Below, piece by piece: positions 1 through 43,821 of a stretch of 43,821 nucleotides of DNA. The DNA is from Chthoniobacterales bacterium. GTDB taxonomy: Bacteria; Verrucomicrobiota; Verrucomicrobiia; Chthoniobacterales; UBA6821. The stretch's first letter is position 1; each line of letters opens with the position of its first letter. The DNA is taken from positions 1 through 43,821 of the forward strand of contig JAPJNA010000066.1 in the NCBI GenBank assembly GCA_026461395.1, written 5' to 3'. The notes beneath the pieces were generated by a model. It worked only from the letters and a program-made list of their open reading frames with translations. It did not search any database and was not told where the DNA came from. Both the position numbers and the translations under genes were made by a program.

Positions 1-115
1 CTCTTCGCTGTATCTGCTTTTTTTCATGTTGTTCTGCTCTCCTTATTGCCCAGCAGAACTTCATTTTTCAACTGTCCCGTTTATGGGGGTCAGGTCAACA
101 ATGCAATTGCCAAAG

Positions 116-145
116 GTTCCCAATTCGGGAACAATCCGCTTGACG
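116..145 (+). promoter_or_regulatory. Candidate higBA promoter and operator
   Basis: An inverted repeat GTTCCC-AATTC-GGGAAC lies at 116-132. It is followed by a good -35 box TTGACG (140-145) and a weak -10 TAACAT (162-167, 16 bp spacer). The toxin ATG at 172 would then sit almost at the transcription start, so the mRNA may be nearly leaderless. HigA-type antitoxins usually bind such palindromes to repress their own operon; that this one does is inference. Confidence 0.45.
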
Positions 146-171
146 CGAACCGATCCTGATTTAACATTTTT

Positions 172-465
172 ATGAGAATCATCTCCCGAAAAACGCTCCG
201 CGATTTTTATGAAAAGCACGCCGATGCCAAAGCTCCCTTGGAAGTGTGGTTCCATGAAGCTGTCGCCGCAGAGTGGAAATCTCCCGCCGACATCAAGCGG
301 CGCTATCCTTCCGCTGACGTGCTGCCCGGCAATAGGGTGGACTTCAACATCAAGGGTAATACCTACCGGCTCATTGTGAAGATCCACTACAATACATCGA
401 TCCTGTTCATCCGCTTTGTCGGCACCCATGCCGACTACGACAGGATCGACGCGGAGAAAATCTGA
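172..465 (+). CDS. higB: HigB-type mRNA interferase toxin
   Basis: This is a 97-residue protein of the HigB toxin family (RelE-like fold), whose members cleave mRNA, usually on the ribosome. The family signature fills the second half: NRVDFNIKGNTYRLIVKIHY, then FIRFVGTHADYDRID near the C-terminus. Length is normal for the family and the ATG is the only sensible start. The toxin gene precedes its antitoxin by 8 bp, the higBA order rather than the relBE order. A palindrome and promoter-like boxes lie just upstream. The pair probably stabilises the mobile DNA it sits on or acts in stress or phage response; that role is inferred from position. Confidence 0.9.
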   Translation: MRIISRKTLRDFYEKHADAKAPLEVWFHEAVAAEWKSPADIKRRYPSADVLPGNRVDFNIKGNTYRLIVKIHYNTSILFIRFVGTHADYDRIDAEKI

Positions 466-473
466 TACATCCC

Positions 474-836
474 ATGAAACTCAAGATCATCAAGTCGGCA
501 AAGGAATACTCGAAGGCACTGTCCCGAGTGGAGGAGCTGATGGATGCCACTCCCGGCTCCCCAAAAGAGGAAGAGCTGGAGCTCTGGGCTCTCCTTGTGG
601 AGTGCTATGAGGAGGAAAACTTCCCGATGGATCTCCCCGATCCCGTGGAGGCGATCAAGTTCCGTATGGAGCAGGAAGGACTCCGTCAGAAGGACCTGGA
701 GAAGTACTTCCCCGGAAAGAGCCGGGTCTCCGAGATCCTCAATCACAAGCGCTCCCTGAGTATCGGTATGATACGTGCCTTGCACCATGGGCTAGGGATC
801 CCCGCCGAGGTGCTGATCCGCGAGGTTGCGGCATAA
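474..836 (+). CDS. higA: HigA-type antitoxin, XRE-like DNA-binding protein
   Basis: This 120-residue protein has an acidic N-terminal half (about 1-55) likely to wrap the toxin, then a helix-turn-helix domain (about 60-115) with the pattern QEGLRQKDLEKYFPGKSRVS, typical of HigA partners of HigB. It should neutralise HigB by direct binding and repress the operon. The start is 8 bp after the higB stop, so the two are co-transcribed. The DNA-binding half is C-terminal, as usual for this antitoxin subgroup. The pairing and family are secure; the operator it recognises is inferred to be the palindrome at 116-132. Confidence 0.88.
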   Translation: MKLKIIKSAKEYSKALSRVEELMDATPGSPKEEELELWALLVECYEEENFPMDLPDPVEAIKFRMEQEGLRQKDLEKYFPGKSRVSEILNHKRSLSIGMIRALHHGLGIPAEVLIREVAA

Positions 837-853
837 AACATTCCATCACCATC

Positions 854-1108
854 ATGCAGACATTCACTACAAAGGCATTTTCAGATCTCCCGGACGCTGA
901 TGAAATGCGTTCTAACGGCCCAGGGGTAGAGGTGATGATTTTGCAGAACGAGTCCAAGACCATTGAGCTGGAAGCCTTGAATGATGAAGTGGAGTCAGCC
1001 CTTGAGGAACTTGAGCTCACTATCGATAGCGACACGATCCCGGACGAGGTAATGACCTCCCTGATCGAGCACCTAAACTCCGCACGGGTGCTGGATGTGC
1101 CTGTTTAA
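854..1108 (+). CDS. Small acidic protein of unknown function
   Basis: An 84-residue acidic protein, rich in Glu and Asp with few basic residues and no Cys. I recognise no domain. It starts 17 bp after the higA stop on the same strand, so it is probably the third gene of the higBA transcript, and it ends only 6 bp from the end of the convergent helicase gene. No clear Shine-Dalgarno site precedes the ATG, which is common in this window. An accessory inhibitor of the toxin or an unrelated passenger are both possible; the sequence does not decide. Confidence 0.6.
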   Translation: MQTFTTKAFSDLPDADEMRSNGPGVEVMILQNESKTIELEALNDEVESALEELELTIDSDTIPDEVMTSLIEHLNSARVLDVPV

Positions 1109-1114
1109 AAATCG

Positions 1115-2815
1115 CTAACAGCTCACAACCGCGAGCATCTGCCGGGCGCGGCTTGCGGCGATCCAGTAGGAGAGGCGCTGGTCGGACTCCAAATCCTCCC
1201 AGCGAGGTGTGCCGATCAGGACGACGGCACGGGCGTCGAGGCCCTTGGACTTGTTGAATGAGGTGGCCCGGAGGAAGCCTTTCTTGCCGGCATCGGGCGA
1301 AACTGCCGAGACGATCCGGCAGTTGGCGAAAAACCCGTCATTCTCGAAGAGTCGGTGTTTCTCGGAGAAGGGATCCTTTGGAAACAGCAGCAGCGTTTCC
1401 TCCGGCGAGACGAGTTTCTGATCAAACCAGTCCTTGAGCAGGGCAGCTGCCTCAGATTTCGCCATCTCGGGGTTTGGAGCCTGCCGGAGGATCACTTCGG
1501 GGCCGGCGAGGAGGTGACTGCTCCGGAGTCCCTCGATCAAGCGCTCGGTTTCCAAGTTCTCAAGGCTCTGTAAATATTTGAAGACGGGACGAGTGTAGCG
1601 GCGGGTCTCCAAAAGCTGGAGGTGGGCTTTTCCGGAGAGTTCTTCCGAAACCTTGGCGATGTTGAACTCGCCGCTCAGGAAAGCCGGCCTCTGGGCTGGA
1701 TCGTAGTAGAGGCCCATCTGGGAATTCACTTTTCCGGTCAGGAGGGCGAAGTAGATCTCCCACCAGTCGTTGCGGTGATCCTGGGCCTCGTCCACGACCA
1801 AGGCATCGAAGGGAGCCTGGAATCCCTCTGCTGTGACTGCAGCAAGAAGAGCCGAGGGAAGAAGCTCGTCGTAGTAGTGCTGGAGTTCCTCTTGGGGAGC
1901 GGCGGAAGGTGGCTTTGCAGGAAGCTCTTCCTTGGCGAAGCGGCCGATGAGTTCCTCGCTGAGCTCTTCCCAGGTGCGGACGGTGATCTTCCCCGGCGTA
2001 GATTCGTTCCCCGTGATACGCAGGCGGTGAAATGATTGGGTTAGGGAGGCTCCCAAGGCCTTGTTGTAGCAGAGAAAGAGAACATCCATGCCCTGTGATG
2101 CAAGCATCCCGGCATGACGCTCAGCCATCCAGGTCTTGCCCGAGCCGGGGCCCCCACGGACAAGGAGTTGGCTGTTCTCTGAAAGCGCCTCGAGGAGCGA
2201 AAAGTCCGCCGAAGCCTTGTCATGGAGGAGTCTGTCGGTTTCGCTGATGAATTTGGCTTCCGCCTCCGCTGAGCCGTCGCCATAGACTGCGTTGAAGAGA
2301 TTGCGAACTGACTCGGGATCTTTTGCCGGGTAGCCCCCGGAGGTGATTTCCTGCCAGTACTGCGGAAGCTTGCGGAGGTGCTCTGGGCCTCCGATCAGGG
2401 TGAAGGGCTGTCCGGGGGATTTAGGGTAATAGCGATTGTCCTTGGCTGAGAAAATCGCCGCGACAGTCCAAGGCATCTCAAAGTCACCGTTACCCTGATC
2501 GAGCCGATCCTGCATGGCTTTCAGGACACCTGCTTTCTGGGCCTGCACTTGATCCTCGGCCCGCTTCTGGGGATCACCGTCATTCTGCCCCGTGGGAGCG
2601 AAGACCCGGGCCCGTGTCTTGACCTCCAGTACGAGCAAGCGTCCGTCGGGACCCAGGATCAGGAAGTCGCCTTCTCTGGGAATATTGTCGTCCAGGTAGT
2701 CGTAGCACCAGCAGACCGACCAGGAATCATCCAAGTACTGGAGGGCACGGTAGGCAGCGAGTTCCCCCTCGTTGACCATACCATCAGGGGAGCGTGAGAT
2801 GAACCAGCGGGCCAT
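1115..2815 (-). CDS. NERD-domain nuclease fused to UvrD-like SF1 helicase
   Basis: This 566-residue protein has an N-terminal NERD (nuclease-related) domain at about residues 10-110, with GELAAYRALQYL and the core DFLILGPDGRLLVLEVKT (Asp and E-x-K of the PD-(D/E)xK fold). A superfamily 1 helicase follows: Walker A GGPGSGKT with Lys227, Walker B DEAQD at 342-346, and a C-terminal SFNKSKGLDARAVVLIG motif near 520-535. NERD-helicase fusions are found on plasmids and in defence regions and are thought to process DNA ends. Here the gene faces the higBA transcript tail to tail. Partnership with the other nuclease-helicase at 4108-7533 is plausible but unproven. Confidence 0.85.
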   Translation of the reverse strand: MARWFISRSPDGMVNEGELAAYRALQYLDDSWSVCWCYDYLDDNIPREGDFLILGPDGRLLVLEVKTRARVFAPTGQNDGDPQKRAEDQVQAQKAGVLKAMQDRLDQGNGDFEMPWTVAAIFSAKDNRYYPKSPGQPFTLIGGPEHLRKLPQYWQEITSGGYPAKDPESVRNLFNAVYGDGSAEAEAKFISETDRLLHDKASADFSLLEALSENSQLLVRGGPGSGKTWMAERHAGMLASQGMDVLFLCYNKALGASLTQSFHRLRITGNESTPGKITVRTWEELSEELIGRFAKEELPAKPPSAAPQEELQHYYDELLPSALLAAVTAEGFQAPFDALVVDEAQDHRNDWWEIYFALLTGKVNSQMGLYYDPAQRPAFLSGEFNIAKVSEELSGKAHLQLLETRRYTRPVFKYLQSLENLETERLIEGLRSSHLLAGPEVILRQAPNPEMAKSEAAALLKDWFDQKLVSPEETLLLFPKDPFSEKHRLFENDGFFANCRIVSAVSPDAGKKGFLRATSFNKSKGLDARAVVLIGTPRWEDLESDQRLSYWIAASRARQMLAVVSC

Positions 2816-3160
2816 GGGGGGGATGATATGGCGGTTCAGGCTATAGACTGAAGACTTTTAGGAGGATGCCTGAGACTAACATCGAGTGCTGTGAGTCGAG
2901 GTGGGTGTCCTATAGGCTTATCCGTTATCGGATAAGGGGGCTTGTCCGGGTTCCGGACAAGCTATGGGGAGTTTTATCTTAAGCGGGCTTTAGAAAACGA
3001 AGGTTTGTGTAAACCAAAAGACGATTTGCTTAACACAAGGCATCTTTGTGTTCAGCCGGACTGAGATAAGTCAGCCTAAATCGAGGCTGTTATTGATCCC
3101 TTCACAAGAAAAAAGAAAGGGACGACACTTGGTGTCGCTGCTCCCAAAGAGACTCTCCCT
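2816..3160. other. Intergenic leader with three hairpins
   Basis: This 345 bp stretch carries no convincing gene. It holds two near-adjacent perfect hairpins: CTTATCCG-TTAT-CGGATAAG (2917-2936) and GCTTGTCCGG-GTT-CCGGACAAGC (2940-2962). A third, CGACAC-TTG-GTGTCG (3123-3137), lies 23 bp before the ATG at 3161. The region separates divergent genes, so it must contain both promoters, but I cannot place -35/-10 boxes with confidence. The hairpins could be operators, attenuators or terminators; none is followed by a T-run. Confidence 0.5.
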
Positions 3161-4042
3161 ATGAACGAGATCCGGTTTCTTGAACTCGCCGCAGTAGCCG
3201 ACTTTCCTTTGATGACGGCACCTCCAGCTCCTCTTGAAGTCTCCTGCGAAATAGACTGGCCTGAGTCCTGGGGGAGCCATCCTCCCATCCGTCTCCAGCC
3301 ATCCGGGCCGTATGCTGGAAGTTCGGTCGAGACGGATCGGATCATCCACCGCTGGCGTCCTCGGATCTTTAACTTGGTAGAGCAGGCGAACTCAATGGCC
3401 AGGGATCTCTGTGAAATCTCTTGGAATGGAAACAATGAAACTTATCCCTGCTGTCATTTCCTGAAGTTGATCGAGCCTCTAGGTAGGGACATGCGTCCTT
3501 TCTGTGATGCCGCCTGCGAGCTTCTTCTCCAAGTCCGTTCAAGGGACGAGATCATAGAGGAGGCTTTCTGGCCTGATCACCGAAAACTTGATGCTCGCGA
3601 CGTGATGGAATGGATGGAGCGCTGGGGAGCATGGCTGACAGATGCGCACGGCCAATTTCAGTTTTGGAGCATCTTCTTGCCCTGCGAGGCAATGGAAGCC
3701 CTCTATCGGTATGTCTATGCCTTGGTGCATGAGTTCTATCTGGAGGTTCTGGAACTCCACTTGGAATGGGAGGAAGCAGTATCGCTCAAGAGAGCCATCG
3801 GTGAAGCCCTGCCGGATATTTACGATGGTCCACCCGAGGCAATCATCTATTACCATCCCCGACTCTTCCTGGATGAGAGGGAATTCACCCTGACGACCGA
3901 GAATGCGGAGGAGCTTCGCGACTGGGCTTACGATGCATTCGTCAACTGGAAGCGCCGTATTACTGATGAGCAGAAACAATCCCTCTTCATGCTCGGCTAT
4001 GAGGCTGATCAGCTCTGCGCAGTGAGGCGATGGGATGACTGA
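3161..4042 (+). CDS. Protein of unknown function next to nuclease-helicases
   Basis: A 293-residue soluble, acidic protein with no signal peptide or membrane segment. It is rich in Trp, Glu and Leu, with amphipathic stretches around residues 150-230 (several W-E-R-W and L-E-W patterns) suggesting an all-alpha body. I recognise no family or catalytic motif. It stands alone on the plus strand between two minus-strand nuclease-helicase genes, with a structured leader before it and a hairpin terminator after it. That placement suggests, but does not show, a partner or sensor role in a defence-type cluster. Confidence 0.7.
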   Translation: MNEIRFLELAAVADFPLMTAPPAPLEVSCEIDWPESWGSHPPIRLQPSGPYAGSSVETDRIIHRWRPRIFNLVEQANSMARDLCEISWNGNNETYPCCHFLKLIEPLGRDMRPFCDAACELLLQVRSRDEIIEEAFWPDHRKLDARDVMEWMERWGAWLTDAHGQFQFWSIFLPCEAMEALYRYVYALVHEFYLEVLELHLEWEEAVSLKRAIGEALPDIYDGPPEAIIYYHPRLFLDEREFTLTTENAEELRDWAYDAFVNWKRRITDEQKQSLFMLGYEADQLCAVRRWDD

Positions 4043-4058
4043 CCCCGGGCTGGAAAGT

Positions 4059-4085
4059 TATCTTACGGATGATTTCCGTAAGATA
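4059..4085. terminator. Bidirectional hairpin terminator
   Basis: A perfect 11 bp stem TATCTTACGGA / TCCGTAAGATA (4059-4069 and 4075-4085) with a 5-base loop lies between two convergent genes, 16 bp after one stop and 22 bp from the other. There is no long T-run, so it may act as a modest terminator or protect mRNA 3' ends on both strands. Confidence 0.65.
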
Positions 4086-4107
4086 GATTGCCCTCCCTGT
4101 TGAAGGG

Positions 4108-7100
4108 CTACTTCCTGGATGCCTTGCAAAAGAGACTCAGCAGGGACATTTCCTTCAGGGAGTTGGCTGAGGTTTGGGGGATCCGAGGATCTGCCACCAC
4201 GATGGCCAGGCATTTGGCACGTGAGATGGCAACATTGATACGGTTCCGATCCAGAATGAAACCGAGGCCTCGGGATCCGTATTCCCCGTAACTCGAGCCT
4301 AGGGAGTAGATGCAGACGGGAGCCTCCTGTCCTTGGAAGCGGTCAACGCTGCCGATACGTGTTCCGTCCGGGAGAGAACGCTTCAAGGCGCTGACTTGGG
4401 CGTTGTAGGGGCTCATGACAAGGATGTCATCCAGCCGCAGAGGGCGGGTGGTTCCATTTTTGTCTGTGTAGTTCCTTCCAAGGAGTTCCGTAACGATTTG
4501 GGAGACTCGGATCACCTCCTCTTCGCTGCGCTGGGTATTGCCCTCGTGTTCCACAGGGGAAAAGAGGATGCCGTGCTCCTTGGTCACTAGGGATGCGCTC
4601 GGGGGAACGCTGATCCTCTGCCGGTCACAATCGGGGTGAGCCGTTAGGCGTCCCTCGTAGATGCTTTCGGAGATAAAGGTGCAGACCGAGGAATGCATCC
4701 GGTAAGTTTCTCCAAGAAAGATACCGGCATGAGCGGGAACAACTGGGTGAAAAACGGGCGCTTTCGGTAGGCTGCGCACAGAATCAACGAGAACATATTG
4801 AAGGACGGAAAGGCCCGCATCACCGGGATGGGTTCCCTGGATGGGTTGTTCCAACTGCATCTGGTCACCCATCAGTACCAGATTCTGGGTGCAGCGAGTT
4901 ATAGCAACTGCATTGGCAAGGCTCACCTGGCCTGCCTCATCGATGAAGAGATAGTCGAGCTTACCTTCCCATTCCAAGCGGGCAAACAACCAGGATGTAC
5001 CTGCAATCACCCCTCCATGATACTCACTGATAGCTCTCTGGTTAGTTGCCTTGGAAATTTCTGGAATCTCCTCCTCATCACCTGATGTACGGACTCCCTG
5101 AACGCCGCCAGGGCACTCTTTGACGACCCCCTTGAGAAGGTTCAAGACGGCCTTATGGCTATTGGAGGTGATGCCCACGCGTTTGCCTTGGGAGAGAAGT
5201 TGAGCAATCACCTTGGAAGCAGTGAAGGTCTTCCCCGTACCCGGAGGTCCCTGGATAATAAGGCATCCTCCGTTCATGTCCTGAGAAACCCGCAGGGCAG
5301 CTTGCAAGGGGGTCTCTGCTGGGAGAAGCATCTGGCGATTGGGCGCAGTGCGAAGGAGTAGGGATTTGAGCGAATCGGGAATCTCTCCGGAGTTCAGGTA
5401 AGTACGCGCGATATCTTTAATGGCATCCTGGATCGGTTTGGCGGGGACGATTTCACTTAAGATGATGCTCCCTCGGGAAGGGAATGCGCCCCCAAAATGG
5501 TCGCTGATCTTTTTTGCACTAATCTTCAGCTCAAGAGTTCCGGTGCGAAGATCAAGTGACAAGAGGGTGAACTTGGCATGGAGGTGACCTTGGAACATAA
5601 CGAATGCGGCCTCCCTGATCTTGCATTCCTGTGTGGCATCAAAGGTGTATTTCTGAACCAGGGACTGCTTCTCAACACGAGGTGCTCCTTCAATGACAAT
5701 TCCAGCAATGCACTCAGGAGCATCCCTGAGCACATCCTCGGTCTGCTCATTCAGGTCAAAAAGACGCCACCAGATAGGGAGTTCCTCCCGGCGGTGAAAT
5801 CCCATGAGATCAGCAAGAATCCATGCGATGGGATCGTTCGCCTTAGCCCTAAGGGCCGCCACGATCTCCTGATGTTCTTTGATCAACTCGGCAGCTTTGG
5901 CCTTTCTTTCAGTCTCCTTGTCCATCTTGTTGTCGTCATCCTCATCACTCTCCTCGATAGCGGAGTCGGCGGGTGATGAAGCGATGTCATTCTGATGGGC
6001 AAGGTTTCGAAGCCATTCGGCAAGTTCCCACGTGGATTTACAGTCATCCTCATTGTAATCGCGGATTTCCTTGAGAATCGGGCTGGATGACCAATCCTTA
6101 GCCTCTCCGCTATCCATCCATCGCGCGTAGTAGACCACCGAGCCAATCGATGTGGCCACATTGGTTGAGCGTTCTTGGCCGGCTCGATACAGCTTTTCAA
6201 CTGTCTTGACGGAGTAGTTTTTATCCCCGATGCGTAGAGCCTTTTTGACGATTTGGTAAAGGTCCACAAAGACCCCGTTACGCAGGAGCTCACTTACTTC
6301 ATGCTGACACGTGTCATACCGGGACATAAGCCGCCGGACTGCACCAACCTCATAGGGGGCATAGTGATAGATATGCATCCCGGGGTTTTTCTTCCACCGT
6401 GCATAAGCCCAGAGAATGAATCCACGGAAAGCCTCTTTTTCCTCCTCTTGGTCGTGGGCCCACCAGTCCTTGAAATGAAAGGCGCCGTTTTCCAGATACC
6501 CAGCTCCCCACAAATATTCGAGTCCTCCGATCGCGAGGGGATAACCTTCCATGTCGAAGAAGACATCAGCGGGATCTTCCGCTGGTAGCATTACAAGCCC
6601 GTGTGGCTTGTCCGGAGCGGGAGATATAATCTCAAATACAGCCAAAGCATCTGGGTTGTTCTTGCGAGCTTCCAGCGTGGCTTTCTGAAGGCGCGCCTGG
6701 GCAACCAATTTCTCAAGCATTGCTGGCAGCAGTTTCTCAACACGCGCACCAGATGCATTCGCAAGTTTTTTAACCGTATCGATGCCGGCGCTCTGAAGCT
6801 TCTTGATCTGATTCGCGGAGATGCCTGCGACTTTGACAAGGTGATCCTTGATGTTGAAATACTCCTCAGCGTGAGAGTTCCAGATGCCATGATCAGCCCT
6901 GGGTTGCGGTTCTGGACGATTGGCAATGTCGCCGTCGTATTCCTCCTGGAGTTTCAGGAAGCCCTCCTTGATGGAGAGGTAGTAATCGAAGTAATCGGAG
7001 ATCCGTAACTGAGGGCGCTCAAGCGTACCCAGAATAATGCCGAAGAACTCTGGCATCGAGGTGCCGGGGGTGTGGGCAAGCATCTCTGCGTAACAGCAAA

Positions 7101-7533
7101 GCTGGACTGCGAAGTAGGGTTTGATGGAGCGGGCTACCTTGGTATCCCACAGGAGGTAGGTGCCGGTGGCGTGATCCAGTTCAAGGAAATCGGTGAATCC
7201 GGTGAAGGATCCGTGACGTAGCGTTCCTTGGTAGATGACGGGGGCCCTCTGAGCTATGGCCTCGAGTGTATGTTCGTGGGCTGCATCAGGATCCCTGTCG
7301 TGGATTTCAACCAAGGCTGGTTCCTTGGCTTTCCAATCCTTCAGGATGACGCCTTCATGGATGATGCCGGAATCGGCAATGAGTTGCATATCCTCGGACT
7401 TAGGATCGGGAGTGAGTAGACCCGGGTTTTCGAGGTGGTGTCTGGCCATCCACGAGGCGAACGGGGATTCAAGATAACCAACGAGGTCACTGGGAGAAAA
7501 AATCAGGTCTCCACTAAGGGGATGTTTGCGCAT
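4108..7533 (-). CDS. TM0106-type RecB-like nuclease / RNase H-like / UPF1-like helicase
   Basis: A 1141-residue three-part enzyme. Residues about 1-290 are a RecB/Cas4-like nuclease with LLWDTKVARSIKPYFAVQLC. Residues about 320-510 are an RNase H-like exonuclease domain (YprB type) with FFDMEGYP (Asp327, Glu329) and YNEDDC (Asp496, Asp497). Residues about 735-1141 are an SF1B helicase with Walker A GPPGTGKT (Lys768), Walker B DEAGQ (Asp865-Glu866), DRFQGQE, and the closing RINVAISRAK motif. All three active sites look intact. Such proteins probably unwind and degrade nucleic acid and occur in mobile and defence regions. No good Shine-Dalgarno precedes the ATG. An antiphage role is inference. 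Confidence 0.87.
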   Translation of the reverse strand: MRKHPLSGDLIFSPSDLVGYLESPFASWMARHHLENPGLLTPDPKSEDMQLIADSGIIHEGVILKDWKAKEPALVEIHDRDPDAAHEHTLEAIAQRAPVIYQGTLRHGSFTGFTDFLELDHATGTYLLWDTKVARSIKPYFAVQLCCYAEMLAHTPGTSMPEFFGIILGTLERPQLRISDYFDYYLSIKEGFLKLQEEYDGDIANRPEPQPRADHGIWNSHAEEYFNIKDHLVKVAGISANQIKKLQSAGIDTVKKLANASGARVEKLLPAMLEKLVAQARLQKATLEARKNNPDALAVFEIISPAPDKPHGLVMLPAEDPADVFFDMEGYPLAIGGLEYLWGAGYLENGAFHFKDWWAHDQEEEKEAFRGFILWAYARWKKNPGMHIYHYAPYEVGAVRRLMSRYDTCQHEVSELLRNGVFVDLYQIVKKALRIGDKNYSVKTVEKLYRAGQERSTNVATSIGSVVYYARWMDSGEAKDWSSSPILKEIRDYNEDDCKSTWELAEWLRNLAHQNDIASSPADSAIEESDEDDDNKMDKETERKAKAAELIKEHQEIVAALRAKANDPIAWILADLMGFHRREELPIWWRLFDLNEQTEDVLRDAPECIAGIVIEGAPRVEKQSLVQKYTFDATQECKIREAAFVMFQGHLHAKFTLLSLDLRTGTLELKISAKKISDHFGGAFPSRGSIILSEIVPAKPIQDAIKDIARTYLNSGEIPDSLKSLLLRTAPNRQMLLPAETPLQAALRVSQDMNGGCLIIQGPPGTGKTFTASKVIAQLLSQGKRVGITSNSHKAVLNLLKGVVKECPGGVQGVRTSGDEEEIPEISKATNQRAISEYHGGVIAGTSWLFARLEWEGKLDYLFIDEAGQVSLANAVAITRCTQNLVLMGDQMQLEQPIQGTHPGDAGLSVLQYVLVDSVRSLPKAPVFHPVVPAHAGIFLGETYRMHSSVCTFISESIYEGRLTAHPDCDRQRISVPPSASLVTKEHGILFSPVEHEGNTQRSEEEVIRVSQIVTELLGRNYTDKNGTTRPLRLDDILVMSPYNAQVSALKRSLPDGTRIGSVDRFQGQEAPVCIYSLGSSYGEYGSRGLGFILDRNRINVAISRAKCLAIVVADPRIPQTSANSLKEMSLLSLFCKASRK

Positions 7534-7592
7534 GGGAGGAAGCTATTCTACTGAACTGACAGGAGGTGTCTCCGCTAATTCAAAAAAGCCCT

Positions 7593-7766
7593 TTATCTGA
7601 CGCGGTCGAGTCCAACTGATTTCTGCCAACGGAGTCCTTCGGTGAGGATTTTTCGCTCCCGACAGATGGTCTCTTGCAAACTCTTGAGGAGCTTCCGGTA
7701 TTCCCCGAGTAAGCGCAGGGCGTCCTCGCCCATTTCCTTGCCCTCAAAGAGTTCCGGGGGACGCAC
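7593..7766 (-). CDS. Small basic 57-residue protein, GTG start
   Basis: An open frame of 57 codons begins with GTG directly after the TAG stop of the gene before it (TAGGTG) and reads VRPPELFEGKEMGEDALRLL onward, ending LDRVR. The middle is a charged helix with many Leu, Lys and Arg. It continues a chain of genes joined with zero spacing (8169-8528, 7767-8168, this one), which argues for translational coupling and a real product. No family recognised. It could instead be the remnant of a longer gene, since the next 59 bp to the helicase gene are empty. Confidence 0.5.
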   Translation of the reverse strand: MRPPELFEGKEMGEDALRLLGEYRKLLKSLQETICRERKILTEGLRWQKSVGLDRVR

Positions 7767-8168
7767 CTAAAAATCTAATCCAGTCTGAAGATCTAGAGCC
7801 ATGAGGGGTACTCCCAGATCAGCATTCGAGAGAAGCAGCCTGTGATCAGGATCGGCCTCAACAGAGCAACCCTCGATCAGTGACAACTCCCCTTCTCCAA
7901 GGTCCAGGTGAAGAATCGTAATGATCTTCCTCTCCACATCCCAGAGGGCTCCGAGCCTCTCCTCGGAGACACCTAGATTCCTCAGATCCCTGACCTTCCT
8001 GATGAAGGTCGTGTAGCATTCAGGATACTGCTCAAGCACAGGAAGTCCGAAGCGCTTCCGCATGCGGCTGATCCAGAGAGCCGGCCGACCGAGCTTTATT
8101 GAGAGTTCTGAATTATCCACAGTGATGGAGGGGATGAAGGAGATGTTTATGGGGAAGGAGGGGTGCAT
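7767..8168 (-). CDS. Protein of unknown function, middle of a zero-gap gene chain
   Basis: A 133-residue soluble protein (MHPSFPINISFIPSITVDNS at its start) without signal peptide or membrane segment. Its second half looks like a small beta-rich domain (KIITILHLDLGEGELSLIEG). Its ATG touches the TAA of the upstream gene (TAAATG) and its own TAG touches the GTG of the downstream small gene, so the three are almost certainly co-translated. I recognise no family. Confidence 0.65.
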   Translation of the reverse strand: MHPSFPINISFIPSITVDNSELSIKLGRPALWISRMRKRFGLPVLEQYPECYTTFIRKVRDLRNLGVSEERLGALWDVERKIITILHLDLGEGELSLIEGCSVEADPDHRLLLSNADLGVPLMALDLQTGLDF

Positions 8169-8528
8169 TTACCCCTTTTTCCCAAACTCTTTCTTGTACT
8201 CGTGAATCTGCTTTCGGTTTTCCCAAATCAGTTCTGCTACCAGATCGCGGAGTTCTTCCTTGAGGGCTTCATCATTGTCCGTTTTGGCCGTCTGCCAGAC
8301 CCCGCTGATGCCTGGTGTTTCCCCACCCCATTCCTCTCCCTCGATGACGAGGTGATCCGATCGCTCAGCCAGATCCTGAAACCGCTCAAACTCACACAGG
8401 TAGTACTGGTCCCAGATTTTATCCAGGCCGGCCCAATCCAGTAGTTCCTGGGAAACATCGTCGTCAGCCGAGGCGATCTCTTCCCATCCATCGTCTTCCT
8501 CTCCCGAGATGTCTTTGGGGTCACTCAT
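8169..8528 (-). CDS. Small very acidic protein of unknown function
   Basis: A 119-residue acidic protein beginning MSDPKDISGEEDDGWEEIAS. I place the start at 8528 rather than at the upstream ATG (8576) because a clear ribosome site (AAAAGGAGAG) stands about 8 bp before it. Residues 1-45 are dominated by Asp and Glu; the rest is helical. It begins 44 bp after the transpeptidase-like gene ends and heads a chain of three abutting genes. No family recognised; it resembles a cytoplasmic partner or immunity-type protein, but that is only a guess from charge. Confidence 0.65.
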   Translation of the reverse strand: MSDPKDISGEEDDGWEEIASADDDVSQELLDWAGLDKIWDQYYLCEFERFQDLAERSDHLVIEGEEWGGETPGISGVWQTAKTDNDEALKEELRDLVAELIWENRKQIHEYKKEFGKKG

Positions 8529-8572
8529 GAGCTTGTCTCTCCTTTTTTGGGTAGGGACAGATGTCCGCAGAA

Positions 8573-9700
8573 TCAAAAACCCCTTTCACCCTCTTTGAGG
8601 GCTGAGATTTGAGTAGCAATGTCCGAGAAGATCGGAGCAGCTACTAATCCACCAAAGTTTTTCTCATGAGGAAGATCAGCTTCGTCCACAACCACGACCA
8701 CAACGTACTGGGGGTGATCCACAGGGAAGAAGCCCGCAAACATGGTCCAGTACTGATCTGGGAGATATCTGCCTTTGGTATAGACCGCCTGGGCCGTTCC
8801 CGTCTTTCCAGCCACAGTCACCCCTTCAACGTGGGCCAAGGGGGCAGTACCATCTGGGGAGACGGTTTCCTGTAGAGCATTTTTCACTCTGTTGGCTGTT
8901 CTCTTTGAGCAGACTCTGCGAACTACCTTGGGCCTCTCAACACCAATCACCGGACGCATGAGATTTCCTCCATTGGCAAGGGCACAATAGGCCATCGTGA
9001 GCTGGATGGGTGTGACAGCGACACTCTGACCAAAACCCATGCGCGCCTTAGTCAGCGCAATCCACTTGGAGGGAGGGTTCACGAGGCCTCTGCACTCGAG
9101 TGAAAGCGAGATCCCTGTTCTCTCCCCGAATCCAAATTTGCGGACGAACTGGTAGTAATCTTTGTCCTTCAGCATCAGGGCCATCTTGGACGCTCCGATG
9201 TTGCTGCTCTTGGCTAGGATCTCTTCAAGGGTGGCATCCCCCAGTGGCGAGTAATCCTTGATAATCTTTCCTCCGTAATAGAATCGTCCGTTCTCGCAGT
9301 AGATCTTGGTCTTTGGTGTGATGACGCCCTTCTCAAGAGCGGCGACAGCCACGACCGGCGTGAAGGTGCTTCCGGGCTCAAAGATTTTTGAGGTGGTCCA
9401 GAGATTGGGATCTGGTTTTCCTGTCCGTGGATTCTTTATCGCCGTGGGGGGCCAATAAGGCCAATCACTTATCGCAAGGATCTTCCCTGTCTTCGGCTCT
9501 GCAACGACTATTGAGATACCTTTGGGGTTGAGGGTTTTTCTGGCATCGGCCAACGCCTTATCCGTGATTCTCTGGATAGGCTGATTGCCGGGGTATGTCC
9601 TAGTCACTGTTTGAAGTGAGGGAGATACGCAGCCAACCAGTGCGATCATTGAGGCAAGTGTGAGTAAGCGAAAGGGCGTGGTTCTGGGTTTCATGATCAT
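8573..9700 (-). CDS. Penicillin-binding transpeptidase-like lipoprotein lacking the active-site lysine
   Basis: A 375-residue protein with the transpeptidase fold of class B penicillin-binding proteins (FtsI/PBP2 type), which cross-link peptidoglycan. An N-terminal signal ends in the lipobox LVGC (Cys24), so it should be lipid-anchored. The large N-terminal pedestal of FtsI is absent (family usually about 550-650 residues). Motifs: EPGSTFTP with Ser111, SSN at 165-167, and KTG at 299-301. The first motif should be S-x-x-K; Lys is replaced by Thr114 (codon ACG at 9359-9361). Without that lysine acylation is expected to fail, so it may be a scaffold or peptidoglycan-binding pseudoenzyme. Start could also be Met3. 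Confidence 0.85.
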   Translation of the reverse strand: MIMKPRTTPFRLLTLASMIALVGCVSPSLQTVTRTYPGNQPIQRITDKALADARKTLNPKGISIVVAEPKTGKILAISDWPYWPPTAIKNPRTGKPDPNLWTTSKIFEPGSTFTPVVAVAALEKGVITPKTKIYCENGRFYYGGKIIKDYSPLGDATLEEILAKSSNIGASKMALMLKDKDYYQFVRKFGFGERTGISLSLECRGLVNPPSKWIALTKARMGFGQSVAVTPIQLTMAYCALANGGNLMRPVIGVERPKVVRRVCSKRTANRVKNALQETVSPDGTAPLAHVEGVTVAGKTGTAQAVYTKGRYLPDQYWTMFAGFFPVDHPQYVVVVVVDEADLPHEKNFGGLVAAPIFSDIATQISALKEGERGF

Positions 9701-9752
9701 ATTCTACTACCTGATCGAGACACTGAGTGTCCTAGACCCATGGATTGTAAAC

Positions 9753-10463
9753 TCAACCCCAGCAACTGCTCTCAGGCCATGGGGTGCCTTTGGGGACGAT
9801 GCGGGCAAGCTTGCGGTAATCCTCTCTGAGGTAGCCCGGCATGAGTTCCAGATTCTGTTTCAACTCCTTTTGGGAGTTCTGCTGTGAGAAGGCGATTGCC
9901 CCCATGATCCAATCGATCTCCATGGAACAAATGATGCCTCCGGCAAAGTCAGGGTCGCAGTGCCATTCCCCATCCTTCACCATGAGGATCTCGAGCATGA
10001 AGGCGTGAACAAGGCGATAGCCAGCTGACTTGATGGTGTCTCCCTTCACCCGAGGAGCCCAGGCGATGACATCGTGGCTGGGGCCCATGCCCTCGGCGTT
10101 CTCGTCATCGGAGACCGTCCGAGTCCAGAGGATGTAGTAACCGGGTACTCTAGTATCTATGTAGAAGTTGGCTGTCGCCGGGATGGGAAAGCAGGATCCG
10201 AGGAGATTCGGGTGGTAGATGAAGCCCCAATAGTGAACCCGGTTGGACTGCCAATAGGGGAGCTCCTCGTGGAAGGTATTCTTCGAGACATGGTAGACAG
10301 GCTGGCCGTCGATAATCCGGTAAGGCTCCTGCTCATCCGAGCGAGTCGGGGTTAGCGTGGGTTCCCCATTTGGGCCTGATCCCATGATAAAGACCTGACC
10401 CATGATATTCTGATTGATCGCCATCTTCATCATGGCGTTCTTGCCTTTCGGGGACTTCTTCAT
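9753..10463 (-). CDS. Protein of unknown function coupled to triple-repeat lipoprotein
   Basis: A 236-residue soluble protein without a clear signal sequence. It is rich in aromatic residues and Pro, with HYWGFIYHP and a central YYILWTRTVSDDENAEGM segment. No known motif seen. Its ATG overlaps the TGA of the upstream lipoprotein gene (ATGA), so the two are translated together. A 52 bp gap then separates it from the transpeptidase-like lipoprotein gene, so all may form one minus-strand transcript starting upstream of 11776. Confidence 0.7.
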   Translation of the reverse strand: MKKSPKGKNAMMKMAINQNIMGQVFIMGSGPNGEPTLTPTRSDEQEPYRIIDGQPVYHVSKNTFHEELPYWQSNRVHYWGFIYHPNLLGSCFPIPATANFYIDTRVPGYYILWTRTVSDDENAEGMGPSHDVIAWAPRVKGDTIKSAGYRLVHAFMLEILMVKDGEWHCDPDFAGGIICSMEIDWIMGAIAFSQQNSQKELKQNLELMPGYLREDYRKLARIVPKGTPWPESSCWG

Positions 10464-11776
10464 GATTTGGCGCTTAGCTTCTGCTTTTCTGCCGCCAACT
10501 CTCTCTTCAACTTCTTTAATCCAGTCGCGGTGAAAACCCGCAGCTCATTGCTGTTGTTCATAAGCGCGTAGTAACGATAATCAAATGTGTTGAAGTAGGA
10601 CTTTTTAGGGCTGGAGTGCTCATCGACAAACCAAGCTCGTCCCTGTGAATTGAGAGCCAAAGTTGCGGAGACCCAGTGGTCGGTGAACTTCCGCTTCTTC
10701 TCGGAGATGTACTTGATCCTGCTGCATACTCCGTGGTCGAAGTTGGCAAGGACTTGGACATTGCCGTTCTTGTAGATTCTCGCCCCCTTGTCTTTTTTAA
10801 TTGGCTTTCCTAAAAACTTATTCATTTCCTCCTCAGTCTGGCCGAGCCATGCACCAGCGCAGGGATGGAGTACAGATAGTATTGAGGGATAGGGAGGTGT
10901 TTTTTTACCAGCCGATTGCCTGAGCTCTCTATAACGAGCATCCGTATCGACAAACAAACCTCTCCCGTCACTGCATGCATGATATTTGCCCTTTAAAGTC
11001 TGATACCACACTTTAGGAGGCTTGGACTTAGCATTTACGATCCAGGCCAGCCCCTTCGAGTTATCATACAGAGCACCGGAAACCCAGCATTCGGAAAGCT
11101 TCTTGTGATGTCCGGCAAAATAACAAACCGAGTCACAGATCCCAGCATTGTAGTGAACGATGACCTCTTCACATCCATCGAAGTAGCTCTTGGCTCCATC
11201 TTTCATTGAGGCCGTAGGCTGTCCGTAGTTTTTGGATATTTTTACCTCAGTATCCCCAAGGTCTGCACCTGCATGATCGGGTCTGAAAATGCATTCAGGC
11301 AGCTCATCCACGAGAAAGGTTTTACCTGGCTGATGGATTGCTTTCTGGAAGAAAGCGTCCGTATCAACCATCAACTGGTTCCCTTTGCTGACAAAGGCAT
11401 GATATTTTCCATCCTGTGAGCGATAAGCTCTGCGGCCCGAGGTTGAGCTCTCTTCCAGAACCCAGGGTGTACCTTTCGAGTTCAGACCGAGGACTGAAGA
11501 AAGCCAGGGGTCGGTGATCTTCTTTTTGAACGTGTAGTAGAAGAGCGAGTCGGCTTTTCCTGCCTGGAAATGCGCCTGCACTTCATTGCCCTGACTGTCA
11601 TGAAAGAGATCATACCCATTCATGTAGTGGGCAGTAGGGGGGCCAAGCTCCTTGGTGATCTGAGAGTGGGACTGGCCGAGGGCTGCAGTCTTATGCTGGG
11701 TGCACCTATCTGCCAAGGAAGCACATCCGGTCAATGGCAATGCAAGGGTGAGGAGCAAGAAGAAGCGGGTATTCAT
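10460..11776 (-). CDS. Lipoprotein with three tandem SmpA/BLIP-like repeats
   Basis: I start at 11776 (MNTRFFLLLTLALPLTGCAS), giving 438 residues with a signal peptide and lipobox LTGC; the longer frame adds 19 residues that spoil the signal. The mature protein has three copies of a module of about 120 residues. Each runs from a G-x-T/S-x-x-x-x-x-x-x-x-G-x-P opening (ALGQSHSQITKELGPPTA; LGDTEVKISKNYGQPTA; LGQTEEEMNKFLGKPIK) through a W-V-S-x-x-L-x-x-N-S-x-G centre to a Y-x-A...VDTDA-like end. The opening resembles small outer-membrane BamE/SmpA-like folds, which is inference. It is probably periplasmic and membrane-anchored. ATGA overlap links it to the next gene. Confidence 0.75.
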   Translation of the reverse strand: MNTRFFLLLTLALPLTGCASLADRCTQHKTAALGQSHSQITKELGPPTAHYMNGYDLFHDSQGNEVQAHFQAGKADSLFYYTFKKKITDPWLSSVLGLNSKGTPWVLEESSTSGRRAYRSQDGKYHAFVSKGNQLMVDTDAFFQKAIHQPGKTFLVDELPECIFRPDHAGADLGDTEVKISKNYGQPTASMKDGAKSYFDGCEEVIVHYNAGICDSVCYFAGHHKKLSECWVSGALYDNSKGLAWIVNAKSKPPKVWYQTLKGKYHACSDGRGLFVDTDARYRELRQSAGKKTPPYPSILSVLHPCAGAWLGQTEEEMNKFLGKPIKKDKGARIYKNGNVQVLANFDHGVCSRIKYISEKKRKFTDHWVSATLALNSQGRAWFVDEHSSPKKSYFNTFDYRYYALMNNSNELRVFTATGLKKLKRELAAEKQKLSAKS

Positions 11777-11830
11777 GAATTGGTAATTTGGAGGAAGGCC
11801 TTCTGGGATGAGTTTACCCCTAGGGCTACG

Positions 11831-11861
11831 CACCTGATTCCCTTTGTTTTGAGATCAGGTG
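11831..11861 (-). promoter_or_regulatory. Leader hairpin upstream of triple-repeat lipoprotein
   Basis: An 8 bp perfect stem CACCTGAT / ATCAGGTG (11831-11838, 11854-11861) with a 15-base loop lies 55 bp upstream of the lipoprotein start and 25 bp after the preceding gene's stop. It may be a weak terminator of the upstream gene or a leader element; no T-run is present. Confidence 0.35.
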
Positions 11862-11885
11862 GTAGCTTCCAGCTAGTAGGTCCGT

Positions 11886-12419
11886 TTAGTTCAGAGCAAC
11901 AAGATGTTTCCTCATGCCGAGAGGAATCTGGTCTAAGGTGCAGACCCTGAGTCCATGTGAATGACCCACAGAGGCAGTCTGGTTGAAGGTGGCGATCACT
12001 GAATCGTCGAGTCTCCACATAGCACCTGTGGCGGGATCGACAATCAGCATGCCGATAATGATGCCGCCGAAGAGCAGATTGCCGAAATACCACCCGTTGA
12101 TGGATGCATTGATGGGGACGGTCTGGGTTACTCCCTTGCGTGTGAACTCAACTACATACTTGGCGGGTTGGAAGTAGCCGTTGGAGGAGTTGAGGGTGAC
12201 CGTGGCTGGAGTAGTTCCTGTCGACATTGCCATGCCGTTGGCTTTCTTGAGTGTGAAGCAGGCACCTGGAGGATTGCTGGAGATGGTGACCGGGTAGGAG
12301 GACTTGCTAACAATGCTGGCACAGGCCGTCATTCCGAGGCAGGAGCCTCCGATGACAACTTGGGCTAAGGATCCTCGCATGAAGGCGAGGAGTGATGGTG
12401 TACGGGTGTGTGTTTTCAT
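11886..12419 (-). CDS. Small lipoprotein, PEGA-like, with C-terminal hydrophobic hairpin
   Basis: A 177-residue protein with a long N-terminal signal ending in the lipobox MTAC (Cys32). A beta-rich region follows with the PEGA-like phrase YPVTISSNPPGACFTLKKAN, then a glycine-rich hydrophobic segment NLLFGGIIIGMLIVDPATGA near residue 115. This architecture recurs in bacterial envelope lipoproteins of unknown role. It probably sits in the outer or inner membrane facing the periplasm. It is on the minus strand with the other envelope genes, and a strong hairpin (12443-12463) separates it from the gene upstream. Confidence 0.72.
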   Translation of the reverse strand: MKTHTRTPSLLAFMRGSLAQVVIGGSCLGMTACASIVSKSSYPVTISSNPPGACFTLKKANGMAMSTGTTPATVTLNSSNGYFQPAKYVVEFTRKGVTQTVPINASINGWYFGNLLFGGIIIGMLIVDPATGAMWRLDDSVIATFNQTASVGHSHGLRVCTLDQIPLGMRKHLVALN

Positions 12420-12442
12420 GGGCGGGCATCCTCACACACCCA

Positions 12443-12463
12443 GTAGGTCGCTGAGCGTCCTAC
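12443..12463. terminator. Hairpin between minus-strand genes
   Basis: GTAGG-t-CGCT-g-AGCG-t-CCTAC forms a 9 bp stem with a single-base apical loop and one internal mismatch. It lies 13 bp after the stop of the gene at 12477-12941 and 23 bp before the next start. No T-run follows, so termination strength is uncertain. Confidence 0.4.
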
Positions 12464-12476
12464 CCCATAAAAAGAT

Positions 12477-12941
12477 TCAGGGTGATTCACCTGTATTGTG
12501 CCCCCTGACAAACCGGGTAATGGCAAAGCAGGTCTCAGTAATCCGCCTCCTCATATACTCTTCCTTGTCATCGATAGAGGGATCCCATTCTGGATCACTC
12601 GGCCATACCATTTGCTCGTACAGCTCCCAGTCACTGAGACCCGAGTGCTGATCGTAGTTGTAAAAGACACTCGCTGCGCTCGCCCAATAATATTCCCAGA
12701 ATCCCTCTAGCCCCGGACCGATACGGTATTCTTCAACCCATTTGCAGAAGCCCTCGTAGTTGGAAGCAGCTCCCTCACGCTCCTCTGTGGCCGGCATGAC
12801 CTCATCGCAGAGATCGCCCAGAATAGAGGCTGCGGTGACTAGGAACTCACGAAGGGTTGAGGCCCTGGTGAGGATGCAATGGGCATCTGAAGCCAACTCA
12901 GCTTCGGTAAAAAACTCATTCACAGTTGAGGATCCTACCAT
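12477..12941 (-). CDS. Protein of unknown function, acidic, tryptophan-rich
   Basis: A 154-residue soluble acidic helical protein (MVGSSTVNEFFTEAELASDA onward) with clustered aromatics around residues 75-105 (FWEYYWASAASVFYNY). No motif or family recognised. It is divergent from the Sel1-repeat gene, with only 48 bp between the two starts, so their promoters must overlap or be shared. Confidence 0.65.
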   Translation of the reverse strand: MVGSSTVNEFFTEAELASDAHCILTRASTLREFLVTAASILGDLCDEVMPATEEREGAASNYEGFCKWVEEYRIGPGLEGFWEYYWASAASVFYNYDQHSGLSDWELYEQMVWPSDPEWDPSIDDKEEYMRRRITETCFAITRFVRGHNTGESP

Positions 12942-12989
12942 CCCGACTACCCACCAAGTGTCCTAGCCCCAAAGTATTTTAATGGAAGC

Positions 12990-13958
12990 ATGGCGCTGTT
13001 TTGGGAAAACTCCAAGGAGGTGCCTTTTACCAAAAACAACTTCTTGCATGGGCGATTTATTCGGAATGAACGCGCAAGCGATCCGGATTTTGATTACTTC
13101 CTAGATGCTGACTTTCCTGATCATTTGACCATTCACCAGGACGTTGTGGATTCAGCTATTCACGGCGATTTAGAAGCGATCTATCAACTCGGGAAGATTC
13201 ACCTCATTGTTCCAGAGGAATTTGATGATGATGAAGACGTTGCAGCCATGTATCTCCTCAAGGCGGCCACTGCAGGTGACCCACGCGCTCAGTTCGCGTA
13301 TGCGGAGTTTCTTGCCAGTGCGTATGATCCTGACGACGAGGATTCATCAGATCCCGATTTGATTGTTGCGTGGCTAAAGAAGGCCGGTGAGTCGGGGAAC
13401 ATTCATGCCCAGGTATTGCTTGGAGATATTTTCTCAAACCGGACAATCCACGACCTGGATTTGAGTGATGACTCGCAAGAGGCTTCTTATTGGTTTAGAA
13501 AGGCAGCACTCCAAGGGATTGCTGAGGCACAATTTCAATATGCATTGCTACTGCTGAATTGTGGTGAGGGAGAGGACCCCGTAGAAGCGGCTTATTGGTT
13601 GCTTCACGCCGCACTTGCGTCCCATGAACTAGCTCTAGACGAATTCAAGGAATGCCTCGAGTGGCTTGAACCAAACGCAGACGAAGATGGCTTCTCATCG
13701 CATATTTTGGGTCTAGCCTATTATCATGGAATAGGCGTTGGCCGTGACGCGCTCCGAGCGGAGGAACTTTTCAGGGAGGCGATCGAACTAGGTTACTCAG
13801 AAACCCTTGCCTCTCTTGCACAACTCTATTGGAAGGGAGATGTGGATGGGATAGTCCAAAAGCAGGACGAGGCAATCGAGTTGATGCGACAGGCTGTTGA
13901 AAGAAGCGTCCCCGGAACTGACGAGGTTCTTCTCACCATGAGAAGAGTCGAGAGCTAA
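12990..13958 (+). CDS. Sel1-like repeat protein
   Basis: A 322-residue protein without signal peptide. From about residue 60 it consists of Sel1-type helical repeats: AAMYLLKAATAGDPRAQFAYA (109-129 region, first 20 shown by pattern A-x-x-x-x-K-A-A-x-x-G), IVAWLKKAGESGNIHAQVLL, EASYWFRKAALQGIAEAQFQ, and a last copy ILGLAYYHGIGVGRDALRAE. Sel1 repeats form alpha-solenoids that bind other proteins and are common in regulators and envelope stress proteins. The gene is the only plus-strand gene in the 7.5-16 kb block and faces the TPR gene. Its function beyond protein binding cannot be read from sequence. Confidence 0.82.
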   Translation: MALFWENSKEVPFTKNNFLHGRFIRNERASDPDFDYFLDADFPDHLTIHQDVVDSAIHGDLEAIYQLGKIHLIVPEEFDDDEDVAAMYLLKAATAGDPRAQFAYAEFLASAYDPDDEDSSDPDLIVAWLKKAGESGNIHAQVLLGDIFSNRTIHDLDLSDDSQEASYWFRKAALQGIAEAQFQYALLLLNCGEGEDPVEAAYWLLHAALASHELALDEFKECLEWLEPNADEDGFSSHILGLAYYHGIGVGRDALRAEELFREAIELGYSETLASLAQLYWKGDVDGIVQKQDEAIELMRQAVERSVPGTDEVLLTMRRVES

Positions 13959-13960
13959 AA

Positions 13961-13979
13961 GAAAGAGCTCCTCTCTTTC
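13961..13979. terminator. Short hairpin between convergent genes
   Basis: GAAAGAG-CTCCT-CTCTTTC forms a 7 bp stem exactly between the Sel1 gene stop and the TPR gene stop. It is small and partly made of A-T pairs but well placed to end both transcripts. Confidence 0.45.
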
Positions 13980-15934
13980 TAACCCCTCCTAAAGAGAGAA
14001 AGAGCCTGTTGGTACTCATCCTCCAGATCCATTCCCGAATCCATGTCAGGGGCAACCTGCTTGAACCCTGCATACATCAGGCACATGAGCTGAAGTCCAC
14101 TCATGGTTTTTCCGGGAAGGCTCTTGAGCCGGTATTTATTCTCAGGGGAGGAGTAGTCGATTCCCTCTTGTCCCATGACAGCAATCTCAAAGGCGATCCT
14201 CTTAACCTCATCTGGCTCCATGGAGCTGAACCGCTCAAGCGCATCCAACAGGTACAACACACTGGCAGGAGCTTTGGCCTTAAGGAGTTCCGGGTTGGTC
14301 GCGCCCTCCTTGTCGACATCATCAAGGATATCGTCGGGAGGGATAAATCCTCTGTCAGACTTCCAAGTGTACCAATCGCGGATCCCTAAGAATTCACCAA
14401 AGGCATCCACAAGGTGGTATTCAGAGCCCGGTGTCAGATCGGAGCTCTTCTCTTTCCAGAGAGCAAAGAGCTTCTCGGTATCCTTGAACGTCAGGAACTT
14501 GCGATAAGCATCTGCGTAGGCAGTGGCTCCCTCGAAGAGTTCGTCCACAAAGAGGGCAAAGACTCCGTTAAGGATGTCGTTGATGCGCAGGAGTGTCGGG
14601 GGAACAAAATCACGGATCTTGGGATCCATGGTGACCTTACGGGAATTGTGGGCAATGGAGGCCAATCCACAGAACTGGGACTCGCGAAGTTCGGGATAAT
14701 CCCTCCAGATTCGGCGCTCGATCTCCATGTCGATGGGGCAATTGAAGAGGAAGAGATTTACCCCCATAACCAGTTCATTGATCAGCCCTGCGACTTGGTC
14801 ATCGCGATAGCCCTTCTTCTCCAGACGCCGCAGATCTGCTTTAAGAGCCAAGGCTGAGTTCTTCCTGGTCTCAGGAGTGGTCACAAACCAGCGGTTGGTT
14901 CCCTGATCCCTGGCAGCGCTCTCCATGAAGAGATGCATCAACTCATGGACGCTATAGTAGTTCTTCAGCAGTTTCGGGAAATCACCATCCCTCAATGTCA
15001 CCATGTGGTGATCAGCATCATGCCTCCACGCCATCTTGATTCGGGCAACGATCTGGGCGTCGAGAGGGCCCTCCTCAAACTGCACGGGATACCCTGAGCG
15101 GGTCTCTCCCTCAGTACTCAGACGCTCCACAAGGGCATCGGTTTCAGGGAGGCGGTTATTGGCGATGATGTTCTGGACGTGGATGAGGGCGGATCTAGCC
15201 TTCTCGAAGACGATCTGGGTCCGGGAGTCCTGGAGCTTGCTCTGGGCAAACATCTCCTGGAGTGCCATGGCGGCATCTGCAAAGCGCTCCATGCGGATTA
15301 GGACCATGGAGCGGCCGTAGTGGGCATTGGCAAAAGAAGGATCGCTGGCAATGGCCTCCTCGTAGGTTTTGAGGGATTCTTCAAGCAGTCCCTGTTCCAT
15401 GAGAGCGGTGGCGAGGGTGTTGAGAGCCCAAGGGTCACCGGGCTTTAGTTCCAAGGCGCGACGGACGAATTTGCAGGCGGTCTCGTGGTCATCCTCCTTG
15501 GCATACTGATTGGCTAGGACAACAAGGCTCCATGCATCCTCAGGCGCAAGGCGCAGAGACTCGATCAGGTAATCCTTGGCTTCGTCATTGTCTCCAGTCT
15601 CCACGCAGATCATTGCCAAGTCACGGCGGGCATTGGGATGGACGGGATCAAGTTCCAGAACACGCCTGTAAATGTCCTTCGCCTTCTCGTACTCACCCTG
15701 CCTGGCCCTCTGGGCAGCCTTTTCAGCAAGTCGTTCGGCCTCGGCTTTCTGGGTGGCCAGTGACTCCGGAACCGTGATGGAGACCTTCTCCCCATTGACC
15801 TGGAATGTTGTCCCCTCAGGGAGGTAATCGAAAACCAAGGCCAATCGTTCCAGGAGTTCCTCGCCAGACATCTTGGACACACCACTGCCCTCTGGCAGGA
15901 GTTCGATATTTGCGAGAGTGGTCTGGAAGGTCAT
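13979..15934 (-). CDS. TPR protein with HELMH zinc-metallopeptidase-like motif
   Basis: A 651-residue protein (ATG at 15934; a TTG lies one codon earlier). Residues about 65-235 are tetratricopeptide repeats (EYEKAKDIYRRVLELDPVHP; GDPWALNTLATALMEQGLLE). The C-terminal 400 residues contain YYSVHELMHLFME with HELMH at 330-334, the HExxH pattern of zinc peptidases, and a possible third ligand 70 residues on in CPIDMEIERRIW (Glu404 or Glu406). No signal peptide, so it is probably cytoplasmic. I do not recognise the peptidase family. It is divergent from the XRE regulator of the conjugation operon with a palindromic operator between them, so it may share that control. Confidence 0.75.
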   Translation of the reverse strand: MTFQTTLANIELLPEGSGVSKMSGEELLERLALVFDYLPEGTTFQVNGEKVSITVPESLATQKAEAERLAEKAAQRARQGEYEKAKDIYRRVLELDPVHPNARRDLAMICVETGDNDEAKDYLIESLRLAPEDAWSLVVLANQYAKEDDHETACKFVRRALELKPGDPWALNTLATALMEQGLLEESLKTYEEAIASDPSFANAHYGRSMVLIRMERFADAAMALQEMFAQSKLQDSRTQIVFEKARSALIHVQNIIANNRLPETDALVERLSTEGETRSGYPVQFEEGPLDAQIVARIKMAWRHDADHHMVTLRDGDFPKLLKNYYSVHELMHLFMESAARDQGTNRWFVTTPETRKNSALALKADLRRLEKKGYRDDQVAGLINELVMGVNLFLFNCPIDMEIERRIWRDYPELRESQFCGLASIAHNSRKVTMDPKIRDFVPPTLLRINDILNGVFALFVDELFEGATAYADAYRKFLTFKDTEKLFALWKEKSSDLTPGSEYHLVDAFGEFLGIRDWYTWKSDRGFIPPDDILDDVDKEGATNPELLKAKAPASVLYLLDALERFSSMEPDEVKRIAFEIAVMGQEGIDYSSPENKYRLKSLPGKTMSGLQLMCLMYAGFKQVAPDMDSGMDLEDEYQQALSLFRRG

Positions 15935-16190
15935 CAAGAAACGGTAATGTAGGATATTCTTTTAACGCCCCGCGACGAGCAAGCAATGGAATGGGCACTG
16001 CTGGCGATCCATTTTTGTAAGAAATCACCTAGTGAATGTTGCTCCCGATCGGGAGCACCAGATCCAATAGGAAATGCATTATCTGGGGGGTGAAGGAAAG
16101 AAGGACCTTCCAGATCAGCTATCAAGTTAAAGGCCTCAGCGCGGATTCAAAAAAGCGTGAAAGCCTCGGGGTGGCGTTTGCTGACGCCCC
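15935..16190. other. Divergent control region of TPR-peptidase and XRE regulator
   Basis: These 256 bp hold no gene. The only clear structure is the 18 bp palindrome at 16040-16057, 105 bp from one start and 133 bp from the other. Promoter boxes are not clear. Confidence 0.4.
16040..16057. promoter_or_regulatory. Palindromic operator, copy 1
   Basis: TGCTCCCGATCGGGAGCA is a perfect 18 bp palindrome, with flanks TT before and CCAGA after. The arms match the copies at 16499-16516 and 24074-24091 exactly. Its position upstream of the XRE gene suggests autoregulation. Confidence 0.7.
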
Positions 16191-16484
16191 ATGAATGCAC
16201 TCAATATCATTGGTCCTAAAGTAAGTTGGCATCGCAACCGCATTGGCTGGTCCCAGGACATGCTGGCGGCAAAGTTACAAATCCTCGGGATGGAGAAGGT
16301 CAGCCGGGCAAAGGTCTCCAAGATCGAGGCGCAGATCATCTGGGTCTCGGATTCCGATATCTACTACCTGGCGGAGGTTCTCAATGTCGGCCTGCACGAC
16401 CTCTTTCCCGAGGCTCTTAGCGACCCGAAGGTACTCGCGAACAACATGCGGGAACTGAGGAAGCGACGTGTCTTTAAAAAATAA
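16191..16484 (+). CDS. XRE-family transcription regulator of the conjugation region
   Basis: A 97-residue protein that is almost entirely an XRE/Cro helix-turn-helix domain: VSWHRNRIGWSQDMLAAKLQ for the first helices, a recognition-helix region VSRAKVSKIE, then a helix with YYLAEVLNVGLHDLFP. Such proteins bind short palindromes as dimers. It precedes the type IV secretion operon by 67 bp. The same palindrome stands before this gene, before virB2 and before virB9, so it is the best candidate to bind all three and set conjugation expression. That binding is inference. Confidence 0.82.
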   Translation: MNALNIIGPKVSWHRNRIGWSQDMLAAKLQILGMEKVSRAKVSKIEAQIIWVSDSDIYYLAEVLNVGLHDLFPEALSDPKVLANNMRELRKRRVFKK

Positions 16485-16498
16485 GGATTTTGAAATAT

Positions 16499-16516
16499 TG
16501 CTCCCAACCGGGAGCA
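16499..16516. promoter_or_regulatory. Palindromic operator, copy 2, before virB2
   Basis: TGCTCCC-AACC-GGGAGCA, 35 bp before the virB2 start. The 22 bases TTGCTCCC...GCACCA recur unchanged at copy 3. It lies inside the longer open frame that begins at 16468, which supports the later ATG for virB2. Confidence 0.7.
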
Positions 16517-16551
16517 CCAAACGCATTTTTACCGTCTATGGTGCCGCTCCT

Positions 16552-16803
16552 ATGCACCACTTCATCCTCGCTCAATCCACATCACTCGACGGCGCTTTAT
16601 CCCAAGGACTAGGGATCATTGCAAAGTTCCTCTACATCATCGCGGTCATTGTCATCGCCCATGGCGGATGGCAGGTCCGCAGTGGCAATGCCGACATGGG
16701 CAAGATGTCGATTGTGGGAGGACTTCTCCTTGGTCTCTCGGTCCTGATCGCGCAGGCGCTCTTCAATGCGGGCGGCATGCCCACCATCAGCGTGGGACAA
16801 TGA
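16552..16803 (+). CDS. virB2: VirB2/TrbC-like pilin subunit
   Basis: An 83-residue protein with two hydrophobic segments (about 20-42 and 50-72) around a short polar turn RSGNADMGK, the layout of VirB2/TrbC major pilins after processing. The start MHHFILAQSTSLDGALSQGL is chosen because the longer frame would run through the operator. The N-terminal signal is unusually short. It begins the secretion operon and its TGA overlaps the virB3 ATG (ATGA). In the family this protein is inserted in the inner membrane and extracted to form the pilus. Confidence 0.8.
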   Translation: MHHFILAQSTSLDGALSQGLGIIAKFLYIIAVIVIAHGGWQVRSGNADMGKMSIVGGLLLGLSVLIAQALFNAGGMPTISVGQ

Positions 16804-17129
16804 GCCGGGGCGTGATTCCCACCCATGCGGGTGATGACAGCGACGGGAAAATCTGGGGTGTCGAAGGGATCAACATCCTCTTCCTGCTCGGAAGCGGGAT
16901 GATCGGCCTCGGGCTCGCGCTGATGCTCTCGCACAGTCATGACCCGGCAAGCTGCGTAGTGATCGGAGCCATGCCGTTTGCGGTAACGGCTCTCTACATC
17001 TTCACCCTCCGTCAGGGGAAGCCGAAGTCCTTCGACACGGACCTGCTCGAAAGCCTCCTCTGCGGAAGCGGATGGACGGCACCGCGCAAGCAACACCGCA
17101 ACCCCCTCCATACCCATGCAGGCTCCTAA
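16800..17129 (+). CDS. virB3: VirB3/TrbD-like inner-membrane protein
   Basis: A 109-residue protein starting MSRGVIPTHAG. Two hydrophobic segments lie close together (INILFLLGSGMIGLGLALML about 25-44; CVVIGAMPFAVTALYIFTL about 52-70), the hallmark of VirB3/TrbD, which works with the VirB4 ATPase in pilus assembly. Its start overlaps virB2 by ATGA and its end overlaps virB4 by 14 bp, so translation is coupled. The basic tail is short. The family call rests on topology and gene order more than residue identity. Confidence 0.75.
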   Translation: MSRGVIPTHAGDDSDGKIWGVEGINILFLLGSGMIGLGLALMLSHSHDPASCVVIGAMPFAVTALYIFTLRQGKPKSFDTDLLESLLCGSGWTAPRKQHRNPLHTHAGS

Positions 17130-19818
17130 CGGCTGGATCTCCCACGATCTGCTGATCTGGAACGAACTCGATAGCCGTGGAGCCGTCTCCAAGGGGTATG
17201 TGATCGATGCTCCCGATCTGCGGCACGCAAGCGAACATACGCTCGATGGCTTCTACGAGTCTGTCCGACAGTTCCTGCATTCACTGGATGAATCAACCAG
17301 ATGCCAAATCCGATGGTCGGTCGATTCCGATTACCGAGATGAGCTGATCGCCTACAAGGAAGTGACCGACGAGCGGTGTGATCCTGCGTCTTGGTCAGCA
17401 ATCACACGCAACGAGCGCTTCAATCGCTACTGGAAGGCAATGCAGTCCGGGGGACTGCGCCGAGAAAAGCTCCTGCTCTTCTTATCCAAGAAGATCGATG
17501 CCGATCCTCCATCGTCCCCTTCCAGGAAGGGCCTGGAGGAGCACTACAACCGACTCCTCTTCCAATATAACGAGGCCTTCTCCCAGCACGGGAGGGTGAT
17601 TGCCTCTCTCTTTGATGGGCATGGCTGCCGGGTGACAGCGATGGGGACGGAGGATCTCTATCGGCATTACGCGACCTTCTTCAATCCCTCCTACCTACGC
17701 CGGGATGGCTATGATCCGATCGGGCAGTTCCGTGAGGAGGAAACCATCCACCAGAACTGCTGGCACCAAGGGGTACAGGCTGGGAAGAACTTCGGGTTCT
17801 ACTCGGATGGCTTCTACCACAATCTTGTAATCCTCAAACGCCGTCCGCAGAAGACGAGGAGGGGCATCTTTTGGGCACTGACCTCGCTTCCTTTCCTCGA
17901 CTACGCGATCACGGTCAATCTTTACCCCCAGAACGTCCGCAGGGAGATCGACAAAGCGGAGAAGTCGCTTGAACGGGTACGAGGGGACTACGCGGCGGAG
18001 GGAAAACATTCGCTTTTAACTTCCAAGGGAGTGAAGGAGGAGCGCATCCGCAACCTCGCCCAAGGCGATACGGTTCCCTTTCTCTATGACTATGTGGTTC
18101 ATGTATGGGACGCGACCGAGGAGGGTCTCGTCTCCAAGACACGGCAAATCGAAACCGCCTTCGGCCAGATGGAGGATGCCCAATGTTGGACGAGCAATCT
18201 CTCCTCGGCGGCAACGACAAAGAACATCTGGTATCAAACGTGGCCGGGATGGCTCTGGGGGAAATACACCCACCATGCCGACAGCGGCCTCGATGAATGG
18301 CTGGCTGACCTGCTCCCCTTCTCCTCAACCTTCACAGGGCATCTGGAGGGAGCGGAGGCACTTTACGACGGCTCCAATCGGAACCTTGTGGGGGTAAGGA
18401 ACTTTGTTTCAGGAACGCCGCAACTTGCGGTTCTGCTTGGGATGACGAGGGCCGGGAAGTCGGCCTTCATGTGCGATCTGTTATCGCAGACGGATCCCTA
18501 CTACGACTTCACACTGATCGTGGAGGAGGGACTCTCTTACGGGATCTGGACTCAGGCCCAAGGTTTGGGGAGCACTCCGATCATCATTCAGCCCGATGGG
18601 GATCTCTGCCTGAATTACCTCGATACCCAGGGAGCCCCGCTAACCAATCTACAGATCACGACGGCAGCGGCACTGGTGGCCAAGATGGCGGGAAATCCAG
18701 CCGATGAAGATCGCAGGAACCTGCGACTTGCTCAGATCACCCAGTACATCGAGCAGCTCTACACGGATCGCTTCGAGGAGTGGATCTCTGAGGATGGTAC
18801 CCGGCTCGACATGGTGGCCCGCCATGCCATGGCGGTCCTGGAGTACAAATCCAGTCACATGCCTCTCTCGGCTACTTTTCTAGAGGCCTGGACGGAGCTG
18901 AAGCACACGGCGACCGATGAAGAACGGCAGGAGCTTCTAGCGGCGCCCAAGGGGGAGGATGTGTCGCGCTTCATCAAGTCGCATGACATGGAGCGCCATG
19001 TCCGCAACACGGCATTCGCGTTCTTCGGGCCTACGGACTACCCAACCCATGACATGCTCCAGCAGATGATGCTGGTGGCTCCCTTTGCGGAGCATAATCG
19101 GGATGAGATCAATCATCTGGCGACACTTCTTGCCCCGTGGAATGAGCAGAGACTTCTGTGCGGACACTCGACGCTTTCCATGACCGGACGGGTGGCTCAC
19201 TTCGATCTGACCTACATCCCTGAGTCGAACAAGCAATTGAAGGAACTGGCTGGGTTCCTCATCGCGAACTACGGACGCCAACACATCATCACGCTGCCCC
19301 GAGGAGCTCGGAAGCGGGTGATCTTTGAGGAGGTGGCTCGAACCTTGGACGTGCCGGGTGGTGAGCAGCTAGTGAGCGAGTTCTATGCCCAGCTCTCGAA
19401 GTTCTCCACATGGATCATCTCGATTGTCCAGCAGTACAGCCGCTTCCAGAACTCGGGGATCCGTCCGATCGTCTTCGGCAACGCCAAGCAGTTCTTCTTC
19501 ACCCGCATGAATGATCGCAGGGACATCGAGGATGTTGCACGGGATATCGACCTGTCGGATGCGACCAAGGAAGCGGTCTCCCGCTATCCGCTGCCGGAGC
19601 ATTTGCCGGAGCACAACAAGTATGCGGCCCTGACCTACTACCACCTCGATGTGCAGCAGGCACGGTGCGGAACGATCCACAACCGGGTCTCTCCCGAGAT
19701 GCTTTTCTGCTCCTCCTCGACGGGACAGGACTTTGATGAGCGCAGCAGAAAGCTCCGCAGTCACGACGACATCGTGGCCGGCATCCTCCAAGAAACCACC
19801 CAACCCCAACACAAATGA
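17116..19818 (+). CDS. virB4: VirB4/TrbE-like secretion ATPase
   Basis: A 900-residue ATPase that should power pilus assembly and DNA transfer at the inner membrane. The N-terminal half (to about 400) is the divergent VirB4 N-domain. Walker A is GMTRAGKS (442-449). Walker B is RKRVIFEE with Glu738-Glu739 where most have Asp-Glu. Further family features follow: STWIISIVQQYSRF and NAKQFFFTRMND near 760-800. Size is slightly above the usual 780-870. It overlaps virB3 by 14 bp and the next lipoprotein gene by ATGA. Confidence 0.88.
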   Translation: MQAPNGWISHDLLIWNELDSRGAVSKGYVIDAPDLRHASEHTLDGFYESVRQFLHSLDESTRCQIRWSVDSDYRDELIAYKEVTDERCDPASWSAITRNERFNRYWKAMQSGGLRREKLLLFLSKKIDADPPSSPSRKGLEEHYNRLLFQYNEAFSQHGRVIASLFDGHGCRVTAMGTEDLYRHYATFFNPSYLRRDGYDPIGQFREEETIHQNCWHQGVQAGKNFGFYSDGFYHNLVILKRRPQKTRRGIFWALTSLPFLDYAITVNLYPQNVRREIDKAEKSLERVRGDYAAEGKHSLLTSKGVKEERIRNLAQGDTVPFLYDYVVHVWDATEEGLVSKTRQIETAFGQMEDAQCWTSNLSSAATTKNIWYQTWPGWLWGKYTHHADSGLDEWLADLLPFSSTFTGHLEGAEALYDGSNRNLVGVRNFVSGTPQLAVLLGMTRAGKSAFMCDLLSQTDPYYDFTLIVEEGLSYGIWTQAQGLGSTPIIIQPDGDLCLNYLDTQGAPLTNLQITTAAALVAKMAGNPADEDRRNLRLAQITQYIEQLYTDRFEEWISEDGTRLDMVARHAMAVLEYKSSHMPLSATFLEAWTELKHTATDEERQELLAAPKGEDVSRFIKSHDMERHVRNTAFAFFGPTDYPTHDMLQQMMLVAPFAEHNRDEINHLATLLAPWNEQRLLCGHSTLSMTGRVAHFDLTYIPESNKQLKELAGFLIANYGRQHIITLPRGARKRVIFEEVARTLDVPGGEQLVSEFYAQLSKFSTWIISIVQQYSRFQNSGIRPIVFGNAKQFFFTRMNDRRDIEDVARDIDLSDATKEAVSRYPLPEHLPEHNKYAALTYYHLDVQQARCGTIHNRVSPEMLFCSSSTGQDFDERSRKLRSHDDIVAGILQETTQPQHK

Positions 19819-20066
19819 AACAACCAATCCTTCTGATCGGCCTCTGTGCCCTTGCGGGCTGTGCCAGTCGATCCCAATTCCAGAAAGGCTACGAGAAAGG
19901 CGCTGCCGATGCGGTGAAGCGCCAGTACTGGATCGAGCAGAGCCTCCAAAAGCCTGGGAAGAACCCGGAGCGCCATCTCTCGGTTTACAAGCTGACTGTC
20001 CCTCCCGATCCCGATGCCAAGGTGAAGACAGTCCCCTATGAGATCGCGATTCCGATCTGCAACTAG
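19815..20066 (+). CDS. Small lipoprotein of the secretion operon (VirB7/TrbK-like by position)
   Basis: An 83-residue protein with a short signal and lipobox LAGC (Cys16), then a charged helical stretch FQKGYEKGAADAVKRQYWIE and a Pro-rich tail. Small lipoproteins (VirB7, TrbK) occur in most type IV secretion operons, either as core-complex parts or entry-exclusion proteins. Sequence alone does not say which this is. ATGA overlap with virB4 and a 2 bp gap to the virB5-like gene put it firmly in the operon. Confidence 0.75.
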   Translation: MKQPILLIGLCALAGCASRSQFQKGYEKGAADAVKRQYWIEQSLQKPGKNPERHLSVYKLTVPPDPDAKVKTVPYEIAIPICN

Positions 20067-20068
20067 CC

Positions 20069-20929
20069 ATGAAAAAGAAGTACCTACTCCTTCTATCCCT
20101 GTTGGTAACTCTGCCCGCCAATGCGCAATGGGTTGTGAGCGATCCCGTGGTCGAACAAGCGACCGTGGCGAAGAACGCCTTCGACCAGTTGAAGTATGCC
20201 TGGGAGCAGACACAATGGGCTCAGCAGCTTTCGAGCCTTGCCCAGACGCTCGACACAGTGAAGAGCCAACTGGAGGTGGCCCAGCAGGTGAAGCAGGCCA
20301 TCGGTAATCCGGCGGCGATTTCGGGTATGATCCAGAGCGGGCTTTTCTCGTCGTATTTGAGGAACTCGGGGATCACCGACACGCTGAGCGACCTCTCCAA
20401 AATCACCCAGCAGGGAGCCAAGCAATCCGTGGCCATCCAGCAGATGTACCGGCCGATCGATATGAATGCCTACAAGCGGATCGAGACGCCGTTTGAGGGG
20501 GCGGCCTCCTTCCGAGATGAGGGAGATCCCCTCAAGCAGTTCCGGGCGGTGGAGAACGCTTACTCCAACTTCCAAGACATGCTGAAGCAGGCGCAGGGCA
20601 AGAGGAAGGAACTCAACATCAAGATCGCGGCGCTGAACGATCAGCTCAAGAACGCGCAAGACGATGCCGAGGTGCAGAAACTTCAGGGATCGCTTACCAC
20701 GGCCCAGACCTCGCTGAAGGATCTCGACGGGATCATGGATGGTGCAGAGCACCAGGTGAAGTTGCTCCACATGCTCAATGAGAACCGGGCAGCTACCGAG
20801 GCGATCGCTGCCGAGGAAATCAGTCGGGCACGCAACCGGGAGAGTGCCCAGATGGGTGCCGATGCGGAATCGTCTGCCACCAAGTCTGGCTCCCAGGGCA
20901 ACGAGGGCTCTTTGCCTCCGGGATTTTGA
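20069..20929 (+). CDS. virB5: VirB5/TrbJ-like periplasmic pilus protein
   Basis: A 286-residue protein with a cleavable signal peptide (MKKKYLLLLSLLVTLPANAQ) and a long alpha-helical, coiled-coil-rich body. Helices lie at about 30-95 with regular Gln/Leu heptads and at about 165-235 (LNIKIAALNDQLKNAQDDAE). It has the disordered Ser/Gly-rich tail usual for TrbJ/VirB5, the minor pilus-tip adhesin class. A 3 bp gap leads to the virB6-like gene. Family placement rests on signal, helical pattern and gene order. Confidence 0.78.
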   Translation: MKKKYLLLLSLLVTLPANAQWVVSDPVVEQATVAKNAFDQLKYAWEQTQWAQQLSSLAQTLDTVKSQLEVAQQVKQAIGNPAAISGMIQSGLFSSYLRNSGITDTLSDLSKITQQGAKQSVAIQQMYRPIDMNAYKRIETPFEGAASFRDEGDPLKQFRAVENAYSNFQDMLKQAQGKRKELNIKIAALNDQLKNAQDDAEVQKLQGSLTTAQTSLKDLDGIMDGAEHQVKLLHMLNENRAATEAIAAEEISRARNRESAQMGADAESSATKSGSQGNEGSLPPGF

Positions 20930-20932
20930 TCC

Positions 20933-22144
20933 ATGATGCCGGCCCTCTCCAATCTGTTCGATTCGGCCAATCAGATCCGGATGCTGATGATGCCCTTCGC
21001 CTTCGTGCTCTGCATCTTGGGGATAGGGGAAATGGGCTTGAAGGCGGGATCGGATCCCAGAGCCCTCCTCGGAACGATCCTTAAGGTGACGATCATCGTA
21101 GCCCTGATCGCAGGCTACCCGACGATCATGAACAAAGGGATGGAAGCGTTTCAGGACATGCGCCAGAAGTTCACGAATGCGCAGGATGCCAAGTTCATCC
21201 AGTTGCTGACTTCGAGGATTCAGAACCAGCCGTCCGATTCGTGGACGGATCTTGGGAAGATCGTCCCGGCTGCGGTCGGGTACTTCTTTCAGGGTATCGG
21301 GCGCTTCATGATGGTGGTGCTCAACTTTTTTCAGCAGTTCGCCATCGCCGGGATGATAGCGATCTCGCCCCTTCTGCTGGGGTTCCTCTTCTTCTCACCG
21401 ACCCAATCGTTCGGGGTTCACTTCGGGGTGACCTCCTTCACTGTGATGCTCTGGTATCTAGGGATTTGCCTGGTCGACATCGTGATTGTCGCGATCAGCG
21501 ACACCCTTTTCATCCCGATCACCTCGGGAGGGATCGTCCAAGTGGCTCAGAACGCGATCGTGGTTCAGAACTGGCTCCTCTTCCCGTTCATCATGGCCTT
21601 TGCCTCGATCATCACGGTCTTCTTCTATCTCTCGGTGCCCTTTGTGGCGGGGGCGATCATGAAGGGAGCCAGTGGCACGACCTCGGCCCTGACTGCCGGT
21701 ATCAGCAATACGCTCCAAGCAGCCGGACTGGCGGCTGGAGCAGGAGCCTCCGTTGCAGGAGCTGCAGCTACCTTCGGAGGATCAGCTGCGGCTCAAGCGG
21801 CTGTTGCGTCGGGAAAAGCTGCGGCAGGTGCCGCAAGTACCTCTTCCCGTATTGCCAATGACCTTGGAGGAGGTGCTGCGGAAAGCGCAGGAGGGAGTGT
21901 CCCAGCTCCGCCGGAATCAGAAAGCAGTGGAGGCATGGTCTTTAACCCTGCAAATCCGTCCATGGTGGCCCAGCAGACCTCTCCCGGCTCCTTCTCCGTA
22001 ACCGATCAGTCCAAGGGAACGGTTTCCCATCACAAGGGAAGTGTTTCAACCCCGCAGGCTGCCCAAGCGGCATTCAACTCCCATGCCTCGAAGGCAAAAC
22101 CCTCTTCGTCCCCTTCTTCCAAACCCGACAACACCAACCCATGA
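20933..22144 (+). CDS. virB6: VirB6/TrbL-like polytopic membrane channel protein
   Basis: A 403-residue protein with about six hydrophobic segments between residues 18 and 245 (MLMMPFAFVLCILGIGEMG; ILKVTIIVALIAGYPTIM; FAIAGMIAISPLLLGFLFF; others to about 240). Then come Ala/Gly-rich stretches (about 255-300) and a Ser/Pro-rich hydrophilic tail, as in TrbL/VirB6. The protein forms part of the inner-membrane channel for DNA or protein substrates. ATGA overlap with the next gene. The long low-complexity tail is a TrbL trait. Confidence 0.83.
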   Translation: MMPALSNLFDSANQIRMLMMPFAFVLCILGIGEMGLKAGSDPRALLGTILKVTIIVALIAGYPTIMNKGMEAFQDMRQKFTNAQDAKFIQLLTSRIQNQPSDSWTDLGKIVPAAVGYFFQGIGRFMMVVLNFFQQFAIAGMIAISPLLLGFLFFSPTQSFGVHFGVTSFTVMLWYLGICLVDIVIVAISDTLFIPITSGGIVQVAQNAIVVQNWLLFPFIMAFASIITVFFYLSVPFVAGAIMKGASGTTSALTAGISNTLQAAGLAAGAGASVAGAAATFGGSAAAQAAVASGKAAAGAASTSSRIANDLGGGAAESAGGSVPAPPESESSGGMVFNPANPSMVAQQTSPGSFSVTDQSKGTVSHHKGSVSTPQAAQAAFNSHASKAKPSSSPSSKPDNTNP

Positions 22145-22773
22145 AGCTCACCGCTGTCACCTCCATCACCAACAACATCGTCGCCGCCAGATTCTGGATG
22201 GCGATTGCCCTCATCTGTGCGGCTCTGGCCGTCACCTCTCCCTACTTGACCATCAAGGCCATGAAACAGAAGGAGAAGGTCGTCATCCTCGATCAGGGAG
22301 GTACCCTGATCTATTCGCCGCTCTTGGGTTTTGAAGAAGCGGGCGAGCTTCATGCTTACCATGTTCGGCTAGCCTGTCTGGCGCTGCTTCAACGCAATCC
22401 GATCGGGCCCGATCTGCCAGACCTGCTCAAGCGGATGTATCTGGAAGACCCCGCTCGCAAGAAAGCGATCGCCCTCTACAAAAAACAGAATCCTGAATTT
22501 AAGGAGAAGGAGATCCACCAGAAGGTGGAGGTTTCCAAGCTCGATATCCTCGACACCCGCAAAATGAAGGATGGGGCGGGAGCCTCCTATGAAGCGGTCG
22601 ATGTTGAGGCTGAGGGTAACCTCGTTCGCACCGGGACGCTCAACAAGATCGAGTTCCGGGAGGTGGCGAAGTTCAAGATCACCTTCTTCTTCGTCCGCAA
22701 TCCCGACCTCATGGGGAATGGGCGACTTCCCTTGGTCGTGCAGGACTTCAAGTACGAGGAGCGCCCTCTGTAG
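22141..22773 (+). CDS. virB8: VirB8-like (TrbF-type) inner-membrane protein
   Basis: A 210-residue protein with a short cytoplasmic N-terminus, one membrane segment (FWMAIALICAALAVTSPYLT, about 18-37) and a periplasmic alpha/beta domain. This is the bitopic layout of VirB8/TrbF/TraE proteins that bridge the inner-membrane and core complexes. The C-terminal part has EFREVAKFKITFFFVRNPD followed by a final strand, as the family does. It is the last gene before the Fic insertion. The call is by topology and position; sequence identity to textbook VirB8 looks low. Confidence 0.7.
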   Translation: MKLTAVTSITNNIVAARFWMAIALICAALAVTSPYLTIKAMKQKEKVVILDQGGTLIYSPLLGFEEAGELHAYHVRLACLALLQRNPIGPDLPDLLKRMYLEDPARKKAIALYKKQNPEFKEKEIHQKVEVSKLDILDTRKMKDGAGASYEAVDVEAEGNLVRTGTLNKIEFREVAKFKITFFFVRNPDLMGNGRLPLVVQDFKYEERPL

Positions 22774-22778
22774 GAAGG

Positions 22779-22861
22779 TTTGCGGAGAAAAGCAGGGTTA
22801 TTTACCGCAAAACTGCGGAGATTCTTGATTTGCGGAGATTGCGGGCGATAATCTCCGCAAA
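22779..22861 (+). promoter_or_regulatory. fic promoter with repeated TGCGGAGA operator
   Basis: The word TTTGCGGAGA or its core appears at 22779-22788, 22814-22821 and 22829-22838, and inverted at 22852-22861. The last two form a 12 bp inverted repeat (22829-22840 / 22850-22861) with a 9 bp spacer. A promoter TTGATT (22825-22830), 16 bp, GATAAT (22847-22852) lies under that repeat. A small hairpin CCGCA-AAAC-TGCGG is at 22805-22818. The layout strongly suggests repression, perhaps by the Fic protein's own C-terminal DNA-binding domain. Confidence 0.7.
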
Positions 22862-22879
22862 GATACGGCGAATATCCCC

Positions 22880-24013
22880 ATGACCTATATCCATCAACGT
22901 AAAGAGTGGCCCGAGTTCCGATGGAACGAGGCGAGGCTGCTGCCACTTTTGGCAAAGGTCAGGCATCAGCAGGGGCGGCTGCTTGGACAAATGGAGGGAC
23001 TCGGTTTCCATCTCCGTGGTGAGGCCAACCTTGCAAGCCTCACCAGCGAGGTGATCGGGTCCAGCGCGATCGAGGGGGAAAAACTCGATGCGGAGGAGGT
23101 GCGCTCCTCGATTGCGAGACGCCTGGGGATTGTTGATGCGGGGGTGGCCCCTGTGAATCGTCACGTCGAGGGGGTTGTTGAGATGATGCTCGATGCTACT
23201 CGCAAGTTCGGCGAAGCACTCACAGCCGAGAGACTCTTTTCATGGCATGCGGCTTTATTTCCAAGCGGGCGTAGTGGGATGAGACGCATCACCACGGGAG
23301 CATGGCGTACCGGGGAGGATGGCCCCATGCAGGTGGTCTCCGGAGCGATGGGGCGGGAAAATGTTCATTTTGAGGCCCCGGATGCAGACCTCCTTGATGA
23401 GGAGGTCTGCCGCTTCCTGGAATGGTTCGAGAGAAGCACGACGATTGATCCTGTTCTCAAGGCTGGCATTGCACATTTCTGGTTTGTGACGATCCACCCG
23501 TTTGAAGACGGCAATGGCCGTATTGCCAGGGCCATTGCAGAGTTGGCGCTCGCAAGGGCGGACGGCGTGGCGGAGCGTTTTTACAGCATGTCCACGCAGA
23601 TCGAGAAGGAGCGGAAGCAGTATTACGATTCGCTGGAAAGCAGCCAGCGCGGAACCATCGACATCACGCTGTGGCTGGAGTGGTTCCTGGGTTGTCTGGA
23701 CAGAGCGCTGGAACATGCCCAGATAAGCCTTCGTGGAATCCTGCATAAGGCGAGGGTCTGGGAGCGCATCAACCAAGACGGCCCGGTGAATGAACGCCAG
23801 CATGCGGTGATCAACCGTCTGCTCGACGGGTTTGAGGGAAAACTTTCCACCTCCAAGTATGCAAAGATTGCGAAGTGCTCTGCGGACACTGCGCTTCGCG
23901 ACATCAACGACCTGCTGGTACGAGGCCTGATGCTTCGGGAAGATGGGGCAGGAAGAAGCACCGGCTATCGTCTCGCGGAGCCGGTTGCCGAGAAGACTCG
24001 AAAAGAATTGTAG
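22880..24013 (+). CDS. fic: Fic-family AMP-transferase with winged-helix domain
   Basis: A 377-residue protein. The N-terminal domain (about 1-95, DUF4172-like) carries the inhibitory helix motif SSAIEG (Ser61, Glu65, Gly66), which blocks the active site until relieved. The Fic core contains HPFEDGNGRIAR starting at His206, a complete H-x-F-x-[D/E]-G-N-G-R-x-x-R motif, so AMPylation activity is expected. The C-terminal part (about 310-370) looks like a winged helix (LSTSKYAKIAKCSADTALRD). It sits between virB8 and virB9 on its own promoter. Roles could be toxin, secreted effector or regulator; its target is unknown. Confidence 0.9.
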   Translation: MTYIHQRKEWPEFRWNEARLLPLLAKVRHQQGRLLGQMEGLGFHLRGEANLASLTSEVIGSSAIEGEKLDAEEVRSSIARRLGIVDAGVAPVNRHVEGVVEMMLDATRKFGEALTAERLFSWHAALFPSGRSGMRRITTGAWRTGEDGPMQVVSGAMGRENVHFEAPDADLLDEEVCRFLEWFERSTTIDPVLKAGIAHFWFVTIHPFEDGNGRIARAIAELALARADGVAERFYSMSTQIEKERKQYYDSLESSQRGTIDITLWLEWFLGCLDRALEHAQISLRGILHKARVWERINQDGPVNERQHAVINRLLDGFEGKLSTSKYAKIAKCSADTALRDINDLLVRGLMLREDGAGRSTGYRLAEPVAEKTRKEL

Positions 24014-24073
24014 GCCGAATCGTTTCTACAGACGGTCCGCCTCAGATCAGCTCTAAGTAAAAAATCATTAAGT

Positions 24074-24091
24074 TGCTCCCAACCGGGAGCA
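24074..24091. promoter_or_regulatory. Palindromic operator, copy 3, before virB9
   Basis: TGCTCCC-AACC-GGGAGCA, 33 bp before the virB9 start. It is identical to copy 2, including the TT before and the CACCA after. It gives the second half of the secretion operon the same control site as the first half. Confidence 0.7.
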
Positions 24092-24124
24092 CCAGAGGTG
24101 TGATTTTCTGAAAGTCTCGGGGGC

Positions 24125-24994
24125 ATGAAGCTCCCAATCCTCGCTGCGATCCTGTGCATGGGCTCGCTCGCCCACGCCGGATCCATTGTCCAGAAGCCAC
24201 TCGATGAGTTCGTCATCTACGATATCCCGGTGGCCTCGAAGACGGGAACCACGACCGTCATGTTCCCTTCGGAAATCTCCGGGCTCTATGCCAAGTCGAT
24301 TGCCGTTCAGGATCAGGAGAATGCCGGGTTCCTGATCTCGTTCACTCCAGGGAACTTCTACTTCACGATCCGGGCGCTGAAGAAGGATGCGGAGGATCAC
24401 CTGACGGTGATCTTCAACCGGAAGGCCTATGTGCTCCACCTCACGGCCTCGGAGCACCCCTTCTATGACGTGACCTTCTACGAGGAGGATCGCAGCGGCA
24501 AGGACGGCAGGATCAATGTGGTGCCCGAGCGGATCCTCTCGCTCATGGATAAGGCCAAGGCCTACCCGCTGCTGCTGAAGGCGGAGCATGATGCCTTGGC
24601 CGGGGTGCTCCATACCTCGCCGGGGATCACCAATTACTACAAGGACTTCACGATCCGGATCCTCGATGTCTGGAGATTCGAGGAGGAGGACACACTCGTT
24701 TTTCGCCTGGAGCTGGAGAACGACTCCAACGAGGCGATCTACTACAAGCCGCAGGATCTGGCTGTTCGGCTGGATGAGCGGATCTACACGGAGTCCCTTG
24801 CCGATGCCTCCGGGGTGATGCCGCCGAAGTCGGTGACCCCTGCATTCTTTGCCATCACGGGGAATGGGCAGGGTGGCCGTAATCACCTCGCCCCCGACAA
24901 CAAATGGAATGTCCTCGTGGTTAGGGCAGAACCTCATCAAGCGGTGAGGAGTGCCAGTGCTAGTGGTACCTCCAACAAGAACGTCGTCCGATGA
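24125..24994 (+). CDS. virB9: VirB9/TrbG-like core-complex protein
   Basis: A 289-residue periplasmic protein with a signal peptide (MKLPILAAILCMGSLAHAGS) and a beta-rich body of the VirB9/TrbG/CagX type. The N-domain (about 25-120) has TVMFPSEISGLYAKSIAVQD and the C-domain (about 180-270) has the typical YYKDFTIRILDVWRFEEEDT segment. In the family it binds VirB10 and a lipoprotein to form the outer-membrane core ring. It overlaps virB10 by ATGA. It starts the second transcription unit of the secretion genes, after operator copy 3. Confidence 0.8.
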   Translation: MKLPILAAILCMGSLAHAGSIVQKPLDEFVIYDIPVASKTGTTTVMFPSEISGLYAKSIAVQDQENAGFLISFTPGNFYFTIRALKKDAEDHLTVIFNRKAYVLHLTASEHPFYDVTFYEEDRSGKDGRINVVPERILSLMDKAKAYPLLLKAEHDALAGVLHTSPGITNYYKDFTIRILDVWRFEEEDTLVFRLELENDSNEAIYYKPQDLAVRLDERIYTESLADASGVMPPKSVTPAFFAITGNGQGGRNHLAPDNKWNVLVVRAEPHQAVRSASASGTSNKNVVR

Positions 24995-25980
24995 ACCTCC
25001 GCGATTTCAAGACGGAGCTACTCAACAAGCCGACCGGGCGGCTGATCCTCTTCCTGTTTGCAGGAGGGGTGATTCTGGCCTTCATCCTGTTGCATCGAGG
25101 CGGAGGGAAGGTGAGCAAGGTAACCCCGGACATTCCGGTGCAGGCCACAGCAGCCAAGGGGTACACGATTGACGAGGGGATCCCTGACATCCAACCGGTG
25201 AGGCCGACGCCCACCCCGAAGCCTGCTGCCGTGCAGACTGATGGAAGACCCCTTGCGGTGAAGACCCCGCCACCGATTCCGCAGGCGATCTTTGCCATGA
25301 AGGAGAACTCACTGAGTGAGAACTACCTTCCCTATGGACGACTCCTGAAATGCGAGTTGGTAAATACGGTGGACTCCATCAACCTGGATACACCGATCAT
25401 CGGCCTGATTACTGAGGATGTCTGGAGGGATGGACGACTCATCATCCCGGCAGGGACGGAGGTTCACGGGGTTGCCAAGACCAGTGCCGCTAGAGATCGG
25501 GTAGGCTCCGAGCATCAGTGGATGCTCGTCTTCCAGAACGGGAAGCAACTCCCCCTAGCTGGCACGGTGCTGGACTACGCGCCTGATGAGAAGGAGCCAG
25601 GGCGCTGGAAAGATACTGATGGATCGGCGGGACTACGGGGCTATCAGATCGCCTCCGACAAGTATGCGGAGGCGAAGGCGATGTTGGCCTCGATGGTTGC
25701 CGCAGGGGCGGGAGCTTTCCCAGGGGTGACCAATATTATTTCCCCGCTGACGGGGGGAGCCACGCAGCTTCAGGGAGGAGGAATGACACAGGCCCTATCT
25801 GCAGGAATCCAAGCCGGTGGACAGCTCTATGCCCAGCGGCTCCTCGATGGGCTGCAGAAGAACCCCTACTACATCCGCGTTCCGGGCGGGACGCTCTTCT
25901 ACCTCTACGTCACTCAGACAGTCGACCTTAACAAGGCTGCTCGGGGACTTGCCGCAAATAACAACCCATCCGCCAAATGA
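24991..25980 (+). CDS. virB10: VirB10/TrbI-like core-complex protein
   Basis: A 329-residue protein with a short cytoplasmic N-terminus, one membrane helix (GRLILFLFAGGVILAFILLH, about 17-36), a Pro-rich periplasmic linker (PVRPTPTPKPAA near 69) and a C-terminal TrbI/VirB10 beta-barrel domain. The last has LPYGRLLKCELVNTVDSINL, PIIGLITEDV, then IPAGTEVHGV, all classic family phrases. It spans both membranes and senses ATPase energy in known systems. ATGA overlaps at both ends. A little short for the family (usually 370-450) because the linker is brief. Confidence 0.88.
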   Translation: MNLRDFKTELLNKPTGRLILFLFAGGVILAFILLHRGGGKVSKVTPDIPVQATAAKGYTIDEGIPDIQPVRPTPTPKPAAVQTDGRPLAVKTPPPIPQAIFAMKENSLSENYLPYGRLLKCELVNTVDSINLDTPIIGLITEDVWRDGRLIIPAGTEVHGVAKTSAARDRVGSEHQWMLVFQNGKQLPLAGTVLDYAPDEKEPGRWKDTDGSAGLRGYQIASDKYAEAKAMLASMVAAGAGAFPGVTNIISPLTGGATQLQGGGMTQALSAGIQAGGQLYAQRLLDGLQKNPYYIRVPGGTLFYLYVTQTVDLNKAARGLAANNNPSAK

Positions 25981-26657
25981 AGTACCTCCTCTGCATTCCA
26001 CTGATCTGCGCCGTCTCGGGCTGCGCCACACACAAAAACGTGAATCCCGAAAACTATCCTGCTGTTGCCGGAACCAGCGTTCCGCAGAGCACACTTTCCA
26101 GAGTCCGCACTTCTGAAGTCGTGAAATCCTATCCGACGGGAAGGTACACCGATCCTGACTTCCCGGACGATATGCATGAGCGGCACACACTCTACCGCAA
26201 GGAGCAGTCTGCCGATTGGAACTACAGGCCGGGAGGGCCGTATGCCTACCCGCTGGTCGTTTCTGATCCGACTCCCTCTTATTACGTCAAGACGGATGGG
26301 GATCAGCGTAACTCCCAGCAGAAGGCCTTTGCGGCGGCTCTGGAGGAACAGAACACCGCCATGAAGAAGCGGATCGAGTCGCTTCAGAAGGATTCGGACA
26401 AGGTGCCGATCCTTGAAAACCAGGTGAAGGATCTGAAGGAGCAGCTCGATGCCGAGCCCCTCGCATCACCTGCTCCCAAGAAACAGGACCCTTCGGAGGA
26501 AAAGCCCACAGGGTTTTCGGAGGCAGAGGATCCGCAGGGCGATCTTATTGCCGAGATGAAGCTCAATGATGAGCTCAACGGGGAACTTGATGCGCTGGAG
26601 GGAAGGCGGCGCTTGGTTCTGATGGATGCCGCTTTCCTCAACATCCTTACACCATGA
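25977..26657 (+). CDS. Conjugation-associated lipoprotein with coiled coil
   Basis: A 226-residue lipoprotein (signal ending VSGC, Cys16). The first half has the conserved-looking phrase RVRTSEVVKSYPTGRYTDPD followed by MHERHTLYRKE, which I associate with proteins encoded just after TrbI in several conjugation operons. The second half is a coiled coil (about 118-150) and an acidic Pro-rich linker. It is probably an envelope partner of the VirB9-VirB10 core. ATGA overlaps join it to virB10 and to the next small gene. Confidence 0.75.
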   Translation: MKYLLCIPLICAVSGCATHKNVNPENYPAVAGTSVPQSTLSRVRTSEVVKSYPTGRYTDPDFPDDMHERHTLYRKEQSADWNYRPGGPYAYPLVVSDPTPSYYVKTDGDQRNSQQKAFAAALEEQNTAMKKRIESLQKDSDKVPILENQVKDLKEQLDAEPLASPAPKKQDPSEEKPTGFSEAEDPQGDLIAEMKLNDELNGELDALEGRRRLVLMDAAFLNILTP

Positions 26658-26896
26658 GCAAACCCACCACTGTTGCCGTCACTCTGGATCCCGAGAGCTA
26701 CGCGATTTTTCAAGAGGCTGTCTCCCTGACCGAGAGTGCCGGAGCAAAGGTCACGGTCAGCCAGCTCCTCCAACACCATCTTCATGACGAAATCCGGAAA
26801 CAGAACCCCCGGAGAATAGCCCAGCGTTTCCTCAAGTCGGTCGTTCAGCAGATCAGGGTGACCCCTTTCGGGGAAACCCTTGGACGAAAGGTCTGA
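26654..26896 (+). CDS. Small basic protein, possibly ribbon-helix-helix
   Basis: An 80-residue protein whose start (TTVAVTLDPESYAIFQEAVS) looks like a beta strand followed by helices, reminiscent of ribbon-helix-helix DNA-binding proteins; the tail is basic. The resemblance is weak. It overlaps the preceding lipoprotein gene by ATGA and is the last gene of the secretion transcript before a structured 62 bp gap. Confidence 0.6.
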   Translation: MSKPTTVAVTLDPESYAIFQEAVSLTESAGAKVTVSQLLQHHLHDEIRKQNPRRIAQRFLKSVVQQIRVTPFGETLGRKV

Positions 26897-26902
26897 GGAT
26901 TA

Positions 26903-26942
26903 CCCGTCAACTTGCACGGCTACGGGAATCTAAACGCCGTGC
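26903..26942 (+). promoter_or_regulatory. Candidate H-type pseudoknot in leader
   Basis: Two stems interlock. CCCGT (26903-26907) pairs with ACGGG (26922-26926), and GCACGGC (26914-26920) pairs with GCCGTGC (26936-26942). The order 5'S1-5'S2-3'S1-3'S2 is that of an H-type pseudoknot, with loops of 6, 1 and 9 bases. It ends 16 bp before the next ATG. The same inverted repeat could alternatively be a protein-binding site or part of a transfer origin. Confidence 0.4.
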
Positions 26943-26958
26943 GCCACAACTGAGATAT

Positions 26959-27318
26959 ATGGCCATCACATCACCGAAACAGAAAGAGGAACTGATGCAG
27001 CAGTTCAAAATCAACCCCGAGGTCAACGCGAAGCTGGAAGCCTTCATGAAGTCCGAGCCCGGACTTGTGGAGTTCGTAAAGCAACTCCCCAGGGAGCAAC
27101 TGGAGCGTAAGTTCCTCCTGCGCAAGATGCAGGATTTAGATCAGCGGGAGGGCTACACAACCAAGGTGAAAGCCTGGTTGGAGAAGCCGGAACAAGCAGA
27201 AGTCCTGAAAGCCATCCGCTCCATGGTGAGCCCGCTTATGAAGCCTGAACGTCAGGAGCAGGTCATCGTCAACCAAGCCAAGAACTTCATCAAAAACACT
27301 GGAGTGAAGCTCAGCTGA
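26959..27318 (+). CDS. Helical protein of unknown function
   Basis: A 119-residue, highly charged, all-helical soluble protein starting MAITSPKQKEELMQQFKINP. It has no Cys, no signal and no recognised motif. It follows the secretion genes after a 62 bp structured gap and ends 22 bp before a strong terminator, so it closes the transcription unit. The Lys/Glu/Gln-rich helix content would suit a DNA- or protein-binding accessory factor of conjugation, but nothing specific can be claimed. Confidence 0.65.
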   Translation: MAITSPKQKEELMQQFKINPEVNAKLEAFMKSEPGLVEFVKQLPREQLERKFLLRKMQDLDQREGYTTKVKAWLEKPEQAEVLKAIRSMVSPLMKPERQEQVIVNQAKNFIKNTGVKLS

Positions 27319-27340
27319 GTTTGATCCGAAGTCTCAAGAG

Positions 27341-27371
27341 AGCCCCTGCCTGAAAGGGCAGGGGCTTTTTT
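27341..27371 (+). terminator. Rho-independent terminator
   Basis: A perfect 10 bp GC-rich stem AGCCCCTGCC / GGCAGGGGCT (27341-27350, 27357-27366) with a 6-base loop, running into six T. It ends the conjugation transcript and lies only 5 bp before the excisionase ATG. Confidence 0.93.
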
Positions 27372-27375
27372 GCCC

Positions 27376-27681
27376 ATGCATGAAGTAACCGAAGAGAAGG
27401 ATAGTGACGCCTTTGAGGGGGCTGCTCAGGCGGTCGTAATGATCAGTACATCTGAAGTCCCGAAAGGGGATCCGCCAGGTGTTCATCCTAGCGCAGAGTT
27501 CATCAGTTCAAAGGTCGCTGCGGCCTGGATGGGCCTGCCGCTCCGATCATTCCTTCAGTACGTCCAGATGGGTGAGCTTCCAAGTTACAAGATTGGTAAA
27601 CACCGGCTATTTCGGCGCAGTGAGCTTCTTAAGGCGATAGGAGCGACTCGAAGAGCTACCTGGGACGAGATCCTTCGGTGA
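27376..27681 (+). CDS. Excisionase-like helix-turn-helix protein
   Basis: A 101-residue protein. The first 45 residues are low in structure. Residues about 48-90 form a MerR/Xis-type winged helix-turn-helix: FISSKVAAAWMGLPLRSFLQ, then the wing LPSYKIGKHRLFRRSELL. Such proteins bend the ends of an integrated element and direct the integrase to excise it. The ATG at 27376 is preferred over a TTG two codons earlier. Its last 75 bp overlap the convergent integrase gene, and a terminator lies directly upstream, so it must have its own promoter or rely on read-through. Confidence 0.78.
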   Translation: MHEVTEEKDSDAFEGAAQAVVMISTSEVPKGDPPGVHPSAEFISSKVAAAWMGLPLRSFLQYVQMGELPSYKIGKHRLFRRSELLKAIGATRRATWDEILR

Positions 27682-29019
27682 TGCCTTTTTCTTGGGTTTC
27701 TTGGCAGATCCCTTCTTCTCGGGCCTTTTACCTGAATCATCTACCTGCCCGTTACCGGGTTTTTTCCTGATGCCCGGCATGATGCCGAACCACTCCTCTG
27801 CATCCTCCGGAGTGACCAACTCACGGTAGTTCTCAAAAAGCTTCCTGGGACTGTTTCCCATTTCCAAGGCCACCTGAGCGGCATTCTGGGTTTGAGCGAG
27901 CCTGTAGGAGGCAAAGGAATGGCGGAATCCATTGTGGACCCGGGCGAACCCCACGAGATCTGCTGATTGGCTGAACTTAGACATCAGGGTCGAGTCATGG
28001 GCAAACCGGGGACAGGGAGTCTCTCCCGTCTTGTCCTTGTATCGGGTGAGCCACGCTTTGAGGTTCGGCAATATCGGAACCAGCCTTCTGCTGGCTGTTT
28101 TGGCCTTCTGGGCAGCCACCTCGATGTAACCCTTTTCCAGCCATACATCTTTCCAATCCAGCCGGTGTAGTTCGGCTGACCTCATTCCCGTGAATGCAGC
28201 AATCGACACAAAGGGAACCCACCTGTCGTCGATTGATGAGAGGAGATTTTTGATCTCCTTCGGGGTGTAAATGCCCGGGGCCTTGTTCGCGGTCGCTTTG
28301 ACTTTCTTGACCCTCTCGACGGCTGTCCTTTCATTTTCAGGCAAATAGCCCTGATTTCGGGCATAGGTGAAGAGACTGGCTAGAGACGTGCGGTAGTTAT
28401 TCCTTGTCCTTCCCCTGGCCTTTATTGAATCCAACCACTCATCAATCTTGGTCGTTGTTATGTCTTGGACATCCGTTGAAAACGACTTCACTGCGAGTCT
28501 CAGGCGCGCCTGTGTATCCTGCTTGTAACGATAGGAGTTGTCCGTGATGGAGAGCAGGTACTTGTCCATCAGTTCCTTGAATTTTATCTGCGGGATTTTC
28601 CGCTTCTTGTCCTCTCGGACAAAGAACTGTGCCGCCTCGGAAAGGGTGCCTTGCCCGTTCAGAATTCTGAGGGCTTCAACATACTCACGCACGGCTCTTG
28701 AGATAGGTACGTCGAATGCCTTCAGAGATTCACCTACGTCTTTAAGGACTGCTGCCTGGGCAGCTGAAAATGTCACCCCTCCATGCGCCTTACCGCTGGC
28801 GAGTTCTTCAATGAGTTCCCTGGCCCTTTTTCTTGCCGACTCGATTGAGGAGGTTCTCTCCCTGTCGCGCTTACCTTCCTTGTAATAGGAGAGCTGAAAA
28901 CTCGTCACCCCACGCACAGGGCTGCTATAGATAGGCACCTTGATACCCTTGCCTTCGATGACCTCAATCGGACCTCTCTTCTTTTTCAGTGATTTGGATG
29001 TCATGAGGGTACAACTCAA
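27607..29019 (-). CDS. int: Tyrosine-type site-specific integrase
   Basis: A 470-residue phage-type integrase. A core-binding (SAM-like) domain lies at about 145-235, the catalytic domain at about 245-420. Catalytic residues: Arg280 in AFTGMRSAEL, Arg366 in HNGFRHSF, nucleophile Tyr398 in GNSPRKLFENYRELV. Asn363 stands where HxxR has His, and GNSP replaces the usual GHSS, a variant pattern I associate with PVC-group integrases. A 50-residue basic, Lys/Pro/Ser-rich tail lies antisense to the excisionase gene. The start is 73 bp from the attachment-like core at 29092, as expected for an integrase at the end of its element. Confidence 0.92.
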   Translation of the reverse strand: MSCTLMTSKSLKKKRGPIEVIEGKGIKVPIYSSPVRGVTSFQLSYYKEGKRDRERTSSIESARKRARELIEELASGKAHGGVTFSAAQAAVLKDVGESLKAFDVPISRAVREYVEALRILNGQGTLSEAAQFFVREDKKRKIPQIKFKELMDKYLLSITDNSYRYKQDTQARLRLAVKSFSTDVQDITTTKIDEWLDSIKARGRTRNNYRTSLASLFTYARNQGYLPENERTAVERVKKVKATANKAPGIYTPKEIKNLLSSIDDRWVPFVSIAAFTGMRSAELHRLDWKDVWLEKGYIEVAAQKAKTASRRLVPILPNLKAWLTRYKDKTGETPCPRFAHDSTLMSKFSQSADLVGFARVHNGFRHSFASYRLAQTQNAAQVALEMGNSPRKLFENYRELVTPEDAEEWFGIMPGIRKKPGNGQVDDSGKRPEKKGSAKKPKKKASPKDLVPGSSSSRSYRLKKLTAPK

Positions 29020-29081
29020 AGCTTATTTGTCCTGCATCTGTCCTGCAAGCCACTTTTTGAGGTTTTTCCTCTGTAGACCGA

Positions 29082-29109
29082 ACGTGTTCGAATCCCGTTA
29101 GGGTGGCCA
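29082..29109 (+). other. Attachment site candidate: tRNA 3'-end-like sequence
   Basis: ACGTG-TTCGAAT-CCCGT-TAGGGTG-G-CCA reads as a T-stem, T-loop, acceptor strand, discriminator base and CCA of a tRNA. One stem pair is mismatched. No 5' half of a tRNA precedes it. Elements often integrate into tRNA 3' ends and leave such a fragment at the far side; the integrase starts 73 bp away. The intact tRNA would lie left of the window. The implied first base C is unusual for a tRNA, so the tRNA reading is not certain. Confidence 0.5.
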
Positions 29110-29227
29110 ACTTTGTTGGCAATCGCCGCAAGGCGAATTCGAACCCGTAGGGTTTGACTGCCATGCCGCGATCAGCGGCATTACTCTTTTCTGCAGGGAA
29201 ATTGCAGAGCCTGCCATTGGCAGGATC
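29092..29227. repeat. 136 bp hairpin-chain repeat, unit 1
   Basis: The unit starts with the 18 bp core ATCCCGTTAGGGTGGCCA and contains seven short stems in a row: CCC/GGG, GCCAAC/GTTGGC, TCGCC-GCAA-GGCGA, AACCC/GGGTT, ATGCCGC/GCGGCAT, TCTGCA/TGCAGA, CCTGCC/GGCAGG. It is followed without gap by unit 2. Confidence 0.85.
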
Positions 29228-29363
29228 ATCCCGTTAGGGTGGCCAACTTTGTTGGCAATCGCCGTAAGGCGAATTCGAACCCGTAGGGTTTGACTGCCAT
29301 GCCGCGATCAGCGGCATTACTCTTTTTCGCAGGGAAATTGCAGAGCCTGGCATCGGCAGGATC
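29228..29363. repeat. 136 bp hairpin-chain repeat, unit 2
   Basis: Same length and order of stems as unit 1, with only a few base differences. One changes the tetraloop GCAA to GTAA, both of the GNRA class. Two others weaken stems near the end. The 18 bp core opens it (29228-29245). Confidence 0.85.
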
Positions 29364-29603
29364 ATCCCGTTAGGGTGGCCACTCTCCCGAGTGGCTCTTC
29401 CGCCTCTTAAAGCCCTTAAATAAAGGCTCTACAGGCGGTCGCCATTGCTCAACCAAAAACGACAGGAAGAGTCACTTTGGCCAGATCTGTGTTACCTTTT
29501 GTTACCTGTACTTTGGAGCGCGGGACTTGAGAGATCTCAAGATCGTTTCTTACGGGCCTCAAGACGTGGCATGGGTGCCTAAAATGAGATCCCAGTGGGA
29601 CTG
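29364..29603. repeat. Third core copy and divergent hairpin region
   Basis: The 18 bp core recurs at 29364-29381, but the following sequence differs from units 1 and 2. In the place of GCCAAC/GTTGGC is another stem, GCCACTC-TCCC-GAGTGGC (29378-29395). A longer imperfect hairpin CCGCCT...AGGCGG follows at about 29400-29438. The rest, to the stop of the toxin kinase gene at 29604, holds no gene that I can support. Confidence 0.6.
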
Positions 29604-30572
29604 CTATGCTTTAGCCTCTTCTGGGTTTTTCACTAGTCGCTGCCACCTATCCAAGACCAGGTTTCGGTAGCGGTCTTTGGTCTCCCGTGAACACAATCCG
29701 CGTTCAATCACGGATAAAAGCCCGGGAAGTCCCTTTTCGATGCGGCGCAAGGAATTCGCCATCTGACGCTCTGTGAGCTGCAGGGACGCTCCGCAGGCCC
29801 GGAAGTTCTTCAACTCAAGACGCTTTTTCTTGCCGTTAATTGTTAGAGCGGATTCTTCGGTATCGGATGGCAGGAGTAGAAAAGTCGGCAGCAGGTCATA
29901 GGAAGGAGAAAAACGGATCTCTCCCTCAGAGCTTCGGATCAGGGAAAAGTTTTTGAAATGCATGTCTGCATTGCCTGTAAGGAAGCAAAAGAGCATAACC
30001 TCGTAGAATCTCAGGACATCAAACCCGGGATTGCCACAATGCTTCAGAATGATCCTGCCAACGCTCTCGATGGAGCCTCGGTATTTTTCCTCCGCAAGCT
30101 TGTCCCCAAGCTGACACATATCCTCCATGGCAAGCTTCTCACCTTTCACTCGATCCATCCGAAGGACGATTAGAGCCTTCTTTCCATCCTCTAGGTCAAT
30201 GATGCCACATGCTGCGGTCTCAATTCCCAAGCCCTTGGCCATTTGCATGGTGAGGTGCTCCAACTCAGGCATCTCGGGGAATCTTTCTACCGCGGGCTTC
30301 AGGATGTATCCACCATCCAAACCTACAAGGGTTAGACACCCTGAATCGGATCGCCCAGCGCGTTCAAGGTGCAGGGAGAGCTTAGGTTGTACACCTGGAA
30401 CGGCGATATGCTGTCGCACTACCTGCTCAGCCAGCGCATCGAGATCTTTCCCTGAATAGGGAAGCTTGGGCGGATGTGACGACCCAAAGAGCTTTCGAGA
30501 GCAGGAGGGATGGTAGTCGGATGCTGCATCTTCAATCGGCTCCAGACAGATTTTGCAGACACGTTCACTCAT
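29604..30572 (-). CDS. hipT: HipT-like Ser/Thr kinase toxin (HipA C-terminal type)
   Basis: A 322-residue HipA-family kinase lacking the usual N-terminal subdomain, which is encoded separately next door. The N-terminus has a CKICLEP...YHPSCSRKLFG cysteine motif typical of split HipA kinases. The phosphate-loop phrase GVQPKLSL has Ser66, the usual autophosphorylation position. The catalytic segment GNADMHFKNFSLI contains Asp203, and SPSYDLLPT follows. HipA kinases phosphorylate aminoacyl-tRNA synthetases and stop growth. Start overlaps the hipS-like gene by 8 bp. The three-gene layout matches tripartite HipBST systems. Confidence 0.87.
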   Translation of the reverse strand: MSERVCKICLEPIEDAASDYHPSCSRKLFGSSHPPKLPYSGKDLDALAEQVVRQHIAVPGVQPKLSLHLERAGRSDSGCLTLVGLDGGYILKPAVERFPEMPELEHLTMQMAKGLGIETAACGIIDLEDGKKALIVLRMDRVKGEKLAMEDMCQLGDKLAEEKYRGSIESVGRIILKHCGNPGFDVLRFYEVMLFCFLTGNADMHFKNFSLIRSSEGEIRFSPSYDLLPTFLLLPSDTEESALTINGKKKRLELKNFRACGASLQLTERQMANSLRRIEKGLPGLLSVIERGLCSRETKDRYRNLVLDRWQRLVKNPEEAKA

Positions 30573-30900
30573 GATTTACCTCCTCGCTGATGGGCGCGAC
30601 GCCCACCGCTCCAATGCAATCACGGCAACAAGCCAAGAGTAAGCCCATCCGGTCTCGCGGGTTCAGCTTCCAAGTACTCTCGGCGATGTCGAGCAACCAC
30701 CCCTCTGGGATCAGTCCATCGAAAAATGGAAAGAGGCGCTTGTCCTCATACGCCTCCGACTGCAGCGGGAGTGACAAACTCACAGGCAAAGCATTCGGAT
30801 CCTTCAAGTGCTCTCGCTGGTAAGTGAAGCGATATCCACCTTCTATCTCCTCCAGCAGCCCGACCGGACGATCATTCAAAAGGACTTCAGCTTTTCTCAT
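30565..30900 (-). CDS. hipS: HipS-like protein (HipA N-terminal subdomain), likely antitoxin
   Basis: A 111-residue stand-alone version of the HipA N-terminal domain (couple_hipA family): VLLNDRPVGLLEEIEGGYRF, then LPVSLSLPLQSEAYEDKRLF, PFFDGLIPEGWLLD, and a DRMGLLLACCRDCIGAV end. In known HipBST operons this small protein, not HipB, neutralises the kinase. It overlaps the regulator gene by 14 bp and the kinase gene by 8 bp, so the products are made in step. Length and borders fit the family well. Confidence 0.85.
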   Translation of the reverse strand: MRKAEVLLNDRPVGLLEEIEGGYRFTYQREHLKDPNALPVSLSLPLQSEAYEDKRLFPFFDGLIPEGWLLDIAESTWKLNPRDRMGLLLACCRDCIGAVGVAPISEEVNHE

Positions 30901-31111
30901 CGCCTACCTCCTTGCGAAACGGCGCAGGTTCCATTCTGTGGCCGAAGAGCGCCATGACCTGGTTGACCTTATCGAGGCGCAGAGTTTGCTTACCCTGTTC
31001 AAGTTCGCGGATGAACCTCAGCCCAAGCCCAGCCCGATCGGCCAACTCGAGTTGCGTCAAACCTAAGGCCCTCCTTTTGGCCTTCACGAATTGAATCAAG
31101 GTATCGTTCAT
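30887..31111 (-). CDS. hipB: HipB-like XRE regulator
   Basis: A 74-residue helix-turn-helix protein: FVKAKRRALGLTQLELADRA, then LGLRFIRELEQGKQTLRLDK, a textbook XRE/HipB domain. It should bind the ACCC-N4-GGGT palindromes upstream (31119-31212) and repress the operon. First of three overlapping genes (hipB, hipS, hipT). No long C-terminal tail, as usual for HipB of the tripartite type. Confidence 0.88.
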   Translation of the reverse strand: MNDTLIQFVKAKRRALGLTQLELADRAGLGLRFIRELEQGKQTLRLDKVNQVMALFGHRMEPAPFRKEVGDEKS

Positions 31112-31118
31112 AAAATAA

Positions 31119-31216
31119 ACCCGATAGGGTATAAATATCTCTGAATTTATGGTTACTATACCCGATAGGGTACATCAAGGGGATATTTTAAGAAAAAGTA
31201 CCCTTTCGGGTATAAT
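31119..31216. promoter_or_regulatory. hipBST operator array and divergent promoter
   Basis: Three palindromes stand 40-41 bp apart: ACCCGATAGGGT (31119-31130), ACCCGATAGGGT (31160-31171) and TACCCTTTCGGGTA (31199-31212). The spacing is about four helical turns, so bound dimers would share one face. A consensus -10 box TATAAT (31211-31216) overlaps the third copy and points right, with a possible -35 TTAAGA at 31188-31193. The hipB start lies 7 bp from the first copy. Confidence 0.8.
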
Positions 31217-31241
31217 CCTAGGTGGATTATGGATTTCTCCT

Positions 31242-31459
31242 ATGAATCTCAATCCATCAGATCCTCAAGTCCGCACGCTCCAGCAAAGCTTGCATGCCCT
31301 TGCTGACGCAATCACTCAACTCGCTAGAGTTTGTTCACCAAAGGAGGAAGATGCAGGGGTGTAGCAAAGCTCGGAAAGCAGCATCTCTTTCGCCGGAAAG
31401 AGCTCCTTGACGCTCTTAGAGCCAAACGAATGGCCACTCTCGCAGAAATCCTTCGGTAA
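31242..31459 (+). pseudogene. Decayed second excisionase gene
   Basis: Codons 31364-31459 read AKLGKQHLFRRKELLDALRA and end in AEILR-stop. Over 30 residues about 19 match the end of the intact excisionase (27376-27681), including GK, LFRR, ELL and EILR. Just upstream, in another frame, a 40-codon piece (31242-31364, MNLNPSDPQVRTLQQSLHAL) has the charged helix common at the start of such proteins. The helix-turn-helix core between them is missing, so an internal deletion with frameshift is the simplest reading. The homology of the 3' part is clear; the link to the 5' part is inference. Confidence 0.65.
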
Positions 31460-31514
31460 AAAAGTTTAGACGCAGAAACCCCCGGTGGATTTTACAGGTT
31501 ATTTTTCTCCTTGG

Positions 31515-31532
31515 TGCTCCCAATTGGGAGTA
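31515..31532. promoter_or_regulatory. Palindrome resembling the conjugation operator, copy 4
   Basis: TGCTCCC-AATT-GGGAGTA, with a perfect 14 bp palindrome inside (31517-31530). The left arm matches copies 1-3 exactly and the right arm differs at one base. No gene follows it to the right before hemB, so it looks like a relic of a second element rather than a working site. Confidence 0.5.
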
Positions 31533-31536
31533 ACAC

Positions 31537-31632
31537 GGGTTTGACTGCCATGCCGCGATCAGCGGCATTACTCTTTTCTGCAGGGAAATCGCAGAGCCTG
31601 CCATCGGCAGGATCATCCCGTTAGGGTGGCCA
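31537..31632. repeat. Truncated hairpin-chain repeat, unit 3, with fourth core
   Basis: Positions 31537-31614 match the last 78 bp of units 1 and 2 (from GGGTTTGACTGCC on). They are followed by a fourth 18 bp core ATCCCGTTAGGGTGGCCA at 31615-31632. The first 58 bp of the unit are absent. This marks the outer edge of the repeat zone; 62 bp later hemB begins. Confidence 0.8.
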
Positions 31633-31694
31633 GATTCCCGGTTAGATGAACGCGAGTGCCTTGACTAGCCGCTTGAGTCGGGGAAGATACATGG

Positions 31695-32708
31695 ATGAGC
31701 ATGACGCGATCCGGACTTGATCTCCTACGCAGGATGCGGCGCAACCGCGCCACACCCGCCGTGCGTTCGCTGGTCCGAGAGACTGTTCTGCGTCCGGAGG
31801 ACTTGATTCAACCACTGTTTGTCCGTGCGGGTGAGGGAGTTTCCGAGCCTGTGGAGTCGATGCCCGGAGTGGTCCGGCATACGGTTGAGTCGCTGGTCGA
31901 GACGTGTCGGCACCTGGAGCAAGTCGGAATCAGGGCAATGGCGATTTTCCCCTGCATTGAGGGCTCGAAGAAGAACCCCGAGGGTTCCCATGCCAATGCC
32001 TCGGAGAATATTCTTTTCTCTGCGATTCGAGCGGTTAAGGAGGCTTGCCCCGGCTTAGCCATCATCGCTGATGTGGCTCTCGATCCCTACACCGACCATG
32101 GCCATGATGGCTTGCTGGATGCCCGTGGTGAAGTCGACAATGATTCCACGGTTGAGGCGCTGAAGAAGCTGGCCATAGCGCAGGCGGAAGCCGGAGCGGA
32201 TATCGTCGCACCATCTGACATGATGGACGGGCGGGTGAAGGCGATCCGCATGGCGCTGGATGCCGCCGGATTTCATGGTACGGGAATTCTAGCTTATGCC
32301 GCCAAATATGCCTCCGCTTACTACGGACCCTTCCGGGATGCAGTGAAGAGCGGTTCCGGCAAATCGATCCCCAAACTCGATAAACGGGGCTACCAGATGG
32401 ACCCTGGTAATGTACGTGAGGCTCTGCATGAGGTGAAACTCGACGAGGAGGAGGGGGCCGACATGGTGATGGTGAAGCCTGCTGGTCCGTACCTAGATAT
32501 TATCCGGGCTGTGCGCGGGCACACACTACTTCCTGTCGCGGCCTATCAGGTCTCTGGCGAATATGCCCAGATCCATGCAGCCGCCCGGTTGGGATGGCTC
32601 GATTACGAGGCAACGAGGGATGAATCCCTGCTGGCCATCAAGCGCGCCGGAGCTGACATGATCCTGACCTATTTCGCGGCCGAGGTCGCGGCATCGCTGC
32701 AAGCATGA
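31695..32708 (+). CDS. hemB: Delta-aminolevulinic acid dehydratase (porphobilinogen synthase)
   Basis: A 337-residue enzyme that joins two 5-aminolevulinate molecules into porphobilinogen in heme and tetrapyrrole synthesis. Both active-site lysines are present: Lys204 in AYAAKYASAYYGPFRDA and Lys261 in MVMVKPAGPYLDI. The metal loop reads DVALDPYTDHGHDG, with Asp where zinc enzymes have Cys, so it is the Mg/K-dependent type. Full family length. The next gene overlaps it by ATGA. It is the first clear housekeeping gene to the right of the integration zone. Confidence 0.97.
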   Translation: MSMTRSGLDLLRRMRRNRATPAVRSLVRETVLRPEDLIQPLFVRAGEGVSEPVESMPGVVRHTVESLVETCRHLEQVGIRAMAIFPCIEGSKKNPEGSHANASENILFSAIRAVKEACPGLAIIADVALDPYTDHGHDGLLDARGEVDNDSTVEALKKLAIAQAEAGADIVAPSDMMDGRVKAIRMALDAAGFHGTGILAYAAKYASAYYGPFRDAVKSGSGKSIPKLDKRGYQMDPGNVREALHEVKLDEEEGADMVMVKPAGPYLDIIRAVRGHTLLPVAAYQVSGEYAQIHAAARLGWLDYEATRDESLLAIKRAGADMILTYFAAEVAASLQA

Positions 32709-33268
32709 TCAGGAGCCTGAGTCTTCATTTGGTATTGTTTTCAGCGTTGCTCTGCGGAGTGGTGCTTTTTCTCTCCGGTTGTGCGGACACCCATCATTGC
32801 CTGATCGTGAGCGTTCCCGATCAGAAGATGCTCGTGCTGACCGATGGGAAGCCCGTGGCTCTTTACAAGGTTTCGACTTCGAAATACGGGACGGGTGACC
32901 GCGAGGGAAGCTATGCTACGCCAGTCGGTCATCTTTGTATCCGCAAGAAGATTGGTGCGGGCTCTCCGCTGGGAACTGTCTTTCATTCGCGTAAGCCGAC
33001 GGGGGAGGTTCTTCCGCCGGATGCTCCGGGACGTGATCCCATTGTGACACGTATTCTTTGGCTTGATGGTTTGGAAGTGCACAATCGCAATGCATTCGGC
33101 CGCTGCATCTACATTCATGGCACACCTCAGGAGTCACTCCTCGGCACCCCAGCCAGCTACGGGTGCATCCGGATGCGCTCCGTCGATGTCAAAACACTCT
33201 ACGAACTCGTCGGCACGGGCGCGCAGGTCGTGGTCACCGAAGGGCATCTAAAAGAGACGGGACTTTAA
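32705..33268 (+). CDS. L,D-transpeptidase (YkuD family) lipoprotein
   Basis: A 187-residue protein with a signal and lipobox LSGC (Cys26). The YkuD catalytic domain holds the pair HGTPQES (His) and SYGCIRMR (Cys nucleophile), which form 3-3 cross-links in peptidoglycan or attach proteins to it. It overlaps hemB by ATGA, so it is co-expressed. A close paralogue follows at 33323. Both are short forms with no peptidoglycan-binding domain. Confidence 0.9.
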   Translation: MIRSLSLHLVLFSALLCGVVLFLSGCADTHHCLIVSVPDQKMLVLTDGKPVALYKVSTSKYGTGDREGSYATPVGHLCIRKKIGAGSPLGTVFHSRKPTGEVLPPDAPGRDPIVTRILWLDGLEVHNRNAFGRCIYIHGTPQESLLGTPASYGCIRMRSVDVKTLYELVGTGAQVVVTEGHLKETGL

Positions 33269-33322
33269 AAAAAACCACCGGACCGAGTTGACGGGCCGCT
33301 CTTATAAGGCCAGCTTATCGCC

Positions 33323-33976
33323 TTGAGGTATTTTTCCTATCTATTCGCTCTCTTTTCTTTAACCGCCTCCCTGCAGGCAGAAGGAGATCAGCCAGCGGTG
33401 CCCACCACCGGTGATCTTCATCATGAGATCATTGTGAGCGTGAAGGATCAGAGATTGCTACTGAAGACCGATGGCAAACCACAGGCCATCTATCCGGTCT
33501 CAACCTCCCGGTTCGGAATTGGCGACCGGTTGGGGAGTTATGCCACGCCACTTGGAAAATTTTTCGTCCGCATGAAGATCGGCATGGGCCAACCGCTCGG
33601 TGCCGTCTTCCGCTCGCGCAGGCCGACCGGCGAGGTTCTCAAGCCGAACGCTCCGGGCCGCGATCCGATCGTGACACGCATTCTCTGGCTAGATGGGATC
33701 GAACCGGCAAACAGGAACGCCTTCGGTCGGGGTATCTATATCCACGGAACCCCACAGGAGAGCGCCCTGGGGCGGCCGGCCAGCTACGGATGCATCCGGA
33801 TGCGATCCAAGGATGTGGCTGTGCTCTGCGATCGTGTTGGTACAGGCGTGACGGTTCGCATCATCAACGACCACCTTCCCGAGCGGTCGGGATGGGGTGG
33901 ATTCTTAAATCCCAACGGCCTCGTAGCGGCGAATGCCCGCACTCCAGAGTCCTCGGGCGAGCAGGAAGCAGAGTAG
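33323..33976 (+). CDS. L,D-transpeptidase (YkuD family), second copy
   Basis: A 217-residue paralogue of the preceding gene, sharing long blocks (VSVKDQRLLLKTDGKPQAIY versus VSVPDQKMLVLTDGKPVALY; NAFGRGIYIHGTPQESALG). The catalytic SYGCIRMR is intact. A cleavable signal (MRYFSYLFALFSLTASLQAE) replaces the lipobox, so this copy is likely soluble in the periplasm while its twin is anchored. It begins with TTG, for lack of any ATG in place. Its last 72 bp overlap the convergent permease gene. Confidence 0.88.
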   Translation: MRYFSYLFALFSLTASLQAEGDQPAVPTTGDLHHEIIVSVKDQRLLLKTDGKPQAIYPVSTSRFGIGDRLGSYATPLGKFFVRMKIGMGQPLGAVFRSRRPTGEVLKPNAPGRDPIVTRILWLDGIEPANRNAFGRGIYIHGTPQESALGRPASYGCIRMRSKDVAVLCDRVGTGVTVRIINDHLPERSGWGGFLNPNGLVAANARTPESSGEQEAE

Positions 33977-34750
33977 CACCCAGACAGCCTGAATTGTCAG
34001 GCCACTCCAGAGCTGGGGGCCTTGGATTTTCTCCATCAGGACTGCTACAGGGAAGTAGAGCTCGTATGGGAAGGGAAGAAGGCGCAACACCGTTCCGGCA
34101 ACTCCCGGGATGGTATCGAGAGGGAAGAGCTTGCCGCTGAGGAAATATTCAAAGGAGTAGAGGATGAAGATCACGGTCGAAATTTCCAGGATCCAGAAGG
34201 CCAGCATCGCTAGAGAATACGCGATCAGAAACTGGATGGCGCCCGCCATGACAAGGCTAACTGTGAAAATTCCCCAGGTGGAAGCGTGTTCGGGCCAATG
34301 CAGATATTGCCTGTACCACCAGAAGACCGCCACCACTGGCAGGAGCGTCACAACCGTGTAGATAAGGCGTGAGCCAATAAAAATGCAGGAGCGGTAGGCT
34401 AGGAAGTCGAATGGCTTAAGCAGAAAGGAACTCAGCTGTCCCTCTCGGATCTCCGCTGCGATCTGCCACTCGTCCTCCGTGGGCGTAATCAGATTGTCGA
34501 CGAGCAGGACGATCAGAAAATAGAAGATCATCTGTTCTAAATCAAACCCAGCGATCGTACCCGTGGTACCGCTATAGATGGCCCGCCAGACAAAGACCGT
34601 GCCGAAGAGCGGGATCAAGGCAAAGAGAGAGCGGAGCAGGAAATTCCATCGGTAGACAAAGGTGTTCTGAAGACCGATTGAGAAGATGGCCCTGTATTTG
34701 TCCAAGGACTGAGCGAGTTTCTTCACGGGGAGGATGTTTATGCGTTGCAA
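33905..34750 (-). CDS. ABC-2 type transporter permease (PF06182-like)
   Basis: A 281-residue membrane protein with six hydrophobic segments (first at about 35-60, SLFALIPLFGTVFVWRAIYS; last near 245-270). It carries the family phrase EIREGQLSSFLLKPFDFLAY, marking the ABC-2 permease group often found as two permease genes with one ATPase gene. The ATPase and second permease are not in the window upstream; the next gene upstream is an unrelated P-type ATPase. Substrate unknown. Its 3' end overlaps the second L,D-transpeptidase gene by 72 bp. Confidence 0.82.
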   Translation of the reverse strand: MQRINILPVKKLAQSLDKYRAIFSIGLQNTFVYRWNFLLRSLFALIPLFGTVFVWRAIYSGTTGTIAGFDLEQMIFYFLIVLLVDNLITPTEDEWQIAAEIREGQLSSFLLKPFDFLAYRSCIFIGSRLIYTVVTLLPVVAVFWWYRQYLHWPEHASTWGIFTVSLVMAGAIQFLIAYSLAMLAFWILEISTVIFILYSFEYFLSGKLFPLDTIPGVAGTVLRLLPFPYELYFPVAVLMEKIQGPQLWSGLTIQAVWVLLCFLLARGLWSAGIRRYEAVGI

Positions 34751-34778
34751 GGGACGGTTATTAGCTAATCGATAAAGG

Positions 34779-34832
34779 CCCAGGCCTAGGCCTATGCCTA
34801 GACCTAGACCTAGACCTAGACCCAGGCCTAGA
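34779..34832. repeat. Hexanucleotide tandem repeat (CCYAGR)9
   Basis: Nine hexamers in a row: CCCAGG, CCTAGG, CCTATG, four CCTAGA, CCCAGG, CCTAGA. The array is bracketed by ATAAAGGCCC (34772-34781) and GGGCTTTAT (34833-34841), which can pair. It lies 18 bp after the P-ATPase stop and 28 bp upstream of the permease start. Confidence 0.88.
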
Positions 34833-34850
34833 GGGCTTTATTTCTAATTT

Positions 34851-36992
34851 TTATCGATTCGGATTTATACGTTTCAATCGGAGTGAATTCGCGATCACCG
34901 AGACGGAGCTCAGGCTCATGGCAGCTGCGGCGATCATGGGGCTGAGCAGGATTCCGAAGAAGGGGTAGAGCACTCCTGCCGCGATCGGGATACCGAGGAT
35001 GTTGTAGGCAAAGGCGAAGATGAGGTTCTCCCGGATGATGGTCATGATCCTTCTGCTCAGACGGATGGAGCTGACGATCCCTTCAAGCGAGGGTCTCAGC
35101 AGGATGATCCCGGCCGTCTCCTTAGCGATGTCCGAACCAGCCCCCATGGCGATCGAGGCATCGGCAACTGCTAGTGAGGGGGAGTCGTTGATGCCGTCGC
35201 CAGCCATGGCGGTGCAAAAGCCCTGGGCTTTCCATTGCACAAACTCACGGGCCTTAGCCTCCGGCGAGAGGCCTGCCCTGTACTCGGGAATGCCGAGTTC
35301 CTTGGCCACTGCTTCGGCCGTGCTTGCCCGATCTCCGGTGAGCATGACGACCCTCACTCCGAGATCACGGAGTTCCCCAATCAGCTTTTTTGCCGAAGGA
35401 CGGATCGTATCCTGAAAGATGAAGAGGCCGGCCGCCCTTTCATTCACCGCCATCGCCACCAAGCCGCCCGAGATATCGGAAGCCAGCGTGTCAAATGGAG
35501 TCGTATCGACGCCTCGCTCAGCCAGGAATTTTGTCGTCCCCATGAGAATCCGCTCTTTATCGACAACTGCCGTGATGCCTCCGCCGGCGAAAGACTGGAA
35601 GGAGGTGGCCTTGGGAACCTCAATCTGCTGCTGACGCGCATGGGTCACGATGGATCTGGCAAGAGGATGCTCGCTCCCGAGTTCCGCCCCCGCTGCCAGC
35701 ATCAGCAATCTGTGTTCATCCAAGATACCGAAGGAGTGGATCGCGATAAGACTAGGCTTTCCCTCGGTCAGGGTGCCCGTCTTGTCGAGAGCGATGAGAT
35801 TCACCGTAGCCAGACGCTGAAGGGCCTCAGCCGAACGGACAAGGATGCCATGGGAAGCAGCCCTGCCGATCCCGACCATCAAGGCCATCGGCGTGGCGAG
35901 ACCAAGAGCGCAGGGGCAGGCGATCATGATGACGGAAACTGCGGCTGTGATGGCGGCAAAGAGACGGGGCTCAGGCCCAAGCAGCATCCAGAGTGCGAAG
36001 GTGACGATACTGATACAGAGAACGACCGGAACAAAAACCGCAGCTACCCGGTCGGCAAGCTGCTGGATCGGCGCTTGGCTCCGCTGGGCCTGAGCTACCA
36101 GTTGGATGATCCGGGAGAGAGCTGTCTCAGCCCCTATCCGGGTTACGCTCATGATGAAGCTCCCAGAGGTGTTCAGGGTGCCGGCCGAGACCATCGCACC
36201 GACGGATTTTTCCACCGGCAGGGGCTCGCCAGTCATCATCGATTCGTCGATGGCACTCCACCCCTCGACGATCTCCCCATCGGAGGGGAATTTCTCCCCC
36301 GGAAGGATGCGGACTCGATCGTGAGGACGCAGCGAATCGGCAGGTACATCCCGGTCGCCTGAAGCCTGAACAAGCCGGGCGATCGGCGGCGTCAGGTTCA
36401 GTAATTCCCGCAGGGCAGTTCCGGCCTTTGAGCGTCCCTTTGCCTCCAGCCACTGTCCCATGAGGACAAGGGTCATGATGACCGCTGAAGCCTCGAAATA
36501 AAGACCTGAGCCATGAGTGACAGATCTTGGAAAAAGTAGCAGTACGACGCTGTAGAGAAAAGCTGTCCCTGTCCCCAGAACGATCAGTGAGAACATATTC
36601 AGCTGACCCGAGGCGAATGAGCGCAATCCCTTCACCCAGATCGGCGCACCACACCAGAGCACCACGGGTAGGGAGAGAAAGAACTGCAGCCACTCCGTGA
36701 AAGAGCCATGAAAGAGAGTCATCCCTACCATGGGAGCCATCGCCAGAATCACAACCGGGAGAGAAAGGATGACCGAAAGCCAGAATCTCCGGGCCAGGCT
36801 TCTCAACTCCGAATCATCGTCGGTGGGAATCAGAGGCTCTAGTGCCATCCCACATTTCGGACAATCGCCCGGAGCCTCCTTAAGGATCTCCGGGTGCATC
36901 GGGCAGGTGTAGAGGGATCCCTCCACAGCCTCGCACGGCATGGCGCTCTTTGGCTCATGAGTGGAATGATTGTGGTGGCAGCAGTCGCTCAT
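34851..36992 (-). CDS. copA: Copper-type P1B ATPase
   Basis: A 713-residue heavy-metal pump. The N-terminus has a His/Cys-rich start (CCHHNHSTHE) and a heavy-metal-binding domain YTCPMHPEILKEAPGDCPKC, the YTCPMHP...CPKCGM type. Core motifs are all present: CPCALGLATP in the membrane metal site, DKTGTLTEGKP with the phosphorylated Asp, the TGE-like segment MTGEPLPV, and GDGINDSPSLAVADASIAMG. About eight membrane helices. The CPC motif with this N-domain points to Cu(I) or Cu/Ag export. No CopZ or CueR gene is adjacent in the window. Confidence 0.95.
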   Translation of the reverse strand: MSDCCHHNHSTHEPKSAMPCEAVEGSLYTCPMHPEILKEAPGDCPKCGMALEPLIPTDDDSELRSLARRFWLSVILSLPVVILAMAPMVGMTLFHGSFTEWLQFFLSLPVVLWCGAPIWVKGLRSFASGQLNMFSLIVLGTGTAFLYSVVLLLFPRSVTHGSGLYFEASAVIMTLVLMGQWLEAKGRSKAGTALRELLNLTPPIARLVQASGDRDVPADSLRPHDRVRILPGEKFPSDGEIVEGWSAIDESMMTGEPLPVEKSVGAMVSAGTLNTSGSFIMSVTRIGAETALSRIIQLVAQAQRSQAPIQQLADRVAAVFVPVVLCISIVTFALWMLLGPEPRLFAAITAAVSVIMIACPCALGLATPMALMVGIGRAASHGILVRSAEALQRLATVNLIALDKTGTLTEGKPSLIAIHSFGILDEHRLLMLAAGAELGSEHPLARSIVTHARQQQIEVPKATSFQSFAGGGITAVVDKERILMGTTKFLAERGVDTTPFDTLASDISGGLVAMAVNERAAGLFIFQDTIRPSAKKLIGELRDLGVRVVMLTGDRASTAEAVAKELGIPEYRAGLSPEAKAREFVQWKAQGFCTAMAGDGINDSPSLAVADASIAMGAGSDIAKETAGIILLRPSLEGIVSSIRLSRRIMTIIRENLIFAFAYNILGIPIAAGVLYPFFGILLSPMIAAAAMSLSSVSVIANSLRLKRINPNR

Positions 36993-37010
36993 AGGGGACG
37001 GAGGGAGAGG

Positions 37011-37041
37011 CTATTAGGCTGTAGGCTGTTAGACTATTAGC
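37011..37041. repeat. CTATTAGR octamer array 1
   Basis: CTATTAGG, CTGTAGG, CTGTTAGA, CTATTAGC in tandem between the P-ATPase start and the four-helix-bundle gene, overlapping the stop codon of the latter. Confidence 0.75.
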
Positions 37042-37393
37042 CTTGGCGGATGGAGCGGATCAGTGCGGCGAGCACTTTTTCAGTTTCCTCGCTTTTTGAG
37101 TCACAAAGTAGAAAGAGGGTCGGATCACAATACCCGAGCCGCTGTGCAAAGCTCAGTTGGTAGTGAAGCTCCCGTAAGGAGCCGAATGATATCTCAAGGA
37201 ACCTGAGGTATTCCACTTCACCTTCGCGGGTGCATCCTTCCACGATATTCGACGGAACTGAAACCGCAGCTCTCCGCATCTGGGACGTGAGACCATACAT
37301 CTCTTCCTTCGGGAACTTTTGCGTCAGTTGATAGATCTGGATGGCGAGTTCATCTGCCAGGACGAATGCCCGTAGTTTTCTGTGGTCTCGCAT
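37037..37393 (-). CDS. Four-helix-bundle protein (23S rRNA-intervening-sequence type)
   Basis: A 118-residue protein of the family first seen in intervening sequences of 23S rRNA genes and often encoded alone in PVC and Bacteroidetes genomes. Signature: RKLRAFVLADELAIQIYQLT, then MRRAAVSVPSNIVEGCTREG, and a last helix ELHYQLSFAQRLG. It forms a pentameric helical bundle in known structures; its role is unknown. The gene is flanked on both sides by octamer arrays (37011-37041, 37402-37441), as if it sits in a repeat-bounded slot. Confidence 0.9.
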   Translation of the reverse strand: MRDHRKLRAFVLADELAIQIYQLTQKFPKEEMYGLTSQMRRAAVSVPSNIVEGCTREGEVEYLRFLEISFGSLRELHYQLSFAQRLGYCDPTLFLLCDSKSEETEKVLAALIRSIRQG

Positions 37394-37401
37394 AAATCCC
37401 T

Positions 37402-37441
37402 CCTAACAGTCTATCAGACTAATAGTCTCATAGCCTCCTAG
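37402..37441. repeat. Octamer array 2
   Basis: Five perfect-length octamers on the plus strand: CCTAACAG, TCTATCAG, ACTAATAG, TCTCATAG, CCTCCTAG. Read on the minus strand they are CTATTAGR-like, the same family as array 1. The array overlaps the stop codon of the methyltransferase gene. Confidence 0.78.
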
Positions 37442-38085
37442 CCTTTTCTTCTTAGCTGACAGAGTTCGCGTCCCTCACGCCCCTCGAAGGCCTCGCTTGG
37501 GAGCCATTCCTCCTGTTGTTCAAAATCAGCCTCGAAGAGCTGTTTGATCTCTTCACGTGTTGTTCCATGGGGTGGCCCCTCGAGGGCTGCGGGAGTGAGG
37601 TAGAAGATGGCAAAGAAGTGACCGCCGGGTTTAAGGGTTCTGCTAATAGCAGTAACATAGGCGCTGCGTAAGGATGGAGGAATGGCGCAGAAGCAGGTGT
37701 GTTCGACGACCCAGTCGAACCGGCCATTCCATGCCTCTGGTAGGGCAAAGAGGTTCCCTTGCTCGTAATGTTCCCCGCCGGTAATGGGATAGGAGCGTGC
37801 GAGGGCGATTGCGGTGGCTGAAAGATCAAGCCCGGTGACGGATGTTTTACCAGATTGAGCCGCCAAGGCTCTGACATCGTGGCCCGGGCCTGATCCTGGG
37901 ACGAGCACTTCACCAAGGATCGGGTGGCGGGTCAGGAATTCCGTCAGGGCTGGTGATGCGTATCCTTCGTCCCAAGGTCTATCTCCCGCCTGATAACGGG
38001 CTTCCCAATCCACAGGGTCAAACACGGGATTACTGCCTGATCCAGGAGGTCCCGAGGGCGATGCCGAGTTGGTATTTCCGTTCAT
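37438..38085 (-). CDS. SAM-dependent methyltransferase, thiopurine methyltransferase-like
   Basis: A 215-residue class I methyltransferase. DWEARYQAGDRPWDEGYASP is the TPMT-family opening. The SAM site is VLVPGSGPGHDVRALAA followed by the acidic GLDLSATA strand. A central WVVEHTCFCAIPPSLR segment also fits the TPMT group, whose bacterial members methylate thiols, selenium, tellurium or halide-like ions. Its first 56 bp overlap the end of the upstream OvoA-type methyltransferase gene, so they are expressed together. The true substrate is unknown. Confidence 0.85.
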   Translation of the reverse strand: MNGNTNSASPSGPPGSGSNPVFDPVDWEARYQAGDRPWDEGYASPALTEFLTRHPILGEVLVPGSGPGHDVRALAAQSGKTSVTGLDLSATAIALARSYPITGGEHYEQGNLFALPEAWNGRFDWVVEHTCFCAIPPSLRSAYVTAISRTLKPGGHFFAIFYLTPAALEGPPHGTTREEIKQLFEADFEQQEEWLPSEAFEGREGRELCQLRRKG

Positions 38086-38788
38086 GCTCTCGTATCAGGA
38101 ATGGCAGATCGACGCGCCGATGCAACTTGAACTCGCCAGAAAGCCTCTTAGTGAGTTCCTCCTCGCTGCGGCGATCAGCATCGACACCTCCGATCCAGCG
38201 ATCCCTGGGCGTGTATTCCTCAAGCCAGGTGAAGGGAGTAGTGAGTAAGAGTTGGCCGCCTGGTTTCACGAGTGAGGGCAATCGTGCAAGAAAGGCTTCA
38301 GGGTCGGGAAGACGACAGATCAAGTTGGCTGCCAGAACCACATCGTAAGGACCTATTGCCTGGGGAAGAGCAGTGGCATCCATCACGGAAAACGAAACCC
38401 TGCTTCGGTCGATCCCTGGTGAAACAACAGCCTGAAACGGCTCTGTGATCGCTCCTTCCAGAAGACGCACTCCGTCATGACACCCTTCTGCTTGGAGTTT
38501 CTTCGCGGCATTGATAAAGGAATCGGAATAGTCGCTGGCATCGACGCGGCGGCAGGTGCGTGCGAGCTCGAAAGCAGAGGCTCCGACGGAGCATCCCGCC
38601 TCTAAGGCACATGCGCCGGAAGGGAGTAGCTCTGGGTCGAGTAGTTCCCGGACGCATCGGACGGGAAAAGGAAGATCCGTGATTGCACGATCAACGGGAA
38701 GCGCCTCATGGCGTAACTCCTCCGCCCCGCCATAATGAAGCAGGAGATACTCCCCGAGGAGTTTCGGCGACTCGTAGAGCGAAGTCAC
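38030..38788 (-). CDS. Putative 4-mercaptohistidine N1-methyltransferase (OvoA C-terminal type)
   Basis: A 252-residue class I methyltransferase with the opening YESPKLLGEYLLLHYGGAEE followed by LPFPVRCVRELL, the pattern I know from the C-terminal domain of OvoA and its stand-alone relatives. The SAM motif is ALEAGCSVGASAFELAR. In OvoA this domain makes ovothiol A by methylating 4-mercaptohistidine. The sulfoxide synthase half is not encoded in the window, so it may be elsewhere or the substrate may differ. The gene overlaps the TPMT-like gene by 56 bp. Confidence 0.78.
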   Translation of the reverse strand: MTSLYESPKLLGEYLLLHYGGAEELRHEALPVDRAITDLPFPVRCVRELLDPELLPSGACALEAGCSVGASAFELARTCRRVDASDYSDSFINAAKKLQAEGCHDGVRLLEGAITEPFQAVVSPGIDRSRVSFSVMDATALPQAIGPYDVVLAANLICRLPDPEAFLARLPSLVKPGGQLLLTTPFTWLEEYTPRDRWIGGVDADRRSEEELTKRLSGEFKLHRRVDLPFLIREHERKYQLGIALGTSWIRQ

Positions 38789-38812
38789 GATCAGGGAACG
38801 ATCAGGGAACGG

Positions 38813-41068
38813 TCAGTTAGGAAGAGCCTGACCCGGATCGACCGGAGTGGAGCTTACCAAGTTCGTGCCTGCCGGGATTTCTAGAGGCTCATGATGCTCC
38901 GCAGGCTCGTGAATAATATCCTGCTCAGCCTCTGTGGAGTGCGTCGCCGCACCTCCCTCGAGAACCTCTCCGGTATCACCCTGGAGAGTGAGGTCTTCCG
39001 CTTCCGTCGTGGTCTCTTCCTTGTGAGTGGAGACTGGAGAAGCTTTGGGGGCTGAAGAAGTTTTTGGAGCTTTGGGTGTTGGTGGTGTCGGGGGAGTTTT
39101 GGGAACAGGGCGCGTGGCGGCCTGTAGATTCCCCATCGCGAAGTCGATGACATGGCCCTGATGGAGGAGCCAGAGTAGATCGGCACCCAATGCCTGCTCA
39201 CGCCGTTTCAAGGTCTCAGCGTCAACAACTGGAGCGGAAGCCCTTTCTTTCCTGACATCAGCGGTTGGCACAACTTCTGTGGGTGTTGGCGCCTCGGCAG
39301 CTTCTGTCGATGCATCGACTTCAGAAATCACCACAACTGTTTCTGCAATTGGTTCCACGGTCGTACTTGTAGCGGCGGCATCCGTCTCTATCGTGGCCAA
39401 AGGATTTAGAGGAGCCGATTCCGAGTTTTCTGTTCGGAGCGCGAGAAGTGCCGACCACTGCTTGTCACGGTGCTGATTCGGATGGGCCTCCAGGTAATCG
39501 AGGATGGTCCTGAAACTCTCACCGATCGGAGTGGTCTCCCTGTCGAGATAGCGCGGACGAGCCATCGAGACATTGATGATTTTCTTGTGGGACTTGAAGA
39601 GCTGAAGGCTACGGTTGGTCAGCTCCTTTCCGAGCACCTGGGCTAGGACAAGAGGGAAGCGGTCCATCTCCTGAAGATTTTGGAGGAGGAGCTCTCGGAG
39701 GAGAGGGGTCGATCCGTGAAGGGCGACGGCTCCACCCAGGGTGATGTCACGTCCGAGAGCTTCGATTTCGTGCTCGGCATGGTGCTCGTTGAAATGGGCG
39801 GTGATCTGTTCCAGTGTGAGGCCCTCTTCGGACTTGCTCTGGTTGCCATCTAGGGCAGGAGCGGTTTCCCCTTCTTCGGAGCTGGCTCCTTCGGCAGCTG
39901 GTTCTTCTGTCGTAGTGACGGCCTCTGACACCACTTCCTCGGATGGTGCGGCCTCTTCGGTCTTTTCCTCGGCTGGCGTCTCAGTGGCGATCTCGGCGGC
40001 ACCTTCCACGATCGCTTGCTCTTCAGCTACAGGAGCGATGTCGGCAACTGGTTCTGATGCTGGCAAGATCTCTTCGATCTCCTGTGAGGTGACTTCTTCC
40101 GTGACTGGGATATAGACGGTCTTGGTGGATTGTTCCGTCTTCCACTGCTCGATCAGCGCCTCGTCGCGCATCATCTTGATGCGAGATTTGTAGGCATCGA
40201 AGGGCATGTTCCTGAAGCGCTCCGCATGGAGGGAGATCAGGCGCGAGGTATACTCGTGATGATTCGGTGGGCCGAGGAGGACGCCGCTCATACCGCATTG
40301 GGCGACCACGGAGAAGGCTCCCTTCGGTGGTTCCGAGGTGACGGAGGATTTACGGTAAAACTTGCCAAGATGTTTGGAGAGGAGGTGACTGGCCGCCTCC
40401 TTGCGGGTTTGCCAGACCGAACCGTCGGCCTTCGCGCGGAAGAGCTCAGGCGTCTCCTCGTTCTCGGCCTGCAGTCTCACGCTGTAGCGATCAGACAGCT
40501 GGACAATCAGGCGGGCGATTTCGAAGAGGGGGTAGGCCTTGACTCGTGAACGGATCTGCTTGGCGATGCCCTCGATGGCCGCGAATTCTGGTACTAGCTG
40601 GAGCTTCCATCCTTCGAGGGCAGGCTTTGAAGGCGGCTCCGGACGACGGTCACGCTCGTCGCGCGGCCCTCTGCGATCACTGCGATCGCCACGTGAGGCA
40701 CCTATGCCTGTGTTTGGACGAGCTCCCCCAGGTCCACGGCCTTGGCCGCCACCTTGTCCAGATGCTCCAAATCCAGATCCAGATGCTCCAGATCCTCCAG
40801 GTCCTTCACGACGACCTTCCGTACGAGGACGATCAGGACGTGGTCCTCTGTCGGGTCTCGGGCTGCGGGCGTCGCGTCCCGGCCCCCTCTCTCTGCCTCG
40901 ATCCCCGCCGCGTCCTTCGAAGCGCTGTGGGCGGTCCCCCTCGTCGAATTGCGCCGCAAGGCGAGCCGAGCTATCGGAGGTCTCGGTTGTCCACGCGGGA
41001 CGGAACATGTCGGAGAGATCGATCCCCAAGGAGGAAAGATCTGCTGGTGCTTTGGGTTCGTCGCTCAT
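38813..41068 (-). CDS. Large RG-rich disordered protein of unknown function
   Basis: A 751-residue protein. Residues about 45-150 are Arg/Gly/Asp/Pro-rich (RGGDRGRERGPGRDARSPRP; GGGQGRGPGGARPN), like RNA-binding RGG regions. Residues about 155-310 form a folded domain (EFAAIEGIAKQIRSRVKAYP; FSVVAQCGMSGVLLGPPNHH; EYTSRLISLHAERFRNMPFD). Then come a long acidic Ala/Glu/Thr linker (about 320-410), a second helical domain (about 420-540) and an Ala/Pro/Thr tail. No enzyme motif seen. The RG region and its neighbours HflX (ribosome GTPase) and Dus (tRNA modification) suggest an RNA- or ribosome-linked role; this is inference. Confidence 0.75.
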   Translation of the reverse strand: MSDEPKAPADLSSLGIDLSDMFRPAWTTETSDSSARLAAQFDEGDRPQRFEGRGGDRGRERGPGRDARSPRPDRGPRPDRPRTEGRREGPGGSGASGSGFGASGQGGGQGRGPGGARPNTGIGASRGDRSDRRGPRDERDRRPEPPSKPALEGWKLQLVPEFAAIEGIAKQIRSRVKAYPLFEIARLIVQLSDRYSVRLQAENEETPELFRAKADGSVWQTRKEAASHLLSKHLGKFYRKSSVTSEPPKGAFSVVAQCGMSGVLLGPPNHHEYTSRLISLHAERFRNMPFDAYKSRIKMMRDEALIEQWKTEQSTKTVYIPVTEEVTSQEIEEILPASEPVADIAPVAEEQAIVEGAAEIATETPAEEKTEEAAPSEEVVSEAVTTTEEPAAEGASSEEGETAPALDGNQSKSEEGLTLEQITAHFNEHHAEHEIEALGRDITLGGAVALHGSTPLLRELLLQNLQEMDRFPLVLAQVLGKELTNRSLQLFKSHKKIINVSMARPRYLDRETTPIGESFRTILDYLEAHPNQHRDKQWSALLALRTENSESAPLNPLATIETDAAATSTTVEPIAETVVVISEVDASTEAAEAPTPTEVVPTADVRKERASAPVVDAETLKRREQALGADLLWLLHQGHVIDFAMGNLQAATRPVPKTPPTPPTPKAPKTSSAPKASPVSTHKEETTTEAEDLTLQGDTGEVLEGGAATHSTEAEQDIIHEPAEHHEPLEIPAGTNLVSSTPVDPGQALPN

Positions 41069-41147
41069 GGAATCAGGAAGCTAGCATGAGATGTATGGCT
41101 TTGGGGAAGCTCGAAAGAGTGACAATAGTGCCGAAGTTTTCGATCGC

Positions 41148-42422
41148 TCAGGAAACGAGGAATTCGGAAAGGGCATTTCTAAGCCTTTCGGGCACCGTTG
41201 CTCGGATGCGACTGCACTCCTCTTCGTAGACGGTCTCGTGCACGACACCCTCGCGGTGGAGCTTGGCTAGAATGTCGGGACGGCTGTGCGGGATGAGTAA
41301 ACCGACCTCCTTGTTTCCCTCGCCGACGAGATTCCCGAGTTGCTCGACCAGCAGATCGAGCCCTTCGCCGGAGTGAACTGAAATGAAGATGGCCTCGGGG
41401 TAGGCATTGCGAAGCATCGCGCGCGTGATGGGATCCTCGACGCGGTCGATCTTATTGAAGACGGTGAGAGTCTTCTTATGATCAGCGCCGAGATCATTCA
41501 GAACCTTCATCGTGGTGCCGTAGAACTCCAGCACACGCGGATGGGAGGCATCAAGCAGGTGGACAAGGAAGTCGGCCATCACGGCCTCTTCCAGCGTGGC
41601 GTTGAACGACTCCACCAATTGGTGGGGGAGCTTTCTGATGAATCCGACCGTGTCGGTCAGCAGGAGTGGCTGCTTGTTTGGGAGATCAATCTTGCGGGTG
41701 GTCGTGTCGAGCGTCGCGAAGAGAGCATCCTCGACCAGGACCTCGGCGCCAGTGAGCCGACGAAGCAGGGAAGATTTGCCCGCGTTGGTGTAGCCGACGA
41801 TGGCGACATTCGGGACAGGAGCCCGCTTGCGGTCCTTGCGTTGGTTGGCACGGTTGCGTCGGACCTCCACGAGGTCACGCTTGAGGCGATCCATCTGACC
41901 ACGGATCTTGCGTTTGTCCTGCTCGAGTTGGCTCTCGCCTTCGCCCTTGGAACCGATGCCGCCGCCTTGCTTGCCAAGGTGACTCCAGGCTCGCGTCAGA
42001 CGCGGCAGGGAGTACGACATGCGTGCGAGATCGACCTGGATCTTGGCCTCGCGGGTTTGGGCGCGCGTCCCGAAGATATCGAGAATGATTTCCTGACGGT
42101 CGATCACGGTGATCTTGGAAATGGTTTCCCAGTTGCGCTGCTGCGCAGGGGTCAGCTCATTGTCGAAGATGATCACGTCGCACCCGAGCTCACGCGCCCG
42201 CTCGCAGAGTTCCTCAGCCTTGCCCGAGCCAACGAAAAGACGGGCCTGCGGTTCGCGGATCTGCACCAGTTGCTTCTCCGCGATGGGCACGCCCAGCGTG
42301 CGCACCAGTTCCCCCAATTCGTTCAGGAGATCCTCCGCATCCTCACGCGATTCCCCAACCGTGTGGGCGCCGACCAGAAGGGCGCGCTCGACTATCTTGT
42401 CACGGGGTTTGATTTCGAACAT
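41148..42422 (-). CDS. hflX: HflX ribosome-splitting GTPase
   Basis: A 424-residue GTPase that rescues stalled or heat-damaged ribosomes by splitting them. The N-terminal HflX domain (about 10-175) has IREPQARLFVGSGKAEELCE and IIFDNELTPAQQRNWE. The basic glycine-rich linker follows (LGKQGGGIGSKGEGESQLEQ). The G domain has G1 GYTNAGKS, the switch region ALFATLDTTTRK, G3 DTVGF and G4 NKID. The length is usual. It is preceded 14 bp upstream by an octamer array, so that array lies in its leader. Confidence 0.96.
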   Translation of the reverse strand: MFEIKPRDKIVERALLVGAHTVGESREDAEDLLNELGELVRTLGVPIAEKQLVQIREPQARLFVGSGKAEELCERARELGCDVIIFDNELTPAQQRNWETISKITVIDRQEIILDIFGTRAQTREAKIQVDLARMSYSLPRLTRAWSHLGKQGGGIGSKGEGESQLEQDKRKIRGQMDRLKRDLVEVRRNRANQRKDRKRAPVPNVAIVGYTNAGKSSLLRRLTGAEVLVEDALFATLDTTTRKIDLPNKQPLLLTDTVGFIRKLPHQLVESFNATLEEAVMADFLVHLLDASHPRVLEFYGTTMKVLNDLGADHKKTLTVFNKIDRVEDPITRAMLRNAYPEAIFISVHSGEGLDLLVEQLGNLVGEGNKEVGLLIPHSRPDILAKLHREGVVHETVYEEECSRIRATVPERLRNALSEFLVS

Positions 42423-42436
42423 TCGTGGGGTGGAGG

Positions 42437-42468
42437 CTGTTAGACTGTTAGACTATTAGATTGTTAGG
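42437..42468. repeat. Octamer array 3 in hflX leader
   Basis: CTGTTAGA, CTGTTAGA, CTATTAGA, TTGTTAGG in tandem, 14 bp upstream of the hflX start. It is the cleanest copy of the octamer family in the window. Confidence 0.8.
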
Positions 42469-42544
42469 TCAGGGAAATTTGATTGATCGGAATCATTGTC
42501 CAAGATCATCCGATTCGCATCTTTTGAATTTAGTAATTTCAGCC

Positions 42545-42567
42545 TCTATCAGCCTAATAGGCTTTAG
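42545..42567. repeat. Octamer array 4 after dus
   Basis: TCTATCAG, CCTAATAG and a 7-base GCTTTAG, the same family on the opposite strand, ending 1 bp from the dus stop codon. TCTATCAG is identical to a unit of array 2. Confidence 0.6.
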
Positions 42568-42568
42568 C

Positions 42569-43573
42569 CTAAATTCCTTGCGACGCAGGTGCGAGCATCA
42601 TCGCCTCCCCATGATCCAGATGCTCTTTGCAGAGAGCAAAAAAGGCCTCCTTGCTGCCGACACGACGGACGGCATGGAGGAACTCCGGACGGATCCCCTC
42701 GCCGATGAAGTTCGCGTATTTCTTGATCTTCTGAACCCCTTTGGGATCCGGGATGCTTGGGTCACAGACCGTTTCGTAGAGATCGTGAATGTAGGCCAGG
42801 ACTTCGCGGCCTGTCGGGTAGGTGATCTCATTTCCCGCAAGATGCTCCCGGATCTGCGAAAAGAGCCAGGGATTGCGTACCGCGCCGCGTCCGATCATGA
42901 GACCGCGGGCACCGGTTTCCCGCAGGAGACTCTCGGCATCGACAGGAGTGGAGACATTACCATTTCCCAGGACTGGGCAAGAAAGTGATTCGGCCGCCAT
43001 CCGGATCAGATCATGGCGAATCCCTCCGCTGTACATCTGGAGTACCGTCCGTCCATGGACAGTCACCAGATCAATGGAGTGTTTTGCAAAGAGAGGGAGA
43101 AGTGCCTCAAGGGTCTGCTCCGTGTCGAAGCCAAGACGGGTCTTCACCGTGAACTTCCCCGGAATGGCGTCCCTCAAAGCCCCGAGGATTTTATCGATAC
43201 GGGGAAGATCACGCAGTAGACCCCCTCCCGCGCACTTGCGGTAGACCACGGGGGCGGGGCAGCCGAGGTTCAGATCGATCGCCGCGATGGGATGATGGCC
43301 CAACTCCTTGGCCGTACGAACGAGTGAGGGGATATCGTTGCCGATCATCTGGGCGATGACGGGGCGACCGGTGGGATTCTGTGTGATCGAGGCCAGGATC
43401 GGCTTGTCGAGGCCCGAGGAAGCCGTGACGCGGAAATACTCCGTGTAGTAGAGATCGGCCCCACCATAGCGGGTCATGAGCTTCCAGAAAGGCAGATCGG
43501 TCACATCCTGCATCGGGGCTAATGCCAGGACCGGGGCCGGCAAGGAGAGAAGCTGATCAAGGTGCTGCATCAT
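42569..43573 (-). CDS. dus: tRNA-dihydrouridine synthase
   Basis: A 334-residue flavoenzyme that reduces uridines in the tRNA D-loop. The start at 43573 is favoured over the ATG 30 bp upstream because AGGA stands 6 bp before it. Motifs: LALAPMQDVTDLPFWKL (FMN site start), PVIAQMIGNDI, AIDLNLGCPAPVVYRKCAGG with the family Cys of GCP, VKTRLGF, VTVHGRT and GLMIGRGAVRNPWLF. It fits the DusB/DusC branch; which uridine it modifies is not decidable here. The gene is the last complete one in the window. Confidence 0.94.
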   Translation of the reverse strand: MMQHLDQLLSLPAPVLALAPMQDVTDLPFWKLMTRYGGADLYYTEYFRVTASSGLDKPILASITQNPTGRPVIAQMIGNDIPSLVRTAKELGHHPIAAIDLNLGCPAPVVYRKCAGGGLLRDLPRIDKILGALRDAIPGKFTVKTRLGFDTEQTLEALLPLFAKHSIDLVTVHGRTVLQMYSGGIRHDLIRMAAESLSCPVLGNGNVSTPVDAESLLRETGARGLMIGRGAVRNPWLFSQIREHLAGNEITYPTGREVLAYIHDLYETVCDPSIPDPKGVQKIKKYANFIGEGIRPEFLHAVRRVGSKEAFFALCKEHLDHGEAMMLAPASQGI

Positions 43574-43821
43574 GGTGATTCCTAGGGTGCTCAAAGGAAA
43601 CAAGTAAGTATTTTCGGCTCCTCGCTGAATTGAGTGGGTGTTTGCTGAAAATTGGACTCCCGCAGAGGCGCAGGGAGGTAAAAGGTGCGAAGGTGGGAAG
43701 GTGGGGAGGTCGAGGGGCGAGGAATCGAAGGGTCGAGGGGGGCAATAATGAATCTGGAACTCAGGAATTGCTTGCCTGGCCGTTGCTTCGCATCCGTTGC
43801 ATCACGAAGTTAGGAACTTAA
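43574..43821. other. G-rich intergenic stretch
   Basis: No gene I can support. Positions 43671-43742 are a purine-rich, G-run-rich stretch made of loose repeats of GGAAGGTG and CGAGGGG, with runs of three to six G. It could form a G-quadruplex with long loops or simply be decayed simple-sequence DNA. A plus-strand open frame through it is of low complexity and unconvincing. Confidence 0.5.

Follow-up and report, generated by a model that had tools for sequence, protein, structure and literature searches.

Penicillin-binding proteins (PBPs) carry three motifs, SxxK, SxN and KTGT, as set out in PMC4810414. The locus described here raises the question of what becomes of a PBP-type transpeptidase domain when the lysine of the first motif has been replaced and the gene travels on a mobile element. 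The gene lies in a 43,821-nucleotide stretch of DNA (the window), contig C41 of a 2.03 Mb draft genome of a Chthoniobacterales bacterium that probably lives in freshwater. The original prediction had described its product as a lipid-anchored protein without a pedestal domain, which retained SSN, KTG and the acyl-accepting Ser111 and had Thr114 in place of the catalytic lysine; it was suggested to be a pseudoenzyme, perhaps used to seat the secretion apparatus. The coordinates of the gene, its motifs and its surroundings are collected in Table 1.

Table 1. The transpeptidase-like gene and the surrounding features of the window.
Feature	Position	Strand	Basis or remark
133-aa protein	7767..8168	-	Pfam match none; kept in G001 element copy
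118-aa acidic protein, adjacent	8169..8525	-	truncated version of a 236-241 aa protein
Transpeptidase-like lipoprotein, S-x-x-T, 375 aa	8573..9700	-	ORF and translation; ATG start
KTG motif, residues 299-301	8798..8806	-	translation
SSN motif, residues 165-167	9200..9208	-	translation
Thr114 codon ACG, at place of catalytic Lys	9359..9361	-	codon
Ser111 codon AGC, acyl-acceptor position	9368..9370	-	codon; within EPGSTFT
Predicted lipidated Cys24, lipobox L-V-G-C24 (LVGC)	9629..9631	-	motif by eye
236-aa protein	9753..10463	-	Pfam match none; in G010, missing from G001 element copy
457-aa predicted lipoprotein	10460..11833	-	same gene run
177-aa predicted lipoprotein	11886..12419	-	same gene run
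154-aa acidic protein	12477..12941	-	first gene of run
T4SS genes: VirB4-like, T4SS/VirB5-like, TrbL/VirB6-like, TrbI/VirB10-like	16668..26657	+	Fic gene included
Tyrosine integrase of the element	27607..29019	-	
Four exact 18-bp repeat copies around HipA pair	29092..31632	.	likely attachment region beside hemB

The motifs and the Thr114 codon were confirmed by the open reading frame, the codons, the PF00905 match and the alignment. PF00905 (Transpeptidase) was the single Pfam domain of the window protein, covering residues 63-361 (model positions 2-297 of 299, E 1.7e-65). Among the features of class B PBPs, the domain itself, SxN and KTG were present and S-x-x-K was absent. A phmmer alignment with FtsI proteins of solved structure placed Thr114 opposite the lysine of S-x-x-K, and this column holds lysine in all 28 FtsI-type proteins of related genomes, as well as in the paralogue described below. 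The absence of the pedestal was likewise borne out: just 62 residues precede PF00905, 24 of them belonging to the signal and lipobox, leaving no space for such a domain, and the N-terminal transmembrane anchor of class B PBPs is missing as well. The lipid anchor is predicted from a lipobox motif recognised by eye. The residue after the lipobox cysteine (+2) is V, A or A, which under the E. coli rule would point to the outer membrane. Two AlphaFold models were made and neither was usable, the mean pLDDT for the window protein (32) being too low.

The closest relatives of the window protein are FtsI-type class B PBPs (PF00905; SpoVD/FtsI-type), with which it shares the whole transpeptidase domain, SSN, KTG and the EPGSTF sequence around the serine; it is 46-52% identical to the FtsI proteins of its own genus. 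It differs from them in the lysine-to-threonine replacement, the missing membrane helix and pedestal, the predicted lipoprotein signal and its status as mobile cargo. Orthologues were detected in two of the 16 genus genomes scanned, G002 (85% identical) and G010 (93%), which represent other species of the genus; the gene is thus present in three of 16 genus genomes, including that of the window. The three Thr proteins have identical SSN and KTG motifs, and the orthologues carry the lipoboxes LTGC and LVGC.

The genome of the window also encodes a lysine-bearing paralogue (G000:C30, L003/L049 3744-4766) of 340 aa and 66% identity. It resembles the window protein in being a short lipoprotein (lipobox FAGC) of the same clade with SSN and KTG, found in all four short proteins, and in lying on an integrase-bearing stretch beside defence genes, but it keeps S-x-x-K (STFK) and lacks the segment aligned to window residues 78-101. 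Threonine at this position was therefore shared by the two orthologues and not by the same-genome homologue, so that the outcome named as refuting the original prediction, lysine in all relatives, was seen in part only. The paralogue adjoins a type I restriction-modification (R-M) system and a SoFic-like protein, and the integrase of its stretch was recognised by 36% identity to that of the window. In an own-genome control, seven PF00905 matches comprised four with Lys and one with Thr (the window protein), while in the two weakest (C36, C47) the pattern found no S-x-x-K-type motif. Two C-terminal pieces of another short transpeptidase copy (L051, L052) were found in G015; in one of them (L051 209-649), the C-terminal end is fused in frame after an unrelated HTH-like sequence.

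A maximum-likelihood tree of 34 rows was computed with the S-x-x-K column masked and was rooted at the midpoint, because the pattern used to look for PBP-like outgroup rows found none to add. The three Thr proteins and the Lys paralogue formed one group (100/100), within which the Thr proteins alone formed another (100/99), and a 100/98 branch separated the short proteins, along with the 16 FtsI of the same genus, from the other rows. This placement derives the short protein from FtsI of this genus or of a close relative. The short clade arose within the FtsI radiation of the genus, losing the transmembrane helix and the pedestal and gaining a lipobox. The Thr stem was 0.48 long and the branch of the Lys paralogue 0.21. 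Of the columns conserved in 27 or all of the 28 FtsI, six were changed in the Thr clade and FtsI-like in the Lys paralogue (K114T, H151S, Y185F, G201L/F, I203C/S and S320M). One branch of the short clade then lost the lysine together with five further residues common to FtsI and the Lys paralogue.

The selection tests rest on the three Thr-clade sequences, one of them shortened by a contig end, and gave dN/dS values (NG86) of 0.43 for window/G002, 0.43 for window/G010 and 0.42 for G002/G010 (one-sided Fisher p versus neutrality of 1.7e-5, 0.0068 and 2.2e-4, respectively). Host FtsI values were several-fold lower (0.066-0.076), and two neighbouring genes of the element were also below the Thr gene (0.07 for w9753 and 0.15 for w10460). 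With dN/dS this far above the FtsI value of about 0.07, the Thr gene is under genuine but weak constraint. Changes inside the Thr clade affected 5 of 86 FtsI-invariant columns versus 32 of 249 elsewhere, so that the invariant columns were avoided only marginally (p = 0.0497). Synonymous divergence of the Thr gene (dS of 0.21 for window/G002 and 0.08 for window/G010) was well under that of FtsI in the same pairs (0.86 and 0.95), and the gene has therefore recently crossed species lines and moves laterally. The G010 protein was close to the window protein over its first 60 residues and to G002 beyond them, a switch that suggests recombination.

A residue regarded as essential for catalysis has thus been lost in a three-gene clade that has remained under purifying selection, weak as it is compared with FtsI, and in this respect the pseudoenzyme suggestion gained ground. 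We lean towards regarding the window protein as a pseudo-transpeptidase, one that probably binds stem peptides non-covalently without being acylated. The weak constraint, the five other changed FtsI-invariant residues and the long Thr stem speak against this reading. The main rival explanation, which is possible although we give it less weight, is that of a dispensable duplicate in slow decay, a near-neutral element cargo in which the lysine was lost once it was unneeded. This would fit the weak constraint relative to FtsI and the neighbouring genes, the disappearance of several FtsI-invariant residues, the relics in G015 and the patchy presence within the genus. Against it, the frames are intact in all three Thr copies (allowing for the one shortened by its contig), dN/dS is clearly below 1 following the loss of lysine, and every motif except the lysine is preserved.

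We consider it unlikely that the protein still acylates, with a migrated lysine, the KTG lysine or the SxN serine activating Ser111. The retention of Ser111, SSN and KTG is compatible with such chemistry, as are lysines fixed in the Thr clade at positions 89, 124 and 180, which are missing in the Lys paralogue and are K/R in <10% of the 28 FtsI. However, these lysines are not known to sit near Ser111, and the beta-lactamase literature regards the S-x-x-K lysine either as indispensable to acylation or as belonging to the acylation network (PMC6723624). With this lysine gone, Ser111 should stay unactivated, and acylation by stem peptide or beta-lactam at a useful rate would not be expected.

The T4SS genes, the tyrosine integrase and the repeats by hemB (identified by its ALAD domain) constitute an integrative conjugative element. 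The repeats comprise a 136-bp tandem repeat and one further copy 2.25 kb on; in G004, hemB directly follows the integrase, which makes the HipA pair look as if it had been inserted separately between attachment sites. Two tandem YkuD L,D-transpeptidase genes (32705-33268 and 33323-33976), about 66% alike as suggested by cross-matches, lie beside hemB and are both found in the G004 region. The Fic-domain gene (22880-24013) was present in the G001:C41, G004 and G008 copies of the element and missing from those of G000:C59 and G007.

Its position on the same element as the T4SS could make the transpeptidase-like protein a structural component of that system, in line with the proposed seating of the secretion apparatus. 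The distribution of the gene speaks strongly against this, and we regard such a role as very improbable. VirB4 relatives (94-100% identity) occurred in seven of 16 genus genomes, and just two of those seven have the Thr gene (draft genomes leave some room here), so that the constant association expected of a T4SS component was not observed; conversely, G002 carries the Thr gene although VirB4 gave no match there. Other copies of the element carry different genes in the slot. In the G004 copy, about 98% identical to window 16028-29381, a type I R-M system (HsdM, HsdS and a 1183-aa protein) replaces the transpeptidase genes; a second copy in the genome of the window (C59) has AbiEii/AbiEi at this place; and the G001:C124 copy retains w4108, w7767, w8169, w10460 and w13979 without the transpeptidase gene and w9753. 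The transpeptidase gene is therefore exchangeable cargo rather than a part of the secretion apparatus, and the seating proposal was abandoned.

Defence genes also lie beside the G002 copy, which adjoins a cytosine methyltransferase, an AAA protein with a PD-(D/E)XK partner, and Vsr; since such genes are common cargo, this neighbourhood is a hint only. In the window, a 1141-aa protein with RNase_H_2 and AAA_11/AAA_12 helicase domains and a UvrD-like protein (4108-7533 and 1115-2815) gave weak PADLOC matches (MkoA, NERD+UvrD) and are possible defence cargo near the transpeptidase genes. The 457-aa lipoprotein seemingly contains three related stretches of ~120 residues, as indicated by multiple tblastn matches to one region. 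The adjacent 118-aa protein keeps the MSxPKDIS start seen in G072 and has lost ~120 internal residues relative to the G001/G072 form. It is a doubtful functional partner, being truncated here and occurring without a short transpeptidase in G001, G005, G072 and G097. A shared family of small companions was also rejected: the 182-aa and 150-aa proteins beside the Lys copies match each other only and are unrelated to the 118-aa and 154-aa window proteins.

A sequencing or assembly error at codon 114 would require a single base (ACG versus AAG), but it is refuted by STFT and the identical ACG codon in both orthologues, hence in all three Thr-clade members found, which come from separately assembled genomes with differing synonymous backgrounds. 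None of the three copies has a frameshift or a true stop. In the public assembly, the end of the G010 contig (G010:C52, L010/L039), at which that copy ends early, carries GCTCTTCCGATCT, which makes a false stop codon. We take this sequence to be an Illumina adapter, and the apparent stop is thus an artefact.

The wider occurrence of the Thr form was assessed with the exact EPG-x-TFT pattern, which is blind to other kinds of lysine loss. In the order, 9 of 213 genomes matched, three through the window gene and its orthologues and six in non-PBP frames. The phylum sample gave 12 matches out of 387: one was this gene, another (G458) had the serine but in a non-PBP frame, and the remaining ten had Thr, Cys or a stop at the serine position, as judged by codons alone. 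A relative of the window protein was not found in the viral contigs scanned. By tblastn, 718 plasmid records and 52 phage records matched, all at <60% identity; the two annotated plasmid proteins that we examined were 540 and 556 aa in length and hence not short.

Under the pseudo-transpeptidase reading, an FtsI copy of the genus lost its membrane helix and pedestal and gained a lipoprotein signal, the short lipoprotein spread between species as integrative-element cargo, and in one branch the S-x-x-K lysine became threonine. As SxN and KTG remain, non-covalent binding of D-Ala-D-Ala stem peptides in the groove may still be possible. The most probable role is that of a lipid-anchored stem-peptide binder occupying or marking cell-wall sites, or competing with host FtsI. 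FtsI contacts its partners through the pedestal and the helix. The loss of both lowers the likelihood of a divisome scaffold and raises that of a stem-peptide binder or competitor.

The importance of this lysine for acylation is well established: when its counterpart in class A beta-lactamases is mutated to alanine, Michaelis complexes are trapped in non-covalent form (PMC6723624). PMC5656894 reports that catalytically dead PBP 2B (S309A) of B. subtilis still supports division, which, as proposed for the window protein, makes a transpeptidase protein useful without catalysis; PBP 2B (S309A) is, however, a full-length division protein mutated in the laboratory, and at the serine, whereas the window protein has lost the lysine. 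BlaR1/MecR1 likewise put a penicillin-recognising domain to non-catalytic use (PMC9834060), but these sensors are acylated via S-x-x-K and have a fused metalloprotease, and the window protein has neither. In a literature search covering titles and abstract openings, with most subscription papers outside its scope, we recognised no description of a natural PBP-family pseudoenzyme and found no literature combining pseudoenzyme, peptidoglycan and transpeptidase.

More speculatively, and with considerable doubt, the window protein could belong to a class of mobile pseudo-transpeptidases, that is, element-borne, FtsI-derived lipoproteins that protect the host or the element through acylation-free binding of stem peptides or of the host's division synthase. 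If so, they might block wall attack by phages or competitors, or modulate FtsI after transfer, and sharing a slot with the restriction-modification and abortive-infection genes of sister elements would be meaningful. The locus represents host division genes recruited as element cargo, and the Thr and Lys forms of one short lipoprotein in a single genome provide a natural pair for probing a non-chemical role of the transpeptidase domain.

Follow-up and report, generated by a model that had tools for sequence, protein, structure and literature searches.

Elements without integration and transfer genes in which attL and attR are kept are known as CIMEs (PMC5704250). The Streptococcus CIMEs resemble the locus described here in having no integration or transfer genes, in being bordered by attL and attR and in lying in tandem with an ICE at a tRNA-type site (PMC5704250). 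The report on the Dehalococcoides ssrA islands (PMC3146451) describes a similar tandem arrangement at a tRNA-like 3' end with crossover in the T-loop, some of the islands being integrase-less, and its authors suggest CIMEs. These tandem islands are a close precedent.

The window, the whole stretch of DNA analyzed (43,821 nucleotides), corresponds to contig C41 in a draft genome of 2.03 Mb (G000). Most of the named members of the host genus in the genome collection are Spartobacteria MAGs, and the genus probably lives in fresh water. The initial annotation described positions 31242-31632 as the worn end of a second element of the same family as its intact neighbor, with hipBST stranded between the two. 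The tRNA-Glu/hemB site was indeed used by a second element of related ancestry, an intact relative in the congener G006 having the same order of xis, palindrome, core, repeat and hemB. One part of that description that is not supported is an ICE like the intact one, as the relatives of the second element are integrase-less and its right end is unlike those of both ICE types. The preferred reading, with a probability of about 0.8, is that 29382-31541 is a decayed integrase-less satellite at the tRNA-Glu/hemB site carrying hipBST as cargo, with a helper ICE most likely supplying the integrase. The scar reads as the right end of this small decayed mini-element, both ends of which are present. The features are listed below with window coordinates and strand.

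27379-29109, no strand given: right end of the resident ICE with xis, integrase, arm sites TTTGTCCTG/CTGTCCTG and attR core; the whole ICE is seen in G004
27379-27681, plus: xis of the resident ICE, part of its right end
27607-29019, minus: integrase of the resident ICE, part of its right end
29110-29363, plus: two more chromosomal tRNA-Glu trailing repeats, separating the ICE right end from the mini-element, from repeat comparison
29364-29381, plus: core copy (tRNA-Glu 3' end, ATCCCGTTAGGGTGGCCA), left border of the mini-element, where the G006 left-end match begins
29382-29508, plus: mini-element left end with the conserved AAATAAAGGCTCTACAGGCG block and two arm-like sites, matching congener left ends
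29604-30572, minus: hipT toxin kinase, cargo, frame intact (Pfam HipA_C, 2e-42)
30565-30900, minus: hipS, cargo, HipA N-terminal domain protein (Pfam Couple_hipA, 1e-26)
30887-31111, minus: hipB, cargo, HTH antitoxin (Pfam HTH_3, 1e-7)
31242-31459, plus: broken xis with N and C termini kept, HTH middle deleted and a frameshift, from alignment with G006 Xis
31487-31533, plus: right-end signature of GGATTTTACAG, 15 nt and the GGTGCTCCCAATTGGGAGTAA palindrome, a layout common to nine right ends
31526-31541, plus: 5' part of the former attR, 16 nt equal to tRNA-Glu 40-55 (GGGAGTAACACGGGTT), exact match
31537-31541, plus: probable deletion joint GGGTT, the remaining attR (CGAATCCC...) and first part of the next repeat being gone, from alignment with G006
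31542-31632, plus: rest of the chromosomal tRNA-Glu trailing repeat with core, outside the mobile element, from G003, G008, G012 and G004

The 18-bp core corresponds to the 3' end of tRNA-Glu(UUC). An intact copy of this tRNA gene is found at G000:C14:6734-6809 with the ICE left end (paired TTTGTCCTG arms, palindrome and left gene) behind it. The congener G004 has the same ICE on one contig, extending 75.5 kb from tRNA-Glu to an att beside hemB (tRNA-Glu 26602-26677, xis 100496, att 102199, one trailing repeat, hemB 102424), and this layout therefore gives the order of the site as tRNA-Glu, ICE, att, repeats and hemB. The scar lies between the last repeats and hemB; G004 has no satellite at this site. 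The ICE integrase is 99.4% identical between the window and G004 compared with 91.5% for hemB, which suggests a recent exchange of the 75.5-kb ICE between the two genomes. A Fic/DUF4172 protein is encoded at 22880-24013 amid the ICE conjugation genes. The hemB gene is divergent beside tRNA-Glu in G003, G008, G012, G014 and G015 and co-directional behind the repeats in G000, G004 and G006, a difference in orientation (31615-31697 in the window) that is a rearrangement at the insertion site.

The excisionase C terminus noted in the scar is genuine, with 19 of 30 residues (63%) identical to the resident Xis including the EILR-stop ending. The tail spans 31364-31459, its frame at 31367-31456 reading KLGKQHLFRRKELLDALRAKRMATLAEILR followed by a stop, and matches the window Xis with an E value of 8.8e-4 in a whole-genome tblastn. 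Identity with the Xis of G006 is higher at 21/30 (70%), with a BLOSUM62 score of 96 that none of 2000 shuffles reaches (maximum 45). The start codon and N terminus are also kept, as 31242-31349 (MNLNPSDPQVRTLQQSLHALADAITQLARVCSPKEE) aligns with the N terminus of G006 Xis with a score of 45 (shuffle maximum 42, 0/2000), weaker than the tail and significant. Position 31242 is thus an apt start for the segment, because the xis N terminus survives from there. With 218 nt in the scar compared with 315 nt in G006, a net internal deletion of ∼97 nt separates the two, and by this alignment the scar xis is an internal-deletion pseudogene with the HTH middle gone and the frame shifted. A profile search of the genome-collection contigs with the Xis alignment gives only six loci, all of them congeners already found.

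The near-copy of the conjugation operator also holds. A palindrome is present at 31513-31533, and 31513-31537 matches the ICE palindromes at 16038, 16497 and 24072, which lie on either side of an Xre-type HTH gene (16191-16484) and ahead of trb-like genes; the presumed role of the palindrome derives entirely from this position around the ICE Xre gene and trb genes. The right-end palindrome is an inverted copy of the one before the ICE left gene. The surrounding DNA (31367-31534) is 71% identical to G006 (blastn E 3e-17), and the right end also matches the tRNA-Val elements (E 8e-6). One half of the palindrome, GGGAGTAACACGGGTT, is at the same time an exact match to tRNA-Glu positions 40-55. 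The operator as a mere fragment of tRNA-Glu was rejected, as its left half and the upstream 40 nt match tRNA-Val mini-elements lacking such tRNA sequence. An Rfam scan of the window gives no match. Two differences separate the window right end from that of G006, namely the deletion in xis and a gap that begins at the attR T-loop and extends to the same GGGTT motif of the following repeat. The gap is most simply explained by loss of the DNA between two copies of GGGTT, which took out the attR core and left the element locked in place. The window copy would thus be dead, because xis has lost its HTH domain and the GGGTT-GGGTT deletion took the attR core. Another decayed mini-element with hipBA (G004:C13 5455-7330, L207; 89% DNA identity to that of G014) likewise has its attR core deleted, with a degenerate left palindrome and the start of the left gene remaining.

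The truncated repeat with the core is real as a sequence and does not belong to the end of the element. Positions 31537-31632 share 96-98% identity with the 136-bp repeats found at 29150 and 29286, and they terminate in the 18-bp core. The repeat as a part of the element was rejected, because in G003, G008 and G012 a unit of 133-136 nt that terminates in the 3' end of the tRNA follows an element-free native tRNA-Glu gene, and in G004 the repeat neighbors hemB where a second element is lacking. None of these four genomes has the palindrome, GGATTTTACAG or the xis remnant at the corresponding place, which indicates that these three parts belong to the element and not to the chromosome. The four genomes lack the satellite at this place and G006 has an intact relative, and the segment is ordinary chromosome only in its repeat and core part, the xis tail and right end being absent from the four. 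The repeats precede the satellite in the window and in G002 and follow it in G006.

A wider family of tRNA-trailing repeats is found behind tRNA-Glu, Ser, Thr and Ala genes (29110-29381 and 31542-31632 in the window; L049, L050, L052, L060, L061, L062 and L067), with units mostly of 131-177 nt having a conserved stretch (TTCGACTGSCATGCCGCGATCAGCGGCA) and ending in a second copy of the 3' end of their own tRNA. In several units an upstream strand of the GGGAT/CGGAT type complements the 3'-end copy and varies with the tRNA. Matches occur in 13/16 genomes of the genus (at most 6 per genome) and in 0/6 genomes of the sister genus, with no Rfam match besides the tRNAs. The family resembles the E. 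coli tyrT repeats.

On the far side of hipBST, the stretch 29364-29508 shares 77.9% identity with the G006 mini-element left end (E 4e-28), so that alignment with related ends places a match to G006 at both ends of the window element. The left end is also 71-74% identical to those located at tRNA-Val and tRNA-Asp genes, the matches of 73-74% having E values of 1e-8 to 4e-10, and the congener left ends have in common a AAATAAAGGCTCTACAGGCG-like block and TTTGTTACC pairs, the arm-like sites in the window being TGTGTTACC (29488-29496) and TTTGTTACC (29498-29506). With this left end and the right end described above, hipBST therefore lies inside one element, and the earlier placement between two elements gives way to hipBST as the cargo of the second. 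The domains HTH_3, Couple_hipA and HipA_C correspond in order to hipB, hipS and hipT, and repeated ACCCGATAGGGT boxes are located upstream of hipB (31119-31172). The closest solved relatives of hipT are HipT of Legionella (E 3e-40), and the protein is 85-86% identical in G009 and G002. In G002 the same left end is followed by hipBST (81% DNA identity) at tRNA-Asp, with the end of hipT ∼100 bp behind the common left end as in the window, at different tRNA genes; the right end of the G002 hipBST element was not recognized. In G009 hipBST has no recognizable left end.

The relatives of the window element are mini-elements of 4-4.5 kb. The intact one in G006 (G006:C176) extends over 3.97 kb at tRNA-Glu/hemB in the order tRNA-Glu, left end with arms, palindrome, left gene, phosphoesterase, AbiEii/AbiEi, xis, GGATTTTACAG, palindrome, attR, repeats and hemB, and has no integrase match, no transfer genes and no relaxase-like gene among its Pfam hits. 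The gene content of the window element (29382-31541) is limited to hipBST and the broken xis; integrase, transfer genes, left palindrome and left gene are all missing. The tRNA-Val mini-elements have no integrase match and are also devoid of xis, which the family therefore does not always include. Toxin-antitoxin or defense genes are the rule as cargo. The right-end signature of GGATYTTACAG, exactly 15 nt and the palindrome is found in nine right ends from seven genomes, the window's and those of six other species (window, G006, two in G014, G001, two in G010, G005 and G004), located at tRNA-Glu and tRNA-Val. Seven of the nine have an intact core, with 4 more nt after the palindrome and then TTCGA of the T-loop. 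By sequence attL and attR are both kept in G006, G014 and G001; the window copy has a deleted attR core.

This right end is absent from both integrase-bearing ICE types, IntA and IntB, and an exact pattern search of the sister genus g2 finds none. IntA ICEs have TTTGTCCTG at both ends, with TTTGTCCTG/CTGTCCTG arms at the right end; IntB ICEs (G014, G003 and G001, at tRNA-Val) have TTGTTACC arms next to IntB, the G014 integrase being encoded at G014:C10:67626-68849. Arm sequences thus appear to track integrase type, TTTGTCCTG with IntA and TTGTTACC with IntB, and the satellite arms are TTTGTTACC. Searches of the window genome and G006 for a complete TTTGTTACC-type integrase of the IntB kind find none (best 45% and 30%); all genomes are draft MAGs, so that the integrase could sit on a missing contig. 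For other tyrosine integrases of the genus (L202, L203 and L204), the tRNA-like att is preceded by a doubled short motif specific to each, e.g. AATGGTAGGAAAATGGTAGG, and such motifs could be used for predicting arm sites. The window's own genome has a hipBA island with TTTGTTACC arms beside tRNA-Val(CAC) (G000:C77 2091-4370, L142), the other border of which is a full-length near-copy of the tRNA-Val gene with anticodon CTC, called tRNA-Glu(ctc) by ARAGORN.

The movement of integrase-less copies is best seen in a mini-element with hipBA and a 795-amino acid protein, which is 98.6% identical over 4,564 bp between G014, where it is at tRNA-Val(GAC), and G001, where it is at tRNA-Val(CAC), and in G010 is 99.0% identical over 1,664 bp. 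The hemB genes are only 72.7% identical between G014 and G001 and 72.6-75.8% among the species of G014, G001 and G010. Near-identical copies in species this distant, at different tRNA-Val genes, indicate that integrase-free elements travel and that these copies have evidently moved recently between species and between tRNA genes, subject to MAG binning errors, the G014 copy being on a 134-kb contig. In G010 and G014 a second left end lies directly behind the mini-element attR, a tandem accretion.

An unlikely explanation is that an ICE at tRNA-Glu lost its integrase and transfer genes in place and a second ICE accreted beside it. This follows the published CIME scenario (PMC5704250) and agrees with the decayed state of the window copy and with the left gene, palindrome and xis that ICEs and mini-elements have in common. 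However, the integrase-less right end with its fixed spacing occurs at two tRNA families with varied cargo and in near-identical, recent interspecies copies, and repeated decay in place would yield no single common right end, which argues that the elements moved after loss of the integrase. That only the two ends are mini-element and hipBST came separately is quite unlikely; the G009 hipBST without a recognizable left end is consistent with it, and the module may use other routes too, but the equal placement of hipT behind the same left end in the window and G002, and the toxin-antitoxin or defense cargo usual in the family, point to hipBST arriving inside the element.

It is very improbable that the scar is a rearranged piece of the resident ICE, with the xis tail and palindrome duplicated from the neighbor and hipBST being ICE cargo. 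The protein family is the same and the ICE is only 4 kb distant, yet the scar is nearer to G006 Xis than to the resident Xis, the flanking DNA matches G006 and the tRNA-Val mini-elements and not the ICE, the left-end arms are TTTGTTACC and not TTTGTCCTG, and G004 has the same ICE with no satellite. Ordinary chromosome with a chance resemblance is hardly credible given the shuffle result for the xis tail, the DNA match of the right end and the lack of both at this place in G004, G003, G008 and G012, even with the repeat and core part (31542-31632) being chromosome.

The family combines an ICE-like left end, made of the conserved block and paired TTTGTTACC arm sites, with a right end of GGATYTTACAG, 15 nt, the inverted ICE palindrome, 4 nt and the tRNA T-loop core. 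A co-resident ICE of the TTTGTTACC-arm type would most likely provide both integrase and conjugation functions in trans. Because arm sequences track integrase type, the enzyme acting on the satellite is proposed to be an IntB-type integrase from an ICE that is already resident or newly arriving; the resident integrase family with its TTTGTCCTG arms was rejected as partner, as the satellite arms are TTTGTTACC. The Xre-type regulator of the ICE, or the satellite's own Xis, could act at the palindrome beside attR leading to excision, with the DNA then transferred via the ICE conjugation apparatus, alone or in tandem. The window copy would have been a hipBST carrier first and fixed later, as the internal deletion took the Xis HTH, the GGGTT-repeat deletion took the attR core and the left palindrome and left gene disappeared, the hipBST frames staying open. 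It is possible, at somewhat less than an even chance, that satellites of 2-4.5 kb that have discarded the ICE integrase exist genus-wide, keeping the left arms, replacing the right arm by an ICE regulator operator 4 nt from the T-loop crossover, excising only when the helper ICE switches on and spreading toxin-antitoxin and defense cargo among tRNA genes and species.

Islands that lack an integrase and lie between att sites are commonly taken as dead remnants, and the near-identical copies in clearly different species show that elements this small remain able to travel. The fixed operator beside the crossover site offers a testable way of sensing a helper. Toxin-antitoxin and defense genes appear to ride on these ends, which is relevant to the accumulation of hipBST, hipBA and AbiE modules behind tRNA genes. 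Neither the window element nor its G006 relative has an integrase or conjugation genes of its own as an ICE would. IMEs carry their own integrase (PMC5357655), and in the mini-elements none is seen; the G006 element likewise has no Pfam hit resembling a relaxase. IMEs and mobilizable islands on ICEs or IncC plasmids (PMC5397120, PMC4542580) are alike in being activated by a helper regulator and carried by helper conjugation, as is proposed here. Genomic island GI21 of Shewanella putrefaciens with HipAB (PMC8978831) is similar in having a HipA-type toxin-antitoxin cargo stabilizing a composite island at a tRNA gene, but the S. putrefaciens islands are excised on expressing integrase and excisionase, whereas the satellites here are integrase-less with several cargo types. 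The tripartite HipBST toxin-antitoxin systems (PMC6581861, PMC10627512) have the same hipB-hipS-hipT order and split HipA, the only novelty being their place as satellite cargo. A full-text search covering part of the literature found no description of such satellites.

The nearest comparison is with the CIMEs, the gene content of which the window copy has, its attR now being broken. In contrast to the Streptococcus CIMEs (PMC5704250), the mini-elements have their own common right end, in some cases xis, and have moved recently between species and between tRNA genes; they thus seem to act as satellites that remain mobile, and to be more than passengers that have decayed in place. The shared right end and the copy at another tRNA-Val gene argue for movement in trans, with co-transfer with an ICE as a possible alternative. 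The Dehalococcoides ssrA islands differ in using a serine recombinase, and the excerpted report (PMC3146451) describes no conserved helper-operator end for the integrase-less ones. Compared with known integrase-less islands, what appears to be new here is the common dedicated right end together with good support for movement having continued once the integrase was lost.
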